Assembly: GCA_018402345.1 (NCBI GenBank)
Contig: JAGYIV010000007.1
Coordinates: 1-64,000, forward strand
Direction: 5' to 3'
DNA length: 64,000 nt
From: Terrimicrobiaceae bacterium
GTDB taxonomy: Bacteria > Verrucomicrobiota > Verrucomicrobiia > Chthoniobacterales > Terrimicrobiaceae
Shown here: positions 1-64,000 of the stretch, one piece after another
Position numbering within the stretch: position 1 is the first letter of the stretch
Layout of the letters: each line of letters opens with the position of its first letter
Position numbers and translations under genes: made by a program
The notes under the pieces: generated by a model
What the model was told of the DNA's origin: nothing
What the model saw: only the letters and a program-made list of their open reading frames with translations
The model's database searches: none

Positions 1-39
1 TGGGTCCACCTCAAAATGACCCGAGGCAAAAAACCTGGA

Positions 40-535
40 GGGCGATGCGCCGTCAGCGCCGTGGTATCCGAGCCGAGCTTTCATTTACAAGGTAGGGGCG
101 GATCGCCGAGCGGCCCCAAGATTCAGGCGCAACGCGCCGCCAACCCAAAATCCACCATCCACCATCCACCATCCAAAATCTCCCGCCTCCTTCTCCCGCC
201 ACTGCATCACGCCGGAGTCGCCAAGCGCGTAGGAGGACTGTCATCTCCTGCCAATCCAAAATTCAAAATCCAAAATCCACCATTTGCTTCACCAACCCAC
301 CATCCCAAAACCCACCATTCAAAAGCCAAAATCCAAAATCTCCCGCCTCCTTCTCCCGCCCCTTTCATCTTTCTGCCTGCTTCGCTTCGCTACGGTTGGC
401 TCCCAGCCTACACATTCGACTTTCCCGCAGCCTATGCGCTCTCGCGCGGGTGTTCATACTTCTTACTTCTTACTTCGCTTCCCCCCTGTTGCAGTCTTTG
501 CGACAACCCTGGGTTCAGGATTCGTTGAAATGATC
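40..535. repeat. Long dispersed repeat, copy A
   Basis: A long stretch recurs at about 2683-3000. Shared blocks are the segment starting ggagggcgatgcgccgtcag, the tract around ggtaggggcggatcgccgag, and the tract containing ggttggctcccagcctacac through to cccctgttgcag. Copy A carries roughly 150 extra bases of heptamer repeats between the shared blocks. Together the copies bracket the DUF1016 and four-helix-bundle genes as direct repeats. A short open frame runs through it, but its composition follows the repeats and I do not call it a gene. Confidence 0.75.
145..350. repeat. Heptanucleotide tandem arrays (CCAAAAT/CCACCAT)
   Basis: Period-7 units such as ccaaaat, ccaccat and tcaaaat are strung together at about 155-180, 258-285 and 296-340, each run ending in ctcccgcctccttctcccgc. 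The exact 7-base period over several units is directly visible. Similar heptamer minisatellites are known in other phyla as short tandemly repeated sequences; here they cluster on both sides of the four-helix-bundle gene. Confidence 0.75.
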
Positions 536-549
536 TTTTCGCTATCAGA

Positions 550-700
550 AATCCACCATCCACCATCCACCATCCAAAATCTCCGCTCGTTACGCGTTAC
601 CAGCAACTCGCTACTGCGCCTTCGGCGCAATCCTCCTTCCTGCAAATCCTATCCTCCTGTCTAAAATTCACCCAAAATCCAAAATCAATATTCCGCTTCT
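550..700. repeat. Heptamer arrays of two families
   Basis: Positions 550-580 carry ccaccat x3 then ccaaaat. Positions 583-617 carry a second period-7 family which on the reverse strand reads tagcgag, taacgcg, taacgag. A further ccaaaat pair lies near 670-687, just before the DUF1016 gene. The second family recurs at 16445-16472. Confidence 0.65.
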
Positions 701-718
701 GCCTGACCATCAAATCTC

Positions 719-1864
719 ATGAACTTCGACCAACTCGTTGACCTTTGCCGCAAGACCCACGAGCAACTCCTGCTTGCGGCCAACCGCAGCATAGACACTC
801 ACCTCGTGGCTCGAAACTTCCTTTTTGGCCTCTATATCGTCCAATTCGAACAGGAGGGTGCGGATCGGGCTCGATATGGAAAACAAACACTCAAAGAGCT
901 TTCCAACGCCTTGAAGCCCTCCGCCAGTCGAGGTTTCTCCGTCGACAACCTCGAACTGATGCGGCGCTTTTATCTCGAATATCGCTCCGCCATTCTTCGC
1001 CCGCCAATTTCCGAGACACCATCCCGGAAATCCCTTTCCGACACTCCAGGGAAATCCGAGACGCTGTCTCGGATTTCTGCCGAAGCGATCACGGCCAACT
1101 TCGCAGCCAACGAACTGATAAGCCAGCTTCCCCGCCGCTTCACGCTCGGATGGTCCCACTATGTTGAGTTACTCACCATCGATGGTGCCGAAGAGCGCCG
1201 ATTCTACGAGATCGAAGCCGCCGCCAACCAATGGAGCGTGCGCAAGCTCCAACGCCAGATTGCCAGCTCGCTATACCAACGCCTCGCCCTCAGCCGAGAC
1301 AAGAATGAGATTCGCCGCCTGGCCAGCGAAGGGCAGGTCGTCGAAAAAGCCGCCGACCTTGTTAAAAATCCGCTTGTGCTCGAATTCCTGGGCCTCGCCG
1401 ACCATCCCAGCTACTCTGAAGATGACCTCGAATCCGCCATCATTAGCCAACTGGAATCCTTCTTGCTCGAACTCGGAAAAGGCTTTCTCTTCGAAGCCCG
1501 CCAAAAACGCTTCACCTTCGACAACGACCACTTTCGCGTCGACCTCGTTTTCTACAACCGCCTCCTGCGTTGCTATGTGCTCATCGACCTCAAGCGAGAC
1601 AAACTCACCCACCAAGACCTCGGGCAGATGCAAATGTATGTGAATTACTTCGATCGGCATGTGAAGTTGCCCGACGAGTCGCCTAGCGTCGGCATCCTCC
1701 TTTGCCACCGTAAAAACGATGCTCTGGTTGAACTCACTCTCCCGCCCGATACCAATATCTTCGCCTCGAAATACCAGCTCTACTTGCCGACCAAGGAAGA
1801 GTTCAAAGCCCGCCTGGAAAGCATCACCACCAGTTTGGACGATTCCCGCCATGCCGACAGATAA
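719..1864 (+). CDS. PDDEXK nuclease-like protein, DUF1016 (YhcG) family
   Basis: A 381-residue protein typical in length and order for DUF1016/YhcG: an N-terminal helical DUF1016_N part (about residues 1-180) and a C-terminal PD-(D/E)XK-like domain (about 230-355). Visible likely active-site residues are D275 in FRVDLVFYN and D290-x-K292 in IDLKRDK. The family is common near restriction-modification and mobile DNA and is predicted to be a nuclease. I keep the ATG at 719 because the protein then begins like its relatives. Residues about 97-120 are a Ser/Thr-rich stretch encoded by a DNA hairpin, described separately. The gene sits between heptamer arrays, with its own promoter not evident. Confidence 0.85.
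   Translation: MNFDQLVDLCRKTHEQLLLAANRSIDTHLVARNFLFGLYIVQFEQEGADRARYGKQTLKELSNALKPSASRGFSVDNLELMRRFYLEYRSAILRPPISETPSRKSLSDTPGKSETLSRISAEAITANFAANELISQLPRRFTLGWSHYVELLTIDGAEERRFYEIEAAANQWSVRKLQRQIASSLYQRLALSRDKNEIRRLASEGQVVEKAADLVKNPLVLEFLGLADHPSYSEDDLESAIISQLESFLLELGKGFLFEARQKRFTFDNDHFRVDLVFYNRLLRCYVLIDLKRDKLTHQDLGQMQMYVNYFDRHVKLPDESPSVGILLCHRKNDALVELTLPPDTNIFASKYQLYLPTKEEFKARLESITTSLDDSRHADR
1051..1077. repeat. Perfect 12-bp inverted repeat inside the DUF1016 gene
   Basis: Arms gaaatccgagac and gtctcggatttc are exact reverse complements separated by gct. The preceding 40 bases contain further partial copies (ccgagac, ggaaatccc), so this looks like an inserted palindromic mini-repeat read in frame as a linker between the two DUF1016 domains. 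Confidence 0.8.
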
Positions 1865-1922
1865 ACCCAACAGCCGCCTGCAAAAATACCGCTTCACCGG
1901 AAAAGGCCGCGCGGGCTGCGAA

Positions 1923-2043
1923 ATTTTGAATGAGCAATTTTGAATTCTGAATGAATCCACCATCCAACATTCAACATCCAGTCTCACCCCTGAAAATCCA
2001 TGACTCCATGAGGGAATTTTAAATTTTAAATGCTGAATTTTGA
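1923..2043. repeat. Divergent heptamer arrays abutting the start of the four-helix-bundle gene
   Basis: Period-7 units in reverse orientation (attttgaatga types) are followed by forward units (ccaacat, tcaacat) and then again by reverse units (tttaaat, tttgaat) that run directly into the ATG at 2044. The start codon lies within the last unit. Confidence 0.65.
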
Positions 2044-2397
2044 ATGAAAGAAGCGAACCCGATTTTAGAAATTAGCTATCGTTTCGCCCTCGATGTCACG
2101 GCGGCAGCAAGGATCATGCGCGAGCGTAAGGAATACGACCTTGCCTCCCAATTTTGGCGCTCCGGGACAAGCATCGGCGCGAATGTCGAAGAAGCCCAAG
2201 CCGCGCAAAGTCGGGCTGATTTCAAGTCCAAGATGGGAATCGCGGCGAAAGAGGCACGCGAAACCATCTACTGGCTCCGCTTGGCCCGCGACACTGGGAT
2301 TCTTGGCCCCAAGAATGCGGAAGACCTCCTGGCACAAGCTTCAAGCATTCAAAAAATCCTCACCTCCATTGTCAAAACCACCTCCGAAAATCCCTGA
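2044..2397 (+). CDS. Four helix bundle protein (S23/IVP family)
   Basis: 117 residues. The order of features matches the 23S-rRNA-intervening-sequence four-helix-bundle family: an N-terminal helix with SYRFALDV, the conserved turn WRSGTSIGANVEEAQ (about residues 38-52) and a later helix KEARETIYWLRLARDTG. Relatives form small all-helical oligomers and include the Avd accessory protein of diversity-generating retroelements; no reverse transcriptase is present here. The molecular role of free-standing members is not established. The gene is framed on both sides by heptamer arrays that touch its start and begin again within 20 bases of its stop. Confidence 0.85.
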   Translation: MKEANPILEISYRFALDVTAAARIMRERKEYDLASQFWRSGTSIGANVEEAQAAQSRADFKSKMGIAAKEARETIYWLRLARDTGILGPKNAEDLLAQASSIQKILTSIVKTTSENP

Positions 2398-2399
2398 CT

Positions 2400-2625
2400 C
2401 CAAGGGGGAAATTTTGAATGATCCCAAGGTCCCCAAACCCATAATCCAACATTCAACATCCCTCTTCATTCCAACATCGGCCGAAGGCCAATTTCCCATT
2501 CCGCCTTTCGAATTTCACCAACCCACCATTCAACATCCAAAATTCACCATTAGGCTTCTCCTCGCCCCAACCCACCATTCAAAATCCATAATTAAAAATC
2601 CAACATAAGCCAAAGTTCTCGGAAA
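2400..2625. repeat. Heptamer arrays downstream of the four-helix-bundle gene
   Basis: Units ccataat, ccaacat, tcaacat, ccaccat, ccaaaat and ccataat recur with period 7 at about 2440-2465, 2518-2550 and 2570-2608. No coding frame is supported here. Confidence 0.65.
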
Positions 2626-2682
2626 CTTCGAAGCCCGGAAAACTCCCAAATGAATCCAAAATCCACAATCTTCAAAAAATCC

Positions 2683-3000
2683 GGAGGGCGATGCGCCGTC
2701 AGCGCCGTGGTATCCGGAGCCGAGCTTTCATTTACAAGGTAGGGGCGGATCGCCGAGCGGCTCCCAAGATTCAGGCGCAACGCGCCGCCAACCCAAAATC
2801 CAAAATCCAAAATCCAAAATCTCCCGCCTCCTTCTCCCGCCCCTTTCATCCTTCCACCTGCTTCGCTACGGTTGGCTCCCAGCCTACACATTCGACTTTC
2901 CCGCAGCCTATGCGCTCTCGCGCGGGTGTTCCTACTTCATCCTTCTTACTTCTTACTTCGCTTCCCCCCTGTTGCAGCTTTTGCGACACCCCCCAACCGA
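2683..3000. repeat. Long dispersed repeat, copy B
   Basis: Near-identical to the shared blocks of copy A (40-535), in the same orientation, but with only a short ccaaaat run (about 2797-2821) between the blocks. Roughly 2.6 kb separates equivalent positions of the two copies. Confidence 0.75.
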
Positions 3001-3079
3001 GACTGCATGGAAATGATCACAGACAAAACGAACCCATCTGGAAGCAGCGAGCACTAGCATAGCCAAGAATCCCCACCCT

Positions 3080-3340
3080 ATGTGCCCTCAGCCCCCAATT
3101 TGGAACTCGATTTATAAAAATCTCTGTAAATTCCATGCGAACAAATGCCCGACCGCTCCTCCGCCTCCGGTCCCTTTGATTCTTGCGGGATGGGCGTTCA
3201 GTAGTGATGGGCAGAAAGCGACCCGCTGGCAGGATACCCTTGATTGGGTGCAAACCCATGGGGCACTCGATTTGATCCCAGAACTTTGCGAGTCCGATTT
3301 TTACGGGGCACCCAGAGCGCAAGCAGGGCCAGATTTATGA
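3080..3340 (+). CDS. Hypothetical protein, 86 aa
   Basis: A small protein with a coding-like core VPLILAGWAFSSDGQKATRW (residues 32-51) followed by LDWVQTHG and ELCESDFYG. I recall similar short unknown proteins in proteobacteria but cannot assign a function. No signal peptide or membrane segment. Its stop overlaps the next start by ATGA, so it is probably the first gene of the restriction-island transcript. Confidence 0.5.
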   Translation: MCPQPPIWNSIYKNLCKFHANKCPTAPPPPVPLILAGWAFSSDGQKATRWQDTLDWVQTHGALDLIPELCESDFYGAPRAQAGPDL

Positions 3341-4004
3341 GCAAGACAATCAAAACCACCCAAGTGGACGCCAATGTATACAACAGGCTCTGCGAAGTCG
3401 TTAAGGACGGGACATTTGTCAGCATTGATTTCTCTCCATGGCACAAAGGTTGTGACACTTGCCTTGATGCGACCTGCGATTGGCCTGAGCTGCAGGACGA
3501 GATGGAAGAATGGTATTACGAAAATATTAGCGAATTCGATGTCCATACCACGCTTTATTTAACACCAGAAATAACTAATGATCAACTGCTTTTTAAGATA
3601 TATACTGTATGGGATCGCAACTTTGACCAGTTTAGCGATCTGAGCAAAGAATGGGACGAGGAATTGTTTCAAGACTTTGTCTTCGATTTGCTGCCGAAAG
3701 CGATTAAAGAGAAGGCACCTTCAGAAAATCTGTGGGTTTCAGTTGATTTGGAATATGAACCTAAAAAACTATCCGTAAAGCAGTTTTCTGTGACTGATTC
3801 TGGCAAAAGCGCAAATATCTGGTAGGTGCATTATCGCCTGAAAATCTCGAGGCCGTCGGCAAATATGTCCTCGAATGGTGTCAAAAAAATCATGGGCCGC
3901 AGGACAACTTTTCGATTTCGATCGAGAATAATGAGGTTCGCGGCGTGGTTTCTGCCGGCGAGAGCGTCTCGAATTTAGTGGTTCCTAAGGAGGGAAAAGC
4001 ATGA
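3337..4004 (+). pseudogene. Hypothetical protein, frameshifted
   Basis: The first frame runs from the ATG at 3337 to a TAG at 3823-3825 (162 aa, acidic, ending GKSANIW). A second frame then continues as VGALSPENLEAVGKYVLEWC up to the TGA at 4002-4004, and the join works if one G is missing in ctggtaggt near 3822. The restored product would be about 222 aa. The function is not recognised. It overlaps its neighbours on both sides by ATGA, consistent with one operon. Confidence 0.55.
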
Positions 4005-4354
4005 CGATAACACTTCAACCTCTTGGCAAAGATTTGGGGGCTGTCTCGGCCCACATTTTCAATTTCAGGCGTTCTTTCCCGCTAATCTCCCATCCTGGAT
4101 TTCAGGAACTTATTCTTGGAATTAGCAAAATTGTCGAGGGCTCAACAGTAAAAGGCATTGTCATTGACCATACATCTTTCGGGGAGTTTAGAGCTTTCGG
4201 TTTAGTTGAAACCCTATTGATGGTTTTCCCAAAGTTCCATCGGCGAGGATATAGGCGGGCGGTTGTCTCACTTTTAAGGAAGAAACTCAGGTTTTTGTTT
4301 CGGCAACTTCGAATCCTGCAAGCCAAGCGTTTTTTAACATCCAATCCGCTCTGA
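4001..4354 (+). CDS. Hypothetical protein, probably frameshifted
   Basis: Begins at an ATGA overlap. The first about 70 residues read like a real protein (FPLISHPGFQELILGISKIV; KGIVIDHTSFGEF). The arginine-rich end after about position 4210 does not, whereas another frame from about 4263 reads CLTFKEETQVFVSATSNP and IPAYSTNRYRRLQDIAEKNN. I infer a frameshift near 4210-4260 and a true end near 4440. Function unknown. Confidence 0.45.
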   Translation: MTITLQPLGKDLGAVSAHIFNFRRSFPLISHPGFQELILGISKIVEGSTVKGIVIDHTSFGEFRAFGLVETLLMVFPKFHRRGYRRAVVSLLRKKLRFLFRQLRILQAKRFLTSNPL

Positions 4355-4399
4355 TTCCTGCTTATTCAACTAATCGTTACAGGCGTCTACAAGACATCG

Positions 4400-5504
4400 C
4401 AGAGAAAAACAACTGCCTCAAAAAAACCGTCAGCAGCTTGGCTGATCCGAGCCGAAGCGCGGTGAAGACGAAAACGCTGTCCTGTCGCGCGGCTTGGCGA
4501 TTATTGGCCACAGCGAGTTCCCGGATTTGAGCGGGCTCAAGAGCACCGACAAAATAGCAGCAGGCTACAAAGGTGACCCTGCCACACCCAAGTCTGTCAG
4601 CGCCCGCGCTGCCCAACTCGATAAGTTTGCGAATCAAGCGAAGATCGGGGATTTAGTTGCGCTTCCGCTCAAGCTGCAAAAAGGGATGGTCGCCCTGGGC
4701 TATATTTCTGGCCCTTACGCTTTCACTAAAATCAACGGCATAGGTCGGCACACGCGGCCAGTAGATTGGGTGATTCAAATCCCGCGAACATCCTTCGAGC
4801 AAGACCTGCTGGACTCCCTCGGTGCCTATAATACCGTCGCGCCAATCACCAGGAATGGCGCTTTGGACCGCCTCGCTGCCCTTGCGCAAGGAAAGCCTGA
4901 TCCGGGGCCGCCGAGCGGCGAGGAGTTTGTCACAGGCAGGGAACTTTAACGGGTAAAAACGAAGCCACTCGAACCCTCCGGTGACACCGACGAGGACGAA
5001 GGCTCATTCTCGCAGTTTGAAGATTTTAATACTCGTGCACGCGATCGTATCGAGCGGCATATACGGCACAAATTTCCTGCAGATATGCTCACTTCTCTGA
5101 TTGTCGAGATTCTGCGTGCGGATGGATATACCGTCGCAAACCTCGGGGGCAGTGGACCGGATGGCGGGCAGGATATCTTCGCTGCAAAAGGTCAATTTGG
5201 TTTTGAAGGGCCCACCATCGTTGCCCAAATCAAAGCCAGAAGCCAGCTGGGCGATGTCAAGGACCTGCGCGAGCTGACGGGAGTGATGAACAGCCGGCAT
5301 GCCACACACTGCCTTTTTGTTTCATGGAGCGGCCTCACACGGGCCGCTGAAAAAAGAACCCGCGAGCAATGGTTTCGAGGCCTCCGGCTCTGGCAATCCG
5401 TGGATGTGGTGGATGCACTTTTGCGCGTTTACGAAAAACTACCCGAAGAAATCCAGCTTCAGATCCCGTTGGAGAGGGTCTGGGTGCTCGTGGACAAAGA
5501 TTAA
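4400..5504 (+). pseudogene. Mrr-like restriction endonuclease with PUA/EVE-like N-terminus, broken
   Basis: The N-terminal part reads AAWLIRAEAR (about 4433-4462), then after a one-base shift GEDENAVLSRGLAIIGHSEF and later HTRPVDWVIQIPR, a PUA/EVE-like sensor region. The C-terminal part (5085-5504) is an Mrr-cat PDDEXK domain with GGSGPDGGQDIF and IVAQIKARSQ, giving D, Q-x-K type catalytic residues, then TRAAEKRTREQW. The two parts are in the same frame but separated by an in-frame TAA at 4947-4949. Mrr enzymes cut modified foreign DNA. The start is not resolved. Only 22 bases separate it from hsdM, so it belongs to the restriction operon. Confidence 0.7.
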
Positions 5505-5526
5505 AAACAACAACCAAACCACAACT

Positions 5527-7598
5527 ATGAACGACACCTCAAAATTCAACGCCGTTGTCAGCTTCCTGTGGTCGATAGCGGACCTCCTCAACGGCGCTTT
5601 CAAGAAAAGCGAGTTTCAAAAAATTATCCTGCCTTTTACCGTGCTGCGGCGGCTGGATTATGCGCTGGAGAAAACCAAGGACAAGGTGCTGGAGGGCCGA
5701 GCGCTCTCTCAAAGGGCAGGGCCTTGGCAGCCGCCACGGCCAGCTCTGCCGCGCGGCGGGATATGCTTTCTACGACAGCTCGGCTACCACAGAGCCTCCG
5801 ATGACACGGTAGCCTCGCGGTACGCGTTGCGGAACCTCCGCCAGTATGTGATGGGCTTCTCCCCGAATGTTCGGGAAATCTTCGCCGCGTTTAATTTCGA
5901 CGACTCCATCCGCGACCTCGATCGCGTGAATCTGCTCTACCTGCTCATGGAGCGGTTCAATGAGAAGAGCAGAGATCGACCTTCGCCCCTCCCCGCCCTC
6001 ACCGAACCACGAGATGGGTTATGTCTTTGAGCACCTGCTCCGCAAATTCAACGAGGCCTTGAATGAAAACCCTGGTGAACACTTCACGCCCCGCGATGCG
6101 ATTCGCCTCATGGTCGATCTGGTGCTCATGCTGGATTCCCTGCTCGGCACGGGTGAGGGCGTGGCCCGCACCGTGAACGACTGCTGCTGCGGCACCGGCG
6201 GTATCCTGTCTATCACTAAGGATCACATCCTTGAGATTAACCCGCAGGCCAAGGTCTTCCTCTATGGCCAGGAGCTGAACCCGTTCACTTGGGCCATTGC
6301 CCGCGCCGACATGCTCATTCTTGAACCAGAGGGCAAGGACGCGGAAACATCAAGCTCGGCAGCACCCTCTCCAACGACCAGCTCGCGGACATGCGCTTCG
6401 ACCTCCAGTTCGTGAATCCTCCCTATGGCTACGAGTGGAGCAAGGACTACCGAGGCTGTCATGGCAGGAGGCCGCCAGGGCTTTGATGGCCGCTTTGGAG
6501 CCGGGACCCCGCGCAAGTCGGATGGCCAGATGCTCTTTTTGCAGCACCTCATCGCCCGCATGAACGACCCGGAGGAATCCCAGAGCCACATCGGCATTAT
6601 TCTCAACGGCTCGCCGCTCTTCACCGGCGGGGCAGACTCGGGCGAATCGGAGATCCGACGCTGGATATTTGGAGAACGACTGGCTGGAAGCCATCGTCGC
6701 CCTGCCTGCAGCAGATTTTCTACAACACCGGCATCGGCACCTACATCTGGCTCTTGAGCAACCGCAAGCCAGCTGCCCACCGGGGCAAGGTCATGTTGGT
6801 CGATGCCTCTGGTGAGGAATTCTGGTCGCCCATGTCCAAGAGCCTCGGCAGCAAACGCCGCGAAATCACCGAAACCCACAAACAGGCCATTCTCCAGTTG
6901 GTCAAGGCCCGCAAGGAAGGCCCGCATGTGAAGATCTTCGACACCACGGATTTCGGCTACCGCGAAATCAAGGTGCTGCGACCGCTTAAGCTCCGCTTCG
7001 AGGTCACTGACCGAGTCGCTCGCCCGTCTCGACACTCAGTCGGCCTTCAGGAATCTGGCCGTGAGCAAAAAGAAAGCCGCTGCCGAGCAGAAGCGCGAGG
7101 AGCAGGAGGGCCAAGCCCTGCAAGCCGAGATCCGCGCCGCCCTGCAAACGCTCGCAGGACAGACCTACATGAACCGCGATAAGTTCACCGCCGCTCTGGA
7201 GGCCGTGCTCAAGAAGGCCGGACTGAAGCTCAAGGCTCCCGTGCTCAAAGCGATCTTGGCAGGCATCGGCGAGCGTGATGATGCGGCCGAGATCTGCCGC
7301 GACAGCCAAGGAAATCCCGAGCCTGATTCTGACCTGAACGATACCGAGAATGTGCCTCTCAAGGAATCCATCGAGTCCTACTTCGCCCGCGAGGTCACGC
7401 CGCATGTGCCCGACGCGTGGATTGATACCGCCTACTGCGATGCCGAAGGACGGCAAGGTGGGGCGCGTGGGCTACGAGATCCCGTTCAATCGACATTTTT
7501 ATGTCTTCCAACCGCCCCGCACCCTCAGCGCGATTGATACCGACCTGAAAGCCACCACCGACCGTATTCTCACGATGATTGGGGGGCTGACCCAATGA
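5527..7598 (+). pseudogene. hsdM: Type I restriction-modification DNA methylase HsdM, multiply frameshifted
   Basis: The intact start MNDTSKFNAVVSFLWSIADL and the SAM-dependent N6-adenine methylase hallmarks are spread over several frames: GYVFEHLLRKFNEALNENP, FTPRDAIRLMVDL, NDCCCGTGGILS (motif I-like), [14 protein letters not shown] (catalytic NPPY), [10 protein letters not shown], and a C-terminal coiled region KKKAAAEQKREEQ. At least seven frame changes are needed, around 5700, 5800, 5975, 6350, 6470, 6665, 6710, 7015 and 7440, to read about 690 residues. As written the gene cannot make a working protein. Its stop overlaps hsdS by ATGA. Confidence 0.85.
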
Positions 7599-8966
7599 GC
7601 TTCCCGCGTTATCCGAAATACAAGGCCAGCGGAGTTAAATGGCTCGGTGATGTGCCGGAGGAGTGGGAAATAAAGCGCTCGGACAGCTTCTTGACATACT
7701 CCCGAGCTCAACTTGACCCTAAGGAATTTCAGGGACTTGAAGTGTTCCACTATTCTATTCCTGTTGTTCAGGAAATTGGACAGCCAATTTAGAAGACGGG
7801 TCTGAGATCGCGAGCGGTAAGCAGGTCGTCAAAAAGAAGGTTGTCTTGGTCTCCAAACTGAATCCGCGCAAGGGGACAATCTGTATCGCAGAGCCTCAAA
7901 ATGCACTTACCCTTTGCTCCACTGAGTTTGTGGCGCTTGAACCCAATGGATGCGACATCCGATATCTTAGCTATTTGGTCAGAACAGAGGGCTTTCGCCA
8001 GGGTCTTGAATCAAAAGTAACATCCGTAACAAACAGTCATCAGCGCGCAAATCCCGTAGATATTTACCGGTTCTGGACATGCGTGGCCTGACCTCACCGA
8101 GCAAACGGCCATTGCGGAGTTTCTGGACCGGGAGACGGGGAAGATTGATGGCTGGTGGCGGAGCAGCGGCGGCTTGATTGGAACTGCTGAAAGAAAAACG
8201 CCAGCCGTCATCTCCCACGCCGTCACCAAAGGCCTCAACCCCCACGCCCCCATGAAGCCTTCCGGCATCGAATGGCTCGGCGATGTGCCGGACGGGGGGT
8301 GGTGCGGTCATTACGACGTGCAATTGAATGTGGCAGGCTTTGCAGTCAGGAACGGCCGGTGAGCCTTTGATACGCGACGATGGAGTTGCAGTCGTACAAA
8401 ATGCGTAACCTCGCGTTCTGTTTCAAGCGAGGGAGACCAGATTTATCGAGGCAACGTCGCATTCTGAAATCATCGGCCCAGCGAACGGAACGACGGCTTC
8501 TGATGGTGATGATGTGGCCTGCGGGTATGGTCGGGCAGCTCTAGGCGAAACGGGCAGCTTGGGTCACTTTGCGCGGGTCGATGCAGCCGACCTTCCCTGC
8601 CGGCTCAACCAACAGTGTCGGCAGCCTTCAGGCCCGCTAGCTTTCCCCAAAGCTAGCTCTGCTACCTTCATCGAACAGGTTACTCGGACGTTCCTTGCGG
8701 CACGATGACGGAACAAATCATGCTTCTTGTTACGGGCACAGCTCAATACAATGTAAGTTCTGAGCAAGTGCAGTCATGCATCTTTGCGCTACCTTCGCTA
8801 TCTGAGCAGGCTGCCATCGTCGAGTTTCTGGACACCGAAGCTCGCCAAATTCGACACCCTCACCGCCGAAGCTCAACGCGCCATCGACCTCCTGCAAGAA
8901 CGCCGCACCGCGCTGATCTCTGCCGCCGTCACAGGCAAGATTGATGTGAGAGAGGTTCCCCTATGA
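7595..8966 (+). pseudogene. hsdS: Type I restriction specificity subunit HsdS, multiply frameshifted
   Basis: Typical HsdS layout: start MSFPRYPKYKASGVKWLGDV, a first target-recognition domain, a central conserved region with EFLDRETGKID and [20 protein letters not shown], a second recognition domain beginning KPSGIEWLGDVP (about 8250), and a final conserved repeat [11 protein letters not shown], then [19 protein letters not shown]. Breaks lie near 7785, 8070, 8160, 8310, several points between 8360 and 8760, and near 8840. The second recognition domain is hard to read in any frame. It overlaps hsdM and the DUF3800 gene by ATGA. Confidence 0.8.
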
Positions 8967-9668
8967 AATTCGACACCTACTGCGACGAATCCCGGCCGGA
9001 AGCTTTATCGACGCGATCCGAGAGCGGCGCGCGGTATTTGGTGATCGGAAGCCTGTGGTTGCCCACGGAGCAACGCGAACAGCGCAAAGCCGAGCTTCAC
9101 GCGCTCAAGAACGCCGGAAAGATTGGCGGGGAGCTAAAGTGGAGTAAAGTTTCCCATTCCAGAGTCGCCGCCTATCAGGAGCCTTGTGGATTGGTTTTTC
9201 GGAGCAGATGAGAATCTTCGTTTTCGGGCGATCGTGGTGGATCGGGCGAAGGTCGACTTGGTCAAGTTCCACAACGCTGATGGGGAATTGGGATTCTACA
9301 AGTTTTACTACCAGCTATTGCATCACTGGATACTGGACCAGAACGACTACACGATCTTCTGCGATCTGAAGCGAAATCGGGAGCAGGACCGCTTGCATGT
9401 GCTCCAGAAGGTGCTGAACCGCTCGAATCTCACCTCGGATATCTCCACGGTGCAGGGGATCGAGTCGAAGCAATCGGTGCTGATCCAGGCGGTGGATGTG
9501 TTGACGGGGGCAATTGCCGCCAAGTTCAACCAGAGCGCGGCCGCCGGAACGGCGAAGAGAGGAATCATCGAGCGGATCGAGTCGAAAATCAGGCACCCAA
9601 TCCGGCACACGCCAATGGGTGAAAGAAAGTTCAATATTTTTGAAATCCAACCTGGAGGAGGGTGGTGA
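8963..9668 (+). CDS. DUF3800 domain-containing protein (one frameshift)
   Basis: The start [13 protein letters not shown] carries the DUF3800 acidic motif (YxDES) and [10 protein letters not shown]. After a one-base shift near 9175 the second frame continues [38 protein letters not shown] and [18 protein letters not shown], ending at the TGA at 9666. DUF3800 has a predicted RNase-H-like fold and is frequent in defence and mobile loci, but its role is unproven. Restored length is about 235 aa. ATGA overlaps link it to hsdS upstream and to the following small gene. Confidence 0.75.
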
Positions 9669-10111
9669 GGGTTGAGTATCCCCCTCTGTTGATTCTGGCC
9701 GATGAGGCGGCTTACAAAGCGCACTTCGTGGCCAAGTATTGCCGGGTGCCCGTCGAGACTTTCGATGGAATCCAGGTGTGGTTTCGTTCGGATAAGTTTG
9801 ATCACGACTTTTTCGAGAGTTCGCAGAGGAATGGGGTGAAAGACCGGTTTTCGATCGTTCGAGCGCAGCGCATGAACTGGATCGAAGCCACTCTGCAAGA
9901 TTCTCAGGCGGTTTTGAAGCAGGGCTGGATCAAGAGAGAGAAGAGGTATGATGCGATGCGCCGTGTCGCGATAGTGAGAGGAAACTATATCGTCGTGATC
10001 GCCCTCCATCTGCGAGATTTTCAGAAGGCCAACTTCGTGACGGCGTATCTGGCCGATACACCAAGAACACTCAGCCAAATCCAGAGTGCGCCGCTATGGC
10101 CAAGACGATAG
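9662..10111 (+). CDS. Small PBECR-like (barnase/EndoU/colicin/RelE-like) protein
   Basis: About 149 aa with GTG start candidates at 9662 and 9665; a ggagg run at about 9656 sits just upstream. The pattern KDRFSIVRAQRMNWIEATLQ, RRVAIVRGNYIVVIALHL and NFVTAYLAD resembles the PBECR superfamily of small phage- and toxin-associated nuclease-like domains, in which an R..R..WI motif is followed by two strands and F-x-T-x-Y. Assignment is by pattern only. It lies between the DUF3800 and HsdR genes, so it may be an accessory nuclease or toxin of the restriction island. Confidence 0.5.
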   Translation: MVRVEYPPLLILADEAAYKAHFVAKYCRVPVETFDGIQVWFRSDKFDHDFFESSQRNGVKDRFSIVRAQRMNWIEATLQDSQAVLKQGWIKREKRYDAMRRVAIVRGNYIVVIALHLRDFQKANFVTAYLADTPRTLSQIQSAPLWPRR

Positions 10112-10307
10112 AAAAAGAGAACCGCCGATTCGCATAGCTGGCTCGGCGGAGGCCTCTGTAGGTTCTGCTACCACTGGTAGAGACGCGAAAATTTTCTCCA
10201 ATTTTAGAAGACAAGCAATAAAATTTTTTGGAATTTTTTTGAGCCGGATGCGAAACGCCCGCACGCCATGCCCGCAGTGCCAAGAAAACCGAACCAAGCC
10301 AATCAAT

Positions 10308-13279
10308 ATGCCAAAAATAACCTCCGAAGCCTCGTTTGAAGAGCACATCGAAAATGTCCTGCTGAACCAGCACGGCTATTTTTCCGCCAAGCAGGAAGAC
10401 TACGACAAGGCCCTGTGCCTGCGGCCTGAGACGGTTATTTCCTTCATTCGCGCGACGCAGACTGAAAAGTGGGACGACTACTGCAAGCTGATCGGCAATC
10501 TGGATCAGGCGCGCACGAATGTCCTTAAACGAATCAAAGAGGTGGTGGACAGAGAGGGCGTCTTGCATGTTCTGCGAAAAGGCGTCGACGACACTACCTT
10601 TGGGCATTTTGACCTCTGCTACTTTGAGCCAACGAACCCTGTGGCGGCGGAGGCTCGACGGCTCTACAAGGAAAACCTCCTGCACGTGCAGCGGCAGTTG
10701 AAGTTTTCCGAGGCGGATGAGAAGTCGCTCGACTTGGTGATTTTTCTGAACGGCCTGCCCATTTTCACCACCGAGCTGAAGAATCAAGTCTCGGGGCAGA
10801 ATGCGGGCCACGCAGTGAAGCAATACAAAGAGACACGCGACCCGAAAGAACCGCTCTTCCGCTTCAGGCGCTGTCTGGCCCACTTTGCCGTGGATAACGA
10901 CCTCGTCTATGTGGCCACAGAACTGGCCGGTCCGAAGACGCTCTTCCTGCCCTTCAACCAAGGCTGCGACGGTGGTGCGGGCAACCCGCCGTGCAAGATC
11001 GGCTACGCAACCAGCTACCTGTGGCAGGAAATTTGGCAGAAGCCTCGCATCCTTGATCTGATCCAGCGGTTCATCCGCGTGGTGGATGTGCTGGATGACA
11101 AGGGCAAGAAGACCAACAAGCAGAGGCAGATTTTTCCGCGCTACCACCAACTCGGGTGTGTGCGCGAACTCGCGGCGGATGCCCAAAAGCACGGTGCGGG
11201 CAAGCGCTACCTGAACCAGCACAGCGCAGGCAGCGGCAAGACGAACTGCATCGCATGGCTGGCCAACAGCCTCGCCACTCTGCACACGCCCGACGGGAAG
11301 CCTGTCTTCAGCTCCGTGATTGTGATTTCCGACCGGCGGGTCATCGATCGCCAACTCCAACGCACGCTGGGCCAAGTCATCGAGACGAAGGGCAAGCTGG
11401 TGAATATCTCCGGCGATGATGGAATGACCTCGCGCGATCTCAAAACGGCTCTGGAAGACGGCAAGCGTATCATCGTCACCACGCTTCAAAAATTTGGTGT
11501 CATCATGGACAGCATGGGCGATCTGCCGGGCGAGCGCTTCGCGGTGATCGTGGACGAGGCGCACTCCTCGCAGGCAGGTGAAAGCGCCAGGGCGGTGCAG
11601 AAGGTTTTGTCCTACACCTCCGAGAACGAGCAAAAGGAGGAAGAAGAGAAATCCACCGAAGACCGGATTTTGGAGGAGCTGAAGGCGCGCGGCCCGCAAA
11701 AGAATGTGAGCTACTTTGCCTTCACGGCGACGCCCAAGCCGGAGACCTTACAGCAATTCGGAACCAAGCACCCGGATGGAACCTTCCGCCCATTCAGCCT
11801 CTACACGATGCGGCAGGCGATCGAGGAGGGCTTCATCCTCGATGTGCTGCGGAACTACACGACCTACGACCAGTATTGGGCGTTGCTGAAAAAGGTGGAA
11901 GACGACCCGCAGTTCGACGGGGCAAAAGCAAAGTCGCTGCTGAGAAAATTTGTGAGCCGTGATGAGCGCACGATCACTAAAAAGGTCGCCATCATGGTGG
12001 ACCATTTCCAATCCACAGTGAGCGGCAAGCTCGACGGCAAAGCCAAGGCGATGATCGTGACCTCCTCCCGCTTGCACGCGGTGCGCTACAAGCTCGCGGT
12101 GGATGAGTATTTGAAAACCATCGGCAGCCCATTCAAGGCGTTGGTGGCTTTTACCGATGTGGTGAAGGATTCCAAGGACGGCAAGGAATACACGGAAGCC
12201 AACATGAACGGGTTTCCCGACACGGCAACGGCCGACCGCTTCGAGGCGGATGAAAACCGAATCCTCATCGTGGCGAGCAAATTCCAGACGGGGTTCGACC
12301 AACCCAAGCTGGTCGCCATGTATGTGGACAAAAAACTGAGCGGTGTGACCTGTGTGCAAACGCTCTCGCGTCTGAACCGCACCACGGCAGGCAAGGAGGA
12401 AACCTTCGTGCTGGATTTCGAAAACACTGCCCAGGACATAGAGGAGAGCTTCCAGCCCTTCTACGACCGGATCATCCTTTCGAAGGAAACTGACCCGAAC
12501 CAGCTCTACAACATCCGCACGGATTTGGAGAAATTCGGTATCCACGAAACGGCGGATGTTGATGCGTTCGCTCAATTGTGGTTTGCCACGAAGCCAGATA
12601 TCGAAAAGCTCCACGCGAAGGCCGACCCAATAGCCAAGCGCTGGCAGGACGAGCCTGAAGAGCAACAAGTCGACTACAAATCCAAGGCGCGGGATTTTGT
12701 GAAGCTCTATTCCTTCATGTCAGGGCTTGTCCCAATCCATGACACGGGGCTGGAAAAACTCTTCGTCTTCCTGCGTTTTTTGCCGAAACTTCCAGCCAAG
12801 ACGGGCAGCCTGCCCCCAGAAGTCACCGGCATGGTGGACATGGAAAAGTTGGCCGTGCGAAAAAAAGAGAAAAAAGACATCGGCTTGAAGCGCGAAGAAA
12901 CCAGAGTGGATCCTCTCGATTATGGGAGCGGAGCCACACTCACCGAGAAGAGCGCGAGGCACTCTCGAAAATCATCGAAGACCTCAACTCCCGCTTCAAC
13001 ACCTCTTTCACCGAGGACGAGATCATGGTCATCAAGCAGCTTGAGAAGAAGATCGGTGAAGACGAGGCGCTCCAACAGCAACTTAAAAACGGCTCCAGAC
13101 ACGCTGTTGCCGCGACCTTCCGGCAAGTAGCTGAGGACGCGCTCGAAGACATCATCAACGAGAACGACAGGTTTTACAGAAAGGTTCGGGACGATGAAGA
13201 AGTCTCCAAGGAGTTTTTCAGCAAATTATTTGAGTGGTATATGCAAAACAAGGCCCCGAGGAAACCGAATCAAGCATGA
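10308..13279 (+). CDS. hsdR: Type I restriction endonuclease subunit R, HsdR (one frameshift)
   Basis: I start at the ATG at 10308 (MPKITSEASFEEHIE) rather than further upstream, where residues are arginine-rich and unlike the family. An N-terminal PDDEXK nuclease is marked by LDLVIFLNGLP then TELKNQ. Helicase motifs follow: SAGSGKTN (about residue 305), VDEAHSSQAGE (about 415), SYFAFTATPKPE, and the second RecA-like lobe with FQTGFDQPKL and TLSRLNRTTAGKEE. Near 12945 a one-base shift is needed, after which ALSKIIEDLNSRFNTSFTED and the C-terminal helical region continue to the TGA at 13277. Length about 990 aa is normal. It translocates DNA and cleaves with HsdM/HsdS. Confidence 0.85.
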
Positions 13280-14599
13280 GCCTGACAACGACAGTTCTTT
13301 TCGACCGCCCGCAAAAGGAGATCGCATCTCTCATTCAAGCGCGACTGGCAGCGTGTGAAACCGCCAAAATCGTTACTGGATTTGCCACACCGGGTGGTCT
13401 GGCAGCCATAGCCGGTCCCATCAAGACAAGACCGAGCATCCTTTCCACACTCATCGTGGGTGCGGGCACCTACCCGGCGTTTGAAGCACTGGATGGGTTG
13501 TTGGCTGCTGGAGTTTCCCCGAGCAGTTTATTCATTCACCTTGGGCATACGGCTAAGACAACTAGCAAAACGAACCCTTTTGCACGATACCGCCCAATGC
13601 TTCACAGCAAGATTTACTACTTTGAGATGCTGAATGGAACGGCGAGCGCCATCATCGGGTCAAACAATCTCACCTCATTTGCTTTGAATGGGTTAAATGG
13701 CGAAGCAAGTGTTCTTTTAGAGGGTGAAAAGCAGAATCCGGCGTTTGAGGAAATTCGCAAACACATAGCCGAGGCTCAAATTCAAGCTAGACAATATAAC
13801 ACCTTAATGAAGTCGGCTTATGCCTATTGGTTTAGGGAGTATTTGGCCGGACTTGCGGCGGAGATACAGGAGCCGCGTGATTCTACAAAAGTAAGAACAA
13901 TCCTAATTTTTGCTCAGTCAGAAAAGGGTTCGGATCCCTGCACCGGTGATAAAATATTCTTTGAAATACCGCATGGGATTACGCTTCTTGAGAAACTGAA
14001 AACTGAAGTTCACTTGTTTCTTTTTGATGCCCTGCCGCCAAATCCAATGGCTGCACTTAATCAAGCGGCAAGCTCCAAGCGCAGATTCTCATGCATTGTA
14101 ACTGGTCTTACTGACAAGCAAGGCTTTACAGAGGTTCCGGCTGACTGGAAAATTTTGGACGCGGCAATCCCCCACCTTGAAGAAATTCCCTCTGGGACAC
14201 TCCGACCTGCTACCGCCAAAAATAAGGATCAAGTGCAGGCTGAGGTAAAAGAGACCGCTTGGCACCGTTCCAAACTATATTTTTAAGCATGGTATTAATA
14301 AATGGGATCCAGTTTATAAGCATAATGATAAAACATCTTTAATCCCTGATCATGGAGGACCTGCATTTGAATCGAAAGGGGCGGCATCAAACCAAGAGAT
14401 GTGGCATTTAGTGACAGATTTGAAACCGAGGGAGCGGGGCTCTAAAGAGAAAGACCAAATGTTCTTGGACCTAGTGTCTCCCACCTCCCATTCATTTACT
14501 TTGGTCTCAATTGGGCTCGAAAAAAAACCAATATCAAAAGCAAGACAAGGTGTAAAAGAGAAAGACGATAACCAGCGTGACCTTTTTGAAAAAAAATAG
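13276..14599 (+). CDS. Phospholipase D-like domain nuclease (frameshifted)
   Basis: Starts by ATGA overlap with hsdR (MSLTTTVLFDRPQKEI). The PLD-type motif is MLHSKIYYFE followed by AIIGSNNLTSFALNGLNGEA (about residues 114-150), i.e. H-x-K...N-x-x, as in restriction- or repair-associated PLD nucleases. The first frame ends at 14286. A second frame from about 14282 reads FKHGINKWDPVYKHNDK and ends DNQRDLFEKK at 14599, so a frameshift near 14275 is likely and the intact product would be about 440 aa. PLD nucleases occur in DISARM and with type I systems, but the partners here are Hsd proteins. Confidence 0.75.
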
Positions 14600-15045
14600 T
14601 TACCTTGGGCTCTTTACGGTTGAGTCATGGCGCGAGTTTAGGCGCCACGGCGGAACAGTGATGGGATTTACCGAGAAGAAGCGTGCTGCTGCTGCTCGAT
14701 TAAATCCCGGAGACAAAATCCTGTGCTATCTCAGCAAAGTGTCTGCTTTTGTGGGTGTGATGGAGGTAACGGGGCCATCCTATTTCGATACAGCTAAAAT
14801 CTGGAGCGATGGCCTTTTCCCGGTTCGTCTTCCTGTTCGCCTGATTGATGAACTGCCTCTTGCCAACGCCGTCCCCATCCGAAGCCTCATGGGAAAGCTC
14901 AGTTTTCTTAAACCCGGACCTGGATGGACAATCCATGTCCGCAGTTCCCAAGGAAGTGGCAAGAGAGCGACGCAGCAGCAGTCGAAGCAGCCGTAGCCGC
15001 TGCGAAAAAAGGCGTGTCCAAAGTCAGCAGCAAAATCATTTTGCC
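14577..15045 (+). CDS. EVE (PUA-like) domain protein, frameshifted near its end
   Basis: The sequence NSYLGLFTVESWREFRRHG, NPGDKILCYLSKVSAFVGVM and SLMGKLSFLKPGPGW is a full EVE domain, a PUA/YTH-like fold that binds modified bases. Start candidates are GTG at 14577 and TTG at 14586, overlapping the PLD gene. Near 14945 a frame change is needed to reach ESDAAAVEAAVAAAKKG, a normal EVE C-terminal helix. The same frame then runs without a stop into the Gp88-like region, so the two may be one fused protein. EVE proteins often accompany Mrr/McrBC-type restriction, matching the context here. Confidence 0.7.
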
Positions 15046-15885
15046 TAATTCATCCCCGAGAAAAGCTACAAAACTGCCGGAAAGCGTTCGCGTGGGAAAA
15101 ATCGTCCGTAAAACGCGGGAGCTATTGGCATCAGAAAAAACCGAGTTGCTGGGCTCCTACGAAAATGTCCTCTCCTTTAACAAGGTTACCGGGCACAGCG
15201 TGAATGTCCCGATCGCAGAGACCTGCAAGCCCACAGCGGTCTGCATGAAGACATGCTACTTCGCAGTCGGGGCACCGAGCTGGTCCAACTCACTGCGCCA
15301 CCAACGCAAAGTGATGGCAACGATGAAAGCCGATCCGGCAGCCTTTGCGGAGCGTGTCGCACTGGAATACGACAGCCTTAGCTTGTCATTCATTCGATGG
15401 AATGGTGGCGGGGATTTATTTGCGGAAAATGTGGCGGCAATCAACCACCTGGGGAAAATTCGACCGGATATCCCAATTTGGGTGGTTACAAGGCTCCCCG
15501 AGTGGGCATCCCAGATCGAGCAAGCTCCGAATGTCTTCATCCACTTTAGCTTGGATAAATATTCCTTGATCGCCGTGGCGATTTCCTTCGCCTAAAGCCC
15601 AAGAGCAGTAACTACTTTTTCTCGTATCAATGCGATAAAGACGAGGTGCCGAATCCCAGGAATTTGGAAAATGTGGCCGTGCTGTTCTTCGATGGCTACA
15701 AACCAACATGCGATCTCAAAAATTACTCCACTGAAGTCGTTTGCCCGCTCAATTTAAGCAGCGATATCTCGGATGTGTGCAGGAAATGCAGGCGGTGCTT
15801 CAATGGTGCTGCCGTAAATTTTTCCAGAGGCATTAATTTACAACAAGAAACGACCAAGAAAATTACAAGCGCACATGAAGGATAA
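15014..15885 (+). CDS. Gp88-like protein, frameshifted; possible fusion to the EVE domain
   Basis: From a possible GTG at 15014 the frame reads LLGSYENVLSFNKVTGHSVN, then AETCKPTAVCMKTCYFAVG and FIRWNGGGDLF, then IPIWVVTRLPEW. After a shift near 15565 it continues RLKPKSSNYFFSYQCDKDE and ends with a cysteine-rich tail EVVCPLN...DVCRKCRRCFNG. The paired Cys clusters and order resemble the phage Gp88 family, of unknown function. It may be a separate gene or the C-terminal half of an EVE-Gp88 fusion, since no stop lies between them in this frame. Confidence 0.55.
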
Positions 15886-16283
15886 ATCGCAACCGTTAGA
15901 GGATTTTTATCCTGCTCTGCGCCAATGAAGAATCAGTCCGCGCTATGTTGTTGCAGGAGTATGGCGACCGTGCCCCCACTCTTCTCGACGCGATGGAGAA
16001 TCGGACCGAGATTCCAGATGAGTTTGAGTTTTTCAGTGACCAAATTCTCGAACACATCAACGATTCCGCCGAGGAGGTCGATAGTTTCGAAATTGAATGT
16101 CTTTCGTCCTACTCAACCACCTCAACAGTCTCAATTAAATGTTTTTCTGAAATCTATTGGGTGAGCAATTTCGAGTTTGGTGACATCTGCTATTTCTCCA
16201 AAGAGGAGGATGCTATGAAGGCAGCCAAAGAAGAATTTGGCAACTTTGATAACCCTGAAATCAATCTGGACGATTTGGAATAG
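15875..16283 (+). CDS. Hypothetical acidic protein, frameshifted
   Basis: ATG at 15875 (MKDKSQPLEDFYP) overlaps the previous stop. A one-base shift near 15920 leads to NEESVRAMLLQEYGDRAPTL, FEFFSDQILEHINDSAEEVD, then FGDICYFSKEEDAMKAAKEE, ending FDNPEINLDDLE. About 135 aa, very acidic, no membrane segment. Unrecognised; probably the last gene of the restriction-island transcript. Confidence 0.5.
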
Positions 16284-16609
16284 TGAATATGCACCCAATT
16301 TAGGGCTGCAAATTGCTGTTTTCTAAATCGGGCAATTTTTCGACACTAAAAAAACAAACTCCACAAATGCCCCAACTGGCTCGATATTTGCAGGAGGCGT
16401 TTGAGCGGAATTGCCCGAGGGGGTGGCAGAGATGATTTGCATGTAACGAGTAGCGAGTAAAGAGTAACGGGTCCAGTGGCGGAGGGCAGAACCCAGTGCT
16501 GCAGGAGGTGGCGACGGGACGGAGGGTTTGGGTGGAGTTGGCTTCGAGTTATTCCATTTTTAAAATAAAACATCTTGCAGTTGCAACATCCATACAACAG
16601 ATTGACTGC
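16284..16609. repeat. Intergenic stretch with a heptamer array
   Basis: No gene is supported here. Positions about 16445-16472 contain a period-7 run (taacgag, tagcgag, taaagag, taacggg) of the same family as 583-617. The remainder is GC-rich spacer and then an AT-rich stretch (16545-16605) that could hold the promoter of the following toxin-antitoxin pair. Confidence 0.55.
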
Positions 16610-16897
16610 ATGAAAATGGTAGCCACCCGTGATCTCGCCGCGAAATCCGGTTTCGTCATGAAGGAACTCGAAGCCGAGGGGTTTTTAGTTGTAACGAAGG
16701 ATGGGAAACCTCGTTCGATTCTGATTCCGACCTCGGACGAGACTCTTGTTGAGGATCTTCGGGACTGCATGTATGCGAGAGCTTCCCGCTTGCTGGGCAA
16801 AGCACAAATCGAATCCCTCGCGAAGGGCTTGGACTCTTTATCGCCGGATGACATTGACAAGGAGATAAAAGCCACGCGGATGTCCCGCAAGAGATGA
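16610..16897 (+). CDS. Type II antitoxin, Phd/YefM family
   Basis: 95 aa from the ATG at 16610 (MKMVATRDLAAKSGFVMKEL). The VTKDGKPRSILIP segment is the Phd/YefM signature (strand-loop-strand after the DNA-binding helices), and the C-terminal acidic helix would mask the toxin. The stop overlaps the PIN toxin start by ATGA, the usual antitoxin-first order. Probably autoregulated from the AT-rich region just upstream. Confidence 0.8.
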   Translation: MKMVATRDLAAKSGFVMKELEAEGFLVVTKDGKPRSILIPTSDETLVEDLRDCMYARASRLLGKAQIESLAKGLDSLSPDDIDKEIKATRMSRKR

Positions 16898-17298
16898 GAA
16901 TTTGGGTTTTCGATACCAATGTGATTGTGTCCGCGCACCTTTCCCCTTTCGGTGTGCCAGCCAGGTTGCTTAGTGAGATTTATGCGCGGCGTTTGAGGAT
17001 GGCTTATGATTTTCGAATTCTTGCCGAATACCGGGAGGTTCTTGGGCGGAAGAAGTTCGGCCTTTCCTCGCTGGCAGTGAGTGGGTTCTTGCAGGTCTTG
17101 GAAGATCAGCATCTTGTAAATCCCATCCCTCTCAAAAGAAGTCTGCCGGATCCTGACGACCTGATTTTTCTGGAGGTGGCGCATGCCACGAGCGATCGGC
17201 TTCTTGTGTCGGGAAACACCAAGCATTACCCGCAAAAATGTCGGGGAGTTGTTCAAGTTTTGACGCCGACCGAGGCTTGGTCGCTTCTTTTAGAATGA
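16894..17298 (+). CDS. PIN-domain toxin (COG2402-type RNase)
   Basis: 134 aa. The PIN acidic residues are visible: D7 in VFDTNVIVSA, the LAEYREVLGRKKF helix with E46, and the PDPDDLIFLEVA motif (about residues 86-97), ending with TGN-like VSGNTKHYP. This matches the putative PIN-family toxin group, whose members cleave RNA. It pairs with the overlapping Phd-type antitoxin. A paralogous pair in opposite orientation lies at 20396-21165. Confidence 0.85.
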   Translation: MRIWVFDTNVIVSAHLSPFGVPARLLSEIYARRLRMAYDFRILAEYREVLGRKKFGLSSLAVSGFLQVLEDQHLVNPIPLKRSLPDPDDLIFLEVAHATSDRLLVSGNTKHYPQKCRGVVQVLTPTEAWSLLLE

Positions 17299-17341
17299 TT
17301 CTTTCCCTCGTGCCACCTGCGGAACAATTGAAATTAATCCT

Positions 17342-17572
17342 ATGAAAACCATTCCCTATCGGTGTGATGAATCCCGCCACAAGGCATTGCTCGGTGCGGC
17401 CAAGGCCTCGGGAACAAGCGTGCAGAAACTTTTTGATCAATTTGTAACCGAGGTTTTGACGGAGCGACAAGTGGAAGCCCGGTTCGCTGCCCGGCAAGCG
17501 AGGGGAAATCCCGAGCGGGGCCGCCAATTGCTGGCCGAAGTTCGTCAACGCCTTCGCCCAGTGGAGCCATAA
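17342..17572 (+). CDS. Small hypothetical protein, possible antitoxin
   Basis: 76 aa, basic and helical: MKTIPYRCDESRHKALLGAA, then a FDQFVTEVLTERQVEARFAA helix. Size and layout are compatible with a ribbon-helix-helix-like antitoxin but no toxin partner is evident. ATG at 17342 lies 43 bases after the PIN toxin. Confidence 0.45.
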   Translation: MKTIPYRCDESRHKALLGAAKASGTSVQKLFDQFVTEVLTERQVEARFAARQARGNPERGRQLLAEVRQRLRPVEP

Positions 17573-17587
17573 GCTCCCCCGAGCCTC

Positions 17588-17818
17588 ATGGGGATGGGCC
17601 TGCAGGCGTATGCGGAGATCGACCAGAAGCATCCGCTCTTCGATGGCAACCGGGCTTGGCGGCATTTGCACGAAAAACTGGGGATGGCGGCGACGCCGCT
17701 GAAGGAAATGGAGTCGCGGCAGGTGGACCGGTTCTGGCGCTGGGCGGAGGGATTCAAGGATGTGCTGGGGATTCAAAAAGCCCCGGTGGTGCTGACCGCA
17801 CCGCTTTGGGGATACTGA
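17588..17818 (+). CDS. Small hypothetical protein
   Basis: 76 aa (MGMGLQAYAEIDQKHPLFDG; RFWRWAEGFKDVLGIQ). Not recognised. A start 16 bases after the previous stop suggests co-transcription. It could be a fragment of a larger protein, since it begins abruptly in a well-structured stretch. Confidence 0.35.
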   Translation: MGMGLQAYAEIDQKHPLFDGNRAWRHLHEKLGMAATPLKEMESRQVDRFWRWAEGFKDVLGIQKAPVVLTAPLWGY

Positions 17819-18125
17819 GGAAGAGGGAGTTGCGTGTGGCGGGTAAAAGAGTAGCGGGTGGGAGCGCCAACGTCCCCGTTGGCAACTCTGGCACCGAGGG
17901 GCCGAGGAGGACCTCGGCGTTCCCATGCGTTGGGGATACCTCGTCGAAACAGGTTCGTTGTTCCGCTACACAAGCAAACATCGCCTTCGCTGATATATGG
18001 ACAAATGGCAATAAGTCCATAGGTCATTCAACTGATCAATCCCAGAATTCAAGCTCCCATCTCAGGCAGGAGACAGTCCCGCGTGGCTGCTTGACATTGT
18101 TTCATTTTAAGGCAACATAAGTGCC
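17819..18125. other. Intergenic region with small palindromes
   Basis: No convincing gene. It holds a heptamer-like run near 17838-17860 (gcgggta, aaagagt, agcgggt) and two hairpins: gccaacg/cgttggc (17867-17883) and gccgagg/cctcggc (17901-17918). A hairpin of the second type recurs at 44115-44132, so these are probably dispersed REP-like elements. Confidence 0.5.
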
Positions 18126-18473
18126 GTGCTTGTCATTGATTTTTTCGTTTCTCCGGACGGGAATTCACCCGTGGTGGAATATCTTGATGGTCTCAATGGC
18201 AAGCAGGCAGCCAAGGTGCTGTGGACTCTTTCCGCGATAAAACTGACCCACCCGGCACCTTCGGTTTACCTGAAAAAGATGGTGGCGACGGACGATCTTT
18301 GGGAGGTGCGTGTGATCTTTGCAGGAAACATATTCCGCCTGTTGGGGTGGCGGGATGGCACGGACAAGCTGGTCTTGGCCCACGGCTTCACCAAAAAGAC
18401 GGAGAAGACCCCGTTGCAGGAAATTCGAACAACCGAAACCCGAAAGAAAATTTATGAAAACAAAGAAACCTGA
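18126..18473 (+). CDS. RelE/HigB-type toxin
   Basis: 115 aa from a GTG start (MLVIDFFVSPDGNSPVVEYL). YLKKMVATDDLWEVRVIFAG, FRLLGWRDG and LVLAHGFTKKTEKTP are the successive strands of the Gp49/HigB branch of RelE-like mRNA interferases. The end overlaps the start of the antitoxin by 20 bases, giving the toxin-first order typical of higBA. Confidence 0.85.
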   Translation: MLVIDFFVSPDGNSPVVEYLDGLNGKQAAKVLWTLSAIKLTHPAPSVYLKKMVATDDLWEVRVIFAGNIFRLLGWRDGTDKLVLAHGFTKKTEKTPLQEIRTTETRKKIYENKET

Positions 18474-18744
18474 TGACTTGGACCGCTACATCGCTCAGCG
18501 AAAGACGAAGGATGCGGAGTTCGCGGCCGCCTACGACAGTGAGCAGGCGGAGTGGGAGATCGGCCAACTTTTGTCAAAGTCCCGCGAGAGCGCTGGTCTC
18601 ACTCAAGAGGCATTGGCTCAAAAAATAGGCTCCACGCGCAGTGCAATCTGCCGCTACGAAAGGCATCCGGCGAACCTCACACTCTCCACACTGGAAAAAG
18701 TCGCCCGCGCCACCGGGAGGCGTCTGGTCGTGAAATTTGCTTGA
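18454..18744 (+). CDS. HigA-type XRE-family antitoxin
   Basis: 96 aa. The C-terminal helix-turn-helix is clear: LLSKSRESAGLTQEALAQKI, GSTRSAICRYE, LSTLEKVARATGRRL. I choose the ATG at 18454 (MKTKKPDDLDRYIAQ), which overlaps the toxin gene. It should neutralise the upstream toxin and repress the pair. Confidence 0.85.
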   Translation: MKTKKPDDLDRYIAQRKTKDAEFAAAYDSEQAEWEIGQLLSKSRESAGLTQEALAQKIGSTRSAICRYERHPANLTLSTLEKVARATGRRLVVKFA

Positions 18745-18778
18745 GCGAAGTGCGGCGGGCTTGAGTCGCGCTTGCGGA

Positions 18779-18883
18779 ATGATCCTGGCTGAATATCTGA
18801 ACACGATCTTCATCGCGAAGAAGCCGCCGGAGGGTGGTTGGCCCGAGAAATTTGCCATTTTTTCGGAGATTTTTCCAAAATGA
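18779..18883 (+). repeat. Direct repeat copy 1 (coding-like remnant)
   Basis: The DNA encoding MILAEYLNTIFIAKKPPEGG is nearly repeated at 19560-19620 (ILAEYLKTIFIAKKPPEDG). Over about 60 bases there are five differences, four of them at third codon positions, as if both copies once evolved under coding selection. Here the frame is open from an ATG at 18779 to a TGA at 18881. No product is recognised. Confidence 0.5.
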
Positions 18884-18929
18884 CCGATTGCTTGCCGCTT
18901 ATCCAGAGTTCGCCCCAAACTCCCCATCC

Positions 18930-19379
18930 ATGAAAACCAAAGACTGCGAAGTCTGCGGGAATCCGATTCCGGCACAGGCATTCACTTGCCAATTCTGCAG
19001 TGCCTCGCAGTCGGTGGAGAATTTTCCCAAAACCCGCGAGCGCGTCATCTCCAGCAATCTGGAGGCGGGCCTTCCCTCTGCGGAGCAGGCACTGGAACGA
19101 TTGGAACGCACCCTCCGCGAAGCCCGATCCTGCGGGGCAAAGGTCGTTCGACTCATCCACGGTTACGGGTCTACCGGGCGGGGCGGCAAAATCCGCGAGG
19201 CCGTTCGGCGCGAACTCGGAAGAAAACTGGCTCGTTGCGAGGTTAAGGCCGTGGTTCCCGGAGAAAACTACTCTTCCACAACGAACTCTGGCCGAGACCT
19301 ACTCTCCCGTTTTAAGGAACTCAAAACCACCGAGCGCTCGGACTCCAGCAACCCTGGATTGACCATTATCGAAATCTGA
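18930..19379 (+). CDS. Zinc-ribbon plus Smr (MutS2-type) domain protein
   Basis: 149 aa from the ATG at 18930. It opens with a four-cysteine ribbon (CEVCGNPIP...TCQFC, residues 5-24). The Smr domain follows with EQALERLERTLREARSCGAK and the hallmark VRLIHGYGSTGRGGKIREAV, then the C-terminal G-rich strand region. Smr domains are nicking or RNA-cleaving endonucleases. It lies between the two direct-repeat copies, so it may have arrived with them. Confidence 0.75.
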   Translation: MKTKDCEVCGNPIPAQAFTCQFCSASQSVENFPKTRERVISSNLEAGLPSAEQALERLERTLREARSCGAKVVRLIHGYGSTGRGGKIREAVRRELGRKLARCEVKAVVPGENYSSTTNSGRDLLSRFKELKTTERSDSSNPGLTIIEI

Positions 19380-19437
19380 CTACAGAAAAAAATCGCGGGT
19401 AGGACAGTTTTTGTCCTACCAAACCTGCGAGGATGGT

Positions 19438-19620
19438 CGTCGAACAAACGGATTTCTTTTCAGCCGTGGATGCGGTGCAGGCCTTGGATCTCAAGGTGAC
19501 ATTGCTTACCGGTGGTGCCATCGAGAATCGGGGCTTCTGGGTTCAACGAACATTCGAGTGATCCTGGCTGAATATCTGAAGACGATTTTCATCGCGAAGA
19601 AGCCGCCCGAAGATGGCTGA
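19438..19620 (+). pseudogene. Remnant open frames with repeat copy 2
   Basis: An ATG near 19433-19440 opens QTDFFSAVDAVQALDLKVTL then LTGGAIENRGFWVQRTFE and stops. In a neighbouring frame the sequence continues VILAEYLKTIFIAKKPPEDG, the second copy of the repeat at 18779. A one-base frameshift would join them into about 63 residues. No family is recognised. Confidence 0.4.
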
Positions 19621-19806
19621 TCGGAGAAATTCGCTGTGATCACCGCCTGCAATCCGATGAGCAGCGGGCAGCGAGATCCTCTCCAGCGAAGCCGCACTCG
19701 CTGTGAATTCAGGGAAGTTGAGCCGTCCCACTTTTGCGGCGGAGATGCCTTTGGGTGGGCACGAGCGCGGAGTATAGAGGTTTGCGAAATCTCTTGGTGT
19801 GCCAGA

Positions 19807-19865
19807 AACGGCGCGTTGCGCCTGAATCTTGGGGCCGCTACGGCGAGCCGCCCCTACCGATGGGG
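19807..19865 (-). repeat. Inverted copy of the 88-142 repeat core
   Basis: The tract cgcgttgcgcctgaatcttg ... gccgctacggcgagccgccc is the reverse complement, with few changes, of the repeat cores at about 90-142 and 2738-2792 (ggtaggggcggatcgccgag ... caagattcaggcgcaacgcg). It is a dispersed palindromic repeat family of this genome. Confidence 0.7.
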
Positions 19866-19924
19866 TCGATGGGCGCTGCCGCGCCGGGGAGATTTCTTTT
19901 TGTGCCGGATCACTGGATCGGTGG

Positions 19925-20053
19925 GTGATTTCCAGTCTCTGTTGAGTGGGAAGACACTCAGTGGCGAGTGATTTTTAGTCGCCGTCGAGGGGAAGGATAC
20001 TCAGTGACGAGTGGTTTTCAGTCTCCATCGAGTGGGAGGAGACACAATGACGA
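19925..20053. repeat. Three tandem copies of a 43-bp repeat
   Basis: Copies start at 19925, 19968 and 20011, each beginning gtg(a/g)ttt and ending near gtg(g/a)cga, with internal agtcNccNtcgagNggNag. A partial fourth copy (gtgaatg) follows. The copies have diverged, so this is not a CRISPR array. It lies in the non-coding stretch between the Smr and PIN regions. Confidence 0.75.
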
Positions 20054-20112
20054 GTGAATGTTACTCATCACTCCATAGCGGGGCACTCGATGCTGATTGA
20101 ATTTGAGTCGAG

Positions 20113-20165
20113 GTTGTCTCAAATCCACGCAACGTTGTCTCAACTCTTCGTCTCCGTTGTCTCAA
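20113..20165. repeat. Triple gttgtctcaa iteration
   Basis: The 10-mer gttgtctcaa occurs at 20113, 20134 and 20156, spaced 21-22 bases (two helical turns). It could be a set of protein-binding iterons or a small tandem repeat. No gene covers it. Confidence 0.55.
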
Positions 20166-20395
20166 TTGTGAGTCTTGTTTGGCATATCCTTGTCTGGCAG
20201 AGGACAAAAAAAGTCCGTGCGCCTCTGGGAAGCGCGGGTCGGTGTCAACACGGCCGGGACGGCCATGCCCCCCTATTTGTAGCGTGGCGGCGTCGAAGCG
20301 TAGGGTCAGCATCCCGCCTGACCTCGAAGGAATTCCAGACGCAGGCGAGAGGCCCACGCTACGATCCGGAACATTGGTCGTGTCATCAACTTGGC

Positions 20396-20842
20396 TCAGT
20401 CGGCGGATGTTTCCTCAGCCATCGAGTTGGCCATCAGCAGATCGAGGGCTTGGGCGGGAAGCAAAAGCCTTATGCCAAGTTTGCCAGTGATCTCTTTTGG
20501 AAAGTGTCGGAGGTTGCCTGTAACAATGGTTTTCGATGTAGTTGCGTAGGAGAGGGAAAGGAACGGCAGGTCGGTTGGGTCCTGAAGGTCCAAATTCAGC
20601 GACAAGACCTCGTTCATTTGTCCCTTGGTGGGAAGACAGGATAAGAGATTTCTTATGCTCGCGGAATCCAGTGCGAATTTGGGGCGACTGAGCACGTCCC
20701 GGTATTCTTTGAGGATGATATTATTCCAAGTGATGCGAAGCGTTCCTCGGGCAGCGTGGAGCAACAAATTGTGGCATATTCCTCCAGGTGTAATTGCGGC
20801 GGACACAAAAACATTCGTGTCGATAACCCAATCATGAATCAT
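20396..20842 (-). CDS. PIN-domain toxin (COG2402-type RNase)
   Basis: 148 aa. Starts MIHDWVIDTNVFVSAAITPG with the first PIN aspartate, then LKEYRDVLSRPKF, DPTDLPFLSLSYAT and VTGNLRHFPKE. The layout is the same as the PIN toxin at 16894, so the two are paralogues of one family. It overlaps the antitoxin stop by ATGA. Confidence 0.85.
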   Translation of the reverse strand: MIHDWVIDTNVFVSAAITPGGICHNLLLHAARGTLRITWNNIILKEYRDVLSRPKFALDSASIRNLLSCLPTKGQMNEVLSLNLDLQDPTDLPFLSLSYATTSKTIVTGNLRHFPKEITGKLGIRLLLPAQALDLLMANSMAEETSAD

Positions 20843-21165
20843 CTCTGGGCAGTTGATTTTCTTGATTTTGCACGCACGGCATCGATTTCCGCATCGATTT
20901 CATCCATAGAAATCGCGTTGGCTCCCGATAGAACCGCATCCCGTTGCACGCGGTCGAGTGCTTTGGCAAATGCGATGCGTTGGAGAAGGTCGATATCCTC
21001 CTCGATGCCTCCTTTGCATGCAGGAAGCAAGATGCCGACGGGTTCGTTTCCCCGGGTGATGATTTGAGGTCCGGTCTTGGGCAGGTTACGAAGAACCTTT
21101 GCAGTGCACTTGGAGAGTTCGCGGGTGTTCAGCAGTTTGACAGGCATGTTTGAAATGTCCGACAA
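20839..21165 (-). CDS. Type II antitoxin, Phd/YefM family
   Basis: 108 aa; starts are possible at 21165 (MSDISNMPVKLLNTREL) or 21147 (MPVKLLNTREL), and I prefer the second in quality although the longer is listed. The core is GPQIITRGNEPVGILLPA, the Phd/YefM signature, followed by an acidic helix and a basic tail. First gene of the antitoxin-toxin pair with the PIN gene downstream on the minus strand. Confidence 0.8.
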   Translation of the reverse strand: MSDISNMPVKLLNTRELSKCTAKVLRNLPKTGPQIITRGNEPVGILLPACKGGIEEDIDLLQRIAFAKALDRVQRDAVLSGANAISMDEIDAEIDAVRAKSRKSTAQR

Positions 21166-21221
21166 ACGGCTGACACGGGCAACTGAAAATCACCTTCAGC
21201 GCTCAGGCGGACAGGCAGTCT

Positions 21222-22301
21222 CTACGCCAAGGTGTCGTCGAGTGCGGCGAGGAGGGTGTCGATGGACTCCGGGGTTTCGTCGCCCATGTTCGAGAGGCGG
21301 AAGGTTTTCCCTTTGATTTTGCCGTAGCCGCCGTCGATGGCGATGCGGTGTTTTTCGCGGAGGCGTTTGACCCACTCGGCGATATCGATCTCGCGGTTGT
21401 TTTTCACGCAGGTGAGTGAGAGGGAGCGGTAGCCTTCCGGGGCGAAGAATTCGAATCCGCGGGCCTTGACCCAGTCGTGGACCTTGGCATTGAGGGCCGC
21501 GTGGCGGGCATGGCGGGCTTCGACGCCTTCGGTGAAGATGTCGTCGAGCTTGGATTCCAGCGCGTAGATGAGGGAAATGCAGGGCGTGCTGGGTGTCATG
21601 TCCTGCTCCTGGTTTTTGGCGAATTCAACGAAGTCGAAATAGTAGCCGCGATCCTTCTGCGTGGCCGCGCGGGCCATGGCGCGCTCGGAGACCGAGAAGA
21701 GGGCGAGTCCCGGAGGGAGCGCGAGGGCCTTCTGGCTGCCGGTGAGGAGGACATCGATACCGAGTTCGTCCATCGGGATCGGTTGGGTGGAAAACGAGGA
21801 AACCGAGTCGACGATGAACATGACCTCGGGAAACTCGCGCATGACGGCGGCGATGTCGGGGAGGGGGTTCCTCACGCCGCAGGAGGTTTCGTTGTGAATG
21901 AGCGTGAAGGTATCGAAGCCGCCTTGGGAGAGCTTTTCACGGATGAGGTCGGGAGTGATCGCCTGACCCCACTCGACCTGGAGCGCCTCCGCGTCCTTGC
22001 CGCAGCGCTTGCTGACATCGAACCATTTGTCGGAAAACGCCCCGCACATGCCATTGAGCACCTTCTTTTGGGTGAGATTGCGGATCGCGCCTTCCATGAC
22101 GCCCCACGCCGAGGACGTGGAGAGAAAGACCGGGCGGTTGGTGCCGAAGAGGGTCTGGAGGCGTGGTTGCATGCCGCCGTAGAGTTTTTTGAAGTCGCCG
22201 CTGCGGTGGCCGATCATGGGGCGGCACATCGCCTTGTAGGTTTTTTCGGAGACCTCGATCGGGCCTGGAATGAAAAGTTTGATATGGGATGACTCGCTCA
22301 T
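21222..22301 (-). CDS. Class V aminotransferase (alanine/serine-glyoxylate aminotransferase-like)
   Basis: 359 aa from MSESSHIKLFIPGPIEVSEK. Fold-type I PLP enzyme: the substrate loop MIGHRSGDFKKLY near the start, the PLP aspartate in FIVDSVSSFS (D165), and the Schiff-base lysine K191 in LLTGSQKALALPPG. Close families are alanine-glyoxylate and serine-pyruvate aminotransferase; substrate cannot be fixed from sequence alone. A longer upstream frame exists but is antisense to holA and is not coding. Divergent from holA, with about 87 bases between starts. Confidence 0.85.
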   Translation of the reverse strand: MSESSHIKLFIPGPIEVSEKTYKAMCRPMIGHRSGDFKKLYGGMQPRLQTLFGTNRPVFLSTSSAWGVMEGAIRNLTQKKVLNGMCGAFSDKWFDVSKRCGKDAEALQVEWGQAITPDLIREKLSQGGFDTFTLIHNETSCGVRNPLPDIAAVMREFPEVMFIVDSVSSFSTQPIPMDELGIDVLLTGSQKALALPPGLALFSVSERAMARAATQKDRGYYFDFVEFAKNQEQDMTPSTPCISLIYALESKLDDIFTEGVEARHARHAALNAKVHDWVKARGFEFFAPEGYRSLSLTCVKNNREIDIAEWVKRLREKHRIAIDGGYGKIKGKTFRLSNMGDETPESIDTLLAALDDTLA

Positions 22302-22388
22302 CCTCGAACTATAATCGATCCGCTTCGTGCCTGACGAAGAAATTTTGCAATCCCGCGCCGCTGGCATCATTCTCCCCGCCACCCGACC

Positions 22389-23501
22389 ATGCCCGCAAAA
22401 ACATCCCAAGCCCCGGTTTACTTCGTGAGTGGATCGGATGATGCCGCCGTCAAGAAGGCCGCCTCGGAACTCGCCGCCAAGATCGCCCCCGGGGCGGATG
22501 CCTTCGGACTCGAAGTAATCGACGGCGGGGTCGAAACGGTGGATGCCTCGATCTCGCGTGTGTCCGAGGCCATGCAGGCGCTTGTCACGCTCCCCTTTCT
22601 CGGGGGCACAAAGCTTGTCTGGCTCAAGAGCGCATCGTTTTTGGCCGACACGGTGTGCGGTCGCTCTGAAAGTGTGCTCGAGTCCCTCGAGGCGCTCTGC
22701 GACTTGATCGAGAAGGGACTTCCCGAGGGGGTGACGTTCCTCATGAGCGCGCCGGGCGCCGACAAGCGCCGCTCGGCCTTCAAGCGGCTCTCTAAGCTCG
22801 CCAAGACAACGATCTGCGACAAGCCGACGCTCGGGTTCGGCGCAGGCGAGGGGGAGATTGTGGACTGGACTGCGCGGGAGTTGAACAAGCACGGGCTCAA
22901 ATTTACCGTCGAGGCGGTCGAGGCGCTCGCCGCGCGGATCGGGCTCGATTCCGGCAGACTTCAAAACGAGATGTTGAAGATCGAAACGGCATTCGGATCA
23001 GCCCACGAGATCAGCGGCGAGGACATTCGCGGCCTCGTTCCAGCGACACGCGAGAGCGGCGTGTTCGATCTGGGAAATGCCATCTCCGCCCGCGACCTGC
23101 CGCTTGCCCTTGAGACGCTGGATCAGTTGTTCCACCAAGGGGAAAAGGCGGTCGGCATCCTTCTTGCATCGATCGTTCCAACGCTGCGCACCCTTCTTGC
23201 GGCAAAGCATCTCATGGTGCGCCACAATCTCCGCGCTCCGGCACGTCCGCAGGATTTCGCCTCATCGCTCTCGAAGATCCCCTCCGCTGAGACTGAGTTC
23301 CTCCCGCGCAAGAAGGATGGGACATTGAATTCCTACGGCCTCGGCGTCGCCGCCAAAAACTCCGTGCACTACACGCTCGGAGAGCTGCAGGCCGGCATCC
23401 ATGCCTGCGCGGAGGCCAACATGCGGCTCGTCACGAGCGGTGGAGCGGAGGACGTGATTTTGACCCGCCTTATTGTCGGATTGGTCGGCCGCCGCACTTA
23501 A
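22389..23501 (+). CDS. holA: DNA polymerase III subunit delta
   Basis: 370 aa, normal length for HolA. N-terminal AAA+-like domain (PVYFVSGSDDAAVKKAASEL; TLPFLGGTKLVWLKSASFL), middle lid (ARIGLDSGRLQNEMLKI), and C-terminal collar region (SARDLPLALETLDQLFHQGE; ILLASIVPTLRTLLAAKHLM). It opens the sliding clamp as part of the clamp loader. Intact. The stop codon shares its TTAA with the convergent HIT gene. Confidence 0.85.
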   Translation: MPAKTSQAPVYFVSGSDDAAVKKAASELAAKIAPGADAFGLEVIDGGVETVDASISRVSEAMQALVTLPFLGGTKLVWLKSASFLADTVCGRSESVLESLEALCDLIEKGLPEGVTFLMSAPGADKRRSAFKRLSKLAKTTICDKPTLGFGAGEGEIVDWTARELNKHGLKFTVEAVEALAARIGLDSGRLQNEMLKIETAFGSAHEISGEDIRGLVPATRESGVFDLGNAISARDLPLALETLDQLFHQGEKAVGILLASIVPTLRTLLAAKHLMVRHNLRAPARPQDFASSLSKIPSAETEFLPRKKDGTLNSYGLGVAAKNSVHYTLGELQAGIHACAEANMRLVTSGGAEDVILTRLIVGLVGRRT

Positions 23502-24019
23502 GCCGTGGCGGGGGATTTCTGAATCTCCATGAGCCTGTCATAAAGCGGGCGCAGTCCCTCGGGGATGATCCGCGTGCCGCCAATGACAGCGATGAAGTTT
23601 GAGTCGCCCGCCCAGCGGGGCACGATGTGGATGTGCAGATGGTCCAACACGCCCGCTCCGGCGGCCTTGCCGAGGTTCCAGCCGACATTGAATCCCTGCG
23701 CCTTCACCGCCTCGCGCAGGAGGCGTTGCGCGAGGATCGTCAATGACCAGAGATCGAGCGTCTCGCTTTCGGTGATCTCCGCCATGTCGACCACCTTGCG
23801 GTTAGGCACGGCCATGAGGTGACCGGCGGAGTAGGGGTATTTGTTCATGACGAGGAACGCCGTCCCGCGCCGTGCCACGACGAGGTGGGCTGCATCGTCC
23901 GACGCGTTCGCGGCCTGGGTAAGGAAGTCTGTGCCGCTTTGGTGTTCCGCCTGGAAATACTCCACACGCCACGGGGCCCAGAGCGAGGCGAGTTCGTTTT
24001 TTGGAAAGGGTTCGTTCAT
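23498..24019 (-). CDS. HIT-family hydrolase (AP4A phosphorylase-like)
   Basis: 173 aa. The histidine triad is DHLHIHIVPRW (residues 126-136), preceded by the N-terminal signature LWAPWRVEYF and NKYPYSAGHLMAVPNR, typical of the Ap4A-hydrolase/phosphorylase-like HIT group found widely in bacteria. Its end overlaps the end of holA by four bases. The start overlaps by ATGA a short upstream open frame. Confidence 0.85.
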   Translation of the reverse strand: MNEPFPKNELASLWAPWRVEYFQAEHQSGTDFLTQAANASDDAAHLVVARRGTAFLVMNKYPYSAGHLMAVPNRKVVDMAEITESETLDLWSLTILAQRLLREAVKAQGFNVGWNLGKAAGAGVLDHLHIHIVPRWAGDSNFIAVIGGTRIIPEGLRPLYDRLMEIQKSPATA

Positions 24020-24276
24020 GAGGCAAAGAATGCCCCGCGAAGCGCCTCGTTGGAAAGAGCGATGACAATCACCGGGGGCAGAGCCAATTCACCTTGAAGG
24101 GGCGTGAGAAACAGATCCGACCTTGATCGGGTGAGAGATTGGCAGGTGATGGCTCGCAGCATCGCGCCGCCCGATGACCAACGGCCGAACAAATAGCCTT
24201 CATCAATATCGAGCGCTCTGATGTTCATGGCGAACGAAACGGCGCCATGAAGCAGAAATCGTTGTTCTGTATCCAA
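24016..24276 (-). CDS. Hypothetical protein, 86 aa (doubtful)
   Basis: An open frame between the RND and HIT genes, 18 bases after the first and with ATGA overlap to the second (MDTEQRFLLHGAVSFAMNIR; LPPVIVIALSNEALRGAFF). Spacing suggests translational coupling, but the residues match nothing I know. Confidence 0.3.
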   Translation of the reverse strand: MDTEQRFLLHGAVSFAMNIRALDIDEGYLFGRWSSGGAMLRAITCQSLTRSRSDLFLTPLQGELALPPVIVIALSNEALRGAFFAS

Positions 24277-24294
24277 ACGTTCATGAGCGAATCC

Positions 24295-27200
24295 TCAGGC
24301 GAGTTCGCGTTCCAGCGAGTCGTCGGACTTCGGCGGCTTGCGGACGATGGCGACGTAGAGGACGGGGACAAGAAACAATGTGAGGACCAGCGAGCCGATC
24401 AGGCCGCCTACCACAGCGCGGGCGAGGGGAGTCGATGCCTCGGCCCCATGACTGAGCCCGAGAGCCATGGGTGCCATGGCGAGGGTGGTGGCGAGAAATG
24501 TCATGAGGATCGGGCGGAAGCGAGTGGAGGCGGCCTCCTTGATGGCCTGCAATGCGGAAATGTCCTGGCCGCGCCTGAGGCGGTTTGCGAACTCGACGAG
24601 GAGAAGACCGTTGTTCACCGAGATGCCGACGAGAAAAACGGTCCCGAGCATTGACTGGACATTGAGCGTGGTTCCCGTGAGCCAAAGCATCCACACGACA
24701 CCGATGAAGCCGAGCGGCACACTGGCCATGATGACTGCTGGAGCGCTCCAGGAGCGGAAGAGGACGACTTGAAGGAGATACACGAGCACGATGGCGAGAA
24801 GGAGGCCGATGCCCAGCAGGCGGAAGGTTTCGTTCATGCGGTTGTATTCCCCTTTCATGGTGAGGCGCATGCCGGGCGGGAGTTGGATTTCGTCGAGGAT
24901 TTTGCGGACATCTGTGGCAACGGCACCGAGGTCGCGGCGTTCGGTGTTCACAAGCACGTTGGCTACGCGCTTGAGGCTGGAGTGGTGGATTTCGACCTCG
25001 CCGTTGGTCCTGCGCGGAGTGACGAGCGTGCCAAGGTTCACGCGATTGTTGGTCGAAGCCGAAATGCCGACGGGCATGCCAAGGATATCCTCGAGGGTGC
25101 GGTCGATGTTTTCGGGGAACTGGACGCCGACGAAGTATTGGTTGCCCGAGGAGGAATCGATCCAGAAGTTGCGGTCCACCGACACACTGGAATTCATCGC
25201 GACCACGACCTGTTGGATGACATCCTCGGCGGTGAGACCGAGTTGGGCGGCCTTCACGCGGTCCACATCGAGCACGAGATAAGGGGCGTCGTCGCGTTGC
25301 AGGATGCGCACATCCACCGCGCCTGGGATCGCTTTGACGAGATCGCGGATCTTGCGCGCCTCCCCAAGCAACTGAGCGGTGGTGCCGCCTTCGATTTCGA
25401 GATCGATCGGCGAGGTGGCGCCGAGGTTCAAGGCGGTGGAAATCATGCCGCCGGTGTCGAATTCGGCCTGGATGTCCACCAGCGCAGCGTTTTCGGAAAA
25501 CGCCTTGCGGAGGTGTGCCGCAAGTTCCATCGCGCTCATCGATCGGTCGGGGGCGAGTTGCACTCGAATGATGGCATCCTGCTGCCCTGAATTTGTCGTG
25601 TAGGCCGAGGACCAGTCGGGATTGAGGCCGATCTCTGAGATGATCGACTCGCGGTCCGTGGCGGGAATTTGCTCGCGGAGAAAGGCCTCGAACGCCTTGA
25701 CGCGTTGTTCGGCAGCTTCAAGACGGAGCGTGGAGGGAGTGCGGAGGCGGATGGTTAATTGGCCCGAGTCGACCTTCGGGAAAAATTCACGACCGATTTC
25801 GGGGGCGATCGGGATGGTCGAGGCGGCAATGGCAAGGATGGCGAGGCAGGTCTTTGCGGGGTGCGCGAGGCAGGCCGAGAGGGCTTTCGTGTAGAGGCGC
25901 GTCAAGGGGGCAAGAACGACTTCGAGCCATGGGGTGTGCTTGGTATGGCCTTCTGGCAGAAACCTTGAGCACATCATGGGAACGAATGTGCGGGAGAGGA
26001 GGAACGACGTGAGCATCGCGAAGGCCACAGCGACGGCGAGGGGACGGAACAAAAACCCGCCGATGCCCGGTAGGAAGGCCAACGGCGCGAGAACGAGGAT
26101 CGTGGTGCAGGTCGCCACGAGGACTGGAAGGATCACTTCGCCGCAACCGTCGAGCGCCGCCTTGATGCGGGATTTTCCCATGAGGTGGTGCCGGTGGTTG
26201 TTCTCGAGTTCCACGATGGCATCATCCACCAACGGCCCGATGGCCAAGGCGAGCCCGCTGAGGGTCATGATGTTCAGCGTGTTTCCTGTCCAAAAAAGAC
26301 CTGTCACCGCTCCGAGCAGGGCGAGGGGGATGGAGAGTGTCGCGATCAAGGTCATGCGCCAACTTCCGAGAAATCCGAGGATCATGAGCGAGACGAGCAC
26401 CGCGCCGAGCAGACCCTCGAAGACGAGCGCCTTGAGGGATTGGACCACGGCAACCGTCTGATCCATGACAAGGCGGAGAGAGGTGCCTGTCGGCAGGCGT
26501 TCCTCCATGGACGGGATTTGTTTTTTCAGGTCCTCGATGACTCCCAGGCTGCTGGAGCCGCGCTGGCGGTAGATCGGCACGAAGACCTCGCGTTTTCCGT
26601 CCACGAGCACGCTGGAGGTTTGAATAGTCGAGGAGTCCTCGGCGTTTCCGATGTCGCGGAGAAAGACCGTTTGGCCGCCGAAGGTGAGCGGCATGGCATT
26701 GAAGTCCTCCACCCGCTCAAACATGGAGTTCGAGTCGAGGAGCATTTTCTCGGGTCCGAAATAGGCGGTGCCCGGCGACACCATGAGATTGCTCCGGCGG
26801 AGGGTCTCGACCACGGCTGTGGGAACAAGGTTGCGGGCCTCCATGCGGAGCGGGTCGAGGTAGATCATGACAGTGCGGTCGCGTCCACCGAGCACGACAG
26901 GCGCGATGCAGCCCTGCACGGCTCCGAGCATGTTGCGAACATCGATGCGGGCGATGTCCTTCTGGCGGGCATCGTCCATGCCTGGGTTCGTGACGGTGAG
27001 AATTCCCACAGGCAATGTGCCGGTGGCATCAAAGGGCAGAGCGACCGGCGGCAGCGTGTTCGGCGGAAGATTCGGCAGCGCGCCGAGAGCGAGCGAGTTC
27101 ACCAGCGTGAGCGCCTCGTTCGGATCGATGTCCTCGCGGAACTGGACCTTGACGACGCTTACTCCCGGCACGGAGCGCGATTCCACAAGCCGCGCCCCCG

Positions 27201-27423
27201 GGGCCTGCCCCACCCAGCGTTCGAGACGGTTGGTGATGGTCTTCTCGATCGATGCCGCAGGCATTCCCGGGTAGTAGGTCAGCACCTGCACGGCAGCTGC
27301 CTTGAACACGGGGAGGATATCGATGGGAATCCGAACCAAGGCCACCGCTCCCAAGATCACGATAGCGGCGACCAAGGCGAACACCATGTGCGGATTGCGA
27401 AGCGATGCCTTGATGAGCCACAT
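24295..27423 (-). CDS. RND-family efflux transporter permease
   Basis: 1042 aa from the ATG at 27423 (MWLIKASLRNPHMVFALVAA), which gives the usual first membrane helix directly; an ATG at 27453 would add ten residues. The layout is TM1, a large periplasmic loop, TM2-6, TM7, a second loop, TM8-12. The proton-relay aspartates are in IGPLVDDAIVELENN (TM4), and the second repeat has FLVGISVNNGLLLVEFANRL. Intact. It is a proton-driven inner-membrane exporter (HAE-1-like/cation). No membrane-fusion or outer-membrane partner is adjacent, which is unusual. Confidence 0.9.
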   Translation of the reverse strand: MWLIKASLRNPHMVFALVAAIVILGAVALVRIPIDILPVFKAAAVQVLTYYPGMPAASIEKTITNRLERWVGQAPGARLVESRSVPGVSVVKVQFREDIDPNEALTLVNSLALGALPNLPPNTLPPVALPFDATGTLPVGILTVTNPGMDDARQKDIARIDVRNMLGAVQGCIAPVVLGGRDRTVMIYLDPLRMEARNLVPTAVVETLRRSNLMVSPGTAYFGPEKMLLDSNSMFERVEDFNAMPLTFGGQTVFLRDIGNAEDSSTIQTSSVLVDGKREVFVPIYRQRGSSSLGVIEDLKKQIPSMEERLPTGTSLRLVMDQTVAVVQSLKALVFEGLLGAVLVSLMILGFLGSWRMTLIATLSIPLALLGAVTGLFWTGNTLNIMTLSGLALAIGPLVDDAIVELENNHRHHLMGKSRIKAALDGCGEVILPVLVATCTTILVLAPLAFLPGIGGFLFRPLAVAVAFAMLTSFLLSRTFVPMMCSRFLPEGHTKHTPWLEVVLAPLTRLYTKALSACLAHPAKTCLAILAIAASTIPIAPEIGREFFPKVDSGQLTIRLRTPSTLRLEAAEQRVKAFEAFLREQIPATDRESIISEIGLNPDWSSAYTTNSGQQDAIIRVQLAPDRSMSAMELAAHLRKAFSENAALVDIQAEFDTGGMISTALNLGATSPIDLEIEGGTTAQLLGEARKIRDLVKAIPGAVDVRILQRDDAPYLVLDVDRVKAAQLGLTAEDVIQQVVVAMNSSVSVDRNFWIDSSSGNQYFVGVQFPENIDRTLEDILGMPVGISASTNNRVNLGTLVTPRRTNGEVEIHHSSLKRVANVLVNTERRDLGAVATDVRKILDEIQLPPGMRLTMKGEYNRMNETFRLLGIGLLLAIVLVYLLQVVLFRSWSAPAVIMASVPLGFIGVVWMLWLTGTTLNVQSMLGTVFLVGISVNNGLLLVEFANRLRRGQDISALQAIKEAASTRFRPILMTFLATTLAMAPMALGLSHGAEASTPLARAVVGGLIGSLVLTLFLVPVLYVAIVRKPPKSDDSLERELA

Positions 27424-27440
27424 GGGAACAGGCAGGACTT

Positions 27441-27623
27441 CTATTCGTTCCACCCCAGCTTGGAAGAAGAAAAAAGGAACGCTGCGTCACCAATGAACTG
27501 TCTGGAGCGACCGATTTGGGCGGGGCCGACGATGGCGGCAAGCTCGGCCTCGATGAACTTGCCGTTCTCGGGTGTGATTTCTTCGTCTGAGAGGTTCGGA
27601 TATAGGATGTATGACTTTTTCAT
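27441..27623 (-). CDS. Hypothetical short protein upstream of the RND gene
   Basis: 60 aa (MKKSYILYPNLSDEEITPEN; FIEAELAAIVGPAQIGRS). It ends 17 bases before the RND start. Not a membrane-fusion protein. It may be a genuine small gene or a remnant. Confidence 0.35.
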   Translation of the reverse strand: MKKSYILYPNLSDEEITPENGKFIEAELAAIVGPAQIGRSRQFIGDAAFLFSSSKLGWNE

Positions 27624-27740
27624 CTGCTTCGAAAAAGCGATTCATTTGCGCCCTAGTTTCTTTCATTGCGGGCAGTCTGGTAAATGGCTATTAATCATTG
27701 ATTTGCCCAACAAAATTCCGTCATAGCGGCTCCAAGCATA

Positions 27741-28202
27741 TTATGAATGCTTAGCGCGAAATCTATCGAACTTTGCTGCATTATTTAGCTGCACATCAAA
27801 TTCACCGCCAAAAAGCAGCACCAGTTCATGCTTTGTTCTGAACGGCGTCGCGGGTTCAAGCAATATTTTATCCAGATCACTCCAGTTACAGTCGCAAAGT
27901 AAGATTTCACTACTTGGCCTACCTTCAAAATGGCACCTTATATCATCAAGCCAATCGGGAGGGGTCTGAGGGTATGCGTCGCCATATTCATCTTCATCCC
28001 AAAAGGCTAGTGCCTCGCGCCCCCACCGGTCATACATATCCATGATCGAGACATTCGGGCGACCAATCGCAGCAGCAAGCCCCAGAATTACCGATTTATC
28101 TGCATAGCCGATGTAATGGGCTCGGGGATGCCCGCTCTCACGAACCAGCGAGAGAATCGTCATAAGCAGGGCTTCAGATATGGCTGAGGGCATGGTGCGC
28201 AT
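27741..28202 (-). CDS. Hypothetical protein, 153 aa
   Basis: Soluble, acidic. Residues such as YADKSVILGLAAAIGRPN, AFWDEDEYGDAYPQTPPDWL and HELVLLFGGEFDVQLNN look coding but match no family I can name. It follows the DUF2971 gene by 18 bases and is probably its operon partner. Confidence 0.6.
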   Translation of the reverse strand: MRTMPSAISEALLMTILSLVRESGHPRAHYIGYADKSVILGLAAAIGRPNVSIMDMYDRWGREALAFWDEDEYGDAYPQTPPDWLDDIRCHFEGRPSSEILLCDCNWSDLDKILLEPATPFRTKHELVLLFGGEFDVQLNNAAKFDRFRAKHS

Positions 28203-28220
28203 TTTTTTAAAAATGGCTGT

Positions 28221-29192
28221 TCAATGGTATTCCTGCCTTGGAGTTCGAAAAGAATGTAATCTATCCAAATGCGCTGCCTGAATTTTTTCCACATCGGCAT
28301 CGTGGAAACGGAGTTTGTATAGGGTGGGATGAAAATCCACATAACGCAGTTTGGCATGAGGGAGCTTTTTCAAAACAGGCTCAAGAGATTGAATTTGAGC
28401 AGCCGTGCAACGGTATCCGAAAATGATTTCGACGACATTTTCCGGTTTAAAAAGAATAGCTCGCCGAGGTTCTTCACTCGGCTTGCTTGAGGTGAGATGA
28501 AAAGCATCGGCATCCTCATAATCAGAATAAACAAATCGTCTTTCCTGCTCGTAGCTCCATGCGTCATATTTATGGCCCAAGAGTTTGAATAAAGCCTCTT
28601 GGTCTACTGCCTTTTCTTCTTCATGAGAAACGAGAGTTCCATCTGCAAGTTTACGATATCCCGTGGGCCAAGTGGACTTGTCGAACCAATCAAGCTCTTG
28701 ATGGCGGTATAATTCGATCGGGAGCATTAAGCTCGATCGATCAGTTAGATAATTCACCTTTAGGCCACTTTTAATTCTTCCCTGCGGAAAAGAACCCCTC
28801 TCCAAATCAAAGCCGATCGCAATTCCCTGGTGTGAATCGGCATATTGGGACCATAGCAAAATCGGATCAACCACCTCGCTAAAGCAAACTACAGAATAAT
28901 CTTTGCACGCACCGCTAAGAAAAGAATCATGAAAAATGGCTGAAAAATCAACAAATGACTCGACAGGGAAATTTTCCTCATTGCCATAAAGTGCAGGGTC
29001 ATACAGATCGTGAACCTCCAGCGCTTCGGCTAACTGTAGATTGCACCTCAGCGCTATATTTTTTCGCTCCTCGTCCAAAGAGGGAAGCATTTCAAAAGGG
29101 TCATTAAAACTTAACGGGCTGTTACTCCACAAAGCACAGTTTTCCAAAATCGATTTGGCATTTTCAAAGTTCGAAAATTTATAGAGTTGCAT
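28221..29192 (-). CDS. DUF2971 domain-containing protein
   Basis: 323 aa. The DUF2971 pattern is clear: LYKFSNFENAKSILENCALW, SPLSFNDPFEM, DYSVVCFSEVVDPILLWSQY, ADSHQGIAIGFDLE, and a C-terminal AILFKPENVVEIIFGYRCT. The family is of unknown function and is frequent in defence-rich regions. A perfect 21-bp palindrome lies 28 bases before its start. Confidence 0.8.
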   Translation of the reverse strand: MQLYKFSNFENAKSILENCALWSNSPLSFNDPFEMLPSLDEERKNIALRCNLQLAEALEVHDLYDPALYGNEENFPVESFVDFSAIFHDSFLSGACKDYSVVCFSEVVDPILLWSQYADSHQGIAIGFDLERGSFPQGRIKSGLKVNYLTDRSSLMLPIELYRHQELDWFDKSTWPTGYRKLADGTLVSHEEEKAVDQEALFKLLGHKYDAWSYEQERRFVYSDYEDADAFHLTSSKPSEEPRRAILFKPENVVEIIFGYRCTAAQIQSLEPVLKKLPHAKLRYVDFHPTLYKLRFHDADVEKIQAAHLDRLHSFRTPRQEYH

Positions 29193-29219
29193 GTGAGAGG
29201 TCGTGAAGCTTTGTTAATG

Positions 29220-29240
29220 CTTTCGCAAAATTTGCGAAAG
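29220..29240. promoter_or_regulatory. Perfect palindrome upstream of the DUF2971 gene, candidate operator
   Basis: ctttcgcaaa/tttgcgaaag, ten-base arms around one central base, located 28-48 bases upstream of the DUF2971 start. There is no T-tract, so a dimeric repressor site is more likely than a terminator. Confidence 0.45.
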
Positions 29241-29408
29241 AACGGCTTTGGTGCTTGAGTATTCTGGCGTTTCGCGGCCCTTCATTCAGCTACACGCCTT
29301 AAAAGAAATCCGCCTATTCAACGATATTCTTTCTTGTTTGGTTGTAGCGTTATAACCGCCAAATTTTAAGGCAGACGGCAAAGCTGCCGCAGAGATGATA
29401 TAAATTAC

Positions 29409-30203
29409 TTAATTAGATGAGCTTTTATTACTTTCAAGGCGTGCTTGTGATGCATCGATTAATTCATTTAATAAGTCATGAATTTCAACGGGGGAATTTA
29501 ATTTAAATTCATTTATTTCATCTATAGAGCTTTCAATAAATGTCAAAAATACACTTTTGTTAATTATAGAGAGAGGATTGCTATCAATGCCTGTAAATTT
29601 TTCATGCAGCGTAAGTTTATTTCGAGAAATACAATTATTAAGCATCTCGTTTTCTTTCTCTTTTTCAAGGCTACATAATTCGCTTTCAAGGAGTTTAATT
29701 TTATACTGTATATCAACTATTTTATTAACAATCAGATCTGTTTTTTTGCGATAATCGATAATTTGATTCCTTAGAATATTTTCTACATAAACTTCCTTAT
29801 TGAGGTTTTTATGTAAAAATTTATTGCTTAAAAACCAATTTATAAACTTTATTTGAATTGTATTTTTATTGAAGACCTCTTGATCTAACTCTATTTTACC
29901 TTCAACCATATCTAATAATGGTGTTTTTAATTCATCTAAAATCTTATTTAAATCATCAATAGTGTGATTAAATAAATTGTTAGGATTATAATCCCAGCTT
30001 TTGCCACCTTCATCGTTGACTTTTATCATTTGATTCCCATCTTCAAATTGATTATCTATACTACTTGACTCAAAGTTTTTAAAAAAACTTGCTAGCCGCA
30101 GCCCCTTAGATTTATCAAAATATGATGAGTCATTTAAATTTTGAATAAGAACATCATCATTTACCTCTTCCTGATCTGAGTTATATAGATCATCACTTTG
30201 CAT
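29409..30203 (-). CDS. AT-rich, predicted helical protein of unknown function
   Basis: 264 aa (MQSDDLYNSDQEEVNDDVLI). Very rich in Asn, Ile, Lys and Leu, with A/T-ending codons unlike every neighbour. A probable coiled coil is around residues 160-195 (NKIVDIQYKIKLLESELCSL; EKEKENEML). No membrane segment, no recognised motif. It follows the DUF499 gene by 69 bases in the same direction, at the end of the defence operon. Composition indicates recent transfer from a low-GC source. Confidence 0.6.
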   Translation of the reverse strand: MQSDDLYNSDQEEVNDDVLIQNLNDSSYFDKSKGLRLASFFKNFESSSIDNQFEDGNQMIKVNDEGGKSWDYNPNNLFNHTIDDLNKILDELKTPLLDMVEGKIELDQEVFNKNTIQIKFINWFLSNKFLHKNLNKEVYVENILRNQIIDYRKKTDLIVNKIVDIQYKIKLLESELCSLEKEKENEMLNNCISRNKLTLHEKFTGIDSNPLSIINKSVFLTFIESSIDEINEFKLNSPVEIHDLLNELIDASQARLESNKSSSN

Positions 30204-30272
30204 AAAAAGTTTAGAAAATAATAATGTATATTTTAATCAAATCTTAGCATGGCACTTGTTTCATCCCAAATT

Positions 30273-33099
30273 TTACTCCCAATCCTTGCGTTTAAACCCA
30301 AGTGCATTGGCATTTTCCGAAACGGCTCGTTTGATGTGGTCGGCAGCTCCTTGCGGAAAGTCCACGGCGATTTCCAAGGTCACTTTGAGTGCAGCGTTCG
30401 GGTCGCTGTTGAGGACGGCGATGATTTCCTCAGCGATTTGGACAAGCCGTGTTTTGGCTGTATTTGGGGCTATATCGACTGAACCGTTAAAACATTTTGG
30501 CTTAGTAGCCGCCGGAGTGCTTGGCGTTGGAGAGACCGGTCCCGTTGATGGTGGAGTGCCGCCTTTTGACGGCTCTTCCTGAATAATGCCCGGCGCTGAT
30601 ACAGCAGGAACAGGTTCTTTGGGTTTGGCATTTGCCGTCTCATAGGCGGCGGCTGCTGCGGGCTCGATGAGTAGAAGGGTGTCGTCGAACTGCACATTGG
30701 CTTCGCCGAATTTGAAGCCTTCGTATTTTTCGCCGGTCAAGCCGTAGGCTGTGCCAAAGAAGTCGCGGGTTGCTGCTCCTTTGACGATGGCTTGAGCCAA
30801 GGTGCTGCGATCTTTGAGGCGCGAGAGGTAGGGATAGCGCAGCGAGTCTTCCCAGTAATCCATGGCTTTCACGGCCACTTTCTCGGGCTTCCAATAAAGC
30901 TCCTTGAGCTTGTTGCGGAGATGGACTGGCGACCACGTGGAGATGACGAGTTCGTTGTCGATGCAGACGCGTTCGATCTCCGGCCCTAGGGCACTGCCAG
31001 ATGTGTTTAATGGGAATGCCTCAACTTTCAGTTTCTCCGTAGGCGTGTCCTGTGTCGGGCAGAGAAGCCACTTGAAGCACTCTCTTGCCACGCGAGGCAG
31101 CACCTCCACGGCGCTGCTCATTTCTTTTTTGGCCTGGGCGGCTTGGAGATTGTCGAGCACGAGGCGGTTTTCTGACACATCCTTCACGATGGATTCCCAC
31201 GCGAGGGCGATGCGGATGCAGTCGCGCAAGCGAGTGAGAGTGGCGTGGTCGGGGGCGACGAATAGAAGACGGTTTCCGCGATAACGGGGTTTGGTGCCGT
31301 TGTTTCGCGCGTAGTCGAGCACCGCGTCGAAAGCGATCCGCGCTTCTTCCTTCGAGTAGAAATGCTCGGGGGCCATCATCACGAGGCGGAGTGAACTGTC
31401 ATCCGGCACATCGCTGTGTGGAGTGAAAATATGGACCCCATCGAAGAAAGTCGCTCCGGCAGCCAGTGTCTTGGCGACCTCTGCCATCCGTGCACGAACA
31501 TCCGTTTTGTCATCGAATCGTTTTTTTCGCTCCTCCATTTCGCGACGCAGATTGGCGCGGATATCGAACCAATACCTCGTTGTCTCCTGCGTCTTGTCAC
31601 CAGAGGAATTGAGATAATGCAACTGGTCAACGAGGCGATTGAGAGCGTCTGAGTAGGTCGAGGAGGTTTGTCCTGGCTGCAAGCACCCAAGGAGGATGCG
31701 CGAGCGTTCGATCCCCCGAGAGCCTGGAGTGCTACTCACAGAGGAGGGAGCTGTGCTTAGGAAAACCGCCCGTGCTACCCGGCGCGCAGCCTGCACAGCA
31801 CCAAAGCGGGTTTCTTTGGATTCCAACAGGGTCGTCTCGGCACCAGATCCGTCGATATCCCTGTCGATAACTGCATCCCAGCCGGGGCTGAGATAATAAG
31901 TTAATTCATTGCGGGAACCTCCATCATGGAGAGGCAGGCTGCCGGGCAGAATCATCAGGTCGCGGTTGTCATCCTGCCACAGGCGATAAATGGTTTTTGC
32001 CATGAGCTTGAGCACTCCGCGCGTGCGCTGGAAGCCGTCGATGGTGGTCCATGTCTCGTAAAGTTGGGCGAAGACCTCGGGATGGATGGGATAGCTCTGG
32101 AGCATTCGCTCGTAGTAGCGGGCCTCTTGGGTCTCTTGCGGCAGTTTGGTGCCTTCGGAAACATAGGCATCCGCAAACGCCCTGCAGACTTGGTCCCGCG
32201 CTTTGGGATCGCGCGTTGTTTCAAAAAGTCGTCGTCTCACGATTTCAAACGCCTCCTCCGGTGCCACGGTTTTCCAGAGCGCTTGCACACGGTTGAAGAT
32301 GGCCTCTAGTGAGCGCAGGGCGGATACGCCTTGTTGACCACCGGCTTGGTTGTCGGATTCGGGAAGTGAAGCCAGCACGGCGGCATTGGGGACGAGTTTT
32401 GCCGCTTCGGTGAGGGATTGGATGAAAGAAAGGTTGCTGTCGTAGGTGCCACCGCTCAGTTGCTGACCCGTCGCAAATTGGCGGATGTAGACCACCAATT
32501 CATCGAGTAGCACAACACATGGCGCGAATCGGGAGAGCAGTTCCGCGAGGAGTTCCTTGCCCGGCGAGGTGCCGTTTTCATCGGCCTCCTTCACCATGGC
32601 GTATCCCTCCGCTTTGCCGAGTTGCCAAGCCATCTCGCCCCAGAGGGTCCTGATCGTTTGTTTGCCATCTTTCCAGGGCTGGCCGAGGTGAATGTGCCGT
32701 GCCATCCAGCACAGCCACTTTGGCCTTGGGCACATCCAGGAGTCCTGCACGATCCAGCAATGCCGGAACTCCCGCCAACTCCCCCAAGGCACATTCGCGG
32801 GAGGCCAGGTGATACACCGCCAGCATCGTGTGCGTCTTGCCGCCACCGAAGGCCGTTTGCAGTTGGATGACCGGTTCGCCTCCCTTGCCATTGAGGCGCT
32901 GAGCCACTTGCGTGAGCAGGCGTCCCATGCCTTCGGTGATGAAGGTTCGCTCGCAGAATGCCTTCGCGTCTCCGTATTCCTTCGTTGCCTTGCCCGTGCG
33001 CACCGCCGTGAGGTCGGCGGCAAATTCAGATTGCTGGAATGTGCCGCTGAGCACATCCGGATGCGGGACGATGACTTCTCTCCAGGGTTTCAGATTCAT
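30273..33099 (-). CDS. DUF499 ATP-binding protein (one frameshift)
   Basis: About 942 aa once the break is bridged. The true start is MNLKPWREVIVPHPDVLSGT (33099). Walker A is TAFGGGKTH (residues 82-90). The frame shifts near 32695, then continues GQPWKDGKQTIRTLWGEMAW and the Walker B-like VVLLDELVVYIRQF. The tail has LIEPAAAAAYETANAK, a low-complexity Pro/Thr linker (near 30500-30600) and a final helical domain. DUF499 proteins are large P-loop ATPases that recur with DUF1156 methylases and SNF2 helicases in predicted defence loci. It follows dinD by 4 bases. Confidence 0.8.
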
Positions 33100-33103
33100 A
33101 AAA

Positions 33104-33971
33104 TTACTCTCCCAATTCTTGTTTAGGCAGGCGACCGGATGCCTGCTCCAGTTTGCGCTCCTCGGATTTTACCCGGCGCTCCAGTTTTTTGATATCCTCC
33201 TCAGGCGGCAATGACTCGGGTTTGATGCCTCGTTCATCGAGCATTTTCCGAACGCTGGTGTTGTTTTGAATGTGTTCGTTGCTGATTGCGAACTCGCCCT
33301 GCAAATCCTCCTGCCGGACATTGTGATTCGTCATCTCGGCCGCCAGATTTTTTGCGGCAATCGTGAGCGTGGGCAAAAAATCCGCCAGCGGTCGGGATTG
33401 GGTGATGCCGAATTTGTCTTTCATCGCTTGCGTGGTGAAGCCGCCAAACAGCGCTGCGTCACCCTTGGAGCGGATGCGCGCAAACCCCTCGTCATCGACT
33501 CCCCGTTGATAAATATTATCGGAGAGGACTTTCTCTGCGCTCCGCAACTTCTCCCGAGCTTCAAGCCTGCGGCGAAGCAAGATGCGCTCTTCGATCAATT
33601 CCTGCCTTGCGCGTCTGCAGCGCAAAGTAGCTTTGCGCAAATGCGATCGGCTCCTTTCTGGGGTCGCCATTCTGGGCCAACAAGTAGCAGGCGTAGCGGG
33701 TCAACATGAAATCTTCGATCCCACGGTCCGCCCCACTCCCGATGGGGACCATTTTCGTGACGCCACGAAAATGGTGATCTGGGTCGTAACCTGTTGTTTT
33801 GCAGGATTGGATAGCCTTGCCGATAACGGTCAAAAAATTTTCCCACCTTGCGTAGCCGAGACGCTCCTGCAAATCCCGGGCAAACCAAAACTCCAAGCCC
33901 TCCTCTTCCGGATGAGTTTGCACCAAGGCGTCAAACTGCACCTGCAATTCCTTAATCAGTTCGATCTTCAT
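33104..33971 (-). CDS. dinD: DNA-damage-inducible protein D, DinD (one frameshift)
   Basis: N-terminal BRO/KilA-like part: [20 protein letters not shown], then [14 protein letters not shown] and [20 protein letters not shown]. An extra G near 33610 breaks the frame, after which [20 protein letters not shown] and [19 protein letters not shown] continue, exactly as in E. coli DinD. About 288 aa. DinD is SOS-induced and inhibits RecA filaments. Here it starts by ATGA overlap with the methylase and ends 4 bases before DUF499, so it is embedded in the defence operon. Confidence 0.85.
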
Positions 33972-36873
33972 AGATTGAATTCTCCCTGCGGCTCGGAAGA
34001 TGTTGTGCTTCTGCTGGCGTTCTCGATCCCCGTCCAGCTGGTGATGAGTTCGTTGTAGGCGCGGGCGTCTTCGGCGCGGCCTTGGCGTTCGCAGAGGGTG
34101 TAGAGGCGGTAGGCGAGTTGGCGCACGGCTTCGGCTTTGCCGCTGAGGGCGGCGAGGAGTGGTCCGGCGCTGGTGTCGCCACCTTGCTTGTGGGCGCGAA
34201 TGAGGCTGGTGCAGGGCTTCCCACACGGGCGTGCGCTTGTCGGTGCGTGGATCCCAATCGGTGGGATACTCGGCCCACTTGAGCAGTCGCACTCTGCCAC
34301 TGCCGCTTTGCAGCACCCCGGCTTCCTTCATGGCGTCCACGCTGGTGGATTTGGAGCGGGCCAGCACGTCGGCTTCGCCAAAGACGCTTTCCGTCCAGCC
34401 GTGTTGCTCGAACCAGTGCAGGCAGAACTGGGTGTCGGCGTCGAAATCGTCCTCGGCGAGGAAGCGGTTGATGAGCTGAAGGGCGGTGCGCACACTCATG
34501 GGCGAGCCGTCGGCCTCCAGCACGGCGGCGTATTTGGAAAAGACGGCCATGCCCGGCCCGATGATGGCCTGCGAAAGGTCCACTGGGGCCACGGGCGAAC
34601 GCTCGTCGCCGGAACCTTTGGTCATCTCGTCGAGCGCCTCGGGCAGCACGCCGTTCAATTCGCGGATGAACTCGCGGCGGGAAATGGAGGGCGCGTCGGC
34701 GGGCCGTTTGCGGCAGACGAGGACGATGCTGGAGGCGAGGGCATTTGCTCCTATTCCACGCATTCGGAACTCTTGTTCACTACGTAGTGGCCAAGTCCCA
34801 ACAATAGAGAAACCACCTTTTAACACTGCGCTCAAAAATGTTTCCCATCCTGTCGAGGATGTATCCGCCGCATCGCTAGTTTGCTGACTGCTTAAAGGCG
34901 TAATAAATTGTGATAGGCCCCTCTGGATGGGCCTTATCTGAAAGGTTGTGAATGACTTGCGTCATCCCATCCAAGAAAAAGAGTTCGGCATCATCTTTGG
35001 AACCGTGACGAATCGGCGTTGCCACAAGTTCTTCATTTTTCGGCACCGTCATAGTAGCCAGCGTGGATGGGAAGACTGAACGCAACGAGCGGCGTAACCA
35101 AATGTAGAAGAAGTCGGACAAATCAGCGTAGCCGATGTTGTCATAGTAAGGAGGGTCGGTTGAAACCATCTTGTGCCGCGACACCACTTGAGTCTGCGCG
35201 TCTGCCTGCGTCGAAAAACCACTGGCAGATGGCGACAGTTTCTCAATGCAATCGGCGATGTATTCCGATGCGGGACCAAATCCGCCTACTGTATTTGCAA
35301 GTATTGCCGCTTCGGGATAATCCCAAGTCATTGATAACGTTTGTTTTCCAAATAGGTTCATGACCTTTTGATTTCCTGGGACCCACCGCGTCACTGAATT
35401 GGAAAAGTCCGCGCAGCGATCGACAGCAAAAGCGAGATATACGCTTAAGGCTTCTGCGTATGCGAGTGCCCCAGTGCCACCAGCGTCGAGGGCCTTGCCG
35501 TCATTAGGGAGTCCGTATGAAATAGCATCTTGCCTAATACGCTCGCGCGCCTCGCCAACGATATCACTAAGCGTAGTTAATGACACCAATTGGCGCGGAG
35601 TGAAAAGGTCGGACCATTTCGACATGCCATAATTGCCAACCCGGAATCCCAGGGCCTGCTGAAAGAACTCAATATCTGGCTTCCAATCGGGTATTGCTGA
35701 ACGGGCGATGTTCTCGCTTTCTTGATCAGGAGTAAGATAAATACGACCTCGTATTCCTTCGGCCACGATAGCCATTAGGCGCTGACCCATGCGCCCATTC
35801 TGAGCTTCCTTTCTGATGTATTCCGCAGCAATTGGCACGCCCGAAATAAGACATCTGAAATTTGCGCCGCTTGCCTTTGTTCCTGCAGCTGCATCAAGGG
35901 TTGGCGTGCCTATCTTCACCGCGAAGTGAAATTTATCGCCATCAATAACGGGTTGCACGAAGGCTTCCTTGCCTTCTTTATTCGCAAGAATAAAGTTTGA
36001 GGCGAGAGGGACTTCTACATGGGAAAAAGCTGGGTTTGGACTCTTGATCGTTCGTGCCCAGAGCCATGCGATAACGGCGACTTTCTTTCCAACCAGCGGC
36101 TTGAGGTCCGGTCGTTCCTTCGCCATCTCAGTGGTTATTTCCACATCTGGGTAAAGGTGCCCAATCCGCCTATGGGCTTCTGCCCGCATCCACGCGCCGT
36201 AGCGGCGAACATCTTCTGCAAGACCCGTTGCACCAGGCCAAGATCGCGTGAGTGCGAGCTTACTACCCTCCTTCTGCTCTGGATCTGGTCCCACTGGCGG
36301 CCTTCCCGCGAATTTTGGCGGGATCTCGATCATAGCCTTGTTGATGAGCACGGCCACGGGGTTGAGGTCAGAGGCGTAGGATTCCAAACCGAGGCGTTGT
36401 GCCTCCAGCGGGATGGCTCCGCCACCGGCAAAGGGATCGTGGAACGCCGGAAGCTTGTCGGGATTGAACAACTCGGCCGCCTGGGGGTGCTCTTTGTTTA
36501 GTTCGCACACTTCTTGCCATGAGCGGCGAATCTCAGCACGGGCACGATCCAGCACTTCCTCGTTGGTGCTGTTCTCCCATTTCACGAGGTCTTCGATGAT
36601 TTTAAAGAGTCTGGCGCGCTCCGTTGCCGCATCCTTCTTGTTCATCCCGTATTTAAACCCGCCGCCCTGCTGGTAGCCGGGATCGTTGACCAGCTGCGCA
36701 AATAAAATTGCCCTTGCTGCCGCCAGCGGACGACGAGCCCACCACAAATGAATGCCGCGAGGATGCGCTCCGATGCCCGGCATCTTCTCGTAGGCACAAG
36801 CCGCATTGATCGCATCCAGAGGCAGGGCGACTTCGATGAGCTTGCGGGGGGATTTGATGGGATAATCAGTCAT
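33968..36873 (-). CDS. DUF1156 DNA methylase (two frameshifts)
   Basis: About 968 aa restored. N-terminal DUF1156: [20 protein letters not shown], then [23 protein letters not shown]-binding motif [18 protein letters not shown] (residues 145-162). Catalytic motif [20 protein letters not shown] (about residue 573), so an amino-methylase (N6-adenine or N4-cytosine). A frame change near 34880 leads to [20 protein letters not shown], and another near 34205 to the end [16 protein letters not shown]. It would modify host DNA in the proposed system. The small gene upstream ends one base before its start. Confidence 0.85.
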
Positions 36874-36874
36874 G

Positions 36875-37234
36875 TCATAAATGTGCGTAATCAGGCCGGT
36901 CTATCGTCGCGGCAAGAACGAGTCCGCGAGGGTTCACCAAGCGAGTCGTGACAGTGCCATCCGGCCAGTTGAGTTGTTCGATTTTGCAACCTGGAAAGAC
37001 CAGCCTGGCGCTCCATTCCGGCCAGTCGTTCAAGTGATCGCGAGTGATCGTTTCTTCGAGAATAGGGTGAGGAAAGGGCCCGAAAGTCGGCATGATCGCG
37101 CGGGGTTGCCACTCTGCGGTGGCCTGAGCGAGAGTAAGAAAATGCTCCGGCGCGCACCCGCAAGCCGCAGCCCGAGTTCGCAAGGCTTGGCCGAGTTCGG
37201 CATCGGAGGAGGAAGAGTTCATGGGCGAGTGCAT
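36875..37234 (-). CDS. Small hypothetical protein of the defence operon
   Basis: 119 aa from [20 protein letters not shown] (a second ATG lies at 37222). Ends [20 protein letters not shown] then [10 protein letters not shown]. Not recognised; the middle ([20 protein letters not shown]) looks like a small beta-rich domain. It sits two bases after rloB and one base before the methylase, so co-translation is likely. Confidence 0.6.
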
Positions 37235-37236
37235 TT

Positions 37237-37888
37237 TCAAGTGAGGGCTTTCAGCGGGGAGTCCGGGTAGGCGCGCTCGATTTCGGCGATGAGAAAATTC
37301 GCGAACTTGTCGATACCGCCGAGATCGTGCAAGCGGGGGATGGGTTGGTGTGTCAGGCGGCGTTTGAGGTTGGTGAGGACTGCCAAGTGATGAAGTCGGG
37401 TGGCAGCCCCGCTTTGCGGTAGCCGGGGAGAATAGTTTCAAACTCCCGATCATAATTGGGCGAATGGAGCGGTGTCTCGAAATGTCCCCTGCGGCCAAAC
37501 TCAAGCCATCGGTGAAACGGCTCGTCCGCGAGGTGTAGAGCGAGGAAGTCCTCAAAATTGTGAAAGGAAAAAAGGAAGTCGGGCAGGGTGGCGGGCTTGC
37601 TCCGGTAGTGGGTGGCACAAGCGTGGTCGTTGCGAGAGGTAGAGGTCAAAGTCGGCCCAGATGCGGATGGTGACTTTTTTGTTCTCTTTGCGGACATCGT
37701 TGTAGCACCTCTTGAGAGCAGAAAATTTGCCGGATTGGGCAACGGCGGTTTGGCGGAGCGAATATCCGGAGGGGCGGCTCGAAGCTGCCGCTGGGCAGGG
37801 GCTGTTGCTCGAAGAACGCCAGCAAACGCTGGAGGTAGGCCCGCTCGGACTCTCCTTCGCAAATGATCAAATGGCGTGTGCAGGGCAT
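37237..37888 (-). CDS. RloB-like protein, frameshifted
   Basis: Start MPCTRHLIICEGESERAYLQ carries the Toprim-like CEGESE motif at the N-terminus. Later blocks in other frames are KKVTIRIWADFDLYL, LPDFLFSFHNFEDFLALHLA, FETPLHSPNYDREFETIL, and the end YPDSPLKALT. At least two single-base shifts (near 37700 and 37370) are required for about 217 aa. RloB is the classical partner of RloA next to type I restriction loci. Function unproven; a nuclease activity is inferred from the Toprim-like motif. Confidence 0.7.
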
Positions 37889-37893
37889 GGACC

Positions 37894-39180
37894 TCAGATA
37901 GCAGGGTGAGGAACGCCGGGTAGAATCCGGCAGAGGTATTGCTTGCGGAAGTTGGTGACATTGCGGATGTCCTCGCCTTCGCGTTTGGCATCGACCAAGC
38001 GGCGCACGAGGGTGCCGTTGGCGGCAGTCTTGCGCACGAGGGCGATCTCGGAGAGGCGCAGAATGGAGTCGTCGAGGATATCCGTGTTGTGGGTCGTGAA
38101 AACGAGCTGGGCCCCCTTGGGATTGTGGGAGCGTTTTTTGAAGAGCATCACGATCTCGCGCATGAGCAAGGGGTGCAGGGAGCACTCCAGCTCGTCCACG
38201 AGCAGGACAGAGCCGGTCTTGAGAGCGAACAGGATCAAGCCGACCAGCCCGGCGAGACGCTGAGTGCCTGCGGACTCATGTTTAAGGAAGTCGAAGAGTG
38301 AGGGGTTGCCAGCGACATCCTGATGCGTGGAGATGATCTGAACGGCGTGTTTGGTTCCGGTGCCGTGGTCGAGCATGGTGATCCCATGCGGAGCGTCCTC
38401 GTGAGGGGCGAGTTCCCTTTGCACGAAATCAATGGAAGAAATGTCGATGTCCAACCGGCGAACGACATCGGTAATTTCCGCCAAGGCGGCTTTCTCATCC
38501 CCACCGAGAGCGGATGCAAGGACTTTCACGGAAAACGGGAGGGGAAATGAGATAGTGTTTGTAAAAAACCTGATCTGGTTGACGAGGTAGGCAAAGGCGG
38601 TCTTCGTATCGGAGTGCAGCCCAGAGTAGCCGAGCCCAATCCGGTGGAGGAAGGGCTTTGTCTGGCGGCCCTCGCCGTCGGAGCACTCGACGCGAAGTAT
38701 GTCCGAAAGCTTTTCCTGGGAGTAGGTGGCCGAGAGGATTTGCCGCGAGAACTCGGCTTTCAGGGACTGGATTTGAAAAAGCAGCTTGGCGTTTTTCCGT
38801 AGGGACTCCTCCAGAATCTCGTTTGCATTGAGGGTGATCGAGTATTCGTAGGATTCTTCATCCGCGAAAAATTCAATAGTAAATGTCGAGGTGGCGAACT
38901 TGGGATTGATCAGGTTTGGCTCGTAAATTTCCGCCGGAGGTTTGCCCTCCAACACAAGGCGATTGAGTGCTTGGAAAGCCAAAAGAATGTTGGTCTTGCC
39001 CGAGGCATTGGCTCCGAAAAAGGCCGTGCAGGGCACGAGGCGCTTTTTTTGAGGAGCATCCAGAAACGGCATGACTTCTTGATCCAGATAGCCATTCGGG
39101 GCCTTGCCTTCCCGTAGGTGAAGTCCAAGCGGAGTTCCAGGATCGAGCGGAAGTTTTGAATGAAGAATAGAAGATAGCAT
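37894..39180 (-). CDS. RloA-like AAA/ABC-type ATPase
   Basis: 428 aa, intact. Walker A FFGANASGKTN (residues 54-64), then a long insertion, a signature-like region TQRLAGLVGLILFALKTG, Walker B SVLLVDELECSLHPLL, and the switch histidine in LVFTTHNTDIL. This is the OLD/RloA style of SMC-like ATPase used with a nuclease partner in defence pairs. It precedes rloB by 5 bases and follows the helicase by about 96 bases. Confidence 0.85.
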   Translation of the reverse strand: MLSSILHSKLPLDPGTPLGLHLREGKAPNGYLDQEVMPFLDAPQKKRLVPCTAFFGANASGKTNILLAFQALNRLVLEGKPPAEIYEPNLINPKFATSTFTIEFFADEESYEYSITLNANEILEESLRKNAKLLFQIQSLKAEFSRQILSATYSQEKLSDILRVECSDGEGRQTKPFLHRIGLGYSGLHSDTKTAFAYLVNQIRFFTNTISFPLPFSVKVLASALGGDEKAALAEITDVVRRLDIDISSIDFVQRELAPHEDAPHGITMLDHGTGTKHAVQIISTHQDVAGNPSLFDFLKHESAGTQRLAGLVGLILFALKTGSVLLVDELECSLHPLLMREIVMLFKKRSHNPKGAQLVFTTHNTDILDDSILRLSEIALVRKTAANGTLVRRLVDAKREGEDIRNVTNFRKQYLCRILPGVPHPAI

Positions 39181-39276
39181 CGAAATGAAGGAGGTTTCTG
39201 GATTTTCAGGTCAGAAACACCCCTCGTCAATCAAACATAAACAGATTTTTTGTTTATTTTCGTGTTTTTAGGAAAT

Positions 39277-42200
39277 TCATCGGGTGGCGCGGGCGAGGAG
39301 GTCGCCGAGGTGGTAGTTGATCGAGGAAACTCCCCACCCCGGTTCGGAATCAAAGGGATTGGCGACAAAGTGCGGGCCGTCGGTTTTCTCGTTTTCATCC
39401 ACCAGCACGATGGCGAGGTGGAATTTGTCCGCTTGGTTGAGGGCGTAGAGGATTTCGTTTCGGGTCACAGTGATGGTGTCGGCTCCTTTGGCGCGGCCTT
39501 TGACCTCGATGTGTCGGGCGAGAGGTTGCTTGCCCTCGACCGCGGGCGGGTAGGAAGTGATGTCCCAACCGCATTTCTGCGCGGAGACATCCACCACGCG
39601 GCAACCACGGGCTTCCTCGATGCTGCGAACGGCATCCATGGCGAGTTGCTCGATGCGGCTGCGTGCCACGGCATTGGCTGAAAAGGTATCTGGCGTGGGA
39701 TTTTCGCCACGGAGCTTGCGCAGCAACCCACCGGGCACGATCAGAGCGCCACCCAGCACAACAGGTGTGCCATTGGAAACATGGCGCATGGCTTGGAGTT
39801 CTTTTTTGCGGGACTCCAAACGGCCTTCGAGGTCGTTGATGGTGCGCTGGGCGTTGTCGAGATTCAGGCGAACATCCTTCCCGGCTTCCAAATCCTCTTT
39901 GAGCTTCAGCCAGCGATCCGACCAGAAGGAGATTTCTTTGGTGAGGCGCTCGTGGACAGCGGCGAGGGTTTTGTCCACATGGGCGATGCGGCGCTCGGCG
40001 ACTTCCTTGTAGTGCTCAGGAACAAGCGTGGATGCGGCGAGGGCCAGTGCCCGTTGCTCCTGGCCAGAAGATATCCACGGCTCTGAAAGGATGGGCTTGA
40101 TGAAATGCTGATCGCTTGAGGCAAGTGGCTCCAGATCGAGATGGGGTGCCCACCCGGCAAAGTGGGCGAGGCCATCGGGAGTGACTCGGACGAATTGCAG
40201 GCGCTTCGAGAGCACGATGCCATCGCCACCTTTGATCTCATGCGTGATGAGAAAGAGCAGAGAGGGCTCGTCTCCAGAATCGGCAGGGTCGATCAACACC
40301 GTGCCTTGGCGCAGGAGATTCGTGTGGCGCTCCAAAACAATATCGGTGACCGCAAGCATGAGCGGGTGTCCGGGATGGAGGAGTTGGGCAAATGGTGCAT
40401 CTGCTTGATCCAGCGGGCGCACGGCGTCCTTCGTAAAGCAGACGCGCTCGTAGCGCTTCAATACCGGAGCGAGTTCTCGGCGGTTGCGTCCTGAGATGAT
40501 ACGGTCGCGCTCACGAATGAGGGCAGGCACATGGGTAATCTCGAAGCGGCCGCTTTCACGACGGAGTAAAGAGCCCCCAAGGTCGTCGAAGGCTTTGGTG
40601 AAAAAAGAACGAACGAAAAATGGCTGAAGCCTGCGAGCCTCGGCCTGCTCCATCTGCTCCTTCACGGCAAAGAGCCGTTCAGGGTTCATGGTCTCTTGGG
40701 CCAAGGCCGTCCGATTCAAGAGGGACTTGAGGTGATCGGCGTCGAAAGCGGCATCGATGCGTTGATTCAGCCGCTCGCGGATATCAGGGCGGTCGTTGTA
40801 AATGATGGCGTCGAGGAGGAGTTGCTTGAGGCTTTTCTCCTCAAAGACCTCGCCAAGGATGTCGAAGACGCGCCCCTTGAAAGCCGTGCTGATCGTTTCC
40901 AACTTGGTGAGGAGGCGGTGGTAGACCTCGCCCTCTCGGGTCTCCTTGGCGACGAGATTCCACAAGTGGCAAACCTCCTGCTGGCCGATGCGATGAATGC
41001 GGCCGAAGCGCTGCTCCAAGCGATTCGGATTCCATGGGAGGTCGTAGTTCACCATGAGGTTCGCGTTTTGAAGGTTCACGCCTTCGCCAGCGGCATCCGT
41101 GGCAATAAGGATGCGAACCTCGGGATCGGAACGGAAGAGAGCCTGCCGCTTGCGGCGCTCGTCGCGCTGGGTGCCGCCATGGATGGTGGTGATCGCGCCT
41201 GGGGTGCCAAGCACACCGCCCATCTTTTGTTCCAGATAGTTCAGAGTATCCCGGTGCTCGGTGAAGATGATGAGCTTGCGGAGCCTGCCGCCTGCGTCCC
41301 GCATGCGGGAGTCGTTTTGGAGAATCTTGGAGAGTTCATCCCACTTTCGATCCAAGCCGGACGCGACAACGCCACCGGCTTGTTGCTCCAGTTTTTTGAG
41401 AATGAGAATCTCGGCTTCCAGCTCAGCCTTAGTCTGCGCAGTCGTGGCGTCGTCGATGAGTTCCTCTTCGAGTTCCTCCTGCTCCTCGGCAGTCAGATCG
41501 TCGTCGTCATCTGGAATAGCCGATTTCGCAGCTTCGCGGCCACGGGCCATGATGTTTTCTTCACGAAGCTTGCGCTCCAAGCGTTCTTTACGGCGGCGAA
41601 GAGATTGAAAAATCGCCTCCGGGCTTGATGCCAAGCGGCGCTGAAGAGCAGTGAGAGCAAATCCCACCGAACCTTTGCGAGAACCTTCCAGTGCCTCAGC
41701 TTTGCCCATTTCCTCCTTCACATAAGAGGTCACAGCCTCGTAGAGCGAGGCTTCGATATCGGAAAGCGTGTAGTTGAGAGTATATGCGCGCCGCTCGGGA
41801 AAAAGTGGAGTGCCGTCGAACTTCAGAAGCTCTTCCTTAACCATGCGGCGCATGAGGTCGGAGGCATCGACTTTGTGAACGCCATCGCGGAATTTTCCGT
41901 AAAAGCGGTCTGAGTCGAGAAGCGAGAGGAACAACTGGAAGTCCTCCTCCTTGCCATTGTGTGGCGTGGCGGACATGAGGAGGAGGTGGCGAGTGCGTGC
42001 CCCCATTTTTTCCGCAAATTGAAAACGGCCGGTTTTCTCAACCTTCGATCCGTAGAAATGCGCGGCGAGTTTGTGTGCCTCGTCAAAGACAACAAGATCC
42101 CAACTGGTGGAGAGGAGTTTTTCCTGCAACTCCTCGTTACGAGCCATCTGATCAAGGCGAACAATCAGGTGATCATGGTCATCGAAAGCATTTCCACTCG

Positions 42201-42770
42201 GGGAAGCAGCTTCCAGTGCGTTGGAAAAGACATGGAACTGCAGACCGAACTTTTCATACAGCTCGTCGCGCCATTGCTCGACAAGGCTGCCGAGCGCACC
42301 ACAAAGAATCCCGTCTCTGGCGTCGACCTCATGATGAGCTCGCGAATGTAAAGACCCGCCATGATCGTCTTGCCTGCGCCGGGATCGTCGGCAAGGACGA
42401 AGCGCAGGGGCTGGCGAGGCAGCATCGATTCATAAACCGCCGTAATCTGGTGAGGCAGTGGGTCAACATTCGATGTGTGAACGGCCATCATCGGATCGAA
42501 AAGGAACGCGAGATCAATACGCTTTGCCTCCACAGCCAACTTGAACGCCTCCCCATCTCCATCAAACCGCCATGGGTGGGCAGTGACAGCCTCCGAAATC
42601 GATTTGCAATCGGCCTCCGTAAGAAGGCGCTCTTTTATTGATCCATCAGGCAAACGGTAAACAAGCGTAAGGGCTGATTCAGAAACCGGCAGCGCAGCAA
42701 CGACCGAAACAATTAGCTCAGGCTCAACCCCAGCCATACTCATACCTGCTTTGATGGAGGAAAGTGTCAT
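39277..42770 (-). CDS. SNF2-type helicase with C-terminal DUF3883 (one frameshift)
   Basis: About 1164 aa. Motif [15 protein letters not shown] (126-139), a frame change near 42330, then [19 protein letters not shown] box [27 protein letters not shown], an acidic coiled insertion ([18 protein letters not shown]), and the second lobe with [33 protein letters not shown] and [11 protein letters not shown]. The C-terminus has [10 protein letters not shown] and [20 protein letters not shown], the PDDEXK-like DUF3883. This is the architecture of the DISARM DrmD helicase family. First gene of the defence operon. Confidence 0.85.
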
Positions 42771-42879
42771 TTGCGATGCAATAAACCGAGGGATATTAAA
42801 ATAGTTTGGGTCTTTCCCAATAGCGGGGCAATTTTAAAGCGACGCGGTAGTCTTTTTTTCTGCCATGCCCTGTTCGCGC

Positions 42880-43710
42880 TCAGCGTTTGCGGTAGGCGAC
42901 CTTGATTTGGTGGGTGTCGACGGGGGTTTGGATCGTCACCAATATCTCTTGGGGAATTTTTCCCGGTGCGGGCGGGAGCTTGAACACGATGTTGCCGCCG
43001 TAGGCCGCGCCGGGGGGGATCGTGGTGGTTCGCAGCATGGATTCGAGGTCGGCGAGCGAGGCGTTGCGGTTTGCGGCGATGGTGTTCATTTGCTGAAGGG
43101 TGTTGGCGTTCACCGCCGCTTGGGCGGTGGCCATGGCGGCGGGGTTGTAGGTGGTGCTGGTGGCGGAGTAGGTGCCGAAGGAATTGAAGTTCCCGGAATA
43201 TTGCCAGGGGTTGTAACCATAGGTGGGATTTGCCGTGCCGGAGAAATTTCCATAGCCGCGGGAGGTGCCGTAGGTGGTCGTGGTGGTGGGCATGGATGCG
43301 GCGGCAACCTGCATGGCTCCGGCCATCCCCATCGCGATGGCGGAGGCGGCGGCCCGTTGTTGGATTTCGCGTTTGAGGGCCTCATGGGTGAATGTTTTAA
43401 GAGGCTTGCCGTCGTAGGTGAGTTTGATGTTTTCCGGGCCGAAATGCAGGGGTGTCTTGGAGGTGTTGGCGAGGGTCACATTGAGGCAACCGCGTTGGTT
43501 TGCCGGAAACGCCTCGGGGCTGAAGGAGACGAATGCCGTGGTCTTGTTTTTCGAAGGAATCACCGGGTTGCCCTGCACGTAGGCAACCTTTGCGGTGTCG
43601 CCTTCGGGGACATCGAACTTCACCGAGGCACAGGCCGAGAGGGAGAGCACGGCAGCGGCGACGAGGGTGCGTCCGACAATGGCGCAGCGCGATCCCTGCT
43701 TCCGCACCAT
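42880..43710 (-). CDS. Lipoprotein of unknown function
   Basis: 276 aa from the ATG at 43710. A signal peptide with lipobox LSLSACAS places Cys at about residue 25. A beta-rich domain follows (FVSFSPEAFPANQRGCLNVT; GPENIKLTYDG), then a low-complexity Thr/Tyr/Gly/Asn stretch (about 125-185) and a C-terminal strand domain (GGNIVFKLPP; KVAYRKR). Longer upstream starts would place the lipobox far inside and are rejected. Confidence 0.7.
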   Translation of the reverse strand: MVRKQGSRCAIVGRTLVAAAVLSLSACASVKFDVPEGDTAKVAYVQGNPVIPSKNKTTAFVSFSPEAFPANQRGCLNVTLANTSKTPLHFGPENIKLTYDGKPLKTFTHEALKREIQQRAAASAIAMGMAGAMQVAAASMPTTTTTYGTSRGYGNFSGTANPTYGYNPWQYSGNFNSFGTYSATSTTYNPAAMATAQAAVNANTLQQMNTIAANRNASLADLESMLRTTTIPPGAAYGGNIVFKLPPAPGKIPQEILVTIQTPVDTHQIKVAYRKR

Positions 43711-44152
43711 GAATGCGAACTGCAACTGCAGCATGGATTGGTTCCCTGCAGGGACACGGGGTTGCGGGAACGGAATGATTGTCAGAATGCGGGACAGGAT
43801 TTTTGTGATCATTGCCCGGGAAGGTTGGCAATGTTGGTGGGACATCCACGGGGGGAGCAGATTATTTTTTAGGAAAAATTTGAAATGCGAATTCTTGCCT
43901 GTGCGAGGGGCGAGGGGAGCCTGCCGAGGGAGACTTTGGCGGGGTCGGATATTTCTTTCGCTGGATCGGAACCCCAACCGAAAGGCGTCCGGTGCGCCTG
44001 CTGGCGCCTCATCGCTATCGAGAGGGATTGTCGCGGCGGCCTGTGGCCGTCGTGGGGGTGCGGTGCAGTTATCGAAACCCGTTCTGGGTTCCGCGATGGG
44101 GGATTTCTTCGTGTGCCGACGAGGACGTCGGCGCGCCTGGGCGGGGCGTTTT
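43711..44152. other. Intergenic region with palindromes
   Basis: No supported gene between the lipoprotein and pgl. The palindrome gccgac/gtcggc at 44115-44132 resembles 17901-17918. Other short inverted motifs (tgcgcctgctggcgcc, near 43996) suggest more REP-like copies. Confidence 0.45.
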
Positions 44153-44836
44153 TTAGCCTGCGGCGTCGGTGTCGGCGAGGAGGGTGGCGTTTTGTTGGGA
44201 GATGGGGCCGGCGGGGATGGTGGGGTCTGCGGCGAGGAGGCGGGGGATCATGGGTTTTTTCTCTGCTCCGGTGACGACCCAGAGGATGTGGCGGCTGCGG
44301 TTGAGAACGGGGTAGGTGAGGGTCATGCGGCGGCGGTTTTGGTAGATGCCGGTGAGGGCGACTTCGGCATTTTGGACGTGGCAGACGGGGTCGCTTGGGA
44401 TGAGCGAGGCGGTGTGGCCGTCGGGGCCGAGGCCGAGGTGGGCGAGGTCGAGGATCGGGGGGTGTCCGCAAAGGGACTCGAGGGTGGCGGTGTAGTCGCT
44501 GCAGGCCTGGTCGAGGTCTGTGGCGTTCACTGGCATGGCGTGGATGTGGGATTCTGGAATGGGGGCGTGGGAGAGGAGGCTTTCGCGGAGGTGGGTGAGG
44601 TTGCGGTCCTTGTCGCCATCGGGAGCGATGCGTTCGTCGACTTGGACGACGTGGAGCGATGCCCATGGGACGTCTTCATGGGCGAGGGCGCGGAGCATTT
44701 GCCACGGGGTGCGGCCTCCGCTGACGGCCATGACAAAGCGTCCGCGGGCGGCGACGGCGTTGCGGGCTTCGGAGGCGATGATCTGTGCGGCGCGAGCGGC
44801 GACGGCGTCGGAGGTGGCGAGTGTTTCGATGTGCAT
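44153..44836 (-). CDS. pgl: 6-phosphogluconolactonase
   Basis: 227 aa, normal length. AVSGGRTPWQMLRALAHEDV, VVQVDERIAPDGDKDRNL, and LAHLGLGPDGHTASLIPSDP are the SGG, DER and GLGxDGHTASLFP motifs of DevB/Pgl. It hydrolyses 6-phosphogluconolactone in the oxidative pentose phosphate pathway. Downstream of the U32 gene by 40 bases, same strand. Intact. Confidence 0.9.
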   Translation of the reverse strand: MHIETLATSDAVAARAAQIIASEARNAVAARGRFVMAVSGGRTPWQMLRALAHEDVPWASLHVVQVDERIAPDGDKDRNLTHLRESLLSHAPIPESHIHAMPVNATDLDQACSDYTATLESLCGHPPILDLAHLGLGPDGHTASLIPSDPVCHVQNAEVALTGIYQNRRRMTLTYPVLNRSRHILWVVTGAEKKPMIPRLLAADPTIPAGPISQQNATLLADTDAAG

Positions 44837-44876
44837 GGGTTGGAGGTTAGGTTGGTTCGTCGGATGAGGTCACGCT

Positions 44877-47389
44877 TCAACCGCCGGAGTAGGTGCCGGT
44901 GGTGACGCCGACCTGGCTGTTGGCGCGGAGGGATTGGAAGAGGCGGGTGCCGGGTTGGCGGCCGGCGAGGAGGGACTGGTAGGCTTGAATGACGGCAGTG
45001 GTGTCGTTTTTGGATTCCTCGAGGAGTTCGATGCGGAACGAGCGAAGTCCGGCGGCGTGGAATGCCTCGAAATAGGCTGCGCCGGTTTGCGGGGTGGCGT
45101 GGAAGAGGGTGTTGCGGCACCCGACATCCGCCCGCAGCGGGTGCTCGACGCCCACGCGGTCGCGGAGGTGGACGCGGTGGAGTTCGCAGGGTCTGCCGCA
45201 ATTGGTGTGGTCGGTGCCAGTCGAGAGGAACGCGGCGAAGACGCAATGCTCCATATGGAACATGGGCATGTGGTGGTGCAGGGTGAGTTCGAACCACTGC
45301 GGCGGAGCTTGTCGGAGGAGGGCGAGGATTTGTGGGACGTTGAGGTCGTGGGAAACGGTCAATCGCGAGAGGCCGCGGTGCATGAAGACCGAGGCCGTGA
45401 TGGGGTTGGCGACGTTCAGCGAAAAGTCGCCGACGAGTTCCAGCGGGGAGCCGGAGAAATGCTCGATCGCGCCGATATTGCGCACGAGCACGCCATCGGG
45501 CGCGGCATTGGCGATGAGTTTGAAAAAGCCCTCCTCGCCGGCTTTTTGGATGCGGGGTGTGGCGAGGAGAATGCGGGAATTGCCATGGGAGCGCACGGTG
45601 GCTACGGCGTCCTTGAATCGGCGGATGTCCTCGTAATCGGCGTAGATGGTTTGCACGCCGGCGTCGAGGGCGGCATCGAGTTGCTCGGGGGTGCGGATGA
45701 GAACGGAGAGGTTGGTCTCGGTGGGATGGGGTGTGGTGGGCTCTGGTGTTGCGGGCGAGGTTGTGTTGAAGGAATCGGTGGGCGGACGGCTCGGAGATCC
45801 GTCCCTACCATCGGCGGGGGGTTCGGGAGAAGTGGAGGGCAGGATTTCCTCCAGCGTGGCTTTTGGAATGGCCTTCGGGCGGGGAGGGGAGAGTTTGGCG
45901 ACGAGTTCGCGGCGGAGGCGGTTGAGTTCCGAGAGGGGCAGAATGACATCGCCCTCGAGATGGTTTTCCAGAGTGCCGAGGGTGTAGGGGGTGCCGCCGA
46001 GGCGGCCGAGTTGGGCGTGGAGGGTTTCGGTGGTGAGGGGGCGTGTGCGGGCGGGTTCGAGCGGGGATTGGGAGGTGGCTTGGATGGCTCCTGACGAGAT
46101 AACAAGCGGCGCTCCGGCGGAACCGGTCACGATGAGATCGATGGGGGTGAGGTTTTCTTGAAGTCCCTCGATATTGCCAGCGAACGAGTGGCGCAGGTCG
46201 CGGTCGAGGGCAGGGTCGCTGGTTTTCCACACGCGTGTGCCTGCGGGGATGTCCGACAGGCGAGCTTGCCGCGCTCGAAGAAGAGGCGGTTGCCATTAAT
46301 GGAAAAAATCCGCCCGCCTTGTTCGTGTTCGGTATTGCCGCCGGTGTCGAACACAACGCCGTCGCCTGCTTTGAGGGGAACCTCTGGATTGTCGATGCAG
46401 ACGTTGTCCTTGCCGGTGCCAACGACACGGCCGACGTAGGCGCCGCGTTTCTTGCCGTAGCGCGCACCGACGAGTTCCTGGTGGTTCACTCCGTGCATCC
46501 AGCCGCTGAAGAGACCGCGGGAGAAGGTCATTTCCAGTCGATACCAGTCATCGGCGGAGGCCAGATGTGGGGCTCCCGCGAGGGCATTGTCGATCGCCTT
46601 GCGGTAGACGGAGGTGACTGCGGCGACGTATTCGGGCGATTTGAGGCGGCCTTCGATTTTGAACGAGCGCACGCCACGCTCGATGAGCGCGGGGATTTCA
46701 TTCACCGCCGCGAGGTCCTGCGGCGAGAGGAGGTAGCGCTTGTCGCCGAGATCGCGCAGGGTGCCATCCACAATCAATTCATACGGCATGCGGCAGGCTT
46801 GGGCGCACTCGCCGCGGTTCGCGCTGCGGCGGCCGAGGGCCTCGCTGGTGAGGCATTGGCCCGAATAGGCCACGCAGAGGGCGCCGTGGACAAAAGTCTC
46901 GAGAGGCACCGAGGGCGGGAATTTTTCAAGTTCGCGGAGCGAGAGTTCGCGCGCGAGGACGACCTGCTTGATGCCGAGCGACTCCGCAAAGCGCACGCCC
47001 TCCGGCGAGGTGATCGTCATTTGGGTCGAGGCGTGGACGCGGAGGTCTGGAAACATGCGGCGGGCGATCTCGGCGAGACCGACATCCTGAATAATGACGG
47101 CATCGGCCCCGCAATCGGCGAGGGCTTGGAGTTCCGCGATGGCGTCGGAGAGTTCGTCGGTGAACACGAGGACGTTTAGCGTGACGTAGGCCTTCACGCC
47201 GCGGGTGTGGAGAAACTCCACGACGGCTGGCAGGTTCTCGAGGGTGAAATTTTCCGCCCTCATGCGGGCATTGAAGCGCGAGAGGCCGAAGAACACGGCA
47301 TCCGCGCCATTCGCCACGGCGGCCTTCACGCACTCCATGTCGCCGGCGGGAGCGAGGAGTTCGGGGGCGGGCGAGGCGGCGGGCGGCAT
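44877..47389 (-). CDS. U32-family peptidase with DUF3656 (one frameshift)
   Basis: About 837 aa from MPPAASPAPELLAPAGDMEC. The first U32 domain has NGADAVFFGLSRFNARMRAE, DCGADAVIIQDVGL, VHASTQMTI and the Cys cluster LCVAYSGQCLTSEALGRRSA, NRGECAQACRMPY that binds Fe-S in this family. A missing G near 46275 breaks the frame, after which LSDIPAGTRVWKTSDPALDR and a second U32-like domain follow (NTLFHATPQTGAAYFEAFHA at the end). Relatives hydroxylate tRNA or 23S rRNA. A repeat insertion lies in the linker. Confidence 0.8.
45781..45815. repeat. REP-like element inserted in the U32 gene
   Basis: On the minus strand the tract ggtagggacggatctccgag followed by ccgtcc is the same repeat core as at about 96-118 (ggtaggggcggatcgccgag). 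It is palindromic (ggacgg/ccgtcc) and is read in frame as PADGRDGSPSRPP within a Pro/Thr-rich linker. Confidence 0.6.
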
Positions 47390-47411
47390 GAATCGAGGGC
47401 GATCCACGGGG

Positions 47412-47906
47412 TTAGTCCACCGGGGGTTGAATGATGCGGACAGCGGGGTCGAGTTGCTTGTCGACGATGTAGATCGAGGGTGGGTTCGTGCGGAGGAGAT
47501 CGTAGCCGGTGAGGACGAATTCCGGATAGAAGCGATCACTGGCCGGTTCGTAGACGGTGTCGCCGCTGAAGAACCCTTCGAGGCGGTAGTCGTGGTTGTT
47601 GTCAGTGCCCAGCTTGCCGCCTTCGCGGTCGGGGGCGATTTTGCGCTGTTCGTTCAGCATGACGAGCTTTGCGGTTTTCCAAGGTTGGCTTGGTTCGCGC
47701 ACCCAGCCCCACATTTTGTAATCCTTCTTATACATACGGCGGCCAAAGAAGTGGGAGCCTGGCGCTTCGTTTAAAATGGCGGCCTTCATCGCCGCGCGGG
47801 CGGGATCGGGCGGCGGCGTCAGCGTCTGGCAGCCCGCAAGAAGGAGAACGCCGAGAAACAGGAGGGGGCGCAGGGCGGTGAGTGTCGAGTGAATCAAAAC
47901 CGGCAT
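47412..47906 (-). CDS. Lipoprotein of unknown function
   Basis: 164 aa. Signal peptide LRPLLFLGVLLLAGCQ with a good lipobox (LAGC), then RMYKKDYKMWGWVREPSQPW and HDYRLEGFFSGDTVYEPASD. Not assigned to a family. It ends 22 bases before the U32 start and may be the first gene of the lipoprotein-U32-pgl unit. Confidence 0.65.
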   Translation of the reverse strand: MPVLIHSTLTALRPLLFLGVLLLAGCQTLTPPPDPARAAMKAAILNEAPGSHFFGRRMYKKDYKMWGWVREPSQPWKTAKLVMLNEQRKIAPDREGGKLGTDNNHDYRLEGFFSGDTVYEPASDRFYPEFVLTGYDLLRTNPPSIYIVDKQLDPAVRIIQPPVD

Positions 47907-48115
47907 GGCGGGACATTGGCTTGGCGTGGGCGAAAAATCCAGCCTCTGGATGCCATGCGAGAATCAGCCTCCCCGCTTTGAAAAGAAATATGGACGGGTG
48001 CCACAGGCTGGTGGTAGTGGAGTTGCTGTTCTGTCCCCCCAAGGTTCAGAATAGCGGTGCTCCGGAACGATCCGGGAGCCGCGTGAAGTATCAACCTCAA
48101 CATAACGATCTACCT

Positions 48116-48394
48116 ATGCCGACCGAATCCAAACCCAAACGCAAAGCCAATCCCGCGCTCCTCAAGCCAGTTCAACCTGACGCCGTCCTTGCCGCCGTGG
48201 TGGGCTCCACCCCGGTCTCCCGTGGCGAGTTGACCAAAAAAGTCTGGGACTACATCAAAAAGCACAAGCTCCAAGACGAGAAGAAAAAGACCATGATTAA
48301 CGCCGACGCCGCGTTGAAGGCCGTGTTCGGAGGCAAGAGCCAAGTGACGATGTTCGAGATGACCAAGCTCATCTCCGGTCACGTGAAGTCGTAA
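48116..48394 (+). CDS. SWIB/MDM2 domain protein
   Basis: 92 aa. The SWIB core is ALLKPVQPDAVLAAVVGSTP, SRGELTKKVWDYIKKHKLQD and MINADAALKAVFGG, with a basic N-terminal tail (ESKPKRKANP). Bacterial SWIB proteins are typical of chlamydiae, verrucomicrobia and some others, and are thought to be DNA-binding or chromatin-like. Monocistronic, followed by a strong terminator. Confidence 0.9.
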   Translation: MPTESKPKRKANPALLKPVQPDAVLAAVVGSTPVSRGELTKKVWDYIKKHKLQDEKKKTMINADAALKAVFGGKSQVTMFEMTKLISGHVKS

Positions 48395-48421
48395 CCCACT
48401 CTTCGATCGAGCAATTTCCAG

Positions 48422-48457
48422 CCCTTTCCGGTCATCGCGGCCGGAAAGGGTTTTTTT
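48422..48457 (+). terminator. Rho-independent terminator after the SWIB gene
   Basis: Stem ccctttccgg / ccggaaaggg around a short loop (tcatcgcgg), followed by a run of seven T. It lies 28 bases after the SWIB stop. Confidence 0.9.
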
Positions 48458-48507
48458 CATGCAAGTTGACTTGTTGAGGTCAGTTCCTTTCGTGACATGC
48501 GAGTGAC

Positions 48508-49284
48508 ATGAATTCGACGATCCTTATTGTGTTAGCGCTGGTGTGGGCTTTTGCGCTCACTCGCGCCTTGAAGATGTCGCTGGCCAGTCCGGATCGTTTT
48601 CCTGTGGTGCATTGGCAGTGGCCTGAGGGGCTTTTCACAACATGCATCGTGTTGTTTTTTCTGAGCACCGGAGCGGCCGCCTTCGGCAAGGAGCCGCAGC
48701 GCATCACGCTCGAATCGCTTGAGACCAGCGTGGCCCTGTATGCGGCGGTGACGTTGTTTTTGATCGGGTTTCTTGTGATGAGAAACGTGCCGCTGGTCGA
48801 GGCATTTGGTCTTGGTGCGGAGAGGGCGAAAACGATTTTCGGACCTGTGTTGATTGCGGTGCTGGTGGCTGTTCCAGCTATTTATGCTGTGCAGTGGTTG
48901 GTTTACACGTTCCTCGCCGATGCCAACGCGCCGCAACCGATCGTCACGTTTCTGCTCGAGCACGACGGATTGCGCGACAGGTTGGCGGTGGCTGCGATCG
49001 CCTTGATCGCCGCACCGTTGACCGAGGAGTTGGTTTTTCGCGGCTGCTTCTATGGAGTGCTGAGGCAGGTGGGAGGGCGCTGGCTGGCCATCGGGGTGAC
49101 GGCGGTTGTCTTCGCATTGATCCACGGGCATGCGGCATCGATTCCCGGCTTGTTGATTTTGGCGGTTGCGCTTGCGTTGCTTTACGAGGTCACTGGGTCG
49201 TTGTGGGCCCCGCTGGCGCTGCATGCGGTGTTCAACGGGTTGAGCCTGCTCGGGACGATTCTTTGGCCGGAGGCGATGCAGTGA
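48508..49284 (+). CDS. CPBP-family intramembrane metalloprotease
   Basis: 258 aa, seven to eight hydrophobic segments. The CPBP motifs are EELVFRGCFYGVLR (E173, E174), VFALIHGHAA (H206, H208) and ALHAVFNG (H239, N243). Family members process membrane-anchored proteins or act in bacteriocin immunity. ATGA/GTGA overlap with thiL. Confidence 0.85.
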   Translation: MNSTILIVLALVWAFALTRALKMSLASPDRFPVVHWQWPEGLFTTCIVLFFLSTGAAAFGKEPQRITLESLETSVALYAAVTLFLIGFLVMRNVPLVEAFGLGAERAKTIFGPVLIAVLVAVPAIYAVQWLVYTFLADANAPQPIVTFLLEHDGLRDRLAVAAIALIAAPLTEELVFRGCFYGVLRQVGGRWLAIGVTAVVFALIHGHAASIPGLLILAVALALLYEVTGSLWAPLALHAVFNGLSLLGTILWPEAMQ

Positions 49285-50166
49285 AAAAAAACGCCGAGGA
49301 TGAGCTGTTGGAGCGGTCTGCTCAAATTGGTGCCGCTGCCGGAGAAGGGCATCTTGGGCCCCGGGGACGACTGTGCGGCGATCCCGTGCGGCAGGGACTT
49401 GCTACTGCTGAAGACCGACTGCGTGGCCGAGGGGGTTCATTTTCGGCGCGGGGAGAATCCTGCGAAGGTCGGCTGGAAGGCGCTTTGCAGGCCGCTGAGC
49501 GACTTGGCGGCGATGGGTGGAGTGCCCGGCGAGGCCTTGATCACGTTTTTTTCGCCGCCGGATGTCGAGGAGGAGTATTGGGAGGAATTCTATCGCGGTC
49601 TTGGGCGCGCCGCGCGGAGGTTCGGCGTCACGATCGCCGGTGGGGAAATGTCGCGCCAACCCGCAGGCATCGCCATTTCGGTGACACTCACCGGTCGTGT
49701 GCCCCGTCGGGAGTTGGTCACGCGATCCGGCGCAGGGGCGGGGGATTTGATCTATGTGACCGGCAGTCTTGGAGGCTCGGGGAGGGGACACCATTTGAAT
49801 TTCACGCCGCGCCTCAAGGAAGGCCGCTGGATCGCCTCCCGCCGCCTTGCCACGGCCATGATGGATCTCAGCGATGGCCTGGGAGCGGACCTGCCTCGCC
49901 TCGCACGCGCCAGCGGGTGCGGGTTTGAGGTCGATCAATCTCTCGTTCCGAGGAATCCCAGGGTCACGACGGCCTCGGCCCTCTCCGACGGCGAGGACTA
50001 CGAATTGCTCTTCACGTGCAAGCCAGCGCTGGCAGGGCGATTGGAGTCGGAATGGAAAAAAGCATTCTCCAAGACACGCCTCACCCGCATCGGGAACACC
50101 ACCAAGGTAAAATCCATGCCTCCAGACTGGCCCGGCGGTTGGGACCATTTCGCCACGAGCGCTTGA
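49281..50166 (+). CDS. thiL: Thiamine-monophosphate kinase (frameshift near the start)
   Basis: GPGDDCAAIPCG, LLLKTDCVAEGVHFRR, GWKALCRPLSDLAAMGG, VTIAGGEMSRQP and AMMDLSDGLGADLPRLAR are the metal- and ATP-binding motifs of ThiL. The GTG at 49281 gives KKNAEDELLER and then a one-base shift near 49316 joins LLKLVPLPEKGILG; the alternative ATG at 49300 would start with unrelated residues. About 295 aa. It phosphorylates TMP to TPP. Confidence 0.8.
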
Positions 50167-50286
50167 GGGCTCGGACGTAAGCAGGCCAAAAATCGCCATT
50201 CCGCCTAACGTTCGCGCCATTTTATTAGCGCGCTCCCCTTTGGTCTGCTTTGATGACTTGTTTCACCGCCGCAGCCCCCTTTTTTT

Positions 50287-50344
50287 TCTCAAGGCGCAGG
50301 CTCTCTCCCGACAGGCTTGGTTGCTCGAGATCAGGATGTTGCGC
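50287..50344 (+). pseudogene. Remnant of an AAA-ATPase 5' end
   Basis: The 58 bases beginning ttctcaaggcgcaggctctc closely match 51230-51288, the start of the truncated ATPase gene (SQGAGS..LV..DQ), with several changes and no continuation. A second copy of the same gene was apparently here. Confidence 0.55.
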
Positions 50345-50359
50345 AGTTGCCGGAGCACA

Positions 50360-50766
50360 TCTCCTCGCAAGCTTCCGAGTTTGCCTCTGTGCAAAAGGGG
50401 GCCCATCCAATCCAGCGCCATTTTGGAATTTGAAATGACCTTTGCCATCCACGCGAAGGAAGCCAGGGGCGAGATTCCAAGCGGAAGTTCCGAGCGAGTT
50501 CTGTCCCGGTTCCAGACCGATCTCCAGCGAGGGCGCTACCTGCTTGTGCCCTCGGGCATCGATATCAAGGCCAGCGCCAAGGAGATCGCCGCCAGAGTTC
50601 TCAAACAGAACCTCCAGTTTTTTTGCGAATGCTCGACGGGATTCATATAGCCACAGCCATGGAACTGGGCTCGCCAAAGTTAATCACCGCAGACAAGAAA
50701 ATGGCTGACCCAGCCACTCTGCTTGGTATAAAGACCAGCCTCCTCAAAAAAATCACTTCCGAGTAA
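50360..50766 (+). pseudogene. PIN-domain toxin remnant
   Basis: ILEFEMTFAIHAKEARGEIP, RFQTDLQRGRYLLVP and, after a shift in the T-run near 50622, LDGIHIATAMELGSPKLITA then DKKMADPATLLGIK. This is the C-terminal two-thirds of a PIN RNase (D-G-I-H-I-A-T-A, then the T-A-D-K motif). The N-terminal catalytic aspartate region is missing or scrambled. Confidence 0.65.
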
Positions 50767-50819
50767 TACCTCCCCACCAGAACCATTTCTCACGTAATAT
50801 TTAACTCCTTCCCAGGCCA

Positions 50820-51116
50820 CTGAGACTCACCCCCTTCGAAAGACAGACCATCCGCGAGACCGCCCGCAGTCATTTTGGGGAAGATTGTGCCGCCTATTTG
50901 TTCGGCTCACGAACCCGGGACGATTTACTGGGCGGAGACATCGATCTTCTCACCGAGACAGGATCTAATGATCCCGTGGAATATGCCAAGAAACTCGCCT
51001 TCCGCAGCAATCTGAAGTCCAGAATCCGTGATCAAAAAATCGATTTGCTTTACACCTAACCAGGCGATAACCGCTCGATCATCCTCGAACTCAAGAAGGC
51101 GATAATAAGACTATGA
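50820..51116 (+). pseudogene. MNT-type nucleotidyltransferase, start and stop damaged
   Basis: From a CTG at 50820 the frame reads RLTPFERQTIRETARSHFGE, YLFGSRTRDDLLGGDIDLLT, then IRDQKIDLLYT and a TAA at 51057. The same frame continues PGDNRSIILELKKAIIRL, the usual end of this family, to a TGA at 51114. GSR...D-x-D is the nucleotidyltransferase core. The expected ATG is a CTG and the frame holds a nonsense codon. A 23-residue open frame overlaps its end; no HEPN partner remains. Confidence 0.6.
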
Positions 51117-51207
51117 ACTCCCTTCAAAAATCCCCGCCGGAAATCTATCAATCTATAACCTTCTCTATTGAGTATTTGACATAGGCCGATATAGATCGAT
51201 ACAGATT

Positions 51208-51402
51208 ATGGACTCGATTCAAAATCCCTTCTCTCAAGGCGCAGGCTCTCCCCCGTTAGATTTGGTTGGTCGAGATCAGGTTTTGCGCCAAGCACAAATT
51301 CTTTTTGGCTGGCTCAGACTGGGAATATCCGAGAAGAGCCTCCTCCTTACAGGACTCCGTGGCGTCGGAAAAACCGTGCTGTTGAATGCGAGAGGGTTTT
51401 AA
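51208..51402 (+). pseudogene. Truncated AAA-family ATPase
   Basis: 64 aa: NPFSQGAGSPPLDLVGRDQV, then KSLLLTGLRGVGKTVLLN with a perfect Walker A (GLRGVGKT) and nothing after. Matches the first segment of a widespread ATPase that normally exceeds 350 residues. Confidence 0.7.
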
Positions 51403-51411
51403 TCTAATCTA

Positions 51412-51870
51412 TTGATAAAAGATGCTATGCCATTGAGACAACTCCAACATCCCTTACAAGTCGAGAATTGGCTCATCGAGTGGGGGAATCAAGTGCAGGC
51501 TCCAGCCGAAATGATTTTGATTGGATCCGGTGCCTTGCTCTGGCATGCGGCGCAAATTGGAATTGAAACCCCTCTTCCGGAAAACAGTATGGATGTGGAT
51601 CCAGTGACCGAAAGCGATGAAGTAGCCCTTTTGGGTTACGAAGCGATGATAGGGAGTGACTTTGAGAAAAAGCATGGATGGCATGTGAATTTGATGCCTA
51701 TGGCAGTTCTCAAGGAATTTCCGCCTGATTGGAAAACTCGTGCCAAGCAGAAAAGCTACGGTCTACTCACGGTGCTTGTGCCATGCGCGGCAGACCTTCT
51801 CGTTTCCAAATTAAAACGCGGTGAACCACGCGATATAATCCATGCAGAATGGGCGAGACAACTCTTATGA
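51412..51870 (+). CDS. Nucleotidyltransferase-like protein (AbiEii/DUF6036-like)
   Basis: 152 aa: APAEMILIGSGALLWHAAQI is a GSG nucleotidyltransferase loop and MDVDPVTESDEVALLG the acidic pair region, then HGWHVNLMPMAVLKEFPPDW. It looks like a small AbiEii-type predicted nucleotidyltransferase. ATGA overlap to the next gene suggests a two-gene toxin-antitoxin-like unit. Confidence 0.6.
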   Translation: MIKDAMPLRQLQHPLQVENWLIEWGNQVQAPAEMILIGSGALLWHAAQIGIETPLPENSMDVDPVTESDEVALLGYEAMIGSDFEKKHGWHVNLMPMAVLKEFPPDWKTRAKQKSYGLLTVLVPCAADLLVSKLKRGEPRDIIHAEWARQLL

Positions 51871-52145
51871 GTCCTTGGGGCAAATATCCTGTTTACAAAG
51901 ACATTGCTCGTTTTGAGTATGGTCGCTTGCTTTGGAGGAATCCCTCCGCAAGGCAACGACTCCTTGCCCACTGGAACACCCCAGAGCATCCCTATCAGCA
52001 ACGATTTCTATTGAACCAAGCACTCATTGAAGAAGCGCTCGGTTCGCAATCCAGCGAAGAGGAGTTGGATGAAACATTTCGAAAACGAAAACTCAGCCTC
52101 CGGGTCGTCGCGAGGGAAATCCCTCCCGTCTTCGGCTCCATCTGA
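51867..52145 (+). CDS. Hypothetical protein, partner of the nucleotidyltransferase
   Basis: 92 aa from the ATG at 51867 (MSPWGKYPVYKDIARFEYGR). Contains QRFLLNQALIEEALGSQSSE and ends in a basic strand. Not recognised. Its start overlaps the preceding stop by ATGA. Confidence 0.5.
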   Translation: MSPWGKYPVYKDIARFEYGRLLWRNPSARQRLLAHWNTPEHPYQQRFLLNQALIEEALGSQSSEEELDETFRKRKLSLRVVAREIPPVFGSI

Positions 52146-52216
52146 TGAAATTCAAGGAACGAAAATTGATGTTTATCGTATCCTCCACAGGAAGGAAGTT
52201 TATCGCTAATAATAAA

Positions 52217-52413
52217 ATGAGTATAAATCCACAAATTACAGAAAAAATGGAATTAAAGAGTTCGCCGTTCTTCCCAAGCACGAGTTTTTGGAAATCAAGC
52301 AACTTTTAGAAGATTTTGAAGACCTTCAAGAGTTACGCGAAGCCAAGATCGAGGAATTCAACGAACCAACATGCCCTCTCTCACAAGTTTTAGCAGAACT
52401 CGCTCAGAGTTGA
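52217..52413 (+). pseudogene. RelB/Phd-like antitoxin, frameshifted
   Basis: MSINPQITEK, then after a shift in the A-run near 52245 GIKEFAVLPKHEFLEIKQLL, EDFEDLQELREAKIEEFNEP and LSQVLAELAQS. The strand then V-L-P-x-x-E-F then helices pattern is that of a small antitoxin. No toxin follows. Confidence 0.55.
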
Positions 52414-52443
52414 AACCCGCCAGCAAGAAGAGAAAATTGAAAA

Positions 52444-52533
52444 ATGTTGCTCAAAATGGGATTCACCCCTATGACGCCCGAAATGCGTTCGCAATTGATC
52501 GCTGCCGGGCATTACGGCATGCCTTCGGGGTAA
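52444..52533 (+). other. Short open frame, 29 aa
   Basis: MLLKMGFTPMTPEMRSQLIA then AGHYGMPSG. It lies between the antitoxin remnant and the next nucleotidyltransferase. Probably a fragment of a lost gene. Confidence 0.25.
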
Positions 52534-52587
52534 ATCCAGCAACGAATGAAATCCCGTCTCCTCTGTCTCCACGTAATCAATAAAAAA

Positions 52588-52881
52588 ATGAGGCTTGATT
52601 CCCAAGAAATCCAAACCGTGCGAGCTGCGGTGGAGACGATTGTGGGCGATCGTTCCGAAATCCGGGTATTTGGCTCGCGGTTGGATGATTCCAAGCGCGG
52701 TGGGGATTTGGATTTGCTGATCGAAAGCGAGGACCCTGTGGACGCATTAACCCGCGCGGACCTCAAATGGAGTTTGGAAGAAAAACTCGCCCTGCCTGTG
52801 GACATCATTTTTCTGGAAAAAGGAAAAAATCGAAGCGCTTTTCAAGAACTCGCGTTTTCGAGAAGGGGAATCTTATGTTGA
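52588..52881 (+). CDS. MNT-type nucleotidyltransferase
   Basis: 97 aa from the ATG at 52588 (MRLDSQEIQTVRAAVETIVG). Core IRVFGSRLDDSKRGGDLDLL with GS-x-R and D-x-D, then a third acidic strand VDIIFLEKG. MNT proteins act as antitoxins that AMPylate HEPN toxins. Here only an 18-residue open frame (52876-52932) follows, so the HEPN partner is absent. Confidence 0.75.
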   Translation: MRLDSQEIQTVRAAVETIVGDRSEIRVFGSRLDDSKRGGDLDLLIESEDPVDALTRADLKWSLEEKLALPVDIIFLEKGKNRSAFQELAFSRRGILC

Positions 52882-52974
52882 CACCCGACCCCGCCAAATT
52901 GGAGTGGCAGCATTTAAACTCCAAAAATTAAATACTTGGGACTAATCATCTATTAACTCAAATTCAAATAATCT

Positions 52975-53658
52975 ATGCTTCCAAATCTCGCTCCTTATCT
53001 CCAGGCTCAATTTTTTCAGTGCATCAAAAATCTTGGATTTGACCCTAAACACATTGTGGATGTCGGAGCGAATCGGGGAACTTGGACGCGGAATGCATTC
53101 CAGTATTTTCCGGATGCTTATTTCTCGATGTTTGAGCCTCAAGCCTATCTATCAGGCAGTTTTACCGACTTGCTCAAAAATCCAAAGATCAAGTTTTATG
53201 CCAAGGGTGCGGGCCCCTGCTCGGGGATTATGGATCTTACCACATCCGACCGAGACGATAGTTTCAGCTTTTCATTTACAAAGGAGCAAGCGCAGTCTCG
53301 AGGAAGGACGCAAGTAAAAGCTCCGGTTGTTGCACTTGACGAATTTCTTCCGACACAAGATTTGCCTGCCCCTGATTTCGTCAAAATTGATGCAGAAGGT
53401 TGGGACTTGGAAGTTCTAAAGGGTGCAGAAAAAACTATCAGCAACGCGCAAGTTGTTTTGTTGGAAGCTGCGGTGATGTCAAAGTCCTTCACAAATTCGG
53501 TTGCAAAAACGACTCAAGCCATGTCCGATAGGGGGTTCTGTGTATTTGATATCACAGACCTAAACCGAACACAAAAACACAACGCATTGTGGCTTATTGA
53601 ATTGGCGTTCGTAAAAGCGGGGGGGCCGCTGGCCTGCACTGTTGACTCGTATGCCTAA
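52975..53658 (+). CDS. FkbM-family methyltransferase
   Basis: 227 aa. SAM-binding motif IVDVGANRGTWTRNA (27-41), FEPQ, then DLPAPDFVKIDAEGWDLEVL and GAEKTISNAQVVLLEAA, the FkbM signature. It probably O-methylates a sugar of the glycan made by the genes that follow. Confidence 0.85.
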   Translation: MLPNLAPYLQAQFFQCIKNLGFDPKHIVDVGANRGTWTRNAFQYFPDAYFSMFEPQAYLSGSFTDLLKNPKIKFYAKGAGPCSGIMDLTTSDRDDSFSFSFTKEQAQSRGRTQVKAPVVALDEFLPTQDLPAPDFVKIDAEGWDLEVLKGAEKTISNAQVVLLEAAVMSKSFTNSVAKTTQAMSDRGFCVFDITDLNRTQKHNALWLIELAFVKAGGPLACTVDSYA

Positions 53659-53872
53659 GAGTAATAATTGTGTGATTTCCCTGACAATTCCAGCTCGGTC
53701 TGAGAATCATGTTTTACGAAACGCTACGGATTTCAAATGGCTCGCGCAATCTTGATTTGAATGCCGGTTTAGCCTTGTGCATTTCCTATCGACTATATAA
53801 AGAGATTCACTAATTGTAAATCAATCTAATTATGTATTTATAAAATTAAAATATTAAAAATATATTGAAAAT

Positions 53873-55243
53873 ATGATTTACATTATCGGAGCAGGAATAT
53901 CCGGCCTTGTTTCTGCCTATCAGGCTTCTAAAGAAGTTGGTGGTAACAACATTGTGATACTCGAAAAGGATACAAATATTGGCGGCGCTTTAAGAGGGGT
54001 ATTTTATCCTGAACAGGGCATGCATTTTGATAATGGAACGCACATTTTTCGGATGACTGGAATTGCTGAACTTGACCAATTGTTGATTAATTGCATAGGT
54101 GACTCACAAGTTGTATTTCACGATAAAGTAAAAATTGGTGCGGTCTATACTAATAAATTACAAGAGAACTCACATTACCCAGACATCCGCGAGAGAAGTA
54201 ACCTAAATGAACTTAAAAAAAATATATTTGATACACAATTAGAAAAATCAGGAATAAATATAAGAGAGCAACATGTTAATCTTTTAAATTTTGCTTATGA
54301 ACGATTCGGGGCTTTATATTCAAATGAGATATTATTGCCGGCGCTGAGTAATTTATTTCGTTCAGACCCTAAATGCTTATCAAGCATGGCGCTAAATTTA
54401 TCAGGACTATCAAGATGTATAGCATTTAGTGAAGATGAGTGGAAATCTAATTCTACTTCAACTGATTTTCGGTCTGTTTTTGGCTACCCCAATCAAGACA
54501 CTATGCCTATTGAATTTGAAAACAAGTTAAAGCAATTCTATTCTAAAGAAAATGGAACAAACTCTCTGATCATCGGACTTAAAAACTTACTAGAAAAGGC
54601 AGGTGTTAAGATTGAGACCGGGGTAATCGATTTTCAACTTAACCAAAAAACAAACACGATCATTTTCAAAAATCGGAATGGAACGATCATTCAGGATAAG
54701 AATCCGATCGGCATTATATTGGCCAACGGTTTGCTGGGTTCTGCAATAGTTCTTGGTATACCAATCCCAAAATTTCAAAAAACTCCCAGACTTGCAATGT
54801 ATCACATAGGCCTCGATTCATCACCTAAAAGAAATCTAGCATATTTCTGTAATTTCAACCATCACTATAGTTTTTTTCGAGCCACTAATTACAAAATGCT
54901 AACGAATAATTGTAATGACAATCGCATTACAGTAGAGATATTAGTTGATAATCCAAGCAATATCCCAGCTATTAGTGAGATTATCAAAAATCTCAAAGAT
55001 ATTGATTTTTTAGATAACGAAAGGGTTTCATTCTGTGAATTTGCATATTTAAAATCATACTACCCATATCCAGACCTGAAAAATACGCAATTTATAAATG
55101 CATTAAAAACTGATATAGCTCAACATAAAGTTCCAGAAAACATTTGTTCGTTTGCATCTCATGGTGGGGCAGGCTTTTTTCAGAACAATGTAGTGGCACT
55201 AGCGTTTGAAGAGACAGCCGCATTCATTAAATCACTAAAGTAA
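53873..55243 (+). CDS. FAD/NAD(P)-binding oxidoreductase (amine oxidase / UGM-like)
   Basis: 456 aa. Rossmann motif MIYIIGAGISGLVSAYQASK, then ILEKDTNIGGALRG and MHFDNGTHIF as in UDP-galactopyranose mutase and protoporphyrinogen-oxidase-like flavoproteins, and a C-terminal FAD loop FASHGGAGFFQNNVVALAFE. Very AT-rich. Substrate unknown; a sugar-nucleotide step is likely from context. Confidence 0.75.
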   Translation: MIYIIGAGISGLVSAYQASKEVGGNNIVILEKDTNIGGALRGVFYPEQGMHFDNGTHIFRMTGIAELDQLLINCIGDSQVVFHDKVKIGAVYTNKLQENSHYPDIRERSNLNELKKNIFDTQLEKSGINIREQHVNLLNFAYERFGALYSNEILLPALSNLFRSDPKCLSSMALNLSGLSRCIAFSEDEWKSNSTSTDFRSVFGYPNQDTMPIEFENKLKQFYSKENGTNSLIIGLKNLLEKAGVKIETGVIDFQLNQKTNTIIFKNRNGTIIQDKNPIGIILANGLLGSAIVLGIPIPKFQKTPRLAMYHIGLDSSPKRNLAYFCNFNHHYSFFRATNYKMLTNNCNDNRITVEILVDNPSNIPAISEIIKNLKDIDFLDNERVSFCEFAYLKSYYPYPDLKNTQFINALKTDIAQHKVPENICSFASHGGAGFFQNNVVALAFEETAAFIKSLK

Positions 55244-55271
55244 TTCTTTTTTATATTATTAATAGAATTAT

Positions 55272-56247
55272 ATGAACATTTTACCTCTCTTGCATAGGAA
55301 AGCGCGGTTACATTGCAAATTTTTTTCGTGATTCTCTGTCGCCTGATAGTAAGATTATTGGGACAAGCAACACATTTTGGACTCCAGGTTTTTCTTCATG
55401 TGATATATCACTGGTTCTTCCGCCCATAAGCTCAGATGAATACATTCCAGTATTAATTAATGAATGTCTAAAACATGATGTATCAGGACTCTTGTCATTT
55501 TATGATCCAGATGTTCATAGAATTTCTAAGTGTCGGGAGGATTTTCTCAAAGCCGGAATTATACCTGTAATTCCAAAATACGCAGGATCTTTGATAGCAT
55601 ATGACAAGCTTAAAACGCATAGTTTTCTCTCTGATTTAAATATACCGGTTCCACTGACAACCAATTCATATTCGGAAGCATATGAATTTTTGAAAGAGCA
55701 ACGATTATCTTTTCCATTAGTAGTGAAACCCCGTTTTGGTTTTGGCAGTTCGAATACATTTATTGCTAGAAATAATTTGGAATTGGAAGTATTTTATAAT
55801 TATGCCCCAGAAATGATTATTCAGCAATTTATAGACGCAGAAGCTGTAAATATTGATGGATTGGGAGATTTGATGAGCAATCCAATATCAATTATTCCAT
55901 GGAGAAAATTGCTTTCAAAAATGGGTGAGACCGAGCGCTGCATCACTATTGACTGCCCCGAAATTATTCAACTTGGAGATCAACTGATCAAGTCTGTTGG
56001 AATAATTGGACCGTTTGATGCCGATATTTTTAGAGGCACCGATGGCAGACTTTGGGTGCTTGAATTAAATCTGCGTTTTGGCGGTGGTTATCCTGTTTCT
56101 CAACTTGCTGGCGCAGATTTTCCAAGTAAGATTATTCGGATGATAAGGGGCGAGAATCTTGAGTCTTGCATGGGTTCTTATAAACGAGGGGTTACAATGA
56201 TGAAGCGATTGCAAATAATCAATGGGCCAAGTCAGCAGACCATCTAA
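55272..56247 (+). CDS. ATP-grasp ligase (frameshift near the start)
   Basis: From the ATG at 55272 (MNIL) one base must be removed near 55288 to read CIGKRGYIANFFRDSLSPDS, IIGTSNTFWTPGFSS and then the continuous frame. ATP-grasp signatures are FPLVVKPRFGFGSSN, EMIIQQFIDAEAVNIDGLGD and VLELNLRFGGGYPVSQLAGA. About 325 aa, carbamoyl-phosphate-synthase-like branch. It would join a carboxylate to an amine on a glycan precursor. Three bases separate it from the next gene. Confidence 0.75.
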
Positions 56248-56249
56248 AC

Positions 56250-56954
56250 ATGTTAAAATCACCAGACGAATGGGATTCCCAGTGGGAAACATGGTTTCAT
56301 AGATACTCGCAAGGAAATCCAAGGCTTGGAAAGTGGCTATTGTCTAATTATTCTATCACTAATGAAAATATTCTTGAAATCGGAGCTGGCAGCGGAAGAG
56401 AATCTCGTTTTTTATCGCAGAAAGTTAAATCTGTTACATGCGTGGACTTTGCGCCCCATGCAGTGCGTCTTCTAGCTAATTCGAGTTTGCCAGGCAACAT
56501 GCATGTTTTGATGGCTGACGCTGCAAACCTCCCCTTTCCCGATAAGTATTTTGATTTAACTTTCCACAAAGGCTTTTGGATTCTTTTTGATAGTAATGCA
56601 AAGCTTGAGATTTTGCTGCATGAGCAGTTGAGAGTAACGCGGCATATTTCACTAGCAATCGTCCAAAACGGATTAAATAACAGACAAGTTCGAGAGGCAG
56701 GCACTAAGGCGCAAAAAGATCCTTTATTTCGCTTCAGATTTTTTATACCATCAGAAATTAACAGTCTTGCATGCAAAATTGTGACTGAACATGGTATCCG
56801 TGCTCATATTCAAATTCTTAAATATGGCGCTCCAAGTTTGAGTCGCTTTCTTCTTCCTCTGGGTGCTTTGGGTGACAGGTTTGCTGTTAAAATCTACAAA
56901 TTTCTTCCATGGAAATTCGTTGAATGTGCAGTATTGCAAATCGTAAAAGTTTAA
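56250..56954 (+). CDS. Class I SAM-dependent methyltransferase
   Basis: 234 aa. ENILEIGAGSGRESRFLSQK is motif I, VTCVDFAPHAVRLLA motif II, MADAANLPFPDKYFDLTFHK motifs III-IV. Methyltransf_11/25 type. Directly follows the ATP-grasp gene. AT-rich like its upstream neighbours. Confidence 0.8.
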   Translation: MLKSPDEWDSQWETWFHRYSQGNPRLGKWLLSNYSITNENILEIGAGSGRESRFLSQKVKSVTCVDFAPHAVRLLANSSLPGNMHVLMADAANLPFPDKYFDLTFHKGFWILFDSNAKLEILLHEQLRVTRHISLAIVQNGLNNRQVREAGTKAQKDPLFRFRFFIPSEINSLACKIVTEHGIRAHIQILKYGAPSLSRFLLPLGALGDRFAVKIYKFLPWKFVECAVLQIVKV

Positions 56955-56989
56955 CATATAATTCTGCTAGAATCAATTGATTTTTCAAC

Positions 56990-58114
56990 ATGTCTATAAA
57001 TAACACCCTGCTAGTGGGACGCCCAAACCTCGGCGATCGGGGCGTCCTATTAAATCGTATAAACGACATGCTGGATCGGCGTTGGTTTTCCAACAATGGC
57101 CCATTGGTTCAGGAGTTTGAAAAGTCAATTGCGGATTTTCTTGGAGTGAAGCATGTGATGGCGATGTGCAATGCCACGGTGGCTCTCGAGATCGCCAGCC
57201 GGGCGCTGAATTTGCAAGGCGAGGTGATCGTGCCGAGCTACACTTTCATTGCCACGGCCCACGCCCTGCAGTGGCAGGAAATCACCCCGGTTTTTTGCGA
57301 CATGGACCCCGCCACGCACAATATCGATCCGGCCAAGATCGAGCGGCTCATCACACCGAAAACGACGGGAATTCTCGGGGTGCATGTGTGGGGGAGGGGG
57401 TGCGACACGGAGGCGATCGAGAAGATCGCTGTGCGGCGACATCTCAAAGTAATGTATGATGCCTCCCATGGATTTGCGTGTTCCAAAGGCGGGCGGATGC
57501 TGGGAACCTTCGGCGAATGCGAGGTCTTTAGCTTCCATGCCACGAAGTTTCTGAACTGCTTTGAGGGCGGCGCGGTGGTGACGAACAACGACGACCTGGC
57601 CGAAAAAATGCGTCTCATGCGGAATTTCGGTTTCCAAGGATTCGACAATGTCATTTACCTCGGCGTGAATGGCAAGATGAGCGAGGTGCACGCTGCGATG
57701 GGACTCACGAATTTGGAGGCGGTGAAGGAAATCATCGCCGTGAATCGGCGGAATTACGAAGCGTATCGGGCGGGTTTGGCTGAAGTGCCGGGAATCTCAC
57801 TTATATACTACGATCCCGCCGAGAAAAATAATTACCAATATGTGGTGGTCGAAGTAGACCATAAAGTTTGCCCACGCAATCGAGATGAAATCGTCGAAGA
57901 GCTGCATAAGCAAAACATCATCGCGCGGAAATACTTTTGGCCAGGGTGCCACAGGATGGAGCCTTACAGATCGCTGCAACCAAACGCAGGGTTGCTCCTG
58001 AAAGAAACCGAAAATATCTCGGCAAGGGTCATCGTTTTGCCTACCGGTCAAACAGTTGAAGTCGAAACAGTCAACTTCATCTGTGATCTAATTCGCGGAT
58101 TTTTAAAAATTTAA
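56990..58114 (+). CDS. DegT/DnrJ/EryC1/StrS aminotransferase
   Basis: 374 aa. NATVALEIASRALNLQGEVI, PSYTFIATAHALQWQEITPV, the PLP Asp in VMYDASHGF (D157) and the Schiff-base Lys186 in SFHATKFLNCFEGGA. It makes amino sugars on nucleotide-linked keto sugars. Codons are GC-rich from about 57120 to 57790 but AT-rich on both sides, so the gene looks like a recombinant. Confidence 0.9.
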   Translation: MSINNTLLVGRPNLGDRGVLLNRINDMLDRRWFSNNGPLVQEFEKSIADFLGVKHVMAMCNATVALEIASRALNLQGEVIVPSYTFIATAHALQWQEITPVFCDMDPATHNIDPAKIERLITPKTTGILGVHVWGRGCDTEAIEKIAVRRHLKVMYDASHGFACSKGGRMLGTFGECEVFSFHATKFLNCFEGGAVVTNNDDLAEKMRLMRNFGFQGFDNVIYLGVNGKMSEVHAAMGLTNLEAVKEIIAVNRRNYEAYRAGLAEVPGISLIYYDPAEKNNYQYVVVEVDHKVCPRNRDEIVEELHKQNIIARKYFWPGCHRMEPYRSLQPNAGLLLKETENISARVIVLPTGQTVEVETVNFICDLIRGFLKI

Positions 58115-58125
58115 CTGTAAATTTA

Positions 58126-61100
58126 ATGGAGAAAGCCAAAGATATAAAATCCGCTTTTCAATTACCGGTGCCTGTTAGAATTTCGGAACAGGTTTGGGAG
58201 GATGGCACGATTCCATTGTTAAGTATATGTTGTTTAACATATAATCATGTAAATTATATTGAGAAAACGATTGATAGTTTTCTCATGCAAGAAACTGTTT
58301 TTCCTGTTGAAATTATTATAAGAGATGATGCATCTACCGATGGAACACAAAAAATTGTGGAATCTTATGTCAAGAAGTATCCATTGGTGATCAAAGCAAA
58401 CCTTCATCTTGAGAATCAATTCCAAAAGGGCAAAAGGGCTTTTTCTGAAATTTTTGCGTTGGCGAATGGGGATTTTATCGCATTGTGCGAGGGCGACGAC
58501 TATTGGACGGAACCAACTAAACTACAGAAGCAAATTTTTCTGTTAAAACAAAATCCTACAGCCAGCTTTTGCTTTCATAATACATTGATAATAAATGAGC
58601 AAATGAAAGTAAAGGGACAACTTCGACCGCAAAATCCAAGGTTATTTCATTGCGTTGATGAACTGCTTAGTTATAATTTTATTCATACATCATCAATAGT
58701 CTTTCGGAACACTTTTCTGCTTGGTTCTTCGAGATTATACAACAAAGCACACATGGGCGATTGGCCGTTATGTATTCTTTTGGCGGAGAGGGGTCAGTTT
58801 CTCTACATCGATGAAGTCATGTCGCACTACAGGTTACATGGCCAAAGCAGTTGGAGTTCACAAAGCGAGGCAACACGGTGTGCAAAAACTGCTCATTTGT
58901 TTGATTTGTTGAGAGATCACTTTGCCAAAAAACCTGAACTTTTGGCCAAGGTGAATAATGGGTTTATCATGCATTGCTTGAATGCGGCTAGGGATTTCAA
59001 GAATCTTAATGATACGGAGAACGCTAATTTCTTTCATGAAAAAGTTATTGAGGCGCTTGCTGGCGTTAAGATTTCTGAAAGGGTCCAGGAGAGATATGCG
59101 AAACAAACTCCTCTGGATTCAGAAAATGCCCCTCTCATAAATTCCGAACTTCAATTTAAAAGCAATGCAAATCAGCATGATCCAGTAGTTAGCATTTGTA
59201 TTCCGACTTTTAATGGCGAGCTTTTTATAAAAAACACGCTCCTATCTGCTTTATCGCAAACTTTTCCGAATACAGAAATCATTGTTTCAGATGATTCCTC
59301 AACGGATAGGACTTGTGAGATTGCCGAACATGCCCTGAGAGATTCCAAGTTTCCTTACAGAATCCTTAAACACGCTCGCTTGGGATTGGTAGAAAATTGG
59401 AATTTCTGCATCGAACAAGCAAAAGGGAAATACATTAAATTTCTCTTTCAAGATGACCACTTGGAGTCATCTTGTGTTCAGAGGTTAGTGGAAGTTGCCG
59501 AAAGCGAGTCCAATATCGGCATGGTTTTTTCGCGCCGCGGGGTTGAGTCGGTTGGTGGCGCCATGATACCAGCGGACTCAATTGACCTTCATAAAGGTTG
59601 GTCAAGGCTTCAAAGAATTCAAAAAGGACGAGATTTGCTTCATGACCCCAAACTTCTAGCTAATCCGATCAATAAAGTTGGGGAACCAACAACTGTTCTT
59701 ATCAATAAAGAAGTGCTGCTTTCCTTGGGCGGGTTTGATCCAAACTTGCGGCAACTTGTGGATGTGGATATGTGGCTGAGGATTATGATGGTTTCCAACA
59801 TTGGGTTTGTGGATGAACAACTATCCACCTTCCGGTTGCACCAAGGTCAAGCCACTCGCGATAATGTAAAAACCGGCATCATTCAAAGGGATTGGGAAAC
59901 TTTTTACAGGAAGCTTGCGGAATCTATTGATTTTAAAAATTTACCGACATTCAACAAGCGGTTAGCCGCGCAAATGCTTGAGAAAATCTCTGTGAAATCA
60001 CCTTCCCACTCTTCCGATCTTCGGTTGATTGGTGCGTGGCGCTTAAATCCCACTGATCCAGAACTTTTAGAAAAAGTCAAAAGTTTGCGGCTGCAATTAG
60101 CAAAGCTGATATTCCAAGCAGAACAGGGGCAATTGAATAGGTTGCTCCAAGACAAATCTGCAGATTCCTACTCGGCACTTCTATCGAGTGGAATCCAAGC
60201 CGAGTTTGTTTCTGCTGAGGATAAGGATTTTTTGCAGGGTATAAATTCCACCGGGCAAACAAGCCAAAACGCTTTCTTTGCCGCAGCATTATTTAAAACG
60301 GCACATCTTATCCCAGAATTTGACGATTTATCAATACTGCCCAAAGAATTTCGCAAAACCTTTTTTGAATATCTATTCAAGTCGATCGAGGTTTTTCAGC
60401 ATCCGGTGGAGGCGGAGATTTACTGCGCGCATTTGCTGGCTTGGATGCGCGAGGCGGTGAGGAGGATTGAGAAGGAACCGAGTGCGGAGTTGGCCCGGGA
60501 ATTGGCGGCGGCGGCGATGCAGTTGACCAATCAAATTCCGGCTTATTGCTCGCCGAAAAGCAATTGCGATCTGACGGGGCTCCGAGCGAGGGTGATCGAG
60601 TATTCTTTGGAAAAACTCGGTGGCGAGTTGACCATGCCGGCAAAGTCGAGGCCTGCCAAACGCGGAAACAGGAAAATTCGCGTGGGGATTTTGAATGCCC
60701 ATTTTGGTTTGCAGACGGAGACTTTCGTGACGATGCCAGCGATGCATTTGGACAAGTCGCGGTTTGAGATTCATTTGTTTCATTGCGTAAAGAATCCGGG
60801 GGCGATCGAGGATCGGTGCCGGGCGTTGGCGGATGGGATGCATCTTTTGCCCGAGGCGATTGGCGAGCGGGTGAAGATGATTCGGAACGCGAATTTGGAT
60901 GCGATCATTATCGGGACGAATATTTCGGCGGTGACGAACCAGATTGCGCTGTTGGCGGCGTTCCGGTTGGCTCCGCTTCAAATCGTATCGCATTGCTCGC
61001 CGATGACGGTGGGCTTCAAGAGTTGCGATGCGTTTCTCTCGGGGTATCTGGCCTACAGCCCGGGACTGAGTGAGGAGGAATTCCACGAGAAGTTGATCCT

Positions 61101-61545
61101 TCTGGATGGGCCGCCGGTTTGTCTGGATTACTCGTGCGAACCGCGTGCGGCGGCAGGGGCGGTTCCGGATCGCGCAAAACTGGGAATACCTGACGGGGCA
61201 CCGGTTTTCTTCAATGCGGCCAGTTGCTTCAAGATGCCACTGGAGTTGTTGCAAGCCTGGGCGCGGCTTTTGAAGGAGGTTCCGGAGGCGTATTTGTGCC
61301 TGTTGCCGTTCAATCCGAATTGGACGAACAAACTGCCGGAGGTTTCTTTCCGCCGGGTGCTGGAAGGGGTGCTCAAGGAGGCGGGGGTGGAGTCCAGTCG
61401 GGTGGTGATCGGGCCTTCGCTGCCGAACCGAGCGGCGGTGATGGAGTTTGAGCGGATCGCGGATGTTTATCTGGATACCTTTCCGTTTGCCGGGAGCATT
61501 TCGACTGTGGATCCGCTGCAGCTTGGGATTCCCGTCGTGGCTTGA
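58126..61545 (+). CDS. Large glycosyltransferase: two GT2 domains plus O-GlcNAc-transferase-like C-terminus
   Basis: 1139 aa. First GT2 (about 25-250): ICCLTYNHVNYIEKTIDSFL, IIRDDASTDGT, LCEGDDYWTEP. Second GT2 (about 350-600): ICIPTFNGELFIKNTLLSAL, IVSDDSSTDRT, LFQDDHLESS. The C-terminal part (about 755-1139) is OGT/SPINDLY-like: VGILNAHFGLQTETFVTMPA, GAPVFFNAASCFKMPLELL, RVVIGPSLPNRAAVMEFERI, YLDTFPFAGS. Composition jumps from AT-rich to GC-rich near 60390. The frame ends at a TGA just after LGIPVVA, where OGT domains normally continue for about 60 residues. Confidence 0.85.
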   Translation: MEKAKDIKSAFQLPVPVRISEQVWEDGTIPLLSICCLTYNHVNYIEKTIDSFLMQETVFPVEIIIRDDASTDGTQKIVESYVKKYPLVIKANLHLENQFQKGKRAFSEIFALANGDFIALCEGDDYWTEPTKLQKQIFLLKQNPTASFCFHNTLIINEQMKVKGQLRPQNPRLFHCVDELLSYNFIHTSSIVFRNTFLLGSSRLYNKAHMGDWPLCILLAERGQFLYIDEVMSHYRLHGQSSWSSQSEATRCAKTAHLFDLLRDHFAKKPELLAKVNNGFIMHCLNAARDFKNLNDTENANFFHEKVIEALAGVKISERVQERYAKQTPLDSENAPLINSELQFKSNANQHDPVVSICIPTFNGELFIKNTLLSALSQTFPNTEIIVSDDSSTDRTCEIAEHALRDSKFPYRILKHARLGLVENWNFCIEQAKGKYIKFLFQDDHLESSCVQRLVEVAESESNIGMVFSRRGVESVGGAMIPADSIDLHKGWSRLQRIQKGRDLLHDPKLLANPINKVGEPTTVLINKEVLLSLGGFDPNLRQLVDVDMWLRIMMVSNIGFVDEQLSTFRLHQGQATRDNVKTGIIQRDWETFYRKLAESIDFKNLPTFNKRLAAQMLEKISVKSPSHSSDLRLIGAWRLNPTDPELLEKVKSLRLQLAKLIFQAEQGQLNRLLQDKSADSYSALLSSGIQAEFVSAEDKDFLQGINSTGQTSQNAFFAAALFKTAHLIPEFDDLSILPKEFRKTFFEYLFKSIEVFQHPVEAEIYCAHLLAWMREAVRRIEKEPSAELARELAAAAMQLTNQIPAYCSPKSNCDLTGLRARVIEYSLEKLGGELTMPAKSRPAKRGNRKIRVGILNAHFGLQTETFVTMPAMHLDKSRFEIHLFHCVKNPGAIEDRCRALADGMHLLPEAIGERVKMIRNANLDAIIIGTNISAVTNQIALLAAFRLAPLQIVSHCSPMTVGFKSCDAFLSGYLAYSPGLSEEEFHEKLILLDGPPVCLDYSCEPRAAAGAVPDRAKLGIPDGAPVFFNAASCFKMPLELLQAWARLLKEVPEAYLCLLPFNPNWTNKLPEVSFRRVLEGVLKEAGVESSRVVIGPSLPNRAAVMEFERIADVYLDTFPFAGSISTVDPLQLGIPVVA

Positions 61546-61597
61546 TGGGAAAACGACGCGTTCGAGGTGTTCTGGAGCGCAATTGAGGGAGATCGGG

Positions 61598-64000
61598 ATG
61601 GAGGAACTTGTGGCGAAGGGCGAAGGGGAATATTTGCAAAAAGCGGTCCGCCTGTCTCGGGATGTGGAGTATCGAAAAGATGTTTCATCGCGGATTCAGA
61701 AGGCGATGTCCCGGAGGCCGAGGTTTCTGGACCCCGCAGCGTATGGGCGCTCGCTTGGGAATGCTTTGGAGATTCTTGTGGACGAGGGAATCGGGGCGCT
61801 TTCGGATGCTGCTGCGTTTCATGAGAGGCTGAAGGAAAAATCCACTGGAGAATCCGTTGTGCCTCAACCGGCCTTCAAGCCCACTTCCGCCACGCTGGAG
61901 GTGGCGGTGTCGGCGTTCCATGCGGGGCGGTTGGCGGAAGCCGAGGATGTTTGCCGGGAGTTGCTGCAGGCGGATGAGAAGTGCGCGGGGGCTTGGAATC
62001 TCATGGCGCGGATGGCGGCGCTTAATGGCGATCTTGAGACGGCGGGGGATTTCGGGGCGGTGGCTTGCGAGCTGGAGCCGGAGAATGCGGGGTTCGTTCG
62101 GTTTTTGGCGGAAGTGTTTTTGCGACGGAAGGAACTCGAGCAGGCGGAGCAGTTGGCTCGCCGGGCGATGGAGTTGGAGCCGGAGTCTTCGGAGAGCTTG
62201 GTCATGCTGGGGCGCGTGCTCGCGGAGAAGGGGGAGCAGGGGAATGCGCTGGGGGCGTTTGAAAAGGCCCTTCGGATCAAGAAAGACGATGCGGAGGCGA
62301 TTTCGCATTATGCCATGGCCTTACAGAAATTCGACCGGGGGAAGGATGCGATTTCGCAGATTCGCAAGGCGTGCACGCTGGAGCCGGATTCCGTGGAGCA
62401 TCAGACGAACTTTGCGACCTTGCTGGAGCAAAACAAACGCTACGTCGATGCGCTGGCAGCCTATGGCAAAGCGGCGCGGATGAATCCCGATGTGGGCTAT
62501 ATTTGGTTCCGGCAGGGCAAGCTGTTGAACGGGCTGAAGCGCTACGCGGAGGCGATTCCGGTGCTGGAAAAGGCGGTGGCGTTGCCCGGTCAACTCGGGG
62601 AGTTTTACTACGAGTTGGGGCTGGCTCTGCACATGTCGAAGCATTTTCCCGAGGCGCTGGCTCAGTATGAGAAGGCGCTGGAGCACGGGTTCGACTCCGC
62701 GGCGTTGCAGTGCAATCGTGGCGTGATTTTCAAGGAACTGAGGCGGGGAGGGGACTCGATCATGGCGTTCCACACGGCGGTGAAGATGGACCCTTCGAAT
62801 GTGTCGTATTTGAACAATCTCGGTGCGGCGGCGCTCGAGATCGGCTTGAACACGGAGGCGCTGGGGTGCTTCGAGGAGGCGGCGCGGCAGAATCCGAAGC
62901 TCCCGACCGCGCAGAATAATATCGGCAACCTGCTCAAGGACCGCGCGCGGGGCATGGATGCGCTGCCGCACTATCGCAAGGCGATGGAACTGGATCCGGA
63001 GAACCACGACACGCAGAGCAACTATCTCCTCTGCCACATGTATCTCGCGGAGATGAATCCGCAGGCTGTCTTCGAGGAGCACCGGAAATGGGGGCTCACC
63101 AAGGCGAAAAAAACGCCGACGGCATTCAAGTTCAAGCCGCGTGCGCCGGGAGCCAAGCTCCGCGTGGGGTTTCTCTCGGCCGACCTGTGCCACCATCCGG
63201 TCGCGCATTTCATCGAGCCGCTCTTCCGCGAATACGACAAGGAGCGCTTCGAATTCATCGCGTATGGCGACCAACGGAAGTCCGACGATTTCTCGGCGCG
63301 TTTTGCAACGCAGGTCGATTTGTGGCGCGAGACATGCAGTCTGACCGACCAGGCGCTGGCCAAGAAAATCCATGAGGACAGGGTGGACATCCTGTTCGAA
63401 CTGTCGGGCCACACCGCCTACAACCGCCTCGGCGCGCTGGCGCTGAAGCCCGCGCCGCTCCAGGCGAGCTATCTCGGGTATCCCGGCACGACGGGTCTGC
63501 CGGCGATTGATTTCCGCATGACCGACACGCTGGTGGATCCGGCGGGCATGACGGAAAAATACCACACCGAGCGCCTGATCCGCCTGCCCCGTTGCGCGTG
63601 GTGCTACGAGCCCGATGCTGTGGCGCCGCCTGTCGGGCCGCTGCCGGCGCTGAGGAATGGCTACATCACATTCGGCTGCTTCAACAACATGGCGAAACTG
63701 AATCCCGCGCTGTTCGAGATGTGGGCGGAAATTTTGCTCCAGGTTCCAGGGTCGCACTTGCGGCTCAAGGCGCGCACGCTCACCGACGAGGGTGTAAGAA
63801 ACGAGTTGAAGGACTATTTCACCGCAAAGGGCATCGCTGCCGAGCGGCTCGATTTCTTCGGCCACACCCGGAAAATCCATGAGCATCTCGACCACTACCA
63901 CCAGGTCGATATCGCGCTCGACAGCTACCCCTACCACGGCACCACGACGACCTGTGAGGCCCTCTGGATGGGGTGCCCGGTGGTCACCCGCGCCGGTGCG
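61598..64000 (+). CDS. TPR/O-GlcNAc-transferase-like protein, running off the window
   Basis: Open from the ATG at 61598 to the window end, at least 800 aa, GC-rich. It begins EELVAKGEGEYLQKAVRLSR, which is the missing end of an OGT domain rather than a normal start, then about eleven TPR-like repeats (61870-63050; for example ALGAFEKALRIKKDDAEAIS). A second OGT domain follows: LRVGFLSADLCHHPVAHFIE, LSGHTAYNRLGALALKPAPL, YLGYPGTTGLP, GYITFGCFNNMAKLNP, and YPYHGTTTTCEALWMGCPVV. It may be the continuation of the upstream gene, split by a TGA and a one-base shift around 61543-61570. Confidence 0.8.
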   Translation, partial: MEELVAKGEGEYLQKAVRLSRDVEYRKDVSSRIQKAMSRRPRFLDPAAYGRSLGNALEILVDEGIGALSDAAAFHERLKEKSTGESVVPQPAFKPTSATLEVAVSAFHAGRLAEAEDVCRELLQADEKCAGAWNLMARMAALNGDLETAGDFGAVACELEPENAGFVRFLAEVFLRRKELEQAEQLARRAMELEPESSESLVMLGRVLAEKGEQGNALGAFEKALRIKKDDAEAISHYAMALQKFDRGKDAISQIRKACTLEPDSVEHQTNFATLLEQNKRYVDALAAYGKAARMNPDVGYIWFRQGKLLNGLKRYAEAIPVLEKAVALPGQLGEFYYELGLALHMSKHFPEALAQYEKALEHGFDSAALQCNRGVIFKELRRGGDSIMAFHTAVKMDPSNVSYLNNLGAAALEIGLNTEALGCFEEAARQNPKLPTAQNNIGNLLKDRARGMDALPHYRKAMELDPENHDTQSNYLLCHMYLAEMNPQAVFEEHRKWGLTKAKKTPTAFKFKPRAPGAKLRVGFLSADLCHHPVAHFIEPLFREYDKERFEFIAYGDQRKSDDFSARFATQVDLWRETCSLTDQALAKKIHEDRVDILFELSGHTAYNRLGALALKPAPLQASYLGYPGTTGLPAIDFRMTDTLVDPAGMTEKYHTERLIRLPRCAWCYEPDAVAPPVGPLPALRNGYITFGCFNNMAKLNPALFEMWAEILLQVPGSHLRLKARTLTDEGVRNELKDYFTAKGIAAERLDFFGHTRKIHEHLDHYHQVDIALDSYPYHGTTTTCEALWMGCPVVTRAGA

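Follow-up and report, generated by a model that had tools for sequence, protein, structure and literature searches.

What is the relation between an S23-type gene near the start of the window (the whole stretch of DNA analysed, 64,000 nucleotides) and the heptanucleotide arrays that surround it? To our knowledge, there is no agreed cause for the over-representation of heptamers among bacterial simple repeats, and we know of neither an origin nor a protein function for the rRNA intervening sequences (IVS) that carry an S23 frame. If S23 genes were mobile elements with heptamer-array ends, heptamers and rRNA IVS might have one source, together with a protein that can be tested. The analysis favors the reading, with a probability of roughly 0.6, that the window contains a representative of a selfish element, compact and very widespread, in which one S23 gene is framed on both sides by inverted arrays with units of 7 or, less often, 8 bases.

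The period-7 arrays of the window were concentrated in its first 2.8 kb, around the S23/IVP gene. The following features were recorded:

145-179, plus strand: array CCAAAAT (CCACCAT)3 CCAAAAT (Tandem Repeats Finder and unit pattern)
256-283, plus strand: array CCAAAAT TCAAAAT CCAAAAT CCACCAT (Tandem Repeats Finder and unit pattern)
326-339: period-7 array (Tandem Repeats Finder or unit pattern)
553-580, plus strand: array (CCACCAT)3 CCAAAAT (Tandem Repeats Finder and unit pattern)
672-685: period-7 array (Tandem Repeats Finder or unit pattern)
719-1864, plus strand: PDDEXK nuclease gene of the YhcG/DUF1016 type, located after the first arrays and before S23 (PF06250, E 8.1e-52; PF17761, E 3.3e-30)
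1907-2636, plus strand: proposed S23 element, borders approximate (from copy homology and the gap in sister genome G125)
about 1921-1956, minus strand: GAATTTT-type units, first copy, orientation opposite to the CCAAAAT arrays (read by eye)
1957-1977, plus strand: array CCACCAT CCAACAT TCAACAT (unit pattern)
about 2012-2046, minus strand: GAATTTT-type units reaching into the S23 start codon (by eye; strict pattern at 2016-2029)
2044-2397, plus strand: gene for S23, the 23S rRNA-intervening-sequence protein (PF05635; four-helix bundle family; 117 aa)
2439-2459, plus strand: array CCATAAT CCAACAT TCAACAT, 3' of S23 (unit pattern)
2523-2550, plus strand: array CCACCAT TCAACAT CCAAAAT TCACCAT (unit pattern)
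2572-2592, plus strand: array CCACCAT TCAAAAT CCATAAT (unit pattern)
2793-2820, plus strand: array of four CCAAAAT units (Tandem Repeats Finder score 58)

Tandem Repeats Finder and the unit pattern together gave ten arrays between 145 and 2820, in agreement with the original prediction of period-7 arrays before, at the start of and after the S23 gene. The predicted extent of 145-2625 proved too short, as it contains arrays but the stretch continues to 2820 with the array at 2793-2820. A flanking position was correct for the downstream arrays and those at 1921-2046, whereas the arrays at 145-685 precede the YhcG gene and not S23 directly. Because GAATTTT-type units on the opposite strand reach the ATG at 2044, the orientation does switch at this border of the gene and, as far as can be read by eye, the start codon lies within a repeat unit. 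A short GAATTTT-type stretch is also present between the S23 stop and the CCAACAT-type array. The three-unit pattern YYAHMATYYAHMATYYAHMAT had 40 overlapping matches in the 3.14-Mb genome, where its reversed control had 6. Of the 40 matches, window positions 145-2820 accounted for 14 and a second S23 copy (C4:651594-652660) for another 18. The arrays of the window are degenerate, so that the strict score of the large survey described below classes the window's own S23 as having no array while the 99.4% identical C4 copy passes.

The gene itself was as predicted. Its product matched PF05635 with E 6.6e-24 (84.6 bits against a cut-off of 33.8, residues 7-107), and a phmmer search with it reached PDB entry 2rld with E 1.7e-22. 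A predicted model of the family member L043, which is not the window protein, superposed on 2gsc with a TM score of 0.96. The anticipated likeness to Avd, the accessory protein of diversity-generating retroelements (DGR), was found at the level of predicted structure: Foldseek gave TM scores of 0.80-0.84, with probability 1.0, to 4dwl and to chains of a DGR complex (0.82-0.84 for 4dwl and 8ube), which confirms a fold common to Avd and the S23 family.

The second copy (C4:651902-652204), at an unrelated site of the same genome, helps to place the approximate borders of the proposed element. Homology of the two copies runs from window position 1907 to 2543 and then in broken pieces to 2665; although they are otherwise 99% identical, their array content differs. 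In the sister genome G125, the flanking sequence that corresponds to window 698-1908 and 2637-2807 is retained, but 1909-2636 is missing. The element sits just 3' of the YhcG gene, which is 95% identical in G125 and stands there without it; the sister species has no S23 element at either of the two sites. This was the only near-identical pair found within one genome, and most S23 insertions look old. The S23 element is best read as probably mobile.

Could the arrays be ordinary intergenic simple-sequence repeats, made by slippage, next to which S23 lies by chance? Heptamers are common in bacteria, and their over-representation has been published and ascribed to slippage in the accessible part of PMC4692102, which cites an earlier survey. 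Eighty S23 loci from many phyla (the best 80 of 586 confirmed, retrieved by one peptide pattern, so that typical S23 proteins are over-represented) had 44 period-7 arrays at distances of up to 150 bp from the gene (1.84/kb), against 0.076/kb at 2.4-4 kb and 0.041/kb at 4-6 kb. Period 8 also peaked within 150 bp (10 arrays, 0.42/kb), and the other periods from 3 to 12 gave at most one array each there. Further S23 loci were drawn from the best-scoring part of the list of S23 matches in the phylum sample. An array of 7- or 8-mers lay within 260 bp of 110 of the 192 S23 genes scored (of 199 distinct genes, 7 were dropped for having less than 200 bp on one side) and in none of 384 shuffled windows. 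In the phylum sample, an array was present within 250 bp of 17/35 S23 genes, 2/30 YhcG genes and 1/30 PIN genes (3/60 for the controls together), and random 20-kb stretches yielded 3 period-7 arrays in 780 kb. Arrays were found under 14 of 19 phylum labels. They are thus specific to the flanks of S23 when these are compared with distant DNA and with the genes of two control families. The count of arrays near S23 and elsewhere, which the original prediction had named as its check, gave 1.84 against 0.04-0.08/kb over 2.4-6 kb, and the proposed link between S23 and arrays is real and general.

Arrays are not universal, since at the survey threshold 82 of the 192 genes lacked one, among them the copy in the window and 18/32 Bacteroidota loci. 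Nor is S23 needed at each site, since S23-bearing genomes also contain arrays without it, for example at several sites in the nuo region of genome G080. Such S23-less arrays would suit slippage, whereas the control flanks and the random stretches do not. In the window's genome, arrays were also seen near YhcG, RhuM, KilA-N, ORF6N and Fic_N genes, which had suggested that they mark mobile or defence genes in general; this idea was discarded on the YhcG and PIN counts across the phylum sample.

The geometry of the arrays also speaks against slippage, which predicts neither inversion, nor equal periods, nor a fixed strand polarity. At the 45 two-sided S23 loci, the period was equal on both flanks without exception and the inverted match was better than the direct one in 40, the other 5 not being inverted. 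Upstream arrays had more G than C in 68/76 cases and downstream arrays more C than G in 71/79. Chance slippage next to S23 is therefore considered highly improbable. Only the period and this polarity (G-rich strand 5' of the gene, C-rich strand 3') are constant in the element.

The period followed the S23 tree, for which a minimum length of 80 aa left 109 of the 110 genes with arrays: 15 changes were needed against 22.7 in shuffles, none of 500 shuffles being as low, a clustering to which host taxonomy may contribute in part and which near-copies help. Different S23 genes of one genome had different units and periods, and related S23 genes of other genomes had units in common. This showed that the array unit goes with the S23 gene and not with the genome alone. 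The unit as a sole signature of the genome was rejected on the same within-genome variation; together with the same-unit arrays at several loci of G080, it indicates that both levels, genome and S23 gene, exist.

S23 elements were found at operon junctions that family models confirmed, namely nuoC/nuoD, ruvA/ruvB and nuoF/nuoG, which lie in conserved operons, and pglZ/brxL and acyl-CoA DH/HIBADH. The nuoF/nuoG junction was compared in 30 loci (plus L230, the same site as L301): 7 held S23, 11 were empty, 11 held an insert without S23 and 1 was of another kind, so that the junction is without S23 in most relatives (23/30). By score, six of the seven S23 copies had an array. The seven genomes belong to several genera, and these copies may simply have been inherited. 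A predicted stem was kept in all seven elements while the unit in both arms differed between lineages (AGGAGTC or GAATCCA). Between empty and occupied sites no target-site duplication was seen, the borders being fuzzy and too diverged to define one.

These data bear on the possibility that S23 is a resident functional gene without mobility, whose inverted arrays form a hairpin selected for expression or autoregulation. S23 is under strong purifying selection (dN/dS 0.01-0.10 in the 11 between-genome pairs that allowed dS to be estimated), as a resident gene would be, and the persistence of one nuoF/nuoG insertion in seven genomes, with its predicted stem kept and its unit changed, also fits. 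Such a gene should not be scattered over unrelated operons, missing from 23 of 30 related nuoF/nuoG loci, present in one species and absent from its sister, duplicated with 99.4% identity in an unrelated place of the genome, or represented in one genome by several divergent members with different units. A resident gene is therefore an unlikely explanation.

Alternatively, the array hairpins may be independent MITE-like or REP-like elements moved by another enzyme, with S23 as a passenger caught between two of them. This would account for the S23-less inserts at 11/30 nuoF/nuoG junctions, 7 of the 11 with an RNA z of -2.5 or lower, for the same-unit arrays elsewhere in the nuo region of G080 and for the arrays that the window's genome has near YhcG, RhuM, KilA-N and ORF6N genes. 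However, S23 is repeatedly the gene found there and YhcG and PIN are not, and unit and period track the S23 lineage across genomes. Most S23-less nuo inserts, moreover, have a period of neither 7 nor 8 and may therefore be other families. We regard a passenger role as rather unlikely.

An enzyme acting together with S23 was sought. The element has no transposase, its only gene being S23 (PF05635, no transposase family), and the S23 protein had no Y1_Tnp match in a profile search. A Y1 transposase was discarded as a partner, being absent from G017 and G026, which both have S23 arrays. By a hand count, RVT_1 occurred in 42/100 S23-bearing and 8/45 S23-free genomes of the phylum sample, so that no reverse transcriptase was detectable in 58/100 of the former. 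The window's genome has just one RVT_1 match (C4:587099), about 65 kb from the C4 copy of S23, and none was present in G017, G026, G075 and G077, genomes with array-framed S23. A reverse transcriptase as an obligatory partner was excluded on such genomes with clear arrays, and in the genomes examined no transposase or reverse transcriptase consistently accompanies S23 arrays. Carriage by phages was rejected on one weak match in 50,697 phage records. S23 was present in 42 plasmid records, mostly cyanobacterial; two Calothrix plasmids had an S23 block in common in similar surroundings. S23 was placed co-directionally in 61/85 cases, YhcG in 17/25 and PIN in 8/15; an orientation bias was not accepted as a property of S23, being no stronger there than for YhcG.

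For the favored selfish element, the following mechanism is proposed. The element would be transcribed from the host operon, its array ends pairing in the RNA to form a long stem whose loop contains the S23 frame. By analogy with the published processing of the 23S rRNA IVS, the stem would be cut by RNase III, which would make the insertion tolerable and gives a prediction of RNA cleavage for polycistronic mRNAs. An S23 pentamer with the Avd fold might bind the hairpin of its own arrays, in RNA or DNA form, and have a part in copying it. Arrays without S23, near YhcG here and at other nuo junctions elsewhere, would be remnants or non-autonomous derivatives. As the original prediction supposed, S23 may maintain or spread the arrays, which fits, from sequence, the period on the S23 tree and the joint difference of both flanks between orthologous copies at one site; a passive element with selected RNA complementarity fits both as well. 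Only tentatively do we suggest the most far-reaching version, in which S23 would do the work in a new class of mobile elements that have one gene each: a pentameric Avd-like RNA/DNA binder that would build or copy its own 7- or 8-base array ends, with a period set by the protein lineage, would move in the form, or by way, of a hairpin RNA or single strand, having neither a transposase nor a reverse transcriptase itself, and would seed many bacterial heptamer arrays as well as rRNA IVS.

In REP/REPIN-RAYT systems, short inverted repeats lie on both sides of one gene, and the genome contains further copies of these repeats without the gene. S23 is likewise one gene with inverted repeats and gene-less repeats elsewhere; however, its protein is a four-helix bundle and does not have the HUH transposase fold, and its repeats are arrays of 7- or 8-mers of varying sequence instead of conserved palindromes. 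DGR have the Avd fold in common with S23, but no reverse transcriptase is found at the S23 element; the analogy ends at the fold, as no reverse transcriptase is detectable in 58 of the 100 sampled genomes with S23.

Period-7 intergenic arrays are also known as the heptamer repeats GGGAATC of Xanthomonas (in the accessible part of PMC4692102) and TAACTGA of Beggiatoaceae (PMC4679880). S23 or four-helix proteins do not occur in the available texts of these two papers, and heptamer repeats are generally without mobile-element association according to the part of PMC4692102 at hand.

Another of the closest known systems is the 23S rRNA IVS. As far as the available text of PMC4990558 goes, that of Coxiella burnetii has an S23 frame, tandem heptamers of strain-variable number directly upstream of the start codon, inverted termini and excision by RNase III. 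The elements described here share the S23 frame between inverted complementary ends (40/45 two-sided loci, the window having only a degenerate form), and the stems predicted in all seven nuo elements resemble its stem-forming ends. They differ in lying between protein genes, the IVS being located in a helix of 23S rRNA. An 18-base 23S core motif was absent from all S23 loci then examined, including those covering window positions 1-4320. In its available text, the Coxiella paper places direct heptamers upstream only, does not call the inverted ends heptamer arrays and stays within rRNA (PMC4990558). It was the only paper found to combine IVS and heptamers, and none was found that ties S23 genes outside rRNA to heptamer arrays; subscription papers lay outside this search, so absence from print is unproven. 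What is added to the heptamers upstream of S23 in rRNA IVS, known from that one paper, is array-framed S23 between protein genes in many phyla. The best reading is that the S23 element generalises the 23S rRNA IVS, and IVS with an S23 frame would be the same element inside an rRNA gene. Eighteen S23_IVP genes within cas loci were read as an interesting associated function in the accessible part of PMC3936711; they may be insertions into operons. If the proposal is true, S23 genes in cas, BREX and respiratory operons are insertions instead of functional partners, and gene neighbourhoods of this kind have to be read differently.

The window lies at the beginning of contig 1 of a 3.14-Mb genome in 17 contigs, and its positions 145-2820 are filled with period-7 arrays of the CCAAAAT/CCACCAT kind. 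Two genes lie among them:

719-1864, YhcG nuclease gene, between the first arrays and the S23 gene
2044-2397, S23 gene (PF05635, E 6.6e-24)

Arrays around the S23 gene, as described in the original prediction, were thus found, except that those taken as its first flank are separated from it by the YhcG gene. The predicted switch of orientation, with the start codon inside a unit, agreed with inspection by eye, as units on the opposite strand extend into the S23 start codon. A three-unit pattern had 40 overlapping matches in the whole genome, 14 in the window array region and 18 near a second S23 gene, which lies on contig 4. As a control, the reversed pattern had 6. Long direct repeats (27-200 with 2673-2841 and 309-509 with 2790-2992, 89-93% identical) both contain heptamer arrays. 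The stretch at about 88-139 occurs roughly 20 times in the sister genome G125, which indicates a further dispersed repeat family nested with the arrays. Elsewhere in the window, overlapping frames on one strand (about 5085-7540) resemble by eye a broken type I restriction-modification gene, a candidate assignment, and a 43-base tandem repeat of 3.1 copies lies at 19925-20175 beside a 21/22-base one.

The association of arrays with S23 was analyzed across phyla in 80 S23 loci from named genomes, fetched by a profile-derived peptide pattern and scanned in a period-neutral manner. Period 7 formed a sharp peak at the gene, with 44 arrays in the nearest 150 bp (1.84/kb), was absent at 150-300 bp and fell to 0.04-0.08/kb beyond 2.4 kb, which speaks against arrays being equally frequent away from S23. 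Period 8 also peaked at S23 (10 arrays). Each remaining period from 3 to 12 was represented there, within 150 bp, by no more than one array, and the signal at period 14 was an echo of period 7. The units had many different sequences, and arrays were present under 14 of 19 phylum labels. Together with loci of the window's own phylum, 192 distinct S23 genes with sufficient flank were available. A 7- or 8-mer array lay within 260 bp of 110 of these genes versus 0/384 mononucleotide-shuffled windows, and windows at least 1.2 kb away from S23 had an array of any period in 4/237 cases. The comparison with other genes, proposed in the original prediction, likewise set S23 apart: in one genome sample and under one rule, arrays accompanied 17/35 S23 genes versus 2/30 YhcG and 1/30 PIN genes (accessory gene families used as controls). 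Among random 20-kb stretches, those from S23-bearing genomes (380 kb) contained 3 period-7 arrays and those from S23-free genomes (400 kb) had none. No array reached the threshold at 82/192 S23 genes, including the window's own copy, which was scored array-free owing to the degeneracy of its units; the twin on contig 4 passes.

Where both flanks carried arrays, their period was equal (45/45), and most pairs (40/45) matched more closely in inverted than in direct orientation. On the gene strand, the upstream array was G-rich (68/76) and the downstream array C-rich (71/79). As the units vary while period and polarity are kept, only the latter two are fixed and the letters are free. Units, and even periods, vary between the S23 genes of G017, G131, and G077, genomes with several array-bearing copies each; related S23 genes of other genomes have a common unit. 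The unit is heritable with S23. On the S23 protein tree (109 array-bearing genes), the distribution of periods 7 and 8 required 15 changes versus 22.7 in shuffles (0/500 as low), a clustering to which near-copies and host taxonomy add.

Family models confirmed S23 elements within conserved operons, at loci selected by eye and not randomly drawn:

L093, S23 between nuoC and nuoD
L140, S23 between ruvA and ruvB
L067, S23 between nuoF and nuoG
L102, S23 between pglZ and brxL of a BREX system
L099, S23 between acyl-CoA dehydrogenase and 3-hydroxyisobutyrate dehydrogenase genes

On a cyanobacterial plasmid, the two genes for ribonucleotide reductase enclose an S23 gene that lies on the strand opposite to theirs. 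Inspection by eye showed that the upstream gene in several cases has its stop codon within the first unit or immediately adjoining it. S23 was co-directional with its neighbors in 61/85 cases, which is not specific to S23. Plasmids 1 and 2 of one Calothrix brevissima strain (L374 and L375) share an identical gene order of phage-type integrase, S23 and two hypothetical genes. The simplest account overall is a single type of element, in which inverted ends built of arrays enclose an S23 gene and which settles between genes.

Within the family to which G080 belongs, occupied and empty sites were compared at the nuoF-nuoG junction (41 genomes searched, 40 matched, 30 loci compared). S23 was present in 7/30 loci, six of them with an array by score; 11 had a short spacer (32-55 nt) and 11 an S23-less insert (120-145 nt), both measured from the stop to the aligned nuoG, and one (L309) had another insert. 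Of the S23-less inserts, 7/11 have a predicted fold much better than that of shuffles (z <= -2.5); the S23-less inserts may belong to other families, since only 1/11 has a 7/8-mer array by score. The units of the S23 copies are of the AGGAGTC type in G080, G146, G166, and G150 and of the GAATCCA type in G075 and G145, and in 7/7 S23-bearing loci the arms are still predicted to pair as RNA. Either compensatory changes occurred at a single orthologous site, or both arms were replaced jointly. In the nuo region of G080 (L334, C1:15000-34900), period-7 arrays occur at several sites, and a single pair of them frames the studied S23; the arrays near 21433 and 21533 are inverted relative to each other and have a different unit.

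The strongest evidence in this analysis for recent movement, a single case, comes from the window element. Its copies on contigs 1 and 4 share 95% identity across 650 bp and 99.4% in the gene core. They differ in length and units of the array-bearing stretch 3' of the gene, and each follows a different YhcG gene (30% protein identity). In G125, both YhcG genes are adjacent to each other. After one, the window flanks 698-1908 and 2637-2807 are kept and 1909-2636 is missing; after the other, the sequence diverges near the start of the contig-4 element. Instead of element movement, recombination between shared arrays could have copied the duplicate, and no second near-identical S23 pair within one genome was present in the sample. 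Other array places of this genome (L036, C4:639500-659449; L037, C5:1-12000; L038, C7:48000-60078) lie among YhcG, RhuM, KilA-N, ORF6N, Abi_2, and Fic_N genes, and those on C1, C4, C5, and C7 are near contig ends, as if repeats had broken the assembly.

The dN/dS of S23 between genomes was 0.01-0.10 (11 pairs with estimable dS), so the protein is maintained by purifying selection. For L043, a typical member, the predicted model (pLDDT 97) matches the solved S23 structures 2gsc and 2rld and, ranked next, the Avd protein from the Bordetella phage retroelement (4dwl, TM 0.84, E 0.013, probability 1.0), as well as Avd chains in the retroelement complex (8ube, 8ub7). The proposed fold similarity to Avd is thereby confirmed, and S23 may bind the arrays. 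Neither a reverse transcriptase nor a Y1 transposase was consistently present as partner in the sampled genomes. The sole reverse transcriptase match of the window's genome (C4:587099-587734, 467-aa frame) is separated from the S23 copy on contig 4 by about 65 kb.

The data show the association of S23 with arrays, the architecture of the flanks, heritability of the unit with S23, presence or absence at given sites, and purifying selection. We propose that the element settles between host genes, that the host transcript would carry it, and that it would be tolerated because its ends fold together, possibly with processing of the RNA at mRNA sites; its best-known site would then be the 23S rRNA intervening sequence. 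S23 genes have been reported within cas loci (PMC3936711), and S23_IVP frames in inserts of 16S and 23S rRNA of CPR bacteria (PMC11270868). Two studies of heptamers in bacteria (PMC4692102, PMC4679880) do not mention S23 in the parts consulted. The consulted part of PMC4990558, on the Coxiella burnetii intervening sequence, cites older ideas of such sequences as transposition remnants, or as mobile elements whose frame serves mobility, and contains no generalization of the arrangement. The Coxiella sequence described there is alike in its S23 frame, its tandem heptamers 5' of the start codon (three, or two in other strains) and its inverted termini, which form a 28-bp stem; the sequence is excised by RNase III.

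Follow-up and report, generated by a model that had tools for sequence, protein, structure and literature searches.

Near the end of the window, the 64,000-nt stretch of DNA analysed here, a glycosyltransferase gene changes abruptly from AT-rich to GC-rich within one open reading frame (ORF). Does this step record the exchange of a catalytic module on a resident scaffold and, if so, how long ago did that exchange take place? The answer depends on the true limits of the gene, on its orthologue in a second genome of the genus (G015) and on more distant relatives that carry other domains in front of the same C-terminal part.

A composition switch inside a giant gene

The ORF at 58126-61545 has a single dominant GC3 change-point, at 60376 (3-lnL interval 60367-60409), where GC3 goes from 0.37 upstream to 0.75 downstream. 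Its lnLR of 139, against a maximum of 10 across 300 shuffles, bears out the sharp switch near 60390 that a first-pass annotation had reported. For this ORF alone the lnLR was 54.6; across 88 kb of the contig, no other long open frame reached 30, and the higher values mostly belong to change-points close to the frame ends. Between about 51 and 60 kb the sequence is AT-rich, apart from the GC-richer DegT gene (GC3 0.64), and the low-GC part of the gene belongs to this stretch. A second AT-rich stretch (GC about 0.39-0.40) lies at 28001-31000, the rest of the contig being mostly at 0.5-0.6. Elsewhere, a low-GC3 open frame of 1310 aa with a Ser/Gly-rich repeat end (ASSGGDG) is located about 1 kb from a GT41 gene (L008:930-4859, that is, C3:80930-84859).

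Coordinates of the giant gene, its domains and its upstream neighbours in the window
Feature	Position	Strand	Remarks
FkbM methyltransferase gene	52975..53658	+	common to G015
AT-rich block: FAD/NAD-binding oxidoreductase, ATP-grasp, methyltransferase	53873..56954	+	WbqC and sulfotransferase genes instead in G015
DegT-type aminotransferase gene	56990..58114	+	common to G015, same order
Giant glycosyltransferase gene, 5' part to premature TGA, 1139 aa	58126..61545	+	
GT2 domain 1, AT-rich, approximate limits	58213..58878	+	Pfam PF00535 in two stretches; stand-alone GT2 gene matches, residues about 30-250
GT2 domain 2, AT-rich, approximate limits	59182..59880	+	PF00535 residues 356-499; matches at residues about 353-585
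All-helical domain ahead of OGT1	60022..60675	+	homology to other-headed relatives begins at 60022; model secondary structure
GC3 switch, 0.37 to 0.75	60367..60409	+	within helical domain; change-point analysis
OGT1, divergent GT41-like GT-B domain, shortened by stop	60676..61542	+	Pfam PF13844; SPINDLY/OGT matches
Premature TGA	61543..61545	+	window two bases shorter here than G015, G011 and G013
Remainder of gene, frame +1: end of OGT1, TPR repeats, canonical GT41	61544..64000	+	on to 64249 of contig C1

The ORF had been described as a GT2-GT2-OGT gene. Two GT2 domains and a GT41-like domain are indeed present, but the ORF stops short of the gene's end. From 61544 the +1 frame stays open to 64249 of the contig, and in G015 the intact gene is a single uninterrupted ORF of 2037 aa, in the order GT2-GT2-helical domain-OGT1 (GT41-like)-TPR-GT41. 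Comparison of the two sequences indicates that the stop is a frameshift, so the end of the ORF is not the end of the gene. Programmed frameshifting was rejected: G015, G011 and G013, with two extra bases, read through, and no conserved shift site is present. An assembly or sequencing error in an otherwise intact gene is a sizeable possibility, if somewhat short of an even chance. The relatives carry an intact gene, identity to G015 remains at 86% beyond the stop, and the sequence comes from an assembly of unknown make. Against an error, the difference amounts to two bases and lies outside a homopolymer run.

OGT1 passes the PF13844 profile with 40.8 bits, over the second half of the profile only, and the C-terminal domain passes it as GT41 (OGT/SPINDLY) with 192.9 bits, the cut-off being 25 in both cases; TPR families match in front of the C-terminal GT41, at residues about 115-496. 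Both domains have profile or sequence matches to SPINDLY/OGT enzymes (GT41; PDB 8dtf, 7y4i, 2jlb, 5djs), from which OGT1 differs in having a helical domain in front instead of an evident TPR array. In an alignment with human OGT, OGT1 retains the lysine of the FxxxxKI segment whereas the other motifs differ, and it reads GSISTVDPL where the C-terminal domain has GTTTTCEAL. A search of viral contigs for OGT1 relatives found none, and a phage as carrier was rejected on that ground.

A structure model places helices up to residue 198 and the first strand at 219; it is weak (pLDDT 65, pTM 0.47), and its helix/strand layout alone was used. A fold search with it returned little beyond the sequence matches of OGT1. 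In this low-confidence model the GC3 switch falls towards the end of a predicted helix. The switch had been placed at the border of the catalytic modules, but the second GT2 domain ends near 59880 and the GT-B fold starts near 60676, with the switch between them.

Age of the switch

The window protein and its G015 orthologue are 84% identical. The first-pass annotation took the switch for the trace of a fresh exchange, a reading that turns on whether orthologues share the two-part composition. G015 does: its GC3 switch lies at codon 751, that of the window at codon 750, and freshness fails on this point. G015 also has the same GT2-GT2 head (81% aa identity), and identity at fourfold sites is 0.766 to the left (58900-60376) and 0.747 to the right (60376-61544) of the switch (p=0.70), so that synonymous divergence is equal on either side. 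An exchange in the window's lineage alone is thus very improbable, even though the composition difference has still not levelled and the adjacent AT-rich block at 53873-56954 differs from G015. The best explanation is that the switch predates the separation of the window's species and G015.

The two genomes share a block at 50.3-64.2 kb, but what surrounds it differs between them. Within the block, FkbM and DegT are shared on either side of 53873-56954, where the same locus holds different content of like role. At 50348-52673 there are pieces similar to a G015 contig (C15:6777-10166), but their order is changed and gaps separate them, which would suit a rearrangement of the upstream flank.

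A shared switch could also result from a later transfer of the entire gene, switch included, between the window's lineage and G015, in place of common descent. The differing surroundings of the locus agree with such a transfer, and a tract at 58753-62521, which spans the switch, has a fourfold identity of about 0.73 compared with 0.50 in the 3' part and 0.57 in rpoC. However, on both sides of the tract divergence matches that of the genome, which limits any transfer to part of the gene, and the yardstick is thin, consisting of rpoC and a few neighbour genes only. We consider this transfer a possibility to be taken seriously, although less likely than not; any recent movement would, if anything, have involved the tract of about 3.8 kb across the switch. 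In the first GT2 domain, positions 58353-58753 are 67% identical to G015 at the nucleotide level, below the rest of the gene, which hints at further mosaicism in the head.

Different heads on one scaffold

The helical domain, OGT1, the TPR repeats and GT41 together form a scaffold that is present in 8 of the 213 genomes searched within the order. A genome-contig scan of named collections returned only five relatives, all of them Verrucomicrobiota MAGs (Spartobacteria, Chthoniobacterales). The heads in front of this scaffold differ: GT2-GT2 in the window and G015, GT4-GT2-GT4 in G011, GT2-GT4 in G036, and a single GT2 in G089 and G091, which lie outside the genus. This last head was recognised by eye in the translation. 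The genes of G013 and G026 are truncated at contig ends; the contigs of G011, G013 and G026 all stop at or near the giant gene. In another family of the class (f17), most OGT1 domains are found in ORFs of about 740-870 aa that lack these heads.

G011 and G036 are 52% identical in the GT4 head and 54% in the scaffold; with head and scaffold so similarly conserved, the GT2-GT2 head looks like the derived state. A search for its donor found none, the nearest GT2 relatives being 39-44% identical. In G089 and G091 GC3 is uniform along the gene, with no composition step; since their head is a GT2 domain, low GC3 is not intrinsic to such domains.

The pair G011/G013, with 99% aa identity in rpoC, shows a break in identity. 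Left of alignment column 192 their aa identity is about 38-40%, and right of it about 94-95%; nucleotide identity is 0.49 and 0.88, respectively, and fourfold sites agree at 4/13 on the left and 106/159 on the right (p=0.015, a small test). The pattern shows what appears to be a direct N-terminal replacement, with the break within the helical domain, and this replacement is best explained as younger than that shared by the window and G015. A run of N occupies part of the helical-domain region of the G013 gene (L031:162-420).

The window's gene can be aligned with other-headed relatives from near 60022 onwards, and the switch is located about 350 bp inside this region; the original joint and the composition step therefore need not be a single event. 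In alignment columns, the step of the window (124-138) lies upstream of both the identity break of G011/G013 (188-203) and the G011 step (146-312), which falls in or just after the helical domain. The simplest account would be a crossover in or near the helical domain. As a control, other families were inspected, and the helical domain evolves fast there too; we dropped the window/G011 divergence in this domain as independent proof of recombination because another family diverges similarly, and use the argument for G011/G013 only. A tree of the helical domain showed no conflict with that of the scaffold, and the genus as one group was not rejected.

These observations bear on the alternative that no module was ever exchanged and that the step arose in an old fusion gene whose parts differ in constraint or mutation bias, the helical domain simply diverging fast. 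Its fast evolution in other families agrees with this, as does the AT-rich 5' part in all three genus members, despite two different heads. Rate, however, cannot explain why identity is 40% vs 95% across the break in G011/G013 when it is 79% vs 95% in the equally close pair of the window's genome and G015; the heads do not consist of homologous modules in a common order, and GC3 shows no step in G089/G091. We regard the absence of any exchange as unlikely. Recombination is the best reading because the differing heads, the G011/G013 break, the relative conservation of head and scaffold and the uniform GC3 of G089/G091 combine in its favour.

The gene is a mosaic that probably arose by intragenic recombination, a scaffold with a replaced AT-rich 5' part, and likely encodes a flagellin glycosyltransferase. 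On a conserved scaffold of GT41-like OGT1, TPR repeats and canonical GT41, the GT modules and the start of the helical domain would have been replaced by AT-rich DNA through recombination within the gene that predates the split between the window's species and G015. Other Chthoniobacterales carry other GT modules on the same scaffold, and one or more replacements of this kind, as in G011 vs G013, would be younger. The first-pass proposal that an N-terminal module was exchanged onto a resident OGT scaffold survives in this older form, on the scale of genus and order, but not as a fresh event. More speculatively, and in our judgement rather doubtfully, the helical domain could be a recombination hot spot for repeated exchange of GT2/GT4 cassettes on a fixed flagellin-binding scaffold, the flagellar glycan being set by module swapping in one polypeptide.

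Likely role and comparison with known systems

In G015, G089 and G091 the giant gene has flagellin genes no more than about 2 kb away; for stand-alone OGT1 in G297 and G222 the corresponding distance is up to about 6-10 kb. The G036 contig showed no flagellin linkage. In the window's genome no flagellin gene adjoins the giant gene, the nearest on the same contig being about 52 kb away; its contigs C1-C4 contain 15 flagellin matches, and many of these are clustered on C2 at 160-170 kb. Being frameshifted and away from flagellin genes, the window's copy may have been moved and may be split or decaying. G015 also encodes a flagellin-like protein in which a C-type lectin domain separates the flagellin N- and C-terminal parts (L029:2995-4347). 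The genes around the giant gene in G015 and in the window (FkbM, WbqC, sulfotransferase, DegT) would suit sugar modification.

FlmG of Caulobacter crescentus is a soluble flagellin O-glycosyltransferase whose TPR part binds flagellins (PMC7591256). Its TPR repeats are followed by a GT-B domain, the layout found in the TPR-GT41 part here, so that the giant enzyme combines both elements of an FlmG-type flagellin glycosyltransferase; flagellin genes are linked to it in G015, G089 and G091, but not in the window's genome or on the G036 contig. Because the relatives' genes sit beside flagellin genes, FlmG-like flagellin glycosylation is a likely role by analogy. FlmG, however, has 596 aa and one GT domain. 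The proteins described here have about 2000-2500 aa; TPR-GT41 forms their C-terminal end, and they carry an extra GT41-like domain as well as GT2/GT4 heads. In the manner of FlmG, the TPR part may hold flagellin while a GT41 domain attaches the initial sugar. Further sugars would then come from the exchangeable GT2/GT4 domains, and swapping these would alter the flagellar glycan. Replacing glycan-making heads would in this way vary the glycan made, and the fixed scaffold with its alternative heads offers a natural set for testing whether GT2/GT4 heads decide the flagellar glycan.

Homologous recombination is known to replace flagellum-glycosylation islands in aquatic bacteria; in the study concerned, every replacement involved a complete cluster (PMC4033161). 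Such replacement flexible genomic islands resemble the present case in that surface-glycan genes are swapped for others of like role, apparently via recombination in shared sequence; there, entire clusters bordered by conserved genes are swapped from strain to strain (PMC4033161). The different gene content of like role at 53873-56954 has the character of such an island. In the giant gene, by contrast, the join lies within one gene, and the comparison is between species, with one genome per species. If our reading is true, surface glycans in these Verrucomicrobiota diversify inside a single modular gene, beyond whole-cluster swaps, and an intragenic join in one giant modular enzyme looks like what sets this locus apart from the known replacement glycosylation islands.
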